From: Eubacteriales bacterium
Lineage (GTDB): Bacteria > Bacillota > Clostridia > Lachnospirales > Lachnospiraceae
Direction of reading: 5' to 3'
Length of the DNA: 38,008 nt
Assembly (NCBI GenBank): GCA_030536755.1
Contig: JAUNPJ010000036.1
Location: 1 to 38,008, forward strand
Position numbers and translations under genes: made by a program. The notes beneath the pieces were generated by a model. The model ran no database searches, had not been told where the DNA came from, and worked only from the letters and a program-made list of their open reading frames with translations. Shown here one piece after another: positions 1 to 38,008 of this stretch (the first letter of the stretch is position 1; every line of letters begins with the position of its first letter).

Positions 1-51
1 CTACGACTGGGCAGTTACAAGCCCATTACCTTTAGGTGATGGGTAGTTGAC
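1..51 (+). mobile_element. Probable right end of an IS200/IS605 (TnpB-type) element
   Basis: Positions 21-44 form a short hairpin (CCCATTACC, loop TTTA, GGTGATGGG with one G-U pair) followed directly by AGTTGAC. This resembles the subterminal hairpin and cleavage end of IS605-family elements, where the end of the transposon also forms the scaffold of the omega/reRNA that guides TnpB. An open frame enters from the window edge and stops at 44-46, as expected if tnpB ends inside the element's right end. The transposase itself would lie outside the window. The identification is from memory of the family's ends, so it is moderate. Confidence 0.5.
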
Positions 52-130
52 ACGATTGGAAACACCAAAAGAAATAGCTGAACTGTGGGAAAAGTAAAAA
101 AACAGTATTCAAAAGAAGGAAGTGAATAAA

Positions 131-979
131 TTGAAAAAAGGCTTAATTTTAGAAGGCGGTGCAATGCGAGGAATGTTTTCTGCCGGAGTCATAGATGTGA
201 TGATGGAGAATGGAATAGATTACGATGGAATCATAGGTGTTTCTGCCGGAGCTGCTTTTGGCTGCAACTATAAGTCAAAACAGATTGGGAGAGTAATTCG
301 TTATAATATGAAGTATTGCAATGACAAGAGATTTTCAGGAATCAGAAGTCTGATCAAAACCGGAAATATCTACAATACAGATTTTGCTTACGGTGAAGTG
401 CCATTGAAATACGATGTGTTTGATTTTGACACCTATGAGAGTAATCCAATGGAGTTTTATGTTGTCTGCACTGACATTGAAACTGGAGAAGCCGTATATC
501 ACAATTATGCAGGAAAAGACGACCACTGTTTTGATTGGATTCGTGCTTCCGCTTCCATGCCGATGGTATCTCAAATCGTGGAAATAGACGGTCAAAAGCT
601 TCTTGACGGGGGAGTCGCCGACTCTATTCCGGTAAGATTCTTTGAAGAAAAGGGCTATGATAAAAATGTTGTTGTTCTCACTCAGCCGGAATACTATCGG
701 AAAGAGAAGAACAATCTTATGCCTCTCATACGGATAAAATACAGAAAATACCCAAAACTTGTAGAAGTAATGGAAAATCGCCATATTGTCTATAACCAAA
801 CTCTTAGGTACATTAAAGAACAAGAAAAACAAGGAAATCTGTTTGTAATTCGTCCTAAAGAAAAATTACAAATTGGAAAAGTCGAAAAAAATCCCAAAAA
901 GCTGAAAGAAATTTACGACATCGGAAGAGAAACCGTCACTATGCAGATTTCCGAAATTAAAGAGTTTCTTAATACATAA
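131..979 (+). CDS. Patatin-like phospholipase family protein
   Basis: A cytosolic acyl hydrolase of the patatin/RssA type, expected to cleave acyl esters of lipids with a Ser-Asp dyad. The N-terminus carries the oxyanion-hole glycine motif (LEGGAMRG), the nucleophile elbow GVSAG follows about 30 residues later, and the catalytic Asp sits in LLDGGVADSIP near residue 159. Length (282 residues) is normal for the bacterial single-domain family. I chose the TTG at 131 because AGAAGGA at 114-120 is well spaced for it; a GTG at 122 is also in frame but too close to that site. The gene appears more AT-rich than the central operon and sits next to an insertion-sequence end, so acquisition by transfer is possible. 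Substrate unknown. Confidence 0.85.
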   Translation: MKKGLILEGGAMRGMFSAGVIDVMMENGIDYDGIIGVSAGAAFGCNYKSKQIGRVIRYNMKYCNDKRFSGIRSLIKTGNIYNTDFAYGEVPLKYDVFDFDTYESNPMEFYVVCTDIETGEAVYHNYAGKDDHCFDWIRASASMPMVSQIVEIDGQKLLDGGVADSIPVRFFEEKGYDKNVVVLTQPEYYRKEKNNLMPLIRIKYRKYPKLVEVMENRHIVYNQTLRYIKEQEKQGNLFVIRPKEKLQIGKVEKNPKKLKEIYDIGRETVTMQISEIKEFLNT

Positions 980-993
980 ATTTAAGGTGTTTA

Positions 994-1036
994 TGTCAAC
1001 TAAAATTTGACAATGCTGATAGAGTCAAGATAAAAT
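994..1036 (+). promoter_or_regulatory. Promoter with inverted repeat over the -35 box
   Basis: TTGACA at 1007-1012 and TAAAAT at 1031-1036, spaced by 18 bp, form a good sigma-A promoter for the Nif11-like/CoA-disulfide reductase pair. The -35 box is also the right half of a perfect inverted repeat, TGTCAA-7 bp-TTGACA (994-1012), which could be a repressor operator. Prediction from sequence only. Confidence 0.55.
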
Positions 1037-1073
1037 AAAAATATAAATGTCATGTTATGCGAGGAGAGGTACG

Positions 1074-1352
1074 ATGAATACAGCAGAATTATTGGATCAG
1101 TTATTAAGTGAGGCACATAAAAATCATGCACTGCGGGAACAGCTTCTGAAAACAAGAGAGTCTGAGAATCCTTTGGAAGCTTTTTGCAAGGTATGCAGAG
1201 AACTTGGATATGAAATATACGAAATGGATCTTGTTATGGCTGGAGAAGAATTTTATGCCACGATGAAGCGCAGCACGAACGGTGGAGGTGAAAATTCTCC
1301 GGTGCTTTCCGGCGAAGATGATTTTTATGAATTATTTTTTGCTGCATTATGA
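1074..1352 (+). CDS. Small Nif11-like domain protein
   Basis: A 92-residue acidic protein. The first ~50 residues have the helical pattern of the Nif11 domain (LLDQLLSEAHKNHALREQLL, then a CKVCRELGY segment equivalent to the 'AkeaGf' helix). Nif11 domains occur as leader regions of some ribosomally made peptides and as small proteins of unknown role; the GGG near residue 68 is reminiscent of a leader cleavage site, but no modification or export genes are adjacent. GAGGAGAGG at 1061-1069 supports the ATG at 1074 over an upstream in-frame start. It sits 18 bp before the CoA-disulfide reductase gene and is probably co-transcribed with it. The family call is tentative. Confidence 0.6.
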   Translation: MNTAELLDQLLSEAHKNHALREQLLKTRESENPLEAFCKVCRELGYEIYEMDLVMAGEEFYATMKRSTNGGGENSPVLSGEDDFYELFFAAL

Positions 1353-1370
1353 GAAAGGTGGGGGAATCCG

Positions 1371-3065
1371 ATGAAAGTTATAATTGTAGGGGGTGTCGCA
1401 GGCGGTGCGACAGCAGCAGCCAGAATCCGAAGGTTGGATGAACAGGCGGAAATTCTTGTTTTTGAACGGTCCGGATATATTTCCTATGCGAACTGTGGAC
1501 TTCCGTATTATATCGGTGGTGTGATTGAGAATCCACAGCAGTTGACGCTTCAGACACCGGAAAGTTTCTTTTCGCGATTCCGGGTGCATATGAAGGTGCA
1601 TCATGAAGTGACAGCAATCCATCCGGAGAGAAAAACGGTTTCTGTCAAAAATCTGGAAAGCGGGGAAGTTTTTGAGGAGAGTTATGATAAGCTGCTGCTT
1701 TCTCCGGGAGCAAAACCAACGCAGCCCAGGCTTCCGGGTGTGGGAATTGACAAATTATTTACACTGCGCACGGTGGAGGATACGTTCCGCATTAAGGAGT
1801 ATATCAATCAAAATCATCCAAAGTCGGCTGTTCTTGCCGGTGGAGGCTTTATCAGCTTGGAGTTGGCGGAAAATCTTCGGGAGCTTGGTATGGACGTGAC
1901 GATTGTACAGCGTCCGAAACAGTTGATGAATCCGTTTGATTCTGATATGGCATCTTTTATTCACAGTGAGATGCGCAGGCATGGAATCAAACTGGCGCTC
2001 GGACATACAGTGGAAGGATTTGTGGAAAAAGAAGATGGCGTAGAGGTGCTTCTGAAAGAAGAGCCATCACTTTGTGCAGATATGGTTGTACTGGCGATCG
2101 GCGTTACGCCGGATACATATCTTGCGGGAGAGGCAGGATTGGAACTGGGCATAAAGGGAAGTATTCTTGTCAATGATCGGATGGAGACTTCCATTCCTGA
2201 CATTTATGCGGTCGGCGATGCCGTACAGGTAAAGCATTATGTGACCGGGCAGGAGGCATTGATTTCTCTTGCGGGTCCTGCAAACAGGCAGGGACGCATT
2301 GCAGCCGACAATATCTGTGGAGGGGACAGCCGCTATCCGGGCTCACAGGGAAGTTCTGTGATTAAGGTGTTTGATATGACGGCGGCATCTACCGGTCTCA
2401 ATGAAACCAATGCAAAAAAGGCGGGACTGGGTGTGGACAAGGTCATTCTGTCGCCTATGAGCCATGCGGGCTATTATCCCGGAGGCAGATTAATGACCAT
2501 GAAGGTCGTTTTTGAGAAGGAAACGTATCGCCTTCTGGGGGCTCAGATTGTGGGCTATGAAGGTGTGGACAAGCGCATCGATGTGCTGGCAACGGCAATA
2601 CATACCGGAATGAAAGCGACAGAATTAAAAGATCTGGATCTTGCCTATGCACCGCCGTATTCCTCGGCAAAAGACCCGGTCAACATGGCGGGCTTTATGG
2701 TTGACAATCTTTCGAATGGAATACTGAAGCAGTTCCATCTGGAAGATCTGGCAAGTCTGCCCCATGATGGCAGTGTGACGTTGCTGGATACCCGCACGGT
2801 GGGAGAATATCGTCGTGGACATATCGATGGATTTGTCAATATTCCTGTGGATGAGCTGAGAGAGCGCCTGGATGAAATTGAGACAGGAAAGCCCGTCTAT
2901 GTGATCTGCCAGAGTGGACTGAGAAGCTATATTGCCTGCCGGATTCTTGCCGGAAATGGATTTGACTGCTACAATTTCTCCGGTGGGTTCCGATTTTATG
3001 ATGCGGTCATGCATGACCGCTGCTTGATCGAGACTGCTTTTGCCTGCGGTATGGATAAAAGCTGA
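1371..3065 (+). CDS. CoA-disulfide reductase / FAD oxidoreductase with C-terminal rhodanese domain
   Basis: A 564-residue two-domain flavoprotein of the CoADR-RHD type, which reduces CoA disulfide, persulfide or polysulfide using NAD(P)H. Residues 1-450 hold the FAD-binding GGVAGGATAA motif at the N-terminus, the single redox cysteine C42 in YANCGLPYYIGG, a second nucleotide-binding site near 155-165 (LAGGGFISLELAE) and a second FAD motif (IYAVGDAV). The C-terminal ~100 residues are a rhodanese domain with active-site loop CQSGLRS, C513 being the expected persulfide cysteine. Both catalytic cysteines are present, so the fusion should be active. It follows the Nif11-like gene in the same transcript. 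A role in thiol or sulfur redox balance is family knowledge; the exact substrate cannot be read from sequence. Confidence 0.9.
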   Translation: MKVIIVGGVAGGATAAARIRRLDEQAEILVFERSGYISYANCGLPYYIGGVIENPQQLTLQTPESFFSRFRVHMKVHHEVTAIHPERKTVSVKNLESGEVFEESYDKLLLSPGAKPTQPRLPGVGIDKLFTLRTVEDTFRIKEYINQNHPKSAVLAGGGFISLELAENLRELGMDVTIVQRPKQLMNPFDSDMASFIHSEMRRHGIKLALGHTVEGFVEKEDGVEVLLKEEPSLCADMVVLAIGVTPDTYLAGEAGLELGIKGSILVNDRMETSIPDIYAVGDAVQVKHYVTGQEALISLAGPANRQGRIAADNICGGDSRYPGSQGSSVIKVFDMTAASTGLNETNAKKAGLGVDKVILSPMSHAGYYPGGRLMTMKVVFEKETYRLLGAQIVGYEGVDKRIDVLATAIHTGMKATELKDLDLAYAPPYSSAKDPVNMAGFMVDNLSNGILKQFHLEDLASLPHDGSVTLLDTRTVGEYRRGHIDGFVNIPVDELRERLDEIETGKPVYVICQSGLRSYIACRILAGNGFDCYNFSGGFRFYDAVMHDRCLIETAFACGMDKS

Positions 3066-3094
3066 ATTGTGGAAATGGAGAAGGAGTAAGCTGC

Positions 3095-3468
3095 ATGAAG
3101 AAGTGGAATATCCCTGTTGGAATTTCTGAGTTTGAGAAAATTCGTAAAAATGGTTACTATTATCTTGATAAAAGTGGATTAATTGCGGAATTGCTGAAAA
3201 CAGAATCTACAGAAGTTGATGGAATGTCTGCTCTTCGGATTCCAAATGCAGAGATTAAAGAAATTTTTGAAACTACCGTTATGAAATGGTTTCATGACAA
3301 TGCAAAAAACTGGAACAGAAAGCCTTGCATCAGATTGATGAGCGGATGTATGCAAAAGAATACGAAGATGACTATGATGAAATTTTCAGTTATGGAGTTT
3401 CGTTTTTCAAAAAACGCTGTCTTGTAGTGGGACAGGAGACAGGCAATTGTCTGGAAAATAGAATATAG
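3095..3468 (+). pseudogene. Decayed AAA-ATPase-like / PD-(D/E)XK family gene
   Basis: The start (VGISEFEKIRKNGYYYLDKS) matches the N-terminus of the AAA-ATPase-like family, including the intact gene at 7586-9277, but the text jumps within ~35 residues to IPNAEIKEIFE, normally several hundred residues further on. The frame is then lost near 3300 and resumes in another frame from 3310, where the tail DEIFSYGVSFFKKRCLVVG corresponds to the family's C-terminal end. So the ATPase core is deleted and a frameshift separates the remains. A ribosome binding site is still visible before 3095. No function expected. Confidence 0.8.
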
Positions 3469-3473
3469 GGAAA

Positions 3474-3530
3474 AAATATCCCGTGGAAAATCATGTACTG
3501 AAAACATGATTTTTCATGGGATATTTTTAT
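3474..3530 (+). terminator. Long-stem intrinsic terminator
   Basis: Arms 3474-3496 and 3504-3526 pair over 23 bp with only G-U wobbles, around a 7-base loop; one arm ends in a run of T. It closes transcription before the VTC gene and may work in both directions because A-rich and T-rich tracts flank it. Confidence 0.8.
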
Positions 3531-3611
3531 CTCTGTTTTGATTCTTTTAAGTCGATTTAAGGTAAATCTATTATAGTGATGTCTGTGAAAGAAATCAAAG
3601 GAGTAAATAAT

Positions 3612-4340
3612 ATGGCATACCAGATGACTTTTAAACGTTATGAACTGAAGTATCTGATGAACCGGCGGCAAAAGGAAAACATGCTGCGAAGCATGGAAGA
3701 GCACATGAAGCTGGACAGGTATGGAAGGACAACGATAAGAAACATTTATTTTGATACCGATACATATCAGCTGATTCGTCGCTCATTGGAGAAACCGGCT
3801 TACAAAGAAAAACTTCGGGTACGGAGCTACTATCCGGCAAGCGGAGATACTCTGGTGTTTGTGGAATTAAAGAAAAAATATCAGAATGTTGTTTATAAGC
3901 GAAGACTGGTGTGTCCGGAGGCGGAAGTGATGAAGTACTTCTGCAGTGGAATGCCTCTTCCTGATTATTCACAGATTGGAAATGAAATCCGGTACTTCTG
4001 GAAATATTACAAAACTCTTCATCCGGTAGTTTTTTTATCTTATGAAAGAGAAGCGTACTATGCGCTTGACGGAAGTGATTTTCGAGTTACATTCGATGAA
4101 AATATCTTATACAGGGAAAATGATCTTTCTCTTGGAAGTGCCATTTACGGAACCTTTATTTTGGATGAAGGGCAGACTTTGATGGAAATTAAAACAACCG
4201 GTGGAATCCCGCTCTGGATGAGTGAGACGCTGACGAGAAATCATTTGTATAAGATTTCATTTTCAAAATACGGAACAGCCTATCAACAGATACAGAACGC
4301 AGAAAGAAAAAAACGACAAGGAGGAAGTCAATATGCTTAA
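3612..4340 (+). CDS. VTC-domain polyphosphate polymerase-like protein
   Basis: A 242-residue protein of the VTC domain family, whose yeast founder makes polyphosphate from ATP within a tunnel-shaped triphosphate-tunnel-metalloenzyme fold. Visible family features are the opening RYELKYLM, basic strand residues in KEKLRVRSYY, the acidic/basic strands FVELKKKY and VYKRR, the central YEREAYY, FDENI, and the late LMEIKTTGGIPLWM. AAAGGAG at 3597-3603 fixes the start at 3612. It overlaps the DUF4956 gene by 8 bp. In Firmicutes this pair commonly travels with CotH-type kinases and Cthe_2159-type proteins; no CotH is present here. Whether the bacterial protein makes polyphosphate is inference. Confidence 0.85.
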   Translation: MAYQMTFKRYELKYLMNRRQKENMLRSMEEHMKLDRYGRTTIRNIYFDTDTYQLIRRSLEKPAYKEKLRVRSYYPASGDTLVFVELKKKYQNVVYKRRLVCPEAEVMKYFCSGMPLPDYSQIGNEIRYFWKYYKTLHPVVFLSYEREAYYALDGSDFRVTFDENILYRENDLSLGSAIYGTFILDEGQTLMEIKTTGGIPLWMSETLTRNHLYKISFSKYGTAYQQIQNAERKKRQGGSQYA

Positions 4341-5028
4341 TACACTATTTCAGGGGATTTTTGATACATCCATGACAAATGTAATACCATTGCCGGATTT
4401 TCTGATTTGTGTGGGGAGTGCACTGATCATCGGAATGATTCTGGCGCTAAGTTATATGTGGGGAACATGTTATACGAAGAGTTTTGTGGTGACACTGGCA
4501 ATGCTTCCGGCCATTGTCTGCGTAGTGATTATGATGGTCAATGGAAATGTAGGAACAGGCGTAGCTGTAGCGGGAGCATTCAGTTTGGTTCGTTTTCGTT
4601 CAGCTCCCGGATCAGCAAAAGAAATCGGTGCAATTTTTCTTGCTATGGGTACGGGACTTGTGGTTGGAATGGGTTACATCGGATATGCTTTTTTGGTAGC
4701 AGTGCTTCTGGGCGGAATGATGCTCCTGTACAATTATCTGGACTTCTGGGCAGGAAAGAGTATGACACTTTATAAGACATTACATATTACGATTCCGGAA
4801 GATTTGAATTATACGGAAGTGTTTGACAAAGTATTAAACGAATATACAGATAAGTTTGAACTGGTTCAGGTGAAGACGACAAATATGGGGAGCCTGTTTC
4901 GGCTGACATATAATTTGAAAATGAAAAAGGCAAGTGAAGAAAAGAATATGATTGATGAGCTTCGATGTCGAAACGGCAATCTGGAAATAACAGTGTCCAG
5001 GCAGGAAAATGCAATTGGTGAACTATAA
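4333..5028 (+). CDS. DUF4956 membrane protein
   Basis: A 231-residue integral membrane protein with about four to five hydrophobic segments between residues 20 and 140 and a soluble C-terminal ~90 residues. The central GAFSLVRFRSAPGSAKEIG loop is the conserved core of DUF4956. The start is preceded by AAGGAGG inside the VTC gene, giving translational coupling. DUF4956 proteins are persistent partners of VTC-domain proteins, so a membrane component of polyphosphate synthesis or translocation is a reasonable inference. Molecular function is not established. Confidence 0.85.
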   Translation: MLNTLFQGIFDTSMTNVIPLPDFLICVGSALIIGMILALSYMWGTCYTKSFVVTLAMLPAIVCVVIMMVNGNVGTGVAVAGAFSLVRFRSAPGSAKEIGAIFLAMGTGLVVGMGYIGYAFLVAVLLGGMMLLYNYLDFWAGKSMTLYKTLHITIPEDLNYTEVFDKVLNEYTDKFELVQVKTTNMGSLFRLTYNLKMKKASEEKNMIDELRCRNGNLEITVSRQENAIGEL

Positions 5029-5059
5029 GAAATAATCGGATGAATGGATGGTGAAGGAT

Positions 5060-6643
5060 ATGAAATATAAGGAACTGGCAATATTTTTACTGATGGGAAA
5101 CTTATTTCTGACAGGATGTGGTGCGTCAGATTCGGTGTCTGCTGCGGAAAGCACATCGAATGTAACGGAAGTAGCAGTGAAAACAATTTCTGATAATACT
5201 TCAAATAAAGATACATCTGATATGTTTACAGAGAGGGATGAGAAAATCAATTATGACGAGGAAAGCAGTTCAATCATTACCCTTGCGGATGATAAAAGCT
5301 CCTGTAATTCAGACGCTGTTGAGATAGCTGAAAATACAATTACAATTACAGACGAAGGAACCTATATTTTATCCGGCAAGCTTACGAATGGAATGATTAT
5401 TATTGATGCACAAGACACAGATAAGGTACAGCTTGTACTGGAAGGCGCAGAGGTTACAAGCGCAGAATCAGCGGCAATCTATGTGCGTTCTGCGGACAAG
5501 GTATTTATTACAACAGCGTCGGGTTCTGAAAACATTCTGACAAACGGAGGAACTTATACACCGATTGATGATAATAATATTGACGCAGTGATATTTTCAA
5601 AAGATGACCTGACCTTAAACGGAGCAGGGATACTGACAATCAATGCAGCGGCGGGCCATGCAGTGGTGTCAAAAGATGATCTTGTGCTGACAAGTGGAAC
5701 TTATAACATTACAGCTGAGAAACACGGACTTTCCGGAAAAGACAGTGTGCGGATTGCAGATGGAACGTATCATATTACATCCGGTAAGGATGGAATTCAT
5801 GCATCAAATACAGATGATAGCAGTCTGGGATTTATTTACATTGAAGGTGGTGACTTTGAAATTACTGCGGAAGATGATGGAATGCACGCGGATTCTGCGT
5901 TGACGGTGAAAGGCGGAACGATTCATGTGGCAAAAAGCTATGAGGGAATAGAAGGTCTGAGTATTGACATTACAGGCGGTAATATAAATGTCACGTCAAG
6001 TGATGACGGATTGAATGCGGCAGGCGGAAATGACAGCAGTGGATTTGAAGGAGGCGGCGGAGATATCTTTGCTGTAGAAGAAGGTGCATATATCCATATT
6101 GCAGGCGGAACACTTCATGTCAATGCATCCGGTGACGGAATCGATTCCAACGGTGACTTGGAAATATCAGGAGGCGAGACTTATGTATCCGGTCCGACTG
6201 ACGGGGCAAATGGTTCATTAGATTATAATGGAGAAGGTAAGATAAGCGGCGGTATTTTTGTGACGGCAGGTTCTTCAGGTATGGCACAGAATTTGAGTGA
6301 TTCTTCCAGTCAGGGAGTTATCTTGACGGCAGTGGATGCACAGACGGCGGGAAGTACGATTTCTCTTATGGACAGCAGCAAAAATGAATTGGTATCGTGG
6401 ACAGCAGATAAGGAGTATGCTTTTGTGGTTGTAAGCTGCCCGGAGATTACTCTGGGAGAAACGTATACACTGACTGCAGGCAGCAGCAGCCAGGAGATTA
6501 CCATGGACAGTCTGATATATGGCACCGGCGGTATGGGGGGACATCCTGGAGGCCATACACGGGGACAAAATAGACCGATGAAAGATGGAGAAGCACCCAG
6601 ACAAGGTGGACCAATGGGAGAACAGCAGGAAAGTGAATTATAG
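5060..6643 (+). CDS. Cthe_2159-type beta-helix lipoprotein (carbohydrate-binding domain)
   Basis: A 527-residue secreted lipoprotein. Residues 1-20 are a lipoprotein signal peptide ending in the lipobox LTGC (Cys20 lipidated). The body consists of repeated beta-helix coils with GGT/GGD/DGI patterns (for example GKDGIHASNTDDS, EDDGMHADSALTV, SDDGLNAAGG), typical of the Cthe_2159 family, a pectate-lyase-like fold reported to bind acidic polysaccharides with calcium. The C-terminus is low-complexity and Gly/His/Arg-rich (GGMGGHPGGHTRG). I prefer the start at 5060 because the signal peptide begins there; an in-frame ATG at 5048 is possible. It is the third gene of the VTC-DUF4956 operon, suggesting a cell-surface step of the same process. 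Confidence 0.85.
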   Translation: MKYKELAIFLLMGNLFLTGCGASDSVSAAESTSNVTEVAVKTISDNTSNKDTSDMFTERDEKINYDEESSSIITLADDKSSCNSDAVEIAENTITITDEGTYILSGKLTNGMIIIDAQDTDKVQLVLEGAEVTSAESAAIYVRSADKVFITTASGSENILTNGGTYTPIDDNNIDAVIFSKDDLTLNGAGILTINAAAGHAVVSKDDLVLTSGTYNITAEKHGLSGKDSVRIADGTYHITSGKDGIHASNTDDSSLGFIYIEGGDFEITAEDDGMHADSALTVKGGTIHVAKSYEGIEGLSIDITGGNINVTSSDDGLNAAGGNDSSGFEGGGGDIFAVEEGAYIHIAGGTLHVNASGDGIDSNGDLEISGGETYVSGPTDGANGSLDYNGEGKISGGIFVTAGSSGMAQNLSDSSSQGVILTAVDAQTAGSTISLMDSSKNELVSWTADKEYAFVVVSCPEITLGETYTLTAGSSSQEITMDSLIYGTGGMGGHPGGHTRGQNRPMKDGEAPRQGGPMGEQQESEL

Positions 6644-6645
6644 AC

Positions 6646-6670
6646 CGGGACAGATATCTGTCCCGTTTTA
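6646..6670 (+). terminator. Intrinsic terminator after the VTC operon
   Basis: CGGGACAGAT/ATCTGTCCCG is a perfect palindrome followed by TTTTAT, 3 bp after the lipoprotein stop codon. Its GGGACAG core recurs in other intergenic hairpins of this window (7339-7402, 9347-9377). Confidence 0.8.
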
Positions 6671-6696
6671 TATGAAGATTTTGTTTAAAATGTCTT

Positions 6697-6725
6697 TTGA
6701 AAAATTTTTTGAAATCAGGTAAAAT
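6697..6725 (+). promoter_or_regulatory. Sigma-A promoter upstream of the CarD-type gene
   Basis: TTGAAA at 6697-6702 and TAAAAT at 6720-6725 with a 17-bp spacer. The predicted transcript would begin near 6732, right at the base of the hairpin 6734-6779. Confidence 0.65.
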
Positions 6726-6733
6726 AAAGGAAC

Positions 6734-6790
6734 AACGTGTAGCATAAAACTGCGTAAGTCCAGTTGCATGCTGCGCGTTCTTTTTATTTT
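6734..6790 (+). terminator. Leader hairpin with T-run before the CarD-type gene (possible attenuator or short RNA)
   Basis: Arms 6734-6745 and 6768-6779 pair over 12 bp (two G-U), enclosing an inner ACTG/CAGT stem, and are followed by CTTTTTATTTT. The structure lies just after the predicted transcription start and before the ribosome binding site of the CarD-type gene, so it can act as an attenuator or end a ~55-nt RNA. Confidence 0.55.
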
Positions 6791-6819
6791 GAAATAAATA
6801 TGAGAAGGGAGAGGTTTTT

Positions 6820-7326
6820 TTGTACGAAATCGGAGAGTATCTGGTCAAACCTATGGAGGGCTTGTGTAAGATCGAGGATATTTTGCATCTGGATGTAGAG
6901 GGAATTGATAAAAACAGGTTGTATTATCTGCTCAGGCCGATGGAGGAGAAAAATAGAACGATATATGTGCCTGTGGATACAACAGATTCCGGCATCAGAA
7001 AGGCAATGACAGAAGAAGAGGCGTGGCAGCTGATTGAGAAGATTCCGGGGATTGAAGAAATCTGGGTCAGCAATGAAAAGATTCGGGAACAAATTTATAA
7101 AGAGAAGATAAAAAGCTGTCACCCGGAAGAGCTGGTGGCAATTATTAAAGTTACTTACCAGCGAAGGAAGAAACGAATGGATCAGGGAAAGAAAAGTACG
7201 ATTGCGGATGACCGTTTTTTCCGAATCGCAGAAAATCATTTGTATTCAGAACTGGCATTTGCACTTCAAAGAGATAAGAATGAGATTTGTCAGTTGATTA
7301 AGGATACAGTAGATAAAAAGATATAG
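6820..7326 (+). CDS. CarD/CdnL-type RNA polymerase-binding regulator
   Basis: A 168-residue protein. Residues 1-60 match the RNA-polymerase-interacting domain shared by CarD/CdnL and Mfd (YEIGEYLVKPMEGLCKIEDI, then YYLLRP and YVPVD), and the rest is helical and basic (ITYQRRKKRM-like region near 120) as in the DNA-contacting C-terminal domain. Such proteins bind the polymerase beta subunit and stabilise open promoter complexes. The start is the TTG at 6820, placed six bases after GAGAAGGGAGAGG; no ATG exists nearby at the right position. It stands alone between a hairpin leader and a large palindrome. Target promoters cannot be inferred. Confidence 0.8.
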   Translation: MYEIGEYLVKPMEGLCKIEDILHLDVEGIDKNRLYYLLRPMEEKNRTIYVPVDTTDSGIRKAMTEEEAWQLIEKIPGIEEIWVSNEKIREQIYKEKIKSCHPEELVAIIKVTYQRRKKRMDQGKKSTIADDRFFRIAENHLYSELAFALQRDKNEICQLIKDTVDKKI

Positions 7327-7338
7327 AAAAAACATGTC

Positions 7339-7402
7339 AGAGGGACAGGGGACAGGTTTGTGTCCGGAAAAATCCGGACACAAACCTGTCCCCTGTCCCT
7401 CT
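7339..7402. repeat. Perfect 30-bp inverted repeat (terminator or dispersed palindrome)
   Basis: Arms 7339-7368 and 7373-7402 are exact reverse complements separated by AAAA. The arm contains two consecutive GGGACAGG-type units. It follows the CarD-type stop by 12 bp, so it can terminate transcription, but its length and perfection exceed an ordinary terminator. Shorter relatives occur at 6646-6665 and 9347-9371, and a single-stranded copy (GGGACAGGAGACAGG) lies in the pseudogene tail at 3429. Confidence 0.85.
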
Positions 7403-7405
7403 TCA

Positions 7406-7525
7406 AGCCAAAATTCCATTGCCGAAGGCAATCTGGAATGAATTTTGGCTAAGTTACTGTGAACGGAGTGAACAGTAAAGAAAGCAATATGGATTCCTTC
7501 GGACGGTGGGAATCCATATTGCTTT
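7406..7525. repeat. Three consecutive hairpins in the intergenic region
   Basis: Immediately after the palindrome come AGCCAAAATTCCATTGCC/GGCAAT..ATTTTGGCT (7406-7450), TTACTGT/ACAGTAA (7454-7478) and a 17-bp perfect stem (7481-7497 with 7509-7525) followed by TGTTGTT. The last resembles a strong terminator. Together with 7339-7402 almost all of this ~190 bp is self-complementary. No coding sequence was found in it. Confidence 0.75.
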
Positions 7526-7585
7526 TGTTGTTATATTCCTATACAATAAGAGAAAAGGCAGTGCAAAAATTTGCAGGAGGTGTCT

Positions 7586-9277
7586 ATGAAGAAAAAGGTA
7601 GCGATTGGAATACAGAATTTTGAAAAATTAAGAGAAAAGGATTGTTTTTATATTGATAAAACATCTTTTATTCAAGCATGGTGGGAAAGTAACGATGAGG
7701 TAACTTTGATTACCCGTCCGCGCCGTTTTGGAAAGACTTTGAATATGAGTATGTTGGAAGCATTTTTTTCTTTGAAGTATGCAAACAGAGGGGAATTATT
7801 TGAGGGACTTTCCATCTGGGAGCATGAAGAATATCGAAAAATACAGGGAACTTATCCGGTGCTCAGTTTATCTTTTGCGAATGTGAAGGAGAAGGATTAT
7901 AAATCTACTCGAAAAAAAATTTGCCAGATAATAGAAGGATTGTATTCGGATCATTCGTATTTACTTGACAGTCCGCTTCTTCAGGAAGGCGATAAGAAAT
8001 TTTTCAAAAGAGTTTCTGTAGATATGGATGATGTGGATGCTACAATGGCCATTCATTATCTGGCAAAATTTTTGTATCTTTATTGTGGAAAAAAAGTCAT
8101 CATTCTTCTGGATGAATATGATACACCGATGCAAGAAGCCTATGTGAACGGATATTGGGATGAACTGGTGTATTTTACCAGAAGTTTGTTTAACGCCACA
8201 TTTAAGACGAATCCATGGATGGAACGCGGTATGATGACGGGAATTACAAGAGTCAGCAGGGAATCCATTTTTTCAGATTTGAATAATCTGAAGGTCATCA
8301 CAACAACATCGAAGGAATATGCAGCCGCTTTTGGTTTTACGGAAGAGGAAGTATTTGCCGGATTAGATTCTTTTGGAATGGGAGACCAGAAGGAAGATGT
8401 GAAAAGATGGTATGATGGATTTATTTTTGGGACACACAGAGATATTTATAATCCATGGTCCATTCTGAATTTTCTGGATACAGGGGAATTGACGGCGTAT
8501 TGGTCAAACAGCAGTTCGAACAGCCTTGTCGGAACATTAATCCGAGAAGGAGGCCGCAGAATCAAAGATCAATTTGCGGCGCTTTTGCGGGGGGAATCTA
8601 TATATTCTCAGATTGATGAACAGATTGTTTATAATCGGCTAGATGGAAGTGGGCGGGCAATCTGGAGTCTTTTGCTGGCAAGTGGGTATTTAAAGGTAAT
8701 TTCTTATGAAAAATATGAAGATATTCCAGAGGGAAACATCCCGAAATATGAGCTGGCACTGACAAATCTGGAGGTCAGACTGATGTTTCAGAGTATGGTA
8801 CACAGTTGGTTTGTGGATGCTGAGGATGACTATAATGATTTTATCAGGGCACTGCTTGTCGGTGACCGAAAAGCAATGAATGTATATATGAATCAGGTGG
8901 CATTGCGTACATTCAGTTATTTTGATACGGGGAAGAATCCATCTTATGAAGAACCGGAGCGTTTTTATCATGGATTTGTTCTTGGACTGATTGTAGAACT
9001 GCAGGATCGGTATGTCATTACCTCGAATCGGGAAAGTGGTTTTGGAAGGTATGATGTGTTGCTGGAACCGAAAAATTCGGAAGATGATGCAATCATTCTG
9101 GAATTTAAGGTGCATGATTCGGAAGAAGAGGACTCTCTGAAAGATACCGTGCAGAGCGCACTGCGTCAAATCGAAGAAAAGCAGTATGCTGCACAGCTTA
9201 TAGCAAGAGGAATCCAAAAGGAGAGAATCCGGAGTTATGGATTTGCTTTCCGTGGGAAGAAAGTCTTAATTGGATAA
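7586..9277 (+). CDS. AAA-ATPase-like protein with C-terminal PD-(D/E)XK nuclease-like domain
   Basis: A 563-residue protein of the large AAA-ATPase-like/DUF1703 group that expands in gut Firmicutes and Bacteroidetes. The N-terminal domain has a P-loop variant RPRRFGKT at 44-51 and a Walker B strand KKVIILLDEYD near 170. The C-terminal ~120 residues contain GFGRYDVLL and IILEFKVHDSEEE, the D...ExK pattern of a PD-(D/E)XK nuclease fold. GGAGG at 7576-7580 selects the ATG at 7586 over a TTG at 7571. The gene is monocistronic and closed by the terminator at 9347. The cellular role of these proteins is not settled; mobile-element or defence links have been suggested but nothing here proves one. 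Confidence 0.85.
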   Translation: MKKKVAIGIQNFEKLREKDCFYIDKTSFIQAWWESNDEVTLITRPRRFGKTLNMSMLEAFFSLKYANRGELFEGLSIWEHEEYRKIQGTYPVLSLSFANVKEKDYKSTRKKICQIIEGLYSDHSYLLDSPLLQEGDKKFFKRVSVDMDDVDATMAIHYLAKFLYLYCGKKVIILLDEYDTPMQEAYVNGYWDELVYFTRSLFNATFKTNPWMERGMMTGITRVSRESIFSDLNNLKVITTTSKEYAAAFGFTEEEVFAGLDSFGMGDQKEDVKRWYDGFIFGTHRDIYNPWSILNFLDTGELTAYWSNSSSNSLVGTLIREGGRRIKDQFAALLRGESIYSQIDEQIVYNRLDGSGRAIWSLLLASGYLKVISYEKYEDIPEGNIPKYELALTNLEVRLMFQSMVHSWFVDAEDDYNDFIRALLVGDRKAMNVYMNQVALRTFSYFDTGKNPSYEEPERFYHGFVLGLIVELQDRYVITSNRESGFGRYDVLLEPKNSEDDAIILEFKVHDSEEEDSLKDTVQSALRQIEEKQYAAQLIARGIQKERIRSYGFAFRGKKVLIG

Positions 9278-9346
9278 AATTTCTTAAGAAGGGCTGTCAA
9301 TACGGTAGCTCTTTGTTTATGGATGCTGGAGAATTGATAAGTGCCT

Positions 9347-9377
9347 GGGACAGGTGGACAGATCCTGTCCCTTTTTA
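9347..9377 (+). terminator. Intrinsic terminator between convergent genes
   Basis: GGGACAGG (9347-9354) pairs with CCTGTCCC (9364-9371) and is followed by TTTTTAT. It serves the plus-strand AAA-ATPase-like gene; the minus-strand direction has no T-run. Confidence 0.75.
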
Positions 9378-9382
9378 TATTT

Positions 9383-10270
9383 TTATTTTACAGGAAGTGT
9401 TTCCCTGACATATTCTACAAAAGTCTCCGCCACATGCGTAAGAGGGCGCGATTTGTTCCAGACAAGAATATAGGTGGCTGTTACATCTGGGTTGGAGATG
9501 ATTTTTGTGCAGATGCCCTGATCTGCGACCAGGGAGGCAGAAGCGGGGAAAATAGAAATTCCCACGCCCTGCCTTGTCAGCTCACAGGCATTCAGGGTGT
9601 GTGCAATCCGGCAGCGGATGGTAGGTTGTTCATCAATCTGGTGGAACCAGCCATTGATTTCGTGTACGCGTGAGGCTCTGGAAGGCACGATTAGCTCGTA
9701 AGGGGTAAGTTCTGCCAGGTCAATGGTAGGATCTTCCTCTTGTGCAAGTGGATGATTAGCGGGTATCATGGCAATCCAGGGTTCCTGATAGACAGGAATC
9801 GAGCAGATTCCTTCCTCATTGTGAGGTTCCAGAATAATCGCCAGGTCACAGAGCTCTTTTTTGACACGGTTGAGCACATCGTCAGAGTTGCCGTTCCATA
9901 AATTATACTGCACGTGTGGATAACTTTTGTGAAACCCTGCGATCCACTGGGAAAACAGGCGTGGGGCATGACCTTCCACGGAGGCGAGATAGAGTGTGCC
10001 CTGGAGTCCTTTTTTCATCTCACGGACTTCTTCGACTGATTTATTGACTAAGTCTACGATCTGTCCTGCGTATTGCCGGAAAAGAGTTCCTTCTTCGGTC
10101 AGTACCAGCGAATGGTGATTGCGGATAAAAAGCTTTACGCCGAGTTCGTTTTCCAGATCTTTGATCTGGCGGCTGAGCGGCGGCTGGGCGATACACAGTT
10201 TTTCGGCAGCTTTTGTAAAATTTAATTCTTCTGCGACCGCCATAAAATAGCGGATATGTCTGAGTTCCAT
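9383..10270 (-). CDS. LysR-family transcriptional regulator
   Basis: A 295-residue LysR-type regulator. Residues 1-60 hold the winged helix-turn-helix (MELRHIRYFMAVAEELNFTK, then AAEKLCIAQPPLSRQIKDLE), followed by the linker helix and a two-lobe effector-binding domain. I start at the ATG at 10270, which has AGAAGG upstream and gives the canonical LysR N-terminus; an extension of 24 residues is possible but unlike the family. It is divergent to a plus-strand promoter overlapping its own, the standard arrangement for a LysR protein and its target. The nearest downstream target in that orientation is the candidate small RNA and then the nitrogenase-like operon, so it is a plausible regulator of that operon. 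Effector unknown. Confidence 0.9.
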   Translation of the reverse strand: MELRHIRYFMAVAEELNFTKAAEKLCIAQPPLSRQIKDLENELGVKLFIRNHHSLVLTEEGTLFRQYAGQIVDLVNKSVEEVREMKKGLQGTLYLASVEGHAPRLFSQWIAGFHKSYPHVQYNLWNGNSDDVLNRVKKELCDLAIILEPHNEEGICSIPVYQEPWIAMIPANHPLAQEEDPTIDLAELTPYELIVPSRASRVHEINGWFHQIDEQPTIRCRIAHTLNACELTRQGVGISIFPASASLVADQGICTKIISNPDVTATYILVWNKSRPLTHVAETFVEYVRETLPVK

Positions 10271-10324
10271 ACAAATACCTTCTTTACAAAAATAACGATA
10301 CCTAAAAAGTATAACTATGTGTTT

Positions 10325-10353
10325 ATTATATATATTTTGCAATTGCGCGTCAA
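10325..10353 (-). promoter_or_regulatory. LysR gene promoter
   Basis: Read on the minus strand, TTGACG (10353-10348) and TATAAT (10330-10325) are 17 bp apart. It overlaps the plus-strand promoter at 10337-10364. Confidence 0.7.
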
Positions 10354-10364
10354 TATGCTATAGT
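10337..10364 (+). promoter_or_regulatory. Divergent promoter overlapping the LysR promoter
   Basis: TTGCAA (10337-10342) and TATAGT (10359-10364), 16 bp apart. Transcription from here would meet the terminator at 10435-10474 with no convincing gene in between. Confidence 0.55.
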
Positions 10365-10370
10365 ATGACT

Positions 10371-10474
10371 ATAAGAAAGACATATTTGTAAAAAATATGA
10401 TTGTTCATTCCTTTCTGGTAAATAAATAATGGTAAAAGAAAGAAGCTCCTTTGCGTCAGGGAGCTTTTTTCTTT
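10371..10474 (+). ncRNA. Candidate ~105-nt small RNA divergent from the LysR gene
   Basis: The stretch runs from the predicted start of the plus-strand promoter at 10337-10364 to the terminator ending at 10474. The only frames inside are of 8 to 10 codons and none has a ribosome binding site. A LysR-controlled small RNA, or a leader that is normally terminated, are both compatible. Purely predicted from promoter plus terminator. Confidence 0.35.
10435..10474. terminator. Strong, probably bidirectional terminator
   Basis: Arms 10435-10449 and 10460-10474 pair over 15 bp with one G-U pair (core AAGCTCC/GGGAGCTT), flanked by A-rich and T-rich tracts on either side. Confidence 0.75.
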
Positions 10475-10539
10475 ATAAACACTCAAATCCGGGACTTAGT
10501 TTTACTGTTGTAAAAAACTTCCAAAAAACAAAAGAAATG

Positions 10540-10568
10540 TTGACGATTTTTGTCAGATACGATATAAT
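10540..10568 (+). promoter_or_regulatory. Main promoter of the nitrogenase-like/hyp operon
   Basis: TTGACG (10540-10545), 17-bp spacer, perfect TATAAT (10563-10568). Transcription should start near 10575, leaving a leader of about 247 nt before the first start codon at 10822. Confidence 0.75.
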
Positions 10569-10574
10569 AAAACC

Positions 10575-10750
10575 AGTAACAACGCAGACGGAACGAAAGA
10601 ATTCTATCCGAATGCAAATGACGTGAATGAAAAAGGCAGACTCTGACGGCGAGGAATATCCGAGCGGGAATAGTTGTAAATATGGTATCACACTCTGAAA
10701 ATCTCTATGTTTTGAGGACGGGATTTTTGCAGAATGTTCGAGTATTCATG
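10575..10750 (+). promoter_or_regulatory. Structured 5' leader of the nitrogenase-like operon (candidate riboswitch or protein-binding leader)
   Basis: The leader contains a hairpin at 10584-10615 with short symmetric internal loops (GCA, CGGA and GAA pairing with UUC, UCCG and UGC), a possible closing pair CAGA/UCUG (10637-10640 with 10694-10697) around a G-rich region, and a hairpin AAAATCTC/GGGATTTT (10698-10705 with 10720-10727). It precedes a strong terminator at 10751. I could not match it to a riboswitch class I know. The combination of long structured leader and terminator suggests ligand- or protein-controlled attenuation. Confidence 0.5.
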
Positions 10751-10783
10751 GCTCTTTTACCGCAACGGTAAGAGAGCTTTTTT
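10751..10783 (+). terminator. Leader terminator (attenuator) upstream of the nitrogenase-like operon
   Basis: Arms 10751-10762 and 10766-10777 pair over 12 bp with one G-U pair, followed by six T. It lies between the only strong promoter and the first gene, so the operon can be expressed only by read-through or antitermination. The ribosome binding site GGGAGG follows at 10805-10810. Confidence 0.8.
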
Positions 10784-10821
10784 GTCGTGGAGAAGGGAAA
10801 ATATGGGAGGTTATCGGTTTT

Positions 10822-11583
10822 ATGTTAAAAGTTGCAATTTATGGAAAGGGCGGCATTGGAAAATCAACGGTTACATCAAATCTGGCTGCTGCTTTTGCCA
10901 TGATGGGAAAGAAAGTGATTCAGATTGGGTGTGACCCGAAAGCAGACTCAACGATCAATCTGCTGGGCGGTGAGCCGTTAAGACCGGTCATGAATTACAT
11001 GAGGGAGGAAGATGAGGAACCGGAGAAGCTCGAAGACATCGCCAAAGAGGGATTTGGCGGAGTGCTCTGCATTGAGACGGGAGGACCGACACCGGGACTT
11101 GGATGCGCAGGGCGCGGAATTATCGCGACGTTTCAGCTTCTGGAGGATATGAAGCTGTTTGAAACGTATGAGCCCGATATTGTCCTGTACGATGTTTTGG
11201 GAGATGTTGTCTGCGGCGGCTTTGCGGCACCGATCCGGGAAGGATACGCAGAGAAAGTGCTGATTGTAACTTCCGGCGAGAAGATGGCACTGTATGCAGC
11301 CGACAACATTTTCCGTGCGGTGAAAAATTTTGAGGACAGAAGCTATGCAAGGGTGTTTGGAATTGTATTGAATCACAGAAACGTAGAAAATGAGAAGGAG
11401 AAGGTGCAGGCTTTTTCCGAGAGAATTGAAGTACCCATCGTAGGAGAGATTTTGAGAAGTGATGACATTATCCGTTACGAGGATCAGGGAAAAACGGTCA
11501 TCGAAGGAGATCCTGAGTTACCGATCAGCAAGCGGTTTTTTGCACTGGCTGAGTTATTGTTAAACGAAGAGGAGAACGTATGA
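10822..11583 (+). CDS. NifH-like iron protein (nitrogenase-superfamily reductase), copy 1
   Basis: A 253-residue ATPase/electron donor of the NifH/BchL/CfbC superfamily. It has the P-loop GKGGIGKST at 8-16, switch I DPKADST near 38-44, and the two cysteines that bridge the homodimer's 4Fe-4S cluster: C95 in GLGCAGRG and C131 in [11 protein letters not shown]. It would dock onto a component-1 partner and pass electrons with ATP hydrolysis. It is slightly shorter than nitrogenase NifH (~275-295). The stop overlaps the start of the NifD-like gene. The context (no nifB, nifEN or FeMo-cofactor genes in the window) argues against nitrogen fixation. Assignment to the superfamily is firm; the substrate system is unknown. 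Confidence 0.93.
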   Translation: MLKVAIYGKGGIGKSTVTSNLAAAFAMMGKKVIQIGCDPKADSTINLLGGEPLRPVMNYMREEDEEPEKLEDIAKEGFGGVLCIETGGPTPGLGCAGRGIIATFQLLEDMKLFETYEPDIVLYDVLGDVVCGGFAAPIREGYAEKVLIVTSGEKMALYAADNIFRAVKNFEDRSYARVFGIVLNHRNVENEKEKVQAFSERIEVPIVGEILRSDDIIRYEDQGKTVIEGDPELPISKRFFALAELLLNEEENV

Positions 11584-12872
11584 TGCAGGAAGCTTATTAT
11601 TGTACCGTGGGAGAATTGGCGCAGCTTGGAAAAGATGCCATTCCTCCACAGTTGATATCCAATACACATCTGATTTACAGCTCACCGGCAACGCTGGCGT
11701 TTAATTCGCCGGGAGCGGAGGGGTTTGGTGTAAAACGTGCCGGTCTTGCAGTGCCGGGTTCGATCATGCTCATTGTGGCGCCGGGCTGCTGCGGACGAAA
11801 TACGTCGATGATCAGTTCGATGAGAGAATACCACGACCGGTTTTTCTATCTGATGATGGATGAGACGGATATCGTGACGGGACGCCATTTGAAGAAAATC
11901 CCCAAGGCAGTCAAAGAAATCTGTGAGAGTGTGGAAAAGAAACCATCAGTTGTGATGATCTGTATTACCTGCGTGGATGCGCTTCTGGGAACGGATATGG
12001 AGCGCATCTGCAGAAAGGCGACGGAAGAGGTTGGTCTTCCGGTACGGCCATGCTATATGTATGCATTGACACGAGAGGGAAGAAAACCCCCGATGGTGCA
12101 TGTGCGTCAGTCTCTGTATTCGCTTCTTGAGCCGAAAAAGAAAAAGGGAAATGTGGTGAATCTTTTGGGATTTTTCTCGCCGCTTGTGGATGACTGCGAA
12201 TTGTATGATTTGCTGAGACAGGCAGGCGTGAAGACAATCCATGAGATTTCGCGCTGTCAGGATTATGACGAGTATCTGACAATGGCGGAGGCCAATTTTA
12301 ATGTTGTATTGCATCCGGAGGCACGCTTTGCAGCAGAAGATTTCCACGACAGACTGAAGATTCCGTTTATTGAGCTTACGAGACTGTACCAGATTGACAA
12401 GATTGCAAGCCAGTACCGGGCGTTTAGCGCAGCAATCGGAGCAGAGTTTGACGATGAAAAGCCGAGAGCACAGGCGCAGGTCGTGGTCGACCAGTTCCGT
12501 GAGAGTCACCCGGATGCATCGTTTGCAATCGGGGAGTGTATGAACGGGGATTCGTTTGAACTTTCGCTTGCTCTGGTGCGGTATGGATTTGCAGTCAAAG
12601 AAATTTACGGTACGCTGACAGCCGAAAACTTTATTTATCTGAAACAGCTTGCAAAGCTGAGCCCGGATACGAAAGTGTTCTCCAATCTGGAGCCGACCAT
12701 GCTGTATTATGATGCGACAGATTGTGGAGTCAATCTTACGATCGGAAAGGATGCCGGATATTATCATCCGGAATGTCCGAATGTCGTGTGGAATCAGGAT
12801 CGGCAGCCATACGGATATGCCGGTGTGCGAAGACTTTTTGAGGCGTTGCTCGCAGCAGGAAAGGAGGGCTAA
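11580..12872 (+). CDS. NifD-like nitrogenase component 1 protein, copy 1
   Basis: A 430-residue protein of the nitrogenase component 1 superfamily (alpha-subunit-like). Conserved landmarks are APGCCGRN (C70/C71, position of NifD C88), ITCVDALLGTD (C131, position of NifD C154) and a late PYGYAGVRRLFEALL resembling the end of NifD's cofactor region. The position of the first P-cluster cysteine reads FNSPGAEGFG without Cys. Around the FeMo-cofactor Cys275 position the text is NVVLHPEARF, with His-Pro instead of Cys, and the His442 position also appears changed. It should therefore bind an interface Fe-S cluster but not FeMo-cofactor in the usual way. Translationally coupled to the upstream NifH-like gene. 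Confidence 0.88.
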   Translation: MMQEAYYCTVGELAQLGKDAIPPQLISNTHLIYSSPATLAFNSPGAEGFGVKRAGLAVPGSIMLIVAPGCCGRNTSMISSMREYHDRFFYLMMDETDIVTGRHLKKIPKAVKEICESVEKKPSVVMICITCVDALLGTDMERICRKATEEVGLPVRPCYMYALTREGRKPPMVHVRQSLYSLLEPKKKKGNVVNLLGFFSPLVDDCELYDLLRQAGVKTIHEISRCQDYDEYLTMAEANFNVVLHPEARFAAEDFHDRLKIPFIELTRLYQIDKIASQYRAFSAAIGAEFDDEKPRAQAQVVVDQFRESHPDASFAIGECMNGDSFELSLALVRYGFAVKEIYGTLTAENFIYLKQLAKLSPDTKVFSNLEPTMLYYDATDCGVNLTIGKDAGYYHPECPNVVWNQDRQPYGYAGVRRLFEALLAAGKEG

Positions 12873-12875
12873 GGG

Positions 12876-13916
12876 ATGAAGGGACTGAGAAAATATCTGA
12901 CTCCGTTTGCACCGGACCAGTCGGGAGCAGTATCGGTTTTGTATGAATTGGGTGGAATTCTTGTTATCTGTGATGCAGGTGGATGTACAGGAAATGTCTG
13001 TGGATTTGATGAGCCTCGCTGGTTTTCAAGAAAGAGTGCGGTGTTTAGTGCCGGACTTCGAGATATGGACGCCATCCTAGGACGTGATGATAAATTGGTG
13101 GAAAAGCTTGCGGATGCAGCAGGCAAACTGGACGCCTCGTTTGCGGCTGTCATTGGAACTCCGGTTCCTGCTGTCATTGGAACGGATTACCGTGCGCTGG
13201 AGCGCATGAGCGCAAAGAAAACAGATCTGCCGATTCTGACGGTAGATACGGACGGCATGGAGCTTTATGACGTCGGAGAAGAGAAGGCATATCTGGCACT
13301 GTTTCGTACATTTGCCAAAGAAAAGTTTCCTATAGAAAAGGGCAGAATCGGTGTGCTCGGCACAACGCCGCAGGATTTGAGTAATCTGAAAGCGGCGGAT
13401 CAATTAAAGGAAGTATTGAAGGCCAGGGATGGAAGCAGAGCTGTCTGTTACGGTATGGGCGACGGGCTGGAGGAAGTGAAGAAGGCTTCTGCGTCACAGA
13501 AGAATCTGGTGGTATCACCGGCTGCGCTGGAGGCTGCCCGTTACCTGGAAAAGACATTTGGAACGCCGTATGAGATCGGATATCCGGTTGCGAAAGAGCT
13601 GGTTCCTAAACTGGATTATGCCGGAAAGAAGATTTTGGTGGTACAGCAGCAGGTGATTGCAAACGCCATTCGCGAAGAAATCAAAAGCAGAGCGGCGGAC
13701 GCAGAAGTTGTGACCGCGAGCTGGTTTTCGATGAAGAAGGAATTAAAAGAAGAAAAAGACGTGGCGCTGAAAGAGGAAGATCAGTATATAGAGCTTGCAG
13801 GGAACGGTCAGTGGGATATGATTTTTGCGGATGCATGTATGCAAAGGATGACGCCGAAGTTTGAAGGAACGTTTGTGGATGTGCCGCATTTTGCTGTTTC
13901 CGGAAGAGTGATGTAA
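12876..13916 (+). CDS. NifK-like nitrogenase component 1 protein, copy 1
   Basis: A 346-residue partner subunit, shorter than NifK. Landmarks shared with the second copy are VLYELGG, a cysteine cluster CDAGGCTGNVCG (C32, C37, C42; C37 at the NifK C95 position), GLRDMDAILGRDDK, and TPVPAVIGTD, which corresponds to NifK CMAEVIGDD but with Pro in place of Cys153. It ends in VPHFAVSGRVM, an ending also seen in copy 2 before an extension. It starts 4 bp after the NifD-like stop with AGGAGG upstream, so the two are likely a heterodimer or heterotetramer. The set of three neighbouring cysteines is unusual and may hold a different cluster. Confidence 0.87.
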   Translation: MKGLRKYLTPFAPDQSGAVSVLYELGGILVICDAGGCTGNVCGFDEPRWFSRKSAVFSAGLRDMDAILGRDDKLVEKLADAAGKLDASFAAVIGTPVPAVIGTDYRALERMSAKKTDLPILTVDTDGMELYDVGEEKAYLALFRTFAKEKFPIEKGRIGVLGTTPQDLSNLKAADQLKEVLKARDGSRAVCYGMGDGLEEVKKASASQKNLVVSPAALEAARYLEKTFGTPYEIGYPVAKELVPKLDYAGKKILVVQQQVIANAIREEIKSRAADAEVVTASWFSMKKELKEEKDVALKEEDQYIELAGNGQWDMIFADACMQRMTPKFEGTFVDVPHFAVSGRVM

Positions 13917-13923
13917 AGGTGAG

Positions 13924-16287
13924 ATGCCTATGAAAGAAGAAATAACAAAAAGAATACGAGTGTATGGAATTGTGCAGGGTGTGGGCTTTCGCCCGACAGT
14001 AAGTCGCCATGCCACCAAAAATGGCATAAGGGGAAGCGTCTGTAACAAAGGTCCTTATGTAGAAATATTTGCGCAGGGAACCCAGGAACAGGTGGAGGGA
14101 TTTCTGGATGATCTGGAAAACCATCCGCCGAAAAGAGCGGCGATTTTGAAAATCAATGTGGAGCTCGAAGAAAACCCTGTTTCGTATGAGTGTTTTACTA
14201 TTATCGAGAGTGAAAAAACAAAGGGAGAGATTTTTGTCTCTCCGGATATCGCTATCTGCGAGGAATGCAAGGAGGAAATGTTTCACCCGAAGGACAGGCG
14301 GTATCTGCATCCGTTTATTAACTGTACGTGCTGCGGACCGAGGCTGACGATTCTCGATTCCCTTCCCTATGACCGGGAACGGACGAGTATGAAAGAATTT
14401 CCGATGTGTCCGGATTGTGCAGAAGAATATTACAGTCCAGAGACAAGACGGTATGATGCACAGCCGGTCTGCTGCAACGAGTGCGGCCCGGAGGTTTATC
14501 TGATCGGACGGAAGGAACGGGGACGGGACGCAATCATTTATACCAGAAAGACCATTCAATCCGGAGGAATCGTGGCAATCAAGGGAATTGGCGGCTTTCA
14601 TCTCTGCTGTGATGCGTCTAATGAGGAGACGGTCAGCCGACTGAGAACTCTGAAGCGAAGACCGGCAAAGCCGTTTGCCGTGATGGCAGCAGATATGGAC
14701 GTGGTCAGACGTGAGTGTGAGGTGAGCGAGATTCAGGAGAAAGTGCTCACGGGCCATCAGAAACCGATTCTTCTTCTGGAGAAAAAAGAAGGGGGAATCA
14801 TGGCTCCTTCTGTAGCACCGGACAACCCCAAGATCGGGGTGATGCTTCCCTATGCACCGGTTCAGCTTCTGTTGTTTCAGTACGATGACGGACTTGTGAT
14901 GCCGGATTGTCTGGTGATGACAAGCGGCAACACATCGGGCGCGCCGATCTGCCACAACGATGAAGAAGCGCTGGCAGAGCTGTCTGGTTTTTGCGATTGT
15001 ATGCTGTCTCATGACAGAAAAATTCGCATCCGGGCCGATGATTCTGTCATGGATTATTACAAAGGAGAGCCTTATATGATCAGGCGTTCCAGAGGCTATG
15101 CACCGCTTCCGTTTATGGTTTCCAATCCGTGGGAAGGACAGGTGCTGGCAGTTGGCGGCGAGTTGAAAAATACATTTTGCATTGGTGTGGACGGACGATT
15201 TTACCCATCTCCTTATGTCGGAGATCTGGAGGATCTGAGAACGGTAAATGCTCTGAAAGAGACGATTACCCGCCTGGAGACCCTTCTGGAGGTGGAGCCT
15301 TCGATTGCAGTTTGTGACCTGCATCCGAGATACAATTCCACGGCAATCGCAGAGGAACTGGGACTTCCTGTGAAAAAGGTACAGCACCACTATGCACATA
15401 TTCTCTCCTGTATGGCCGAAAATGACTGTGCGGAGCCGGTGATCGGCGTATCGTTTGACGGAACGGGATACGGAACGGATGGAACGGTATGGGGCGGAGA
15501 AATCCTGGCAGCAGATTATGACGATTTTCAGAGACTGGGAAGCATTGAGCCGTTTTTGCAGATTGGCGGAGATGTTTCTGCAAAAGAGGGCTGGCGCATT
15601 GCCGTTTCTCTGATTTATGGTTATACAAAAGATCAGGAGAAAACAAGGCAGATCGCACAAAGTCTGGGATTGTGCAGCGAGACCGAATGCAAAGTGCAGC
15701 TGACGATGGCAGAGCGAAAAATCAATGCCATCACATCAACCAGTGCGGGACGTTTGTTTGACGGCGTCAGCGCAATCCTGGGAATCCGGCGCTGCTCGAC
15801 GTTTGAGGGAGAGGCTTCGATGACACTGGAGTTTGTGGCAGAAGCCTACGAAAAAGACAAAGGAAATAAAGAGGCGTTTTCCAAAGTGCTTAAGGAAGAG
15901 GAAATTCCTTTCTTGAAAGAAACACAGGAGGAACGGCTGCTTTTCAATACCGGTGCACTTGTGGAACACATCGTAAAGGCACGGATGGAGGGAGAAGATG
16001 TTGGCTATCTGGCTTACTATTTCCATGCACAGCTCGCACGCCAGATTGTGGCTGCCTGTGTGCGTATCCGGGAAGAAAACGGACGAAACAAAGTGGCGCT
16101 AAGCGGCGGTGTATTTCAGAATCTGCTGCTTTTGCGTCTGACGGATGAGCTTTTGGAAGCAGAAAAATTTGAAGTGTTAAGACACAGCATGATTCCGCCA
16201 AATGACGGAGGAATTGCTGTTGGACAGGCTGTTTACGGGATGCAGCAATTATATAAAAGGAAACAACATCCAGAAGGAGGAGAATAA
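13924..16287 (+). CDS. hypF: Carbamoyltransferase HypF
   Basis: A 787-residue HypF, which converts carbamoyl phosphate and ATP to carbamoyl-adenylate and transfers the carbamoyl group to the C-terminal cysteine of HypE, the first step in making cyanide ligands. Domains in order: acylphosphatase (RVYGIVQGVGFRP, residues 12-24), two zinc fingers (C112/C115/C134/C137 and C162/C165/C184/C187), YrdC-like domain (GGIVAIKGIGGFHLCCD, ~214-400), and Kae1-like domain with the HHYAH metal motif, SFDGTGYGTDG and GGVFQN. All domains are complete and of normal length. It sits between the first NifK-like gene and hypC. Hydrogenase maturation is the known role; its place inside a nitrogenase-like operon is the unusual point. 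Confidence 0.96.
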   Translation: MPMKEEITKRIRVYGIVQGVGFRPTVSRHATKNGIRGSVCNKGPYVEIFAQGTQEQVEGFLDDLENHPPKRAAILKINVELEENPVSYECFTIIESEKTKGEIFVSPDIAICEECKEEMFHPKDRRYLHPFINCTCCGPRLTILDSLPYDRERTSMKEFPMCPDCAEEYYSPETRRYDAQPVCCNECGPEVYLIGRKERGRDAIIYTRKTIQSGGIVAIKGIGGFHLCCDASNEETVSRLRTLKRRPAKPFAVMAADMDVVRRECEVSEIQEKVLTGHQKPILLLEKKEGGIMAPSVAPDNPKIGVMLPYAPVQLLLFQYDDGLVMPDCLVMTSGNTSGAPICHNDEEALAELSGFCDCMLSHDRKIRIRADDSVMDYYKGEPYMIRRSRGYAPLPFMVSNPWEGQVLAVGGELKNTFCIGVDGRFYPSPYVGDLEDLRTVNALKETITRLETLLEVEPSIAVCDLHPRYNSTAIAEELGLPVKKVQHHYAHILSCMAENDCAEPVIGVSFDGTGYGTDGTVWGGEILAADYDDFQRLGSIEPFLQIGGDVSAKEGWRIAVSLIYGYTKDQEKTRQIAQSLGLCSETECKVQLTMAERKINAITSTSAGRLFDGVSAILGIRRCSTFEGEASMTLEFVAEAYEKDKGNKEAFSKVLKEEEIPFLKETQEERLLFNTGALVEHIVKARMEGEDVGYLAYYFHAQLARQIVAACVRIREENGRNKVALSGGVFQNLLLLRLTDELLEAEKFEVLRHSMIPPNDGGIAVGQAVYGMQQLYKRKQHPEGGE

Positions 16288-16290
16288 AAG

Positions 16291-16500
16291 ATGTGTGTTG
16301 GGTTATCGGCAAAAGTAGTAAAGATTGGTGATGGAGTGGCGATTATTGATGCCGGCGGAGCAAAGAGAGAGGTGTCTTCCCAGTTGATTCAGGATCTGGA
16401 GCCAGGTGATTATGTGATGGTGCATGCCGGAGTGGCAATCGCCAAAATTACAGACGAGGATGAGAGTGAAACCGATGAGCTGCTGGAGGGATTGTTATGA
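16291..16500 (+). CDS. hypC: HypC/HupF-type chaperone
   Basis: A 69-residue small chaperone starting MCVG, with the essential Cys2 that, after removal of Met, holds the iron of the Fe(CN)2CO unit together with HypD. The conserved VHAGVAIA near residues 44-51 supplies the family histidine. AGAAGGAGGAG precedes the start. Its stop overlaps the hypD start (ATGA), so the two partners are translated together. In hydrogenase systems HypC also delivers the unit to the large subunit; here the recipient is unknown. Confidence 0.95.
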   Translation: MCVGLSAKVVKIGDGVAIIDAGGAKREVSSQLIQDLEPGDYVMVHAGVAIAKITDEDESETDELLEGLL

Positions 16501-17534
16501 AGAAAAGTGCAAAAGAAATCATCGAAACGTATGATGGCCCGTCCGTCCGGATGATGGAGGTCTGCGGAACGCATACGCATGAAAACTTCCGGCTTGGAAT
16601 CCGAAAGCTTTTGCCAAAACAGGTGGAATTGATATCCGGACCGGGATGCCCGGTATGTGTGACACCGGTAGGCTTTATTGACGAGGCAGTTTATCTTGCG
16701 CTGGAGAGAGGCGTGACGATTTGTACGTTTGGAGATCTCGTTCGTGTTCCGGGAACGAAGATGAGTCTGGCCGGAGCCAGAGCCGAGGGCGCAAAAATAC
16801 AGATTGTATATTCTCCCGCCGATGCAGAAAAATACGCCAAAGAGCATCCACAGGAACAGGTTGTGTTCCTTTCCGTAGGGTTTGAGACGACAACACCGGC
16901 AAGCTGTCTGTCTGTGCAAAAGGCTCAGGAAGACCAGCTTACAAATTATTCTCTTTTGACTGCAAATAAAACAATGCCCGGCGCATATGCTGCGTTAAAG
17001 GGAAGTGCGGATGTCTTTCTGTATCCGGGACATGTCAATGCGATTACGGGAACGGATTTGTGTGAATCACTGACAAAAGAAGGTGTCAGTGGTGTCGTTG
17101 CAGGATTCACTGCAAAGGAGCTTCTGACGGCAATGGCAGTGGCACTGGTGAAATATCAGGAGGGAAAACCATTTTTTGTCAATGCGTATCCGCGGGTTGT
17201 GACAAAAGAAGGAAGTTTGCAGGCACAGAAACTGGTGGAAGAATTGATGGAACCGTGTGATTCCGAGTGGCGCGGTCTTGGTGTGATTCCGGGATCGGGA
17301 CTGAATCTGCGAGAAGCATGGCAGGCATATGATGCAAGAAAAAAATATGAGATGCCAAAAATCGAAGGAAAGCCAAATCCGGCCTGTCGCTGTGGGGATG
17401 TACTGCAGGGAAAATGTAAGCCCTGTGACTGTAAAGTGTTCGGAAAAGGTTGTACACCGCTGCATCCGATCGGTGCGTGCATGGTTTCCAATGAAGGTGC
17501 CTGTTCCGCATATTTCCAGTATGGAAAGGAATAA
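16497..17534 (+). CDS. hypD: Fe(CN)2CO assembly scaffold HypD
   Basis: A 345-residue iron-sulfur protein on which the Fe(CN)2CO group is assembled. It retains C23 in MEVCGTHTH (the iron ligand equivalent), the redox pair GPGCPVC at C51/C54, and a C-terminal cysteine series (ACRCGD, GKCKPCDC, GKGCTP, GACMV) that includes the 4Fe-4S ligands. The residues after the first motif, HENFRLGI, differ from the more usual MAIFRxGI-type text in Firmicutes hydrogenase HypD, which might reflect a specialised subgroup. Overlaps hypC by 4 bp. Confidence 0.95.
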   Translation: MKKSAKEIIETYDGPSVRMMEVCGTHTHENFRLGIRKLLPKQVELISGPGCPVCVTPVGFIDEAVYLALERGVTICTFGDLVRVPGTKMSLAGARAEGAKIQIVYSPADAEKYAKEHPQEQVVFLSVGFETTTPASCLSVQKAQEDQLTNYSLLTANKTMPGAYAALKGSADVFLYPGHVNAITGTDLCESLTKEGVSGVVAGFTAKELLTAMAVALVKYQEGKPFFVNAYPRVVTKEGSLQAQKLVEELMEPCDSEWRGLGVIPGSGLNLREAWQAYDARKKYEMPKIEGKPNPACRCGDVLQGKCKPCDCKVFGKGCTPLHPIGACMVSNEGACSAYFQYGKE

Positions 17535-17588
17535 ACGAGATGTCTTTGAAAAAGACGGGAAATACATCGTATATGGAGGGAGAAATAA

Positions 17589-18596
17589 ATGAAAAATCAA
17601 ACAGTAACGATGGCTCACGGTGCTGGCGGAAGGCAGACATCGGAGCTGATCGATCAGGTATTTAAAGCACATTTTTCCAATCCCGATCTGACTGCAGATG
17701 ATGCGGCAGTATTGGCGCCGCCGGTGGGAAAAATGGCAGTATCGACCGATGGATTTATCGTATCTCCGGCATTTTTCCCGGGTGGCAATATCGGAAAGTT
17801 GTCCATCTGCGGTACGGTCAATGATCTGGCCTGCATGGGCGCAAAACCCTTATATCTGACATGTGCGTTTGTCATTGAGGAAGGATTTCCGATGGAAAAA
17901 CTGGAGGAGATTGCTGCCGCCATGGAAAAAACGGCCAAAGAGGCAGGTGTTCGTATTGTGTCCGGTGATACCAAAGTGGCCGGAAAAGGCCAGGTGGACG
18001 GCATTTTCATCACAACGACCGGTATGGGTGAGATTGAAGAGGGCGTGCAGACGTCCGGCGATTTTGCAAAGCCGGGAGATGCCATCATTGTGACCGGCGA
18101 TGTGGGAAGACATGGCTGTACGATTTTGCTTGCAAGAGAAGAGTTTGGCATTGAGGCAGAGATTACCAGCGACTGTGCACCGCTTTGGGGAACGGTAAAA
18201 GCAGTGATGGATGAGACACATGACATTCATGTGATCCGTGACGCAACCCGCGGCGGTGTGGGAACGGTTCTGTATGAGATTGCGGAGCAGAGTAACGTGG
18301 GAATCCGTCTGGATGCAGCGGCTGTTCCGGTTGATCCGGCAGTCAAAGGTGTGTGTGGTATGCTGGGACTGGAGCCGCTTTATCTGGCATGTGAGGGACG
18401 ACTGGTGATTATGGCACCGAAAGAAGTGGCACCTCAGATTCTGGAAGTATTGAAAAAAGGACCGTATTCGCAGAATGCGGCAATCATCGGTGAAGTGACA
18501 AAAGAGCAGCCGGGGCGTGTGGTGATGACAACGGAAATCGGAACACAGGCACTTCTTCCGCAGCCGGGAGGAGAGCTTCTGCCACGTATTTGCTGA
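17589..18596 (+). CDS. hypE: Carbamoyl dehydratase HypE
   Basis: A 335-residue ATPase of the PurM/ThiL/SelD-like fold that dehydrates the carbamoyl group on its C-terminal cysteine to a thiocyanate and donates cyanide to HypD-bound iron. It starts with the typical MAHGAGGRQTSELI, contains STDGF and GTVNDLACMGAKP, and ends in LPRIC, the diagnostic flexible tail with the acceptor cysteine (C335). GGAGGGA lies upstream of 17589. With hypF, hypC and hypD it completes the cyanide/iron branch; hypA and hypB (nickel insertion) are not in the window. Confidence 0.96.
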   Translation: MKNQTVTMAHGAGGRQTSELIDQVFKAHFSNPDLTADDAAVLAPPVGKMAVSTDGFIVSPAFFPGGNIGKLSICGTVNDLACMGAKPLYLTCAFVIEEGFPMEKLEEIAAAMEKTAKEAGVRIVSGDTKVAGKGQVDGIFITTTGMGEIEEGVQTSGDFAKPGDAIIVTGDVGRHGCTILLAREEFGIEAEITSDCAPLWGTVKAVMDETHDIHVIRDATRGGVGTVLYEIAEQSNVGIRLDAAAVPVDPAVKGVCGMLGLEPLYLACEGRLVIMAPKEVAPQILEVLKKGPYSQNAAIIGEVTKEQPGRVVMTTEIGTQALLPQPGGELLPRIC

Positions 18597-18621
18597 TTTT
18601 ATTGACAGAGAGGGAGCGATT

Positions 18622-18885
18622 ATGGACACAAGAGTTGCAGTAATTTCTATTATTGTGGAAAATAAAAATGCGATTGAGCGATTGAATCATTTACTTCAGG
18701 AGGAATCGGAATACATCATTGGAAGAATGGGCATACCCTACCGGGAAAAAGGAGTCAGTATCATCAGCATTGTCATTGATGCACCGCAGGACAGGATCAG
18801 TGCTCTGTCCGGAAAACTTGGCAGAATGGAAGGTGTTTCTGCGAAAACTGCGTACTCCAATGTGATCACAAAAGCGGAGGGATAA
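18622..18885 (+). CDS. TM1266-type ACT-like putative regulator
   Basis: An 87-residue ACT/NikR-C-like domain protein of the family named for Thermotoga TM1266, annotated as a putative regulator of iron-only hydrogenase systems. Typical features are the opening [12 protein letters not shown], the [18 protein letters not shown] segment and the [15 protein letters not shown] helix. It has no DNA-binding domain, so it may act by binding a ligand or a protein partner. Its normal company is [FeFe]-hydrogenase maturation genes (hydEFG); here it lies between hypE and a NifH-like gene, tying it instead to Hyp and nitrogenase-like proteins. Confidence 0.85.
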
Positions 18886-18898
18886 GAAAGGCGAACAT

Positions 18899-19666
18899 AT
18901 GATTAAAATTGCAGTTTATGGAAAAGGCGGAATCGGAAAATCAACGACCGTGTCCAATGTTGCGGCTGCGTTTGCCGAGCAGGGTCTGAAAGTGATGCAG
19001 ATTGGCTGTGACCCGAAGGCAGATTCCACACTGCAGCTTCGGCATGGGGAAGAAGTTCCGACGGTGCTGGATTTATATAATCAGAAAAAAAATAATTTTC
19101 AGCTGGAAGACATGGTAAGAATTGGATACAATGGTGTCATTTGTGTGGAAGCGGGCGGTCCGACTCCGGGACTGGGATGCGCGGGGCGCGGCATTATCAC
19201 GGCACTGGAGAAGCTGAAAGAAAAAGGTGCTTATGAGACCTACAAGCCGGATATTGTGCTGTACGATGTGCTTGGAGATGTCGTCTGCGGCGGTTTTTCC
19301 ATGCCGATGCGAAAGGGATATGCCGATCAGGTGTTTATCCTCACTTCTGGTGAAAATATGGCGATTCATGCGGCCGCCAACATCGCGATGGCTGTCACGA
19401 ATTTCAAAAAGCGTGGATATGCAAGCCTCGGCGGTCTGATCTTAAACCGACGCAATGTGAATCGGGAAGACGAAAAAGTGCAGGAGCTTGCCCAGGATTT
19501 TGATACGAAAATTGTCGGAACGCTGTCCCACAGTGAACAGGTAACCATGGCGGAAGAACAGGGAAAAATTCTTCTGGAATGTTATCCGGACAGTGCGATG
19601 GCAGAGGAATACCGTCTTTTGGCGAAGCAGATTTTGAAAATCTGTCAGGAGGGAAAAGAATGCTAA
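18899..19666 (+). CDS. NifH-like iron protein, copy 2
   Basis: A 255-residue paralogue of the gene at 10822, with P-loop GKGGIGKST (8-16), switch I DPKADST, and cluster cysteines C94 (GLGCAGRG) and C130 ([11 protein letters not shown]). Differences from copy 1 concentrate in the 45-75 region and the C-terminal third ([16 protein letters not shown]), which in NifH contact the partner, suggesting that each iron protein serves its own D/K pair. The stop overlaps the start of the second NifD-like gene by 7 bp. Confidence 0.93.
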
Positions 19667-20988
19667 AGAGAGTAGGAGATACGATTGATACGTCAGATGC
19701 AATCGTTGCCATAAAAGATGCCGCATTTCCCGCACCGTTTGCCTCACAGTTGGAATTTAATTCTCCGGCGCATGGCAACTGGAATATTGTACATACAGGA
19801 ATGCTGCTGCCGGAAGCCCGGCAGATCTATGTGTGCGCCGATAACTGTATGCGCGGCGTCGTTCTCACTGCTGCGGAGATGAATGCGGCAGACCGGTTTT
19901 CTTTCGTGATCATAGAGGAAGAGCATCTGCTGAACGGCAATCTGGAGGATATCACGATTGAGGGCGTGGCGGATGTCATTGAAAAATTGACGGAGCATCC
20001 CAAGGCAGTGTTGTTATTTACCGTTTGTCTGCATCATTTTCTGGGCTGCGATCTGGAGCGTGTCTATCAGGAACTGGAGGAGCGATTTCCGGATATTGCG
20101 TTTATCCGCTGTTATATGGATCCGATCATGCAGAAAACAGGCCTGACACCGGATCAGAAATTAAGAAAAGCGCTGTATGATCCGCTGCCGCAGAGAGAGG
20201 CAGATTCAAAGACTGTCGCGTTGCTTGGCAGTGATTTTGCGCTGGATGAGAGTTCGGATCTGGTGCAGCTTCTGCAGAAAAACGGATACGAATTCAAAGA
20301 ACTGCCGAAGTGCCAAAGCTGGGAGGAATATCTGGAATTGAGCAAAGCAAGTCTGTTTGTGTCCTGTTACCCGCCCGGTCGGTATGGCGCCCAGGATCTG
20401 GCAGACAGACTTGGCAGGAAACACCTGTATCTTCCGGCATGTTTTAGATATGAAGAGATTGGCAGTCATCTGAATGCACTTGCGGATGCGTTAGGGCTGC
20501 CGGAACAGGATTTTCAGGAAGAAATCGAAAGCTGTGAAAAAGCACTGGCACAGGCAAAGCAGGAGATTGGAGACATGCCGATCGCACTGGACTATATGTT
20601 CCATCCGAGACCGCTGGGGCTGGCGAGACTGCTGATCTCTCATGGATTTGCGGTAAAGACGATCTATCTGGATGCCATCAGTTTGGAAGAGCAGGAGGAT
20701 TTTGCATGGCTGCAGGCACATGCGCCGGAGCTTGAGCTGGCGGCAACGATACATGTCAAGATGCGTGTGCTGCCAAGAGGCGGTGAGCAGGAAGTTCTGG
20801 CAATCGGGCAGAAGGCTGCGTGGTTTCGCAGGAGCAGTCATTTTGTAAATATGGTGCAGGGCGGCGGCCTGTATGGATTTGATGGAATCCGAAGACTGGC
20901 AGAGTTGATGATGGAAGCCTTCCGTGAGGAAAAAGATACAGAATCTCTGGTTGTGCAAAAGGGATGGGGGTGTGATTGCTGTCTATGA
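19660..20988 (+). CDS. NifD-like nitrogenase component 1 protein, copy 2
   Basis: A 442-residue paralogue of the gene at 11580. It keeps FNSP near 33-36, a cysteine motif VCADNCMRG (C59, C63), [16 protein letters not shown] (C123, C130) and [14 protein letters not shown] near the end. The FeMo-cofactor ligand positions are again not obvious. The C-terminus ends GWGCDCCL, three cysteines in the last five residues, absent from copy 1. The start at 19660 is chosen for AGGAGGGA upstream and overlap with the NifH-like stop; an in-frame ATG at 19579 would overlap the upstream gene by 88 bp. Divergence from copy 1 is strong, which fits scaffold-versus-enzyme roles but does not prove them. Confidence 0.85.
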
Positions 20989-22121
20989 GACAATCGTATC
21001 GTATTATACCGATTTATACTGCGGATGTGTCCGGTGTCTGTTCGGCCTTGTATGAGCTGGGCGGCATGACGGTGATGCACGACCCATCCGGCTGCAATTC
21101 CACCTACAACACGCATGATGAGATTCGCTGGTACGACCAGGACAGTCTGATTTATATTTCTGGCTTGAATGAGATTGATGCCATCATGGGAAACGATGAG
21201 AAATTTATTGGGGATATTGAGGATGCTGCCAGAGCGCTGAAGCCGAACTTCATTGCGCTGGCAGGGTCTCCGATTCCGTTTATGAACGGAACGGATTTCC
21301 CGGCGTTGGCGGAAATGCTGGAAGAAGACACGAATATTCCGGCGTTTTCCGTTCCGACGAATGGCATGCATGATTATGTGTATGGCGCGGGAATCGCACT
21401 GGCAGAGATTGCAGAGCGTTTTACCAATCCGGAAAGTCGGTGTACCAATCCGCGCAGTCTGAACCTGCTCGGCGTGACACCGCTCGACTTTGGTCCGCTT
21501 TCTCATGTACAGGCAATGAAACGAAGTTTGGAACAGGCGGGATGGGAAGTCGTTTCGACCTGGGCGATGGGGGATGATCTGAAGACATTGAGGCGCGCCG
21601 GAGAGGCAGCAGTCAATCTGGTGGTTTCTTCGGTTGGTCTTCGCAGTGCAGAAGTATTGAAGCGAAAATTCGGTACACCTTATGTAGTCGGTGCTCCGGT
21701 TGGAAAATTTACAGAGAAGCTGGTGAATATACTGGAGCAGACGGTTGACGACAGAGAGGATACCGTCGCCTATCTGAGTGACAGATTTACAGGAGAACCG
21801 GAAATTACGTTGATCGGCGAACCTGTTACGATGGGGTCACTGGCTGCGGCCATTGAAATGCAGACGAAACGACCTGTGCAGGTGTTATGTCCGCTCAGAG
21901 AAACGGATGGGCTGCTGTCTGCAAATGATGCGGCAGTCCGCGGGGAGGAAGAACTGGAAGAGCGATTGAAAGGTGCAAAAAATATAGTGGCAGATCCGTT
22001 GTATCGACCGATCTGCCCGCCAGAGAGTCGGTTTTATGAATTGCCGCACATTGCATTTTCAGGAAGGATTTACCTGAAAAAACTTCCTGTTTTTTCGGAG
22101 CTATTCTTCTTTTTATCTTGA
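20985..22121 (+). CDS. NifK-like nitrogenase component 1 protein, copy 2
   Basis: A 378-residue paralogue of the gene at 12876, sharing ALYELGG, GLNEIDAIMGNDEK, SPIPFMNGTD and the C-terminal LPHIAFSGRI. The cysteines at C19 and C37 are kept (C37 aligns with C37 of copy 1), while the NifK C153 position is Pro. I use the ATG at 20985 because it overlaps the upstream stop as ATGA; a TTG at 20976 is in frame. After SGRI the reading frame continues 16 more residues through the operon's terminator hairpin, so the tail is probably an accidental extension. Likely the partner of the NifD-like copy 2. Confidence 0.87.
   Translation: MRQSYRIIPIYTADVSGVCSALYELGGMTVMHDPSGCNSTYNTHDEIRWYDQDSLIYISGLNEIDAIMGNDEKFIGDIEDAARALKPNFIALAGSPIPFMNGTDFPALAEMLEEDTNIPAFSVPTNGMHDYVYGAGIALAEIAERFTNPESRCTNPRSLNLLGVTPLDFGPLSHVQAMKRSLEQAGWEVVSTWAMGDDLKTLRRAGEAAVNLVVSSVGLRSAEVLKRKFGTPYVVGAPVGKFTEKLVNILEQTVDDREDTVAYLSDRFTGEPEITLIGEPVTMGSLAAAIEMQTKRPVQVLCPLRETDGLLSANDAAVRGEEELEERLKGAKNIVADPLYRPICPPESRFYELPHIAFSGRIYLKKLPVFSELFFFLS
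22060..22095 (+). terminator. Intrinsic terminator inside the 3' end of the last operon gene
   Basis: CAGGAAG (22060-22066) pairs with CTTCCTG (22083-22089), preceded by AAAAAA and followed by TTTTTT. The stop codon of the NifK-like gene lies 26 bp further on, so the terminator is within the coding sequence. Confidence 0.7.
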
Positions 22122-22130
22122 AGTAAGGAT

Positions 22131-22158
22131 GGGGCTGCGATTGAAGCAGCCCCTCTCT
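22131..22158. terminator. Second hairpin between convergent transcription units
   Basis: GGGGCTGC (22131-22138) pairs perfectly with GCAGCCCC (22146-22153). The T-run is weak (TCTCT). It lies between the nitrogenase-like operon and the convergent FtsX permease gene and may terminate either. Confidence 0.55.
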
Positions 22159-22175
22159 ATCGACAGTCCGATCTG

Positions 22176-24662
22176 TCAGTTTCCGTTGATATTGGTTAAG
22201 CTCAAGTGATCTATTTTTCTAAGCGCGATTTTATTTATAATCCATGCAAAGAGGACACAGATGATTGCTGACAGGAAGCAAGCAAGCATATTTGGTGTGG
22301 TTATGTAGCGTCTGGTTCCTGTTTCCATAATTAAGACTTCAAGTTGCGCTAACGGCGTGCCGATTCCGCATCCGACGATCAGGCCCAAGGCAACCAAAAC
22401 AATATTATCTTTGCTTACAAAGGCTTTTGTTTCTTTTAAAGTATAGCCGTTGATCCTCATAACCGCCAACTCTTTTGATTTTCTGTTTATGTACATATTC
22501 ATTTGATTTAGCAAAACCAATACAGAAAGAATTGCAGAGAAGCAAAAACAGATGATGATGACCAAGTTGATACTTTCGAATGGTATCAGATATTCACTGT
22601 TATCTTTTAAGGATAAAAATCCATCTTCGTTTTTTACTTGATCATAGAGACCATCTATCTCGCCTTTTAAAAGGAAGATACATTGATCTGCTTTTTCTCC
22701 CATTAAACTCTCATAGTAATCCACGGAGGTTATGATCTGGTGGTAGGGAAGATAATGCTCGATTACGCCCGAAACCTTGCATTCTCTGGGATTTCCATCA
22801 GCGTCCATGAGTTCAATGACCGAACCGGCCTCTAATTCAAAATTATCTGCACATTTTTTGGAAATCAATACTCCGTTGTCAGGAATTCTGACGGCTTTTC
22901 TTGTATTGGCATCTTCCAAATAGATATAGTCTTTGATTTGCTCATCGTCATCTATGGCTACGATATGAATATTTTCCCAGCTGCCGCCCTTGGTACGGAA
23001 GTTCTCTAATTTGTCCTGTATTCTTCGAAATGAGATGCCCTCCTGTTCTAATAGTTCTTCATAATCTTCAACTGCGCAGATTTCGCTGTTAACAGCCAGG
23101 CGGTTTTCAAAGAAGAAATATTTTTTAAATTGCATACCTGGTGCATTTGAAACGGCAAATTTTAAAGTAAATGTGATGATCAAAAGAGAAACACAGCCCA
23201 CAACACCCATGATGGTGGTAAGAATACGTCCCCTGTCACTTAAAACATTTTTAATCATTGTGCGGGAATAGAGGCTTAGATACCTGTAGCCCTTCCAGGA
23301 TTCAAAGAAATATGCCTTTTGCTGTGTGGGCATTTCCCCTCGAAGCAAGGAAATCGCGGATTGCTTTAATACCTTTGTGCATCCTGCGATTGTTGCCAGT
23401 ACAAAAATGACAAGGCACAAAATTGATACGATGATTGCATTGCCACCCACAAAAGAAAGCGGGACTTTTTCAAATACAAACTCTCGTGCAAAGACATGAA
23501 GGACGAGGTTTTCTACAATCAATACACTGCAGACGCAGCCGATTATGATTCCCAGGACAGCACATAAAATATTATAGGACAGATAATGTGTGAAAATCTC
23601 TTTTGTGCGAAAGCCCAAGGCTTTTTGTGCTCCGATGAAAATCCTCTGGTCGTCGATCATTTTTACAACTGCAGCATAGCACACAACGACCGCTACTAAA
23701 AGGAAAATAAGTGCAAAGGAATAACTCAGAGTGAAAAGTCCATCTACTATGACTTTGACAGCGCGGACGTCACCCATATCGTTTCTCCCTGAGACAACCC
23801 AATCTTTAAGCTGAATTTTATCCGCATTTTTTTCGGCATCCGCCAACTCCAGCCCGGCCGCTCTTATTTGATCTGCTGCTTCCTGCAAAAGGGAATCGTA
23901 ACGGATTTCGGCACGCTTTTCTCCGAAGTTTTCTAAATGGTCAAGGATGTCTTTTTCTTTGGTCGTGTATTCTTCTGAGTAATAATAAATGCTGTTTAGT
24001 TCCTTGTTTTCCACATAGGCGGTTGTATAACTGTCATGATAATAGGATGCATCAAATGCCTCCGGTAGTACTTCTATGTAATAGGAGGCAGAACCGAATC
24101 CAATTTCACTTTTTCCCCTTGCATCGTTCTGCATAGCACATGAGAAGGAGGGTTCATTTATGATTGCAGTTATAATGAAAGTCTTGTTTCGCAATTCTCC
24201 GTCGTGCTCAATATGCAGTTCATCTCCGACTTTCGCTCCTTGTTCCAGTGCAAACTTCTGTTCGATAGCTACCTCGTTATCTGCGGTGGGAAGATTCCCT
24301 TCCAAAACAGTCGGACGGTTCATTTCTTTCAAAAGGGAACGAATTTGTACGGTGATTTTTTCTTTTGGGGTATCAATGAGTGCTGTGGTTCTGTAACCGC
24401 CCTCAACGGTATCGACTTCGGACTGCTTTGCCAGAGCATCGATATCTTCTTGCGTGATTCCGTTCGCACAGGTAATTTCCGATGTAGCCAGTCTGTTTTC
24501 TTCAAAGCAAAGACCGGCATATTGCAAAATTGCCTCGGCACCGGATTGGATTCCCAAATAGATGGCAATACTGGTAGCGGCAATTAACGCAACCGCAAAA
24601 AAGGAGACACCGTTCTTTTTTATTGCTTTTAATAAATAAGTTCTCTGAGTTTTCTTTACCAT
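22176..24662 (-). CDS. FtsX-type ABC transporter permease
   Basis: An 828-residue permease of the MacB/FtsX/LolE type: one N-terminal membrane helix (residues ~18-37), a large extracellular domain, a first FtsX module of three helices (~285-425), a further helix and extracellular domain, and a last FtsX module (~690-815), about eight helices in all. The second module has the typical SKELAVMRINGYT coupling segment. Its start overlaps the end of the GAF-ABC ATPase gene by 7 bp, so the two form an ABC complex. Members of this group act as mechanotransmitters or exporters of lipoproteins, peptides or antibiotics; the substrate cannot be read here. Confidence 0.88.
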   Translation of the reverse strand: MVKKTQRTYLLKAIKKNGVSFFAVALIAATSIAIYLGIQSGAEAILQYAGLCFEENRLATSEITCANGITQEDIDALAKQSEVDTVEGGYRTTALIDTPKEKITVQIRSLLKEMNRPTVLEGNLPTADNEVAIEQKFALEQGAKVGDELHIEHDGELRNKTFIITAIINEPSFSCAMQNDARGKSEIGFGSASYYIEVLPEAFDASYYHDSYTTAYVENKELNSIYYYSEEYTTKEKDILDHLENFGEKRAEIRYDSLLQEAADQIRAAGLELADAEKNADKIQLKDWVVSGRNDMGDVRAVKVIVDGLFTLSYSFALIFLLVAVVVCYAAVVKMIDDQRIFIGAQKALGFRTKEIFTHYLSYNILCAVLGIIIGCVCSVLIVENLVLHVFAREFVFEKVPLSFVGGNAIIVSILCLVIFVLATIAGCTKVLKQSAISLLRGEMPTQQKAYFFESWKGYRYLSLYSRTMIKNVLSDRGRILTTIMGVVGCVSLLIITFTLKFAVSNAPGMQFKKYFFFENRLAVNSEICAVEDYEELLEQEGISFRRIQDKLENFRTKGGSWENIHIVAIDDDEQIKDYIYLEDANTRKAVRIPDNGVLISKKCADNFELEAGSVIELMDADGNPRECKVSGVIEHYLPYHQIITSVDYYESLMGEKADQCIFLLKGEIDGLYDQVKNEDGFLSLKDNSEYLIPFESINLVIIICFCFSAILSVLVLLNQMNMYINRKSKELAVMRINGYTLKETKAFVSKDNIVLVALGLIVGCGIGTPLAQLEVLIMETGTRRYITTPNMLACFLSAIICVLFAWIINKIALRKIDHLSLTNINGN

Positions 24663-25876
24663 ACTAACTCCTTTGCCTTGGCCGGGTGCGCATTTAACAT
24701 CACTTCTGCCACTACGCCGCCTTTCATACGAATCACACGGTCTGCCATTTTCGCGATTTCTTCGTTGTGTGTCACCATCAAAATAGTAGTTCCGCTGTGG
24801 ATGACTTCTTCCAAAACAGAAAGAACTTCAATACTGGTCTCATAGTCCAATGCCGCTGTGGGTTCATCCGCTAAAATGATGCGGGGGCATTTGACCAGGG
24901 CGCGGGCAATGGATACTCGTTGCTGTTGACCTCCTGACATTTGTGCCGGATAGTTTTCCTTACGTTCGGATAATCCTACAAGGGCAAGCGCCTTTTCTGC
25001 ATCCATGGAATTTTCGCACAGTTCTCCGATAAATTCCAGATTTTCTTTTGCTGTTAATGTTGGCATGAGATTATATGCCTGGAAAATAAATCCGATTGAC
25101 TTTCTGCGAAACATCGTTAGAGTATTTTCATCTGCGTGGGAATAGTCCTTTCCGTCAAAGGTAAATGTTCCCGAAGTCAGCTGGTCCATACCGCCTATGA
25201 TATTCAGCAACGTCGATTTTCCGCAGCCGGATTCACCTAATATAACGAGAAATTCGCCTTCTCTGATGTCGAGATTCACACCTCGGAGTACTTGTACCTG
25301 AGTTTCTCCCTGTCCGTAAGTTTTGGTGACATCTCGCAGAGAGAGGATGATCGGCTTTTCTTCCGTAAAGCCCAGATTTAATCCACGGCTGTCCACGGCA
25401 ATTGCGGTGAGCATGGCTAAATTTTCGCAAATCTTTACATCTTCGTTATCGTAAAGTGAGCCGTCTTTTTTATTGATGATCTGAATGCAGCCGATGACTT
25501 CATATTTATTCAAGAGCGGAACACAGATCATACTTTTCGTCACAAATCCGGTTTTCTCATCAAAACGGCCGGCCCATCTCTCGTCATTTTGACAATCTTT
25601 TACAACCGTAGTTTTGCCGCTTTCTATTACGGTGCCGGCAATTCCTTCTCCGAAGTTTAAGCTTAGACCTGTTAAATCCGCGCCGCCTATCCAAAATGAC
25701 GGATAGATTTTGCCGTCACCTTTTGAATTGTAAAACCAAATGGTTCCGGCTTCTGCGCCTACTGCTGTTACTACCTGTTTCAGAGCGAAACGCAGCGCAT
25801 CCTCCAGGGATTCGGATTCCTGCAGCTGCCTGGTAATTTCCCATATCACTTGCGTATAATCAATTCTTTTTTCCAT
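24656..25876 (-). CDS. ABC transporter ATPase with N-terminal GAF domain
   Basis: A 406-residue fusion. Residues 1-170 are a GAF domain (FGEGIAGTVIESGK, then VPLLNKYEVIGCIQIINKK), and 177-406 a MacB/LolD-like ABC ATPase with Walker A GESGCGKST, Q-loop FIFQAYNLMP, signature MSGGQQQR and Walker B IILADEPT. ATPases of this family normally lack a sensor domain, so the GAF is unusual. It retains N135-K136, Y142 and D146, most of the NK-F-D signature seen in cyclic-nucleotide-binding GAFs, with the final Glu replaced by Val. The divergent neighbour is a nucleotide cyclase, which supports control of the transporter by a cyclic nucleotide; that is inference. Confidence 0.9.
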   Translation of the reverse strand: MEKRIDYTQVIWEITRQLQESESLEDALRFALKQVVTAVGAEAGTIWFYNSKGDGKIYPSFWIGGADLTGLSLNFGEGIAGTVIESGKTTVVKDCQNDERWAGRFDEKTGFVTKSMICVPLLNKYEVIGCIQIINKKDGSLYDNEDVKICENLAMLTAIAVDSRGLNLGFTEEKPIILSLRDVTKTYGQGETQVQVLRGVNLDIREGEFLVILGESGCGKSTLLNIIGGMDQLTSGTFTFDGKDYSHADENTLTMFRRKSIGFIFQAYNLMPTLTAKENLEFIGELCENSMDAEKALALVGLSERKENYPAQMSGGQQQRVSIARALVKCPRIILADEPTAALDYETSIEVLSVLEEVIHSGTTILMVTHNEEIAKMADRVIRMKGGVVAEVMLNAHPAKAKELVW

Positions 25877-25924
25877 GGCGGAGCCTCTCTTTCCTCACTT
25901 ATTTTCGCCCAATCGTTTGTTTAA

Positions 25925-25953
25925 AATATAGTATATCTATATGGAAAAATCAA
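25925..25953 (-). promoter_or_regulatory. Promoter of the GAF-ABC/FtsX pair
   Basis: On the minus strand TTGATT (25953-25948) and TATATT (25930-25925) are 17 bp apart, about 50 bp before the start codon. AAATATAGTATA-like text recurs near the divergent promoter at 26033, a possible shared operator. Confidence 0.55.
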
Positions 25954-26015
25954 TAGATTGGTATTGCATTTGCTGTAGATCTTTTCGACTTTTGTTGTTT
26001 CGACATCAAAGAAGA

Positions 26016-26044
26016 TTGACCGAAAAAAGGAAATATAGTATAAC
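26016..26044 (+). promoter_or_regulatory. Promoter of the cyclase operon
   Basis: TTGACC (26016-26021), 17-bp spacer, TATAAC (26039-26044). The predicted start near 26051 lies just before a hairpin. Confidence 0.6.
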
Positions 26045-26057
26045 AATATTATAAGTA

Positions 26058-26083
26058 ACCTTGGTCATGTCCAAGGTCTTTTT
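26058..26083 (+). terminator. Leader hairpin with T-run before the cyclase gene
   Basis: ACCTTGG (26058-26064) pairs with CCAAGGT (26071-26077), followed by CTTTTT. Placed at the very 5' end of the predicted transcript, it could be an attenuator or a protective 5' stem. Confidence 0.5.
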
Positions 26084-26133
26084 GAATCTGATGTATGGCG
26101 TGGAGAAAGCAGATAGAAGCAGGAGGTGGCGGG

Positions 26134-27957
26134 ATGGCGGATAGCAATCAAAGAAAGCGGAGTTATTGGATTGGCAGTGTGTTTTTGGTAATCATCGTGT
26201 TTGCAGTGTGCTATACACAAGTGTTTTATTCGGTAGATAAATTTCTGTCGGATCCGTTGTATTACACATCTTCTGTGCCTGACAGCAGTATAAAAATCGT
26301 TGCCATTGACGAAGAAACCATACAGAAATACGGCGATGTCAGGACATGGGATAGAAAAATCTGGGCAGAGCTTATAGAATTGCTCAACAGTGGGGATGTC
26401 GATCCGGCAGTGATCGCTCTTGATCTTATGTACATAGGTGCTGTAGAGGAAGCATCTGACACACATTTTGCAAAAGTGTGTAAAAGCGGTGGAAATGTGA
26501 TTACAGCAGTGAATGCCGTGTACGGCACAAAGCTTAGCAAACAAGGCAGAACGATAACAGCAGATACCGGTCATATAGAAATGGTGGAATACCCCTATGA
26601 AGAACTGAAAGCGGCTTCTTCTTACGGTTTTGTCAATATATTGCAGGACGCAGACGGCTATATTCGGTATGCAAGAGAATATATTGATTACGATGGAGAG
26701 AGAATCGATTTCTTCCCCGTTGCGGTGTACCGGTTATATTGCGAAAAGCATGGAATGGAACCGAAGCTGCCTGAAACCTTTCACGGAAATCTGTTCTCTT
26801 TTGACTATACAGGGAAGAGCGGCACTTATGAGGTTGTTTCTATGTGCGATGTTCTGGATGGAACGGTTGATGCTCGGGTGTTTGCTGACAGCGTGGTGTT
26901 GGTGGGTGCATATGCGCCGGGAATGCAGGACTCCTATCATGTGCCGATTCAAAAAGGCAGCCCGATGTATGGCGTCGAGGTTCACGCAAATATTCTGGAA
27001 TCGCTTCTGGAGCAGAATACCAAAGTGGCGGTCATGCCCTGGCTTTATGCTTTCATCGCTGCGATAACCGTTTTGGGATATTATATCCTTGTTAGCCGCG
27101 TGAAACTTCTTGCGTCAACAATCATGTCTGTGGCTGTGATCGGTGCGGATTTGCTGATCGGTAAGCTCCTGTTTGGCGTTGGTTATGTGACCAATATCAT
27201 CGAAGTGCCGATGTTTGTGCTGGTTATTTACGGATATAATCTGGCGCATAAATATGTTGCAGAGGTGATACACAGAAAAAAAGTGCTTTCCGCCTTCAAA
27301 AAATATGTTGCTCCTCAGGTAGTGGACGAGATATCCAGACAAAAGGATTTTAAAATTATCCTTGGAGGAGAAAACAGAAATATAGCGGTTTTGTTTGTGG
27401 ATATCCGTGGGTTTACGCCGATGTCGGAAAGTCTTGAGCCGGAACAGGTGGTAGGCATTCTGAACGAGTATCTTCAGCTTACAACGCAATCTGTTTTCAA
27501 TAACGGAGGGACATTGGATAAATTTATCGGTGATGCCACGATGGCGGTTTTTAATGCTCCTTTCGATCTGGAGGATTATATCTACAAGGCAGTTTGTGCT
27601 GCCAGGGATATTGCCGCAGGCAGTGCTGAACTGGAACAAAAGCTGATGGAACGGTTTGGCAGAACCATAAGTTTCGGCATAGGGATCAACTGTGGAAATG
27701 CGGTCGTTGGCAATATCGGCTGCGAATACAGAATGGATTACACCGCCATTGGAGATACGGTCAATACAGCGGCAAGACTGGAGAGCAAAGCCGGACCGGG
27801 AGAAATCCTTGTCAGCGAAGCTGTATATGAACATTTGCGGGATCGTGTCCATATGGAGTATGTGGAAAAAATGATGCTTAAGGGAAAAAAAGAGGGCGTT
27901 AATGTATATCGGGTCCCGGTCACGGATTCTGCAGACACGGTAAATTATGTTCGCTGA
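26134..27957 (+). CDS. CHASE2-domain adenylate/guanylate cyclase
   Basis: A 607-residue membrane signalling enzyme. One membrane helix (~12-29) precedes an extracellular CHASE2 sensor domain (~35-300; IVAIDEETIQKYG, VIALDLMY), then three helices (~300-400) and a cytosolic class III cyclase domain (~415-590). The two metal aspartates are D423 (LFVDIRGF) and D467 (FIGDATMAVF), the purine-recognition Lys is K463, and the C-terminal YTAIGDTVNTAARLE supplies the Asp/Thr, Asn and Arg residues. All catalytic residues are present. Specificity looks adenylyl-type (Lys and Asp) but guanylyl activity cannot be excluded. AGGAGG at 26121-26126 sets the start. It heads a seven-gene operon and faces a divergent GAF-ABC gene. 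Confidence 0.92.
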   Translation: MADSNQRKRSYWIGSVFLVIIVFAVCYTQVFYSVDKFLSDPLYYTSSVPDSSIKIVAIDEETIQKYGDVRTWDRKIWAELIELLNSGDVDPAVIALDLMYIGAVEEASDTHFAKVCKSGGNVITAVNAVYGTKLSKQGRTITADTGHIEMVEYPYEELKAASSYGFVNILQDADGYIRYAREYIDYDGERIDFFPVAVYRLYCEKHGMEPKLPETFHGNLFSFDYTGKSGTYEVVSMCDVLDGTVDARVFADSVVLVGAYAPGMQDSYHVPIQKGSPMYGVEVHANILESLLEQNTKVAVMPWLYAFIAAITVLGYYILVSRVKLLASTIMSVAVIGADLLIGKLLFGVGYVTNIIEVPMFVLVIYGYNLAHKYVAEVIHRKKVLSAFKKYVAPQVVDEISRQKDFKIILGGENRNIAVLFVDIRGFTPMSESLEPEQVVGILNEYLQLTTQSVFNNGGTLDKFIGDATMAVFNAPFDLEDYIYKAVCAARDIAAGSAELEQKLMERFGRTISFGIGINCGNAVVGNIGCEYRMDYTAIGDTVNTAARLESKAGPGEILVSEAVYEHLRDRVHMEYVEKMMLKGKKEGVNVYRVPVTDSADTVNYVR

Positions 27958-27975
27958 AAACCAGGAGGAAAGATT

Positions 27976-30324
27976 ATGATAATCGTAAAATACGTTCTTC
28001 CGAAACTGATAAAGAAGAATCTGAAACTATTCATAACCTTGAGTTTGATTGCGGCGATGGGAATTTGTCTTTTGACCGCAATGCTTAATTCATACAAGGG
28101 GATTTTGTATTCCTTCGAGAACTACTTTGAGGAATATGGATTCCCTGATGTAACCATAATGTCTGCAGCTCTGTTTGGGGAAGAAGAATTAAATGCGGCA
28201 GGTGAGTTGTCCGGTGTTGACGATGTGCAGGGCAGGCTTTGCGTAGATGTCGAAGCTGCAAAGGGAGAAGATACGTTTGTTTCTCTGCGGTGCTATTCCA
28301 TTGGAGAAACGGATTTCATGAGATATTCTGTGATAGATCAGCTTTCAGAAGAGGTGTATTCGGGGATGCAAGGCGAAGAAACGGAAGCTCTCATCCCCAT
28401 GGCAATGGAGGTGCATTTTGCGGAATATGCCGGTTTTGTACCGGGAGATGTATTTACTTTAAAATTTCCAAAGGGAGATTATAAATGTGTGCTATCAGAG
28501 GTTCTTACTTCTCCAGAGTGGAATAGCATTCACCGTGATCAATATTTTAACTTCAGTACGGATGAATTTGGGTATGTCCTCTTCTCTTATGAGGATCTGA
28601 TAGAAATGACAGGAGTTCCTGACGGAACCTACAATCAGGTTATGGTGCGGACACAGCCGGACATTGAAGCGGAGGATGTGGAACAACAACTTTTGAACAG
28701 CGGATGGTTTGGTGACGGAGCATTTAGCTATACTTATGAAACATCTCCCGCAAAGAAGTTCATGGATTCCTGTGTGGGTGTGCTGAAACCGCTGAGTTAT
28801 TTCTTATCGGGTTTCTTTTTTATGATCTCCGCCCTGATGGTTTATCTGTTTTTATATCAGATCATCTGGGAGCAGAAGGAAGAGTCGGGAATCCTTATGG
28901 CATTAGGTGTATCGGGGAGTCGGCTCTCCTTGTTGTATTTGGGATTTGGGATTGGTGTGTCTGTGCTGGCAGGACTGATCGGAAGTGTGACAGGATACTT
29001 CTTGATGCTGTTTATATCCGGATTGTACCAGGACAACTTTGTTCTGCCTCATATGGTGAAAATTTTTTCGCCAAGTCTCGCACTGGCTGCGTCATTGACG
29101 ATGCTGCTGGTAATGTTTTGTTCTTTTCTGGTCGCGTCGATACAGATATTTCGCATGGATCCGGCGGATGCAATGAGGAATCAATTGGCTCAAAGCAGTG
29201 GAAAACCATTATGGAAAATCTTTTCGATATTTGGGTATGCTGCAAAGGTCTGCTTATGCAGTGCGATGCGCAATAAACGGCGGCTGATGCTGTCCTTGCT
29301 CTCTACGATTTTGACGGTTACTTTGATGAGCTTTGCATTTCAGTACTTAGATGCAGGAAAATATGTAGTAAAGCACACGTTTGATGAACGGCTTTTATAT
29401 GACTGTCAGGTCTTTTTTAAGAATGTTTCTACAGAAGAAGAGGTAGAAGATGAGCTGGAGGATGTGGAAGAAATCCTTGAAAGCGAAGTGTTTTTCATAA
29501 CAAATAAGGATATCGAGGCTGCAGGGAAAGCGGTATCTGCAACGATCTACGGCTTAAGCTCATCCTCTGAGCTGATCCGGAATCGTGGGCAAAACGGAGA
29601 AATTCTGCAGCCGGAAGATGGTATCGTTTTGACTCGATATACGGCAGATGAACTGCAGGTTTCCGTTGGGGATCAGGTGGAAGTCGGGGGAAAGATGCTG
29701 ACAGTTACCGGCATCCACGAAGAAAATGTCATACTCGTTGAGTATGTCACGCACGACGTGTTCTCAGAAATTACGGAGGATGGTGCCATTGGTGCTTTCT
29801 TAAAACTAAAGGAAGGTGTTACAAGGGCAGAAATCTACTCCGCTTTGCAGGAAAAAGAAACATTTTCGTATCTGTCTATGAAGAACGCGCAGAAAACAGC
29901 TGTGAAAAGCAGAATTGACAATACACAGGCGTCTATATATATCGTAGTCATTATGTCCTTTTTGATAGGCGCACTGATCATATATAGTATGTCTATGGTC
30001 AACTTTAAGGAAAGAAAGAGGGTGTACGCCACGATGCTCACCCTGGGGATGCAGGAAGCAGAGCTGGGCAGGGCGAGTTTTGCGGAACTTGCTGCGCAAT
30101 ATGTTATTTCCATGCTGGTGGGAGGCCTTGTTGGCAGAGAGTTAGGAAAAATTCTGCTTGAGATGACTTCAAGTGAAAGTATCTATTATACAAGATCGTT
30201 TTCCTTATCCAGTATGGTGCTGATCGGCTTCTGCGTTGGTGCATTCATGGTTTTGGGACACCTGCTGGCATTACAGAAAATAAAGAAAATAGATATTGTA
30301 GAAGAATTGAAATCGAAGGAGTGA
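27976..30324 (+). CDS. FtsX-type ABC transporter permease (paralogue A)
   Basis: A 782-residue permease with an N-terminal helix (LFITLSLIAAMGICLLT), an extracellular domain of ~240 residues, an FtsX module with the cytosolic EESGILMALGVSGSR coupling segment, a second extracellular domain and a final three-helix module with KERKRVYATMLTLGMQ. About eight helices in all. It starts 18 bp after the cyclase gene behind AGGAGG and ends 4 bp before the second GAF-ABC ATPase. A near-duplicate follows at 34795, and the two plus the intervening ATPase could form a heteromeric transporter. Confidence 0.9.
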   Translation: MIIVKYVLPKLIKKNLKLFITLSLIAAMGICLLTAMLNSYKGILYSFENYFEEYGFPDVTIMSAALFGEEELNAAGELSGVDDVQGRLCVDVEAAKGEDTFVSLRCYSIGETDFMRYSVIDQLSEEVYSGMQGEETEALIPMAMEVHFAEYAGFVPGDVFTLKFPKGDYKCVLSEVLTSPEWNSIHRDQYFNFSTDEFGYVLFSYEDLIEMTGVPDGTYNQVMVRTQPDIEAEDVEQQLLNSGWFGDGAFSYTYETSPAKKFMDSCVGVLKPLSYFLSGFFFMISALMVYLFLYQIIWEQKEESGILMALGVSGSRLSLLYLGFGIGVSVLAGLIGSVTGYFLMLFISGLYQDNFVLPHMVKIFSPSLALAASLTMLLVMFCSFLVASIQIFRMDPADAMRNQLAQSSGKPLWKIFSIFGYAAKVCLCSAMRNKRRLMLSLLSTILTVTLMSFAFQYLDAGKYVVKHTFDERLLYDCQVFFKNVSTEEEVEDELEDVEEILESEVFFITNKDIEAAGKAVSATIYGLSSSSELIRNRGQNGEILQPEDGIVLTRYTADELQVSVGDQVEVGGKMLTVTGIHEENVILVEYVTHDVFSEITEDGAIGAFLKLKEGVTRAEIYSALQEKETFSYLSMKNAQKTAVKSRIDNTQASIYIVVIMSFLIGALIIYSMSMVNFKERKRVYATMLTLGMQEAELGRASFAELAAQYVISMLVGGLVGRELGKILLEMTSSESIYYTRSFSLSSMVLIGFCVGAFMVLGHLLALQKIKKIDIVEELKSKE

Positions 30325-30328
30325 GAGC

Positions 30329-31546
30329 ATGGCAAATAAGTATGACTTTGAGTGGCGTGTACTGGAACTGCTGAATAAAAGCAGGCACACGTCTGAAACG
30401 ATGCGGATTTTTCTGGAAGAGCTTGCTGCAGAGTCCAGGGCAACAGCCGCTTCCGTATGGCTGCTGGATGAAGAAGACAATATCAGCCTGTATGCTGCCT
30501 GTGGGGAGAATTGCGGAGGATTGGAACAGATTGTTCTAAAGCGCGGCCAGGGACTGTGTGGAGCATGTATTGAACAGAACGATGTTGTTCTTTCAGGAGA
30601 TGTTGCAAAGGATCGGAGATGGGAGAGCAAAGCGGACAAGGTGACAGGATTTCATACGGAAAGTATTTTGTCAATCCCAATTTCTGCATCGCAATCGGGA
30701 GCTTTTGGCTGTCTGCAGCTGCTGAACAAAAAAGAGGGCACCTTTGATGAAAACGACATTTCACTGGGCCGTACAATGGCCGATTTGTTGGCGAAATGGT
30801 TCTATGAAAGCGGTATCCGTATTCCTTCTTTGAAAAAACGAGAGGTTCTGGTGGAGGGTGTGAATCTGACAAAGACTTATGGTGAGGGTGATGCTTGTGT
30901 GCACGCCCTGAATGATGTAAGTTTTCGCATCCATAAAGGAGAACTTACCGTAATTCTTGGCAGCAGCGGCAGCGGGAAAAGTACGCTTCTAAATGTAATC
31001 GGGGGTATGGCCAGACCCGACAGCGGAAAGGTGATTTTTGATGGCTTGGGTGATATCGCAGGCTTTCGGAAAAAGCAGCAGACCGTGTTCCGCAAAGATA
31101 TGGTTGGATTCGTTTTCCAGTTCTATAACCTGATACCTGAGCTGACGGTATGGGAGAATGTTGCCTTAGTTGCAGATATGGTAAAAAATCCCCGCCCGGT
31201 TGAGGAAGTGCTTGAGATGATGGGATTGTCTCATAGGAAGAATCACTATCCGTCACAGCTATCAGGAGGAGAACAGCAAAGAGTGTCTATTGCAAGGGCA
31301 CTTGTAAAAAACGCAGCTTTTTTGCTTTGCGATGAACCAACGGGAGCTCTGGATTACAATACAGGAAAGCAAATATTGATTGAATTGGAAAAGTTAGCGA
31401 GGGAGCAGGGACAAACGGTGGTGATCGTTACTCATACCACCTCCATCTCCACCATTGCTGACCGCATTTTAAAGATGAGAAGTGGTCGAATTGTGGAGGA
31501 AATCGTAAATCCGCACCCGGTTTCTGCAGCTACGGTAGAATGGTAA
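30329..31546 (+). CDS. ABC transporter ATPase with N-terminal GAF domain, second copy
   Basis: A 405-residue paralogue of the gene at 24656, with the same unusual order: GAF domain (1-165) then MacB/LolD-like ATPase (175-405; Walker A GSSGSGKST, FVFQFYNLIP, signature LSGGEQQR, Walker B FLLCDEPT). The GAF has N133-K134, F139 and D143, the NK-F-x3-D pattern, with Ile where the final Glu would be, and several cysteines (C58, C62, C77, C80) that the first copy lacks; redox or metal sensing is an alternative to nucleotide binding. It is in the cyclase operon between an FtsX permease and a TIM-barrel protein. Confidence 0.9.
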   Translation: MANKYDFEWRVLELLNKSRHTSETMRIFLEELAAESRATAASVWLLDEEDNISLYAACGENCGGLEQIVLKRGQGLCGACIEQNDVVLSGDVAKDRRWESKADKVTGFHTESILSIPISASQSGAFGCLQLLNKKEGTFDENDISLGRTMADLLAKWFYESGIRIPSLKKREVLVEGVNLTKTYGEGDACVHALNDVSFRIHKGELTVILGSSGSGKSTLLNVIGGMARPDSGKVIFDGLGDIAGFRKKQQTVFRKDMVGFVFQFYNLIPELTVWENVALVADMVKNPRPVEEVLEMMGLSHRKNHYPSQLSGGEQQRVSIARALVKNAAFLLCDEPTGALDYNTGKQILIELEKLAREQGQTVVIVTHTTSISTIADRILKMRSGRIVEEIVNPHPVSAATVEW

Positions 31547-31565
31547 GCGGGCAAGGTGTACGGCG

Positions 31566-32372
31566 ATGAACGAATTATACTTAATACCTGATTTTGACCG
31601 AATAGAAGATAGCGTAAGGCTGTCGCGTATGTTCGGCGCACATTTTGAATATAACGATTTTTTTCATCCTTCTGTGCTCGATGACGAAAGAGGGGTGAAG
31701 AAACGAATTGATTTTTACAAAAAGCTTGACAGGGACAGAACCAGAGACATCCTCCACGGAGCCTTTCTGGATGTCACCGTACACAGCGAGGATAAAAGGA
31801 TTCGTGACGTTTCGATTTTCCGGATACGGCAGTCGATGGAGATTGCAGCAGAGCTTGGGATACGCGGTGTTGTATTTCATACAAACCAGATTCCCAACTT
31901 CAAAACACCGGGATATATCCAGCATTGGGTTGACAGCAACAGGGATTTCTGGATGATGATACTTGATGAATATCCCACACTTGAGGTATTCCTAGAGAAT
32001 ATGTTTGATGAAGACCCGGATATGCTGTATCGTCTGGCCGTGGAGATGCAGGAACAGGAACGTTTTGGCATATGTTTTGATTATGCCCATGCCACTGTAT
32101 TTGGACAGAATATAGACATGTGGACAGATAAGCTGCTTCCTTTCACGAAGCATATCCACATCAACGACAACAATCTGAATGTAGATATGCACCAGAGTAT
32201 CGGCAAAGGAGCAATTGACTGGCATCAATTCAACAGATTGATAGAGCGAAGCCGTACAGACAGCTCTGTACTGATTGAAGTGAACGGATTGCAGAAACAA
32301 GAAGAATCCTTGCAATATATGAAGAAATATGGAATTTACCCTTTCCTTATTGATCAACCAGAGGGGATGTGA
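31566..32372 (+). CDS. Sugar phosphate isomerase/epimerase-like TIM-barrel protein
   Basis: A 268-residue protein of the AP-endonuclease-2/xylose-isomerase-like TIM-barrel family. The metal-ligand pattern is visible on successive strands: H105 (VFHTNQ), E144 (EVFLENMF), D172 and H175 (FDYAHA), H198 (HIHINDNN), H209, and E238 (LIEVNG). Such enzymes isomerise or epimerise sugars or cleave at related carbon centres; substrate unknown. Why such an enzyme sits in a cyclase/ABC operon is not clear; it may modify a ligand that is sensed or exported. The start at 31566 follows the ATPase gene by 19 bp with a weak ribosome binding site. Confidence 0.8.
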   Translation: MNELYLIPDFDRIEDSVRLSRMFGAHFEYNDFFHPSVLDDERGVKKRIDFYKKLDRDRTRDILHGAFLDVTVHSEDKRIRDVSIFRIRQSMEIAAELGIRGVVFHTNQIPNFKTPGYIQHWVDSNRDFWMMILDEYPTLEVFLENMFDEDPDMLYRLAVEMQEQERFGICFDYAHATVFGQNIDMWTDKLLPFTKHIHINDNNLNVDMHQSIGKGAIDWHQFNRLIERSRTDSSVLIEVNGLQKQEESLQYMKKYGIYPFLIDQPEGM

Positions 32373-32376
32373 GTCA

Positions 32377-34767
32377 GTGGGTAAGAAGAGGAAAAAAATC
32401 ATTATCTTTGCAGGTGGAATACTCTTTCTTGCTGCGATCATCTGCGCGGTTCTGTTTTCTATAAACAGAAAAGAGGAATATCGAACGATTCAGATATACA
32501 AGATCGAAGGCTCGGCTGCTGTTGACAGGGATGGTGTGGGCAGCATTGACGCTTATGACGGCATGATGATGCAGTCAGGCGATACCGTATGTACAGATAA
32601 AGAAAGCTGCCTGTATTTTAAGATGGATGAGGATAAGTTTGCCCTGCTGGAGCCGGAAAGCACTGTGCGCATGGAAGCCTCCGGAACGAGTACAGACAGC
32701 AGAACGACTTTCTATTTGGAATCCGGCGCTCTTGTCAGCAGACTGGACAGCAAGCTTAGTCCGAAGTCTGTTTATGATGTGAATACGCCGAATTCCACCA
32801 TGGCTGTGCGAGGCACAATCTTCCGCATAGAGGTTACATACGATGAAAACGGTGTCTCTTACACAAATGTATATGTTTTTGATGGAACGGTGGAGTGCCG
32901 GCTGATATTTGCGGATGGCAGTGTGGATGAAGAAGCAAAGCAGGTACAAAAAGGTATGGTGATACGCATTCGCGGAGATAACACCACCTCGGAATATATT
33001 GTTGATAATGGCACAGTGGATTACGGGCAGCTGCCTGCTGAGGTGCTGAGATTTTTGATAGCTGCTATTGAGGAAGGAAATGAGCTTCCTGTTAGTAAGG
33101 AAGAGTTGGAAGCAGTCATTGCTGAAAAGTCGGAAGCAGCCATTGCTGAAATTGAAAAAGATCCACATGAGCATAGTGGGGGAACAGCCACCTGTATCTC
33201 ACCTGCTGTCTGCACTTCAGATGATTGCGGTCAAACTTATGGAGAGAAGGACGCTGCCAATCACACGGGTGGAACCGAGATCAGGGATAAAACGGAAGCT
33301 ACCTGTGCGGAATCTGGCTATACTGGAGATACCTACTGTCTTGGCTGTGGAGAGATGATACAGGCAGGCAGTGCGACCGAAAAAGATGCTTCCAACCATG
33401 TAGGAGGAACAGAAATCCGAAACCGTGTTGCTGCTGATTGCAGCAGATCGGGTTATACAGGAGATACCTACTGTCGTGGTTGTGGCGAAAAGCTGCAGGC
33501 AGGCAGTGCGACTCAAAAAGATAGCTCTAACCATGTAGGCGGAACAGAGATCCGAAACCGTATCGCTGCAGATTGCAGCAGGGCAGGGTATACAGGAGAT
33601 ACCTACTGTCGTGGTTGTGGCGAAAAGCTGCGGGCAGGCAGTGCGACTCAAAAAGATAGCTCTAACCATGTAGGCGGAACAGAGATCCGAAACCGTATCG
33701 CTGCAGATTGCAGCAGGGCAGGTTATACAGGAGATACCTACTGTCGTGGTTGTGGTGAAAAGCTGCGGGTTGGCAGTGCGATCAAAAAAAATACGAGCAA
33801 CCATACTGGAGGTACAACGCTCAGAGACAGCGTAGAAGCCACCTGTGCATCCGCAGGTTATACAGGAGATACCTATTGTCTTGGTTGTGGCAAAAAGCTT
33901 CAGGTTGGCAAAGCAATCAAAAAAAATATGAGCAACCATGCCGGCGGTACAGAGGTCAGAGACAGCGTAGAAGCTACCTGTGCATCCGCAGGGTACACAG
34001 GAGATACCTACTGTCTTGGTTGTGGAAAGATGATACAGACAGGCAGTGCAACCGAAAAAGATGCTACTAACCATGTTGGCGGAACGGAAATCCGAAACAG
34101 TGTCGCCGCAGATTGCAGCACTGCAGGTTATACAGGAGATACCTACTGTCTTGGTTGTGGAGAGATGATACAGGCAGGCAGTGCGACTGAAAAAGATGCT
34201 TCTAACCATGTTGGCGGAACGGAGATTTGTAACAGTTTTTCTGCAGGCTGCTGCAGCGCAGGGTATACGGGTGATGTATTCTGTCGGGGCTGTAATACCA
34301 TGATTGAACAGGGAAGAATAATTGCTGCTACTGGAAATCACCCCGCAGCAGTCTGCGGTGCTCCTGGACACCATGCCCATGATGGAAGGATTCATGCCGT
34401 CGCTAACTGTGGTATTCTGGGACACTGTATTTTAGATGGAAATAAACATGAACTCGCTGGTTGTGGTATGCATTGTATCTTGGATAAAGGCGAACACGTC
34501 CACGCTGAATGTAGTGTGGCAGGCCACTTCAAATGTGATGGCAACAAGCACGCCATCCCTGGATGTGGGGAAGAAAAACACTGCGTATCAGACGGTCGCG
34601 ATCATAATCACGCTTCTTGCAATAATCAAGAGCACTACAACTGCGATGAACTTGACCACTCTTCTGCATCCTGTGGTGTCGAAGGCCACTTCAATTGCGA
34701 TGACAGACCCCATGGTGAAAACTGTAATAATCCAAGTGATTCAAATAATCCAGACGCTGCTAAATGA
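32377..34767 (+). CDS. FecR-domain surface protein with eight Cys-rich 45-residue repeats
   Basis: A 796-residue type II membrane-anchored protein. KKRKK precedes a single membrane helix (~8-27). Residues ~35-170 are a FecR domain (ending MAVRGTIFRIEV), then an acidic helical linker, eight 45-residue repeats (residues 295-653) of the form NH-GG-E--N---A-C---GYTGDTYC--CG, and a Cys/His-rich tail with units such as GHFKCDGNKHAIPGC. GAGGGGATG before the GTG at 32377 sets the start; upstream in-frame sequence overlaps the previous gene. FecR domains neighbour CHASE2 cyclases in many bacteria, so it probably belongs to the same pathway, perhaps as an extracellular sensor. The regularly spaced cysteines suggest metal binding or disulfides. 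Confidence 0.85.
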   Translation: MGKKRKKIIIFAGGILFLAAIICAVLFSINRKEEYRTIQIYKIEGSAAVDRDGVGSIDAYDGMMMQSGDTVCTDKESCLYFKMDEDKFALLEPESTVRMEASGTSTDSRTTFYLESGALVSRLDSKLSPKSVYDVNTPNSTMAVRGTIFRIEVTYDENGVSYTNVYVFDGTVECRLIFADGSVDEEAKQVQKGMVIRIRGDNTTSEYIVDNGTVDYGQLPAEVLRFLIAAIEEGNELPVSKEELEAVIAEKSEAAIAEIEKDPHEHSGGTATCISPAVCTSDDCGQTYGEKDAANHTGGTEIRDKTEATCAESGYTGDTYCLGCGEMIQAGSATEKDASNHVGGTEIRNRVAADCSRSGYTGDTYCRGCGEKLQAGSATQKDSSNHVGGTEIRNRIAADCSRAGYTGDTYCRGCGEKLRAGSATQKDSSNHVGGTEIRNRIAADCSRAGYTGDTYCRGCGEKLRVGSAIKKNTSNHTGGTTLRDSVEATCASAGYTGDTYCLGCGKKLQVGKAIKKNMSNHAGGTEVRDSVEATCASAGYTGDTYCLGCGKMIQTGSATEKDATNHVGGTEIRNSVAADCSTAGYTGDTYCLGCGEMIQAGSATEKDASNHVGGTEICNSFSAGCCSAGYTGDVFCRGCNTMIEQGRIIAATGNHPAAVCGAPGHHAHDGRIHAVANCGILGHCILDGNKHELAGCGMHCILDKGEHVHAECSVAGHFKCDGNKHAIPGCGEEKHCVSDGRDHNHASCNNQEHYNCDELDHSSASCGVEGHFNCDDRPHGENCNNPSDSNNPDAAK
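33259..34335 (+). repeat. Eight tandem ~135-bp coding repeats
   Basis: Seven units of 135 bp and a final one of 132 bp, all in frame. Units 2 to 4 are nearly identical at the DNA level, pointing to recent duplication or gene conversion; unit 8 is the most diverged and has an extra cysteine pair (GCCSAG). The array is likely to vary in copy number between strains. Confidence 0.9.
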
Positions 34768-34794
34768 TGTTTGTTGAAACCAGGAGGAAAGATT

Positions 34795-37143
34795 ATGACA
34801 ATCGTAAAATACATTCTTCCGAAATTGATAAAGAAGAACATAAAAATATTCATATCATTGATCTTGATTGCGGCGCTGGGAATGGGGCTTCCAATGGCAT
34901 TGCTTAACTCGTATCATGGGGTTCTGTATTCATTTGAGAAATACTTTGAGGAATATGGATTCCCTGATGTAACGATAATGTCTGCAGCGCTGTTTGGAGA
35001 AGAAAAATTGAATGCGGCAGGTGAGTTGTCCGGTGTTGACGATGTGCAGGGCAGGCTTTGCGTAGATAGCGAAGCGGAAAAGGGAGAAGATACGTTTGTT
35101 TCTCTGCGGTGCTATTCCATGGAAGAAACGGATTTCATGAGATATTCCGTGGTAGATCAGCTTTCAGAAGAGGCGTATTTGGCGGCACAGGGTGATGAAA
35201 CGGAGCGCCTGATTCCCATGGCAATGGAGGTATGCTTTGCGGAATATGCCGGTTTTGTACTTGGAGATGTATTTACTTTAAGTTTTCCGCAGGGAGAATA
35301 TGAATGTGTTCTGTCGGAACTTATTTCTTCTCCGGAGTGGGAAATTACCTACCGTGATCAATATTTTAACTTTAGTACGGATGAATTTGGGTATGTCCTC
35401 TTCTCCTATGAGGATCTGATAGAAATGACAGGAGTTCCTGACGGAACATACAATCAGGTTATGGTGCGGACACAACCGGACAGCGCAGCGGAGGATGTGG
35501 AACAGCAGCTTTTGAACAGTGGATGGTTTGGTGACGGAGCAGGCAGTTATACTTATGAAACATCTCCGCAAAAGGAGTTTGTGGATTCTTGTGTGAATCC
35601 GCTGAAACCGTTGAGCTACTTCTTAGCGTTTTTCTTTTTTCTGATTTCTGCGCTGATGGTTTATCTGTTTTTATATCAGATTATTTGGGAGCAGAAGGAA
35701 GAATCGGGGATTTTGATGGCATTGGGTGTATCGAGAATCCGAATCGCCTGGGTATATTTGGGATTTGGGATAAGTGTGTCTGTGATGGCAGGACTGATCG
35801 GAAGCGTGACGGGGTATTTCCTGATGCAGTTGCTATCCGGAGTATATCAAGATGTCTTCATACTGTCGTATATGGTGAAGATATTTTCTCCAGGTCTTGC
35901 ACTGGCTGCGTCTTTGATGATGACACTGGTAATGTTCTGTTCTTTTCTGTTAGCATCGATACAGATATTTCGCATGGATCCGGCAGATGCAATGAAGAAT
36001 CAATTAGTCCAAAGCAGAGGAAAACCATCCTGGAAAATTTTTTCGATATTTGGATATGCTGCAAAGGTCTGCTTATGCAGTGCGCTGCGCAATAAACGGC
36101 GGCTGATCCTGGCCATGCTTTCTACGATTCTCTCGGTTACGATGATCAGCCTTTCGTTTCAGTACATAGATGCAGGAAAATACGTAGTAAAGCACACGTT
36201 CGGTGAGCGGCTTTTATATGACTGCCAGGTCTTTTTTCAGAATGGTTCTACAGAAGAAGAGGGAAAGGCTGAACTGGAGGATGTGGAAGAAATCCTTGAA
36301 AGCGAAGTTTTCTTTATAACAACTATGGACATCGAAGCCGCAGGGAAAACGGTATCTACAACATTTTACGGAGTGGAACCATCCTCTAAGCTTCTCCGAA
36401 ATCGTGGGCAAAACGGAGAAATTCTGCAGCCGAAAGATGGTATTGTTTTGGCTCGATATACGGCAGACGAACTGCAGGTTTCCGTTGGGGATCAGGTGGA
36501 AGTCGGGGGAAAGATACTGACAGTTACCGGTATCCACGAAGAAAATGTCATACTCGTTCAATATGTCACTCATGACGTGTTTTCAGAAATTGCAGAGGAT
36601 GGTGCCATTGGTGCTTTCTTAAAACTAAAGGAAGGCGTTACAAAGGCAGAAATCTACTCTGCTTTACAGGAAAAAGAAACATTCTCGTATCTGTCTATGA
36701 AAGACGCGCAGCAAATATCTGTGGAAAACCGTCTGAACAATACAGAGGCTGGTGTATATGTCGTAATTGCTATGTCCTTTTTGACAGGCGCATTGATTAT
36801 ATATAATATGTCTCTTATCAACTTTAAGGAAAGAAAAAGGGTCTTCGCTACGATGCTCACTTTGGGGATGCAGGAAGCAGAGCTGGGCTGGGCGAGTTTT
36901 GCGGAACTTACTGTGCAATATGTTATTTCCATGCTGGCGGGAAGCTTTGCTGGCAGCGGATTAGGAAAGTTCCTGTTGGAGATGACTTCAACCGAAAGTA
37001 TCTATTATACAAGATCGTTTTCCTTATCCAGTATGGTGCTTATCGGAGGATGTGTTGGTGCGTTCATGGTTTTGGGACACCTGCTGGCACTACGGCAAAT
37101 GAAGAAAATAGATATTGTAGAAGAATTGAAATCGAAGGAGTGA
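34795..37143 (+). CDS. FtsX-type ABC transporter permease (paralogue B)
   Basis: A 782-residue near-duplicate of the gene at 27976 with the same length and topology. Long stretches are identical (for example FPDVTIMSAALFGEE and the LQVSVGDQVEVGGK segment), and even the ribosome-binding region CCAGGAGGAAAGATTATG is identical, showing that the duplication included the 5' flank. Differences cluster in membrane helices and in parts of the extracellular domains. The start at 34795 is chosen by that shared region. No ATPase is adjacent, so it probably shares the GAF-ABC ATPase at 30329. Confidence 0.9.
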   Translation: MTIVKYILPKLIKKNIKIFISLILIAALGMGLPMALLNSYHGVLYSFEKYFEEYGFPDVTIMSAALFGEEKLNAAGELSGVDDVQGRLCVDSEAEKGEDTFVSLRCYSMEETDFMRYSVVDQLSEEAYLAAQGDETERLIPMAMEVCFAEYAGFVLGDVFTLSFPQGEYECVLSELISSPEWEITYRDQYFNFSTDEFGYVLFSYEDLIEMTGVPDGTYNQVMVRTQPDSAAEDVEQQLLNSGWFGDGAGSYTYETSPQKEFVDSCVNPLKPLSYFLAFFFFLISALMVYLFLYQIIWEQKEESGILMALGVSRIRIAWVYLGFGISVSVMAGLIGSVTGYFLMQLLSGVYQDVFILSYMVKIFSPGLALAASLMMTLVMFCSFLLASIQIFRMDPADAMKNQLVQSRGKPSWKIFSIFGYAAKVCLCSALRNKRRLILAMLSTILSVTMISLSFQYIDAGKYVVKHTFGERLLYDCQVFFQNGSTEEEGKAELEDVEEILESEVFFITTMDIEAAGKTVSTTFYGVEPSSKLLRNRGQNGEILQPKDGIVLARYTADELQVSVGDQVEVGGKILTVTGIHEENVILVQYVTHDVFSEIAEDGAIGAFLKLKEGVTKAEIYSALQEKETFSYLSMKDAQQISVENRLNNTEAGVYVVIAMSFLTGALIIYNMSLINFKERKRVFATMLTLGMQEAELGWASFAELTVQYVISMLAGSFAGSGLGKFLLEMTSTESIYYTRSFSLSSMVLIGGCVGAFMVLGHLLALRQMKKIDIVEELKSKE

Positions 37144-37147
37144 GAGG

Positions 37148-37915
37148 ATGACATTACATATATCTGTGGGAAACTCCGTGTGGTGGATGGTCATTGCGCT
37201 GTGCTGCGCAGTGACTGTTTTGCTGTATTTGTTGCTGCACAAAAAAAATGAAGAACAGAAACGGAAAGCAATGCTGTTTATCGGCTGTGCCATTATGGTT
37301 TTGTTCTATGTACAAAGAATCCTGATGTTCCGTTATGATGCTTATGTTTCGGTATATGGCAGGGAATGGGAAGATATATTGACTGATCTGCTGCCATTGA
37401 ATCTATGCTATTTAAGCATTGTATTAATGATTATCGGAGCATACTTAAATAACAAATATCTTCTCGGTTTTTGTTTTTACATTTCGTCTATAGGGGCTGT
37501 GCTTGCGTTGGTGTCACCAGTCGGCATATTTACAGACACAAACCTGCTGCAGCCCGCCGTTATCATGTTTTATTTCTTACACATTCTTGTGGCAGCTGCA
37601 TATTGGAACATAGGTTTTCTCGGACTTGCGAAGCCGGGAAAAGTAATGGCAATAACTTCACTTCTTTTGTTAAATGTCATATCTTTTCTGGTACATATCG
37701 TGAATTGGCTGGGCAGAAGTGTAGGGATTGATTGCATGAATTATTTTTTTACTTTTGATCCGGAAGGGAGTTCGGTGCTTGAGCAGTTTTGGGAATGGGT
37801 TCCTGTGCCGTATTTATATTTGATAGTTCCGAGTTATGTGTTTTTTGGTGGGTGTGCAGTGCTGCTGACACTGCTGTACCGATGTGGAGTGTTTTTACGG
37901 AAGGGGTTGGCTTGA
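37148..37915 (+). CDS. TIGR02206/YwaF-type integral membrane protein
   Basis: A 255-residue membrane protein with about six to seven helices. The LLPLNLCYLS motif near residue 82, followed by hydrophobic segments and a FLHILVAAAYW helix, fits the TIGR02206 (YwaF-like) family of unknown function. It follows the FtsX gene by 4 bp and is probably the last gene of the cyclase operon. The 93 bp after it, to the window end, hold no gene or terminator that I can support. Confidence 0.75.
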   Translation: MTLHISVGNSVWWMVIALCCAVTVLLYLLLHKKNEEQKRKAMLFIGCAIMVLFYVQRILMFRYDAYVSVYGREWEDILTDLLPLNLCYLSIVLMIIGAYLNNKYLLGFCFYISSIGAVLALVSPVGIFTDTNLLQPAVIMFYFLHILVAAAYWNIGFLGLAKPGKVMAITSLLLLNVISFLVHIVNWLGRSVGIDCMNYFFTFDPEGSSVLEQFWEWVPVPYLYLIVPSYVFFGGCAVLLTLLYRCGVFLRKGLA

Positions 37916-38008
37916 TGTTTCCGAACAGCCATTTGCACAGGGGAGGCTTTCCACTCAAACAGTGTTTTCAAAGCAATCGCTATGCTCGCCAAGCCTGCGA
38001 AAATCTGC

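Follow-up and report, generated by a model that had tools for sequence, protein, structure and literature searches.

The locus described here raises the question of why the genes for two nitrogenase-like protein sets should enclose those for HypF, HypC, HypD, and HypE, and what the combination is for. The window, i.e. the whole stretch of DNA that was analysed, comprises 38,008 nt on the forward strand of contig JAUNPJ010000036.1 of assembly GCA_030536755.1 (Eubacteriales bacterium, Lachnospiraceae); the host genome is a binned assembly, and its contamination amounts to 5.1%. From position 10822 to 22121, the genes H1-D1-K1-hypF-hypC-hypD-hypE-TM1266-H2-D2-K2 follow each other in this order, all on the + strand, and their coordinates were confirmed. 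The ten junctions measure, in order, -4, 3, 7, 3, -4, 54, 25, 13, -7, and -4 nt; with this range of -7 to 54 nt, the view that the genes form a single tight unit, taken earlier in the sequence-only reading, was borne out. All ten genes counted in that reading are present where it had placed them, but the true total is eleven rather than ten because of an additional gene at 18622..18885 (+), which encodes a TM1266-like small protein of 87 aa (PF21699, 111 bits). The family PF21699 bears the name 'iron-only hydrogenase system regulator, putative'.

The assignment of the flanking genes to nitrogenase-superfamily H-D-K sets was upheld by matches above the cut-off in all six cases. PF00142 was matched by the NifH-like ATP-dependent reductase H1 (10822..11583; 292 bits) and the NifH-like reductase H2 (18899..19666; 303 bits), and PF00148 by the NifD/NifE-like D1 (11580..12872; 107 bits), the short NifK-like K1 (12876..13916; 346 aa, 73 bits), the NifD-like D2 (19660..20988; 53 bits), and the NifK-like K2 (20985..22121; 104 bits). 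The start of D2 is more likely at 19660 than at 19579, where the longest frame begins, and that of K2 more likely at 20985 than at 20976. Both H-D-K sets are complete in this window, as had been claimed, but this arrangement is not universal, as H2 was absent from the map in several Actinomycetota operons; a natural fusion of D1 and K1 also exists. Nitrogenase proper was ruled out, since all Nif equivalog scores were below the NCBIfam cut-offs: H1 and H2 reached 307 and 324 bits against nifH (cut-off 394), and D1, for which nifE was the best equivalog, and K1 reached 69 and 44 bits against nifE (cut-off 505). Scores below the cut-off were also obtained for H1 against CfbC (301 bits, cut-off 402) and for K2 against BchB, its best equivalog (63 bits, cut-off 490), and methan_mark_13 (25 bits, cut-off 268). 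Alignments displayed invariant C70, C71, C128, C131, and C158 in D1, with C226 also in an invariant column (15 sequences), D14, C37, and C42 in K1 (14 sequences), C59, C63, and C123 in D2 (22 sequences), and D14 and C37 in K2 (22 sequences). By sequence, the nearest solved structure was NifE for both D1 (E 3e-12) and K1 (E 4e-10). In trees of the H and D/K proteins, built on hand-picked rows from seven operon loci with few outside references and with Bch, Cfb, and Mar sequences left out, D1/K1 and D2/K2 formed clades outside the Nif and NifE references.

The distribution of the operon was determined in a sample of 250 family genomes, drawn evenly from a larger family group, in which D1 at no less than 56% identity (at least 56%) defined a carrier. 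Seventeen of the 250 genomes, the host genome included, carried the operon; D1 identity in these ranged from 56 to 100%, with the next match at 30%, and two of the carriers are single-contig genomes (G191 and G232). A second set, the named loci, comprised the best 80 of 476 related loci, some of them from the same genomes as the family sample. Named carriers include Eubacterium ramulus, Roseburia faecis, Blautia species, Clostridium ljungdahlii, C. ragsdalei, C. carboxidivorans, and C. drakei; plasmid and phage searches yielded distant relatives only. HypF and HypE were found in all 61 named loci (best 80 of 476) with at least 7.5 kb of sequence downstream of D1, and HypD was mapped in 58 of these. 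A loss of HypD from the remaining three was rejected as a map artefact, as an open HypD frame dropped by the map is present there. The association of these genes is not due to chance. By the sequence-only reading's own test, hyp genes separable from the HDK sets in relatives would speak against it. HDK1 was never found apart from hyp where enough of the contig was visible (15 of 16 relatives; in the remaining one, G091, the sequence stops at K1), but HDK2 is separable and also occurs without hyp, together with a FecBCD-type importer or accompanied by HydE/HydF.

The four hyp genes encode the carbamoyltransferase HypF (13924..16287; TIGR00143, NCBIfam hypF, 767 bits), the chaperone/scaffold HypC (16291..16500; PF01455, 80 bits, and TIGR00074, hypC/hupF, 65 bits), the [4Fe-4S] scaffold HypD (16497..17534; TIGR00075, 377 bits), and the cyanide-forming dehydratase HypE with a C-terminal PRIC (17589..18596; TIGR02124, 433 bits). 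All of these matches were above the cut-off, as were the Pfam family matches of the four proteins. The motifs that we take to be catalytic were conserved in the operon proteins of the named loci: VQGVGFRP in 88 of 90 HypF, CVG in 72 of 73 HypC, CGTH and GPGCPVC in 77 of 77 HypD, and a PRIC end in 77 of 79 HypE sequences. A genome search of the host gave no PF00374 match and a single HypD match, that of the operon, which confirmed the earlier suggestion that no [NiFe]-hydrogenase makes use of its Hyp branch. PF00374 was also absent from 15 of the 17 operon genomes, and a role of the hyp genes for [NiFe]-hydrogenase was rejected for the host and most family carriers. The other two genomes (G069 and G230) do possess a PF00374 hydrogenase, as would be expected if the hyp genes served [NiFe]-hydrogenase with the nitrogenase-like genes as chance neighbours, but in both a second HypD lies 1.6–1.9 kb from the [NiFe] match. 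In a tree of hand-picked rows with few outside references, the 32 operon HypDs (31 plus that of the window) formed one clade with a support of 100, apart from 14 others. In this family, the operon has dedicated hyp genes. One [NiFe]-hydrogenase is reported for each of eight acetogens in PMC9431212, so that in C. ljungdahlii this enzyme may be an additional or alternative client of the operon's hyp genes. Beyond such an added role in acetogens, an explanation by [NiFe]-hydrogenase and chance neighbours is refuted for the host genome and, given the 61 usable named loci in which HypF and HypE invariably follow, barely deserves any credence.

The genes for [FeFe]-hydrogenase maturation displayed a different pattern. 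Among the 250 family genomes, HydE, HydF, and HydG were over the cut-off in 137, 137, and 111, respectively. All 17 operon genomes contained HydE, HydF, and PF02906, the last of which proves little, since it is common in genomes lacking HydE, HydF, and HydG (228 of 250 genomes, versus 137 with HydE). In the same search, HydG was over the cut-off in none of the 17. When only the 132 genomes with both HydE and HydF were considered, HydG occurred in 0 of 17 with the operon versus 106 of 115 without it (Fisher p = 2.9e-15, a value that overstates independence because the genomes are related); across all 250 genomes, p was 4e-5. Weak HydG matches were considered as divergent HydG, and this was rejected: in the three genomes that were opened, all proved to be ThiH (508–533 bits, cut-off 380). 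Nine genomes with HydE and HydF lack both HydG and the operon (G011, G048, G117, G128, G134, G142, G181, G226, and G227), so that the absence of HydG can have other causes, or HydG may have another replacement. The host genome encodes a HydA over the cut-off (TIGR02512, 448 bits versus 406) with TSCCPAW, MPCTAKKME, and EVMACRGGC, motifs of the types that we take to be those of the H-cluster; its gene lies 2.6 kb from a hydE-hydF pair, and a second HydE is present. Judged by the best one or two hydrogenases per genome, 12 of the 17 carriers have a canonical TSCCP hydrogenase, four have TSCSPGW only (G025, G071, G202, and G203), and that of G083 matched no pattern. Physical linkage was also observed. 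HydE or HydF adjoins or lies within the operon in 22 of the 80 named loci (best 80 of 476), including positions between D1 and K1 in L074 (by its length the same contig as L170), L184, and L190; HydE/HydF stand beside the operon in Actinomycetota as well, and in G203 a hydA gene cluster begins 0.8 kb after hypE.

The TM1266-like gene, the presence of HydE/HydF, and the missing HydG point to [FeFe]-hydrogenase maturation. The same three observations speak against the earlier proposal that incorporation of Fe(CN)2CO into a nitrogenase-like enzyme is itself the purpose of the system, which was not supported. In its broader form, in which HypCDEF makes Fe(CN)2CO for insertion into, or conversion by, a novel nitrogenase-like enzyme that has its own metabolic function unrelated to hydrogenase, that proposal would agree with the dedication of the hyp genes to the operon within the family and with the position of the D1/K1 and D2/K2 clades relative to the few Nif/NifE references used. 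However, it leaves the 0/17 for HydG, the 17/17 for HydE and HydF, TM1266, and the HydE/HydF genes inside some operons unexplained, and we consider it improbable. By genomics, replacement of HydG by the operon is well supported, and it is likely that the operon takes the place of HydG as supplier of an Fe(CN)(CO) unit for HydE/HydF.

Several Clostridium species bear on this conclusion. According to PMC9431212, C. ljungdahlii, C. ragsdalei, and C. carboxidivorans possess FeFe-hydrogenase, HydE, and HydF with no identified hydG; all three carry the operon. The same paper names candidates for hydG in C. autoethanogenum, C. scatologenes, and C. drakei, the last of which also carries the operon, as well as atypical candidates in other organisms. 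For industrial acetogens such as C. ljungdahlii, it presents the missing hydG and the occurrence of hypCDEF without hypAB as puzzles, both of which would be explained if the operon replaces HydG. It also reports that five of eight acetogens have no identified hypA/hypB, which would suit a scenario in which HypCDEF matures an unrecognised, non-PF00374 Fe(CN)2CO protein and the loss of HydG is a coincidence of lineage, as would the nine further genomes without HydG and operon. Against such a coincidence stand the distribution of HydG (0/17 with the operon versus 106/115 without) and the location of the operon beside HydE/HydF in Actinomycetota also, which render it highly improbable.

How might the operon replace HydG? 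Assembly of the H-cluster is generally taken to need HydG as the source of CO and CN. HydG converts tyrosine to CO and cyanide and delivers an Fe(CO)2(CN)(cysteine) unit to HydE, from which the pathway continues to HydF. From the established roles of the families and their intact motifs, HypF and HypE would produce cyanide from carbamoyl phosphate, and an iron-cyanide-carbonyl unit would be assembled on HypCD. Per iron, there are one CN and two CO in the unit from HydG but two CN and one CO in that from Hyp; the ligand set must therefore be changed. We infer that the D/K pairs make CO or change ligands, in that H1D1K1 and H2D2K2 may carry out ATP-driven, low-potential CO formation or ligand exchange and pass the product to HydE. 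As HDK1 is found with hyp wherever this is visible, it would belong to the Hyp step, and HDK2, which also accompanies HydE/HydF without hyp, would be a later, shared step. The latter observation argues against a fixed link between HDK2, at least, and cyanide production and is in line with another division of labour, in which Hyp alone provides the CN and CO of the H-cluster and the HDK sets another item, e.g. the dithiomethylamine bridge, sulfide, or reduced HydE/HydF clusters. This alternative fits the same association data, but the 106 genomes with HydE, HydF, and HydG and without the operon suggest that the operon is needed only when HydG is missing, and HDK1 is linked to hyp wherever visible; we regard it as unlikely. 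Returning to the replacement of HydG, we tentatively put forward a more specific version: that the operon encodes organometallic assembly enzymes of the nitrogenase-like type which, together with HypCDEF, use carbamoyl phosphate and a C1 source to provide HydE with an Fe(CO)2(CN)-type unit, that a new leader RNA controls this system, and that relatives which have kept HDK2 but lack hyp import the precursor or a substitute via FecBCD-type/NMT1-type transporters.

The leader RNA in question is a conserved element at 10628..10685 (+) with the core CTCTGACGGCGAGG-AATAT-CCGAGCGGGAATAG, a candidate orphan riboswitch. A model (R1) built on 33 leaders chosen by pattern matched in 59 of the 80 named operon loci (best 80 of 476), and in the 58 loci with mapped H1 the match ends -1 to 442 nt before H1. 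The element from the window and seven loci had no Rfam match at the gathering threshold, and at E up to 10 Rfam returned implausible families only. RNAalifold detected no covariation in an alignment of the pattern-picked leaders (A6), because the paired positions are invariant among these; covariation was present in a wider leader set (A7), the alignment of which was fitted to model R1. Upstream, at 10540..10568 (+), lies a promoter-like site (TTGACG, 17 nt, TATAAT) that agrees with the consensus at 11 of 12 positions; it is no more than a consensus match (17 such sites in the region versus 13.9 in shuffles). Between the element and H1, at 10750..10778 (+), an intrinsic-terminator-like hairpin occurs (17 such sites in the region versus 9.8 in shuffles), and 41 of 91 leaders have a similar hairpin no more than 200 nt before H1, a count made without a shuffled control. 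A regulatory role is probable for both TM1266 and the leader RNA.

Taken together, the data suggest a second, undescribed way of building the H-cluster; no description of such a system was found in the openly licensed literature among the matches listed, as judged by titles, beginnings of abstracts, and term counts. If the operon replaces HydG, a second, unrelated chemistry leads to the same cofactor, with a second biological origin of its CO and CN, nitrogenase-like enzymes have a role that was not foreseen, and the function of Hyp proteins extends beyond [NiFe]-hydrogenase. It would also explain the maturation of [FeFe]-hydrogenase in common human gut bacteria that carry the operon (Blautia, Roseburia, Coprococcus, Anaerobutyricum, and E. 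ramulus). To our knowledge, the step that supplies CO under anaerobic conditions is unresolved even for [NiFe]-hydrogenase, and HDK1 is a candidate for a CO-forming step at the gene level.

Compared with known systems, the operon shares with nitrogenase and NifEN the fold families PF00142 and PF00148 and has NifE as its nearest solved relative by sequence, but its proteins remain under every NCBIfam Nif cut-off and stand apart from Nif/NifE in the few-reference tree. Like BchLNB, BchXYZ, CfbCD, and MarHDK, it couples an ATP-dependent H protein to a D/K partner, and the best equivalog of K2 is BchB; however, the equivalog scores separate its proteins from the tetrapyrrole reductases BchLNB, BchXYZ, and CfbCD, and we know of neither these nor the methylthio-alkane reductase MarHDK accompanying Hyp proteins. 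As in HypABCDEF maturation, HypC, HypD, HypE, and HypF are complete with their family motifs, whereas a [NiFe] large subunit is lacking in the host and 15 of 17 carriers and the HypD clade is separate. With HydEFG maturation the system has in common HydE, HydF, and a canonical-motif hydrogenase in the host genome, and HydE/HydF in or beside some related operons; it differs in that HydG is not over the cut-off and Hyp proteins and two nitrogenase-like complexes are present instead.

The genome bin that holds the window as contig C108 comprises 3.84 Mb at 99.99% completeness and 5.1% contamination. The operon at 10822-22121 consists of eleven genes in one direction, in the order H1, D1, K1, hypF, hypC, hypD, hypE, a TM1266-like gene, H2, D2 and K2, separated by gaps of -7 to 54 nt. 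The tight arrangement described in the sequence-only reading was thus confirmed, but that reading counted ten genes and overlooked the small TM1266-like gene at 18622-18885, which belongs to a family designated a putative iron-only hydrogenase system regulator. All families of the eleven genes exceeded their Pfam cut-offs; the H, D and K proteins all stayed below the cut-offs of the matched nitrogenase, BchLNB, BchXYZ and CfbCD equivalogs. Farther along, at 26095-37143, the gene of a CHASE2-adenylate cyclase precedes those of two FtsX permeases that resemble each other (782 and 790 aa), of a GAF-ABC ATPase, and of a FecR protein carrying repeats of the GYTGDTYC type.

A role of the operon's hyp genes in serving a [NiFe]-hydrogenase of the own genome was ruled out, since the whole bin gave no match to the large subunit (PF00374) and its single HypD match is the operon's copy. 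Among 250 genomes drawn from the same family, 17 carried D1 (56-100% identity; next match 30%) and 46 had HypD over the cut-off. PF00374 was present in 28 of the 29 operon-free genomes with HypD (the exception being G051) and absent from 15 of the 17 carriers. The [NiFe] match of the two carriers that do have one (G069 and G230) is accompanied by a second HypD at a distance of 1.6-1.9 kb. A HypD tree with 46 rows placed the 32 sequences picked from operons of Bacillota and Actinomycetota in one clade with a support of 100 and a long stem, with the 14 others outside.

HydE-like and HydF-like genes passing the equivalog cut-offs adjoin the operons of several relatives, and therefore the [FeFe]-hydrogenase maturases were counted in the same 250 genomes. 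HydG, HydE and HydF exceeded the cut-offs in 111, 137 and 137 genomes, respectively, and the hydrogenase domain PF02906 occurred in 228. All 17 carriers possess HydE, HydF and PF02906, while the equivalog search detected HydG over the cut-off in none of them. HydE and HydF occur together in 132 genomes; of these, none of the 17 with the operon had HydG, versus 106 of the 115 lacking it (p = 2.9e-15, which overstates the evidence because the genomes are related); over all 250 genomes, the mutual exclusion of HydG and operon gave p = 4e-5. Two carriers (G191 and G232) are single contigs of 99-100% completeness, and thus assembly gaps do not explain the absence of HydG there. Weak HydG matches in the own genome, G191 and G071 were rejected as ThiH; in G069, G167, G203 and G230, the HydG search yielded nothing better than E 3e-27.

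The own hydrogenase displays the motifs TSCCPAW, MPCTAKKME and EVMACRGGC and is clustered with two genes that look like NuoF-/NuoE-type partners, adjoining hydE and hydF; no hydG occurs in this cluster. In the one or two top hydrogenases retrieved per genome, the TSCCP motif was found in 12 of 17 carriers, only TSCSPGW in G025, G071, G202 and G203, and no pattern in G083. A PF02906 match is no proof of an active hydrogenase, and 5 of the 17 carriers showed no canonical motif in those retrieved. In G203, hydA and two partner-like genes follow hypE by 0.8 kb in the same direction, and HydE and HydF are encoded on that contig as well. Judged by gene content, the operon probably replaces HydG: searches gave no HydG in the carriers, which possess HydE, HydF and hydrogenase genes and encode a complete HypCDEF with intact motifs. 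Nine genomes with HydE and HydF that lack both HydG and the operon count against this replacement, as does an additional HydE of the own genome (at 6240-7271 of L214, a stretch of contig C65; 571 bits), distant from hydF and hydA.

The best 80 of 476 D1 relatives were kept as named loci. They include Eubacterium ramulus, Roseburia faecis, Coprococcus comes and Anaerobutyricum hallii, Blautia luti, B. schinkii and B. massiliensis, Clostridium ljungdahlii, C. ragsdalei, C. carboxidivorans, C. drakei and C. luticellarii, and bins of Coriobacteriaceae, Atopobiaceae and one Synergistaceae. All 61 loci with enough downstream contig hold HypF and HypE; HypD was mapped in 58, and the remaining 3 contain an open HypD frame. 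In 22 of these best 80, the flank retrieved (up to 10 kb) contains HydE or HydF, and HydG was mapped in none of the 80 stretches. In L074, L184 and L190, hydE-hydF is located between D1 and K1 (judged by length, L074 and L170 are the same contig). D1 and K1 form a single frame in L081 (9354-11792, 812 aa) and L083 (5448-8012, 854 aa), suggesting that the two work as a pair. MT836848.1, a record from human faeces deposited as phage but perhaps a bacterial contig, encodes an H1-like protein at 7490-8179 (57% identity over 92%).

In trees, D1, K1, D2 and K2 each formed one clade. The sequence-only reading had treated the hyp genes and both H-D-K sets as one unit. This held for the first set, HDK1, as hypF follows K1 or a D1-K1 fusion in 15 of 16 family relatives; in the sixteenth, G091, the contig stops at K1. 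The second set, HDK2, shares the stretch or is joined to hyp in 14 of 16, but also occurs without hyp at six loci (L053, L056, L058, L060, L061 and L062), whose D/K proteins group with the operon's D2/K2. There it accompanies TM1266 and a FecBCD-type importer, an assignment family-checked in L060 and L062; in L060, the importer ATPase carries a fused TM1266 domain. HydE and HydF without HydG were found in four of the six genomes (G117, G134, G226 and G227), which makes an imported precursor conceivable; G224 has HydG, and G175 lacks HydF and HydG. Based on these loci and the neighbourhoods, HDK1 is associated with hyp and HDK2 mainly with HydE/HydF. Two sets per operon, as first described, are present in the window but not throughout: no H2 was mapped in the Actinomycetota operons L159, L160, L164, L171 and L202, and one H protein may therefore serve both D/K pairs.

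Further arrangements were observed. In G142 (L217) and G181 (L218), hydF and TM1266 lie beside an NMT1-type ABC transporter, with hydE also in L217; both genomes have HydE and HydF but lack HydG and any D1-like match. The own genome encodes a third NifHDK-like set (at 7371-12149 of L063, a stretch of contig C65), which is below equivalog cut-offs and adjoins a gene resembling metK as well as an NMT1-type substrate-binding protein. Two operon genomes contain additional nitrogenase-like genes, D-K with no H mapped in G124 (L050) and K-D-H in G191 (L052).

Upstream of H1, a conserved leader RNA element (10628-10685) follows a promoter-like site (10540-10568) and precedes a terminator-like hairpin (10750-10778); a similar hairpin occurs in many leaders. 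A model built from 33 leaders chosen by pattern matched the window and 59 of the best 80 of 476 loci on the operon strand (E up to 0.09); in the 58 loci where H1 was mapped, the match ends -1 to 442 nt upstream of it. It also matched 10 of 20 operon-related family stretches, 16 of which hold H1. Beyond operon stretches, there was one marginal match (L053, E 0.26), and none on 18 separately fetched Hyd stretches. In 60 distinct rows of an alignment fitted to the model, 99.6% of pair cells were standard pairs and 3/4 pairs varied on both sides, above 500 shuffles. Acetogen leaders did not match the model and have the appearance of a diverged form. No fitting Rfam family was found, and the element may represent a new, orphan riboswitch candidate.

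Di Leonardo et al. 2022 (PMC9431212) describe eight clostridial acetogens with HydE and HydF, of which three have hydG and five have hypCDEF but no hypAB, and give no firm explanation for this. According to that paper, C. ljungdahlii and C. ragsdalei have neither hydG nor hypAB, and C. carboxidivorans lacks hydG but has hypAB and a second copy each of hypC, hypD and hypE; all three carry the operon. A hydG candidate was assigned in C. drakei, also a carrier, and in C. autoethanogenum, where hyp locus tags run in the order F-C-D-E (PMC9431212) and an [FeFe]-hydrogenase complex was isolated (PMC6288185). An exclusive [FeFe] role of the operon in acetogens is opposed by the [NiFe]-hydrogenase reported in all eight (PMC9431212). 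No published link between these genes appeared among the literature matches listed.

In the known systems, HypF and HypE convert carbamoyl phosphate to cyanide and HypCD carries Fe(CN)2CO (PMC12134894), and HydG passes an Fe(Cys)(CO)2(CN) unit to HydE, for which Fe2(SH)2(CN)2(CO)4 was proposed as the product (PMC11736057). If the operon replaces HydG, the Hyp unit would be converted to a HydE-type substrate. That HDK1 and HDK2 make CO or exchange a ligand of the Hyp unit for HydE is a tentative proposal, much less probable than the replacement itself; the two sets would then provide a strongly reducing, ATP-driven step, needed because the Hyp unit, with two CN and one CO, differs from the HydE substrate, which bears one CN and two CO.
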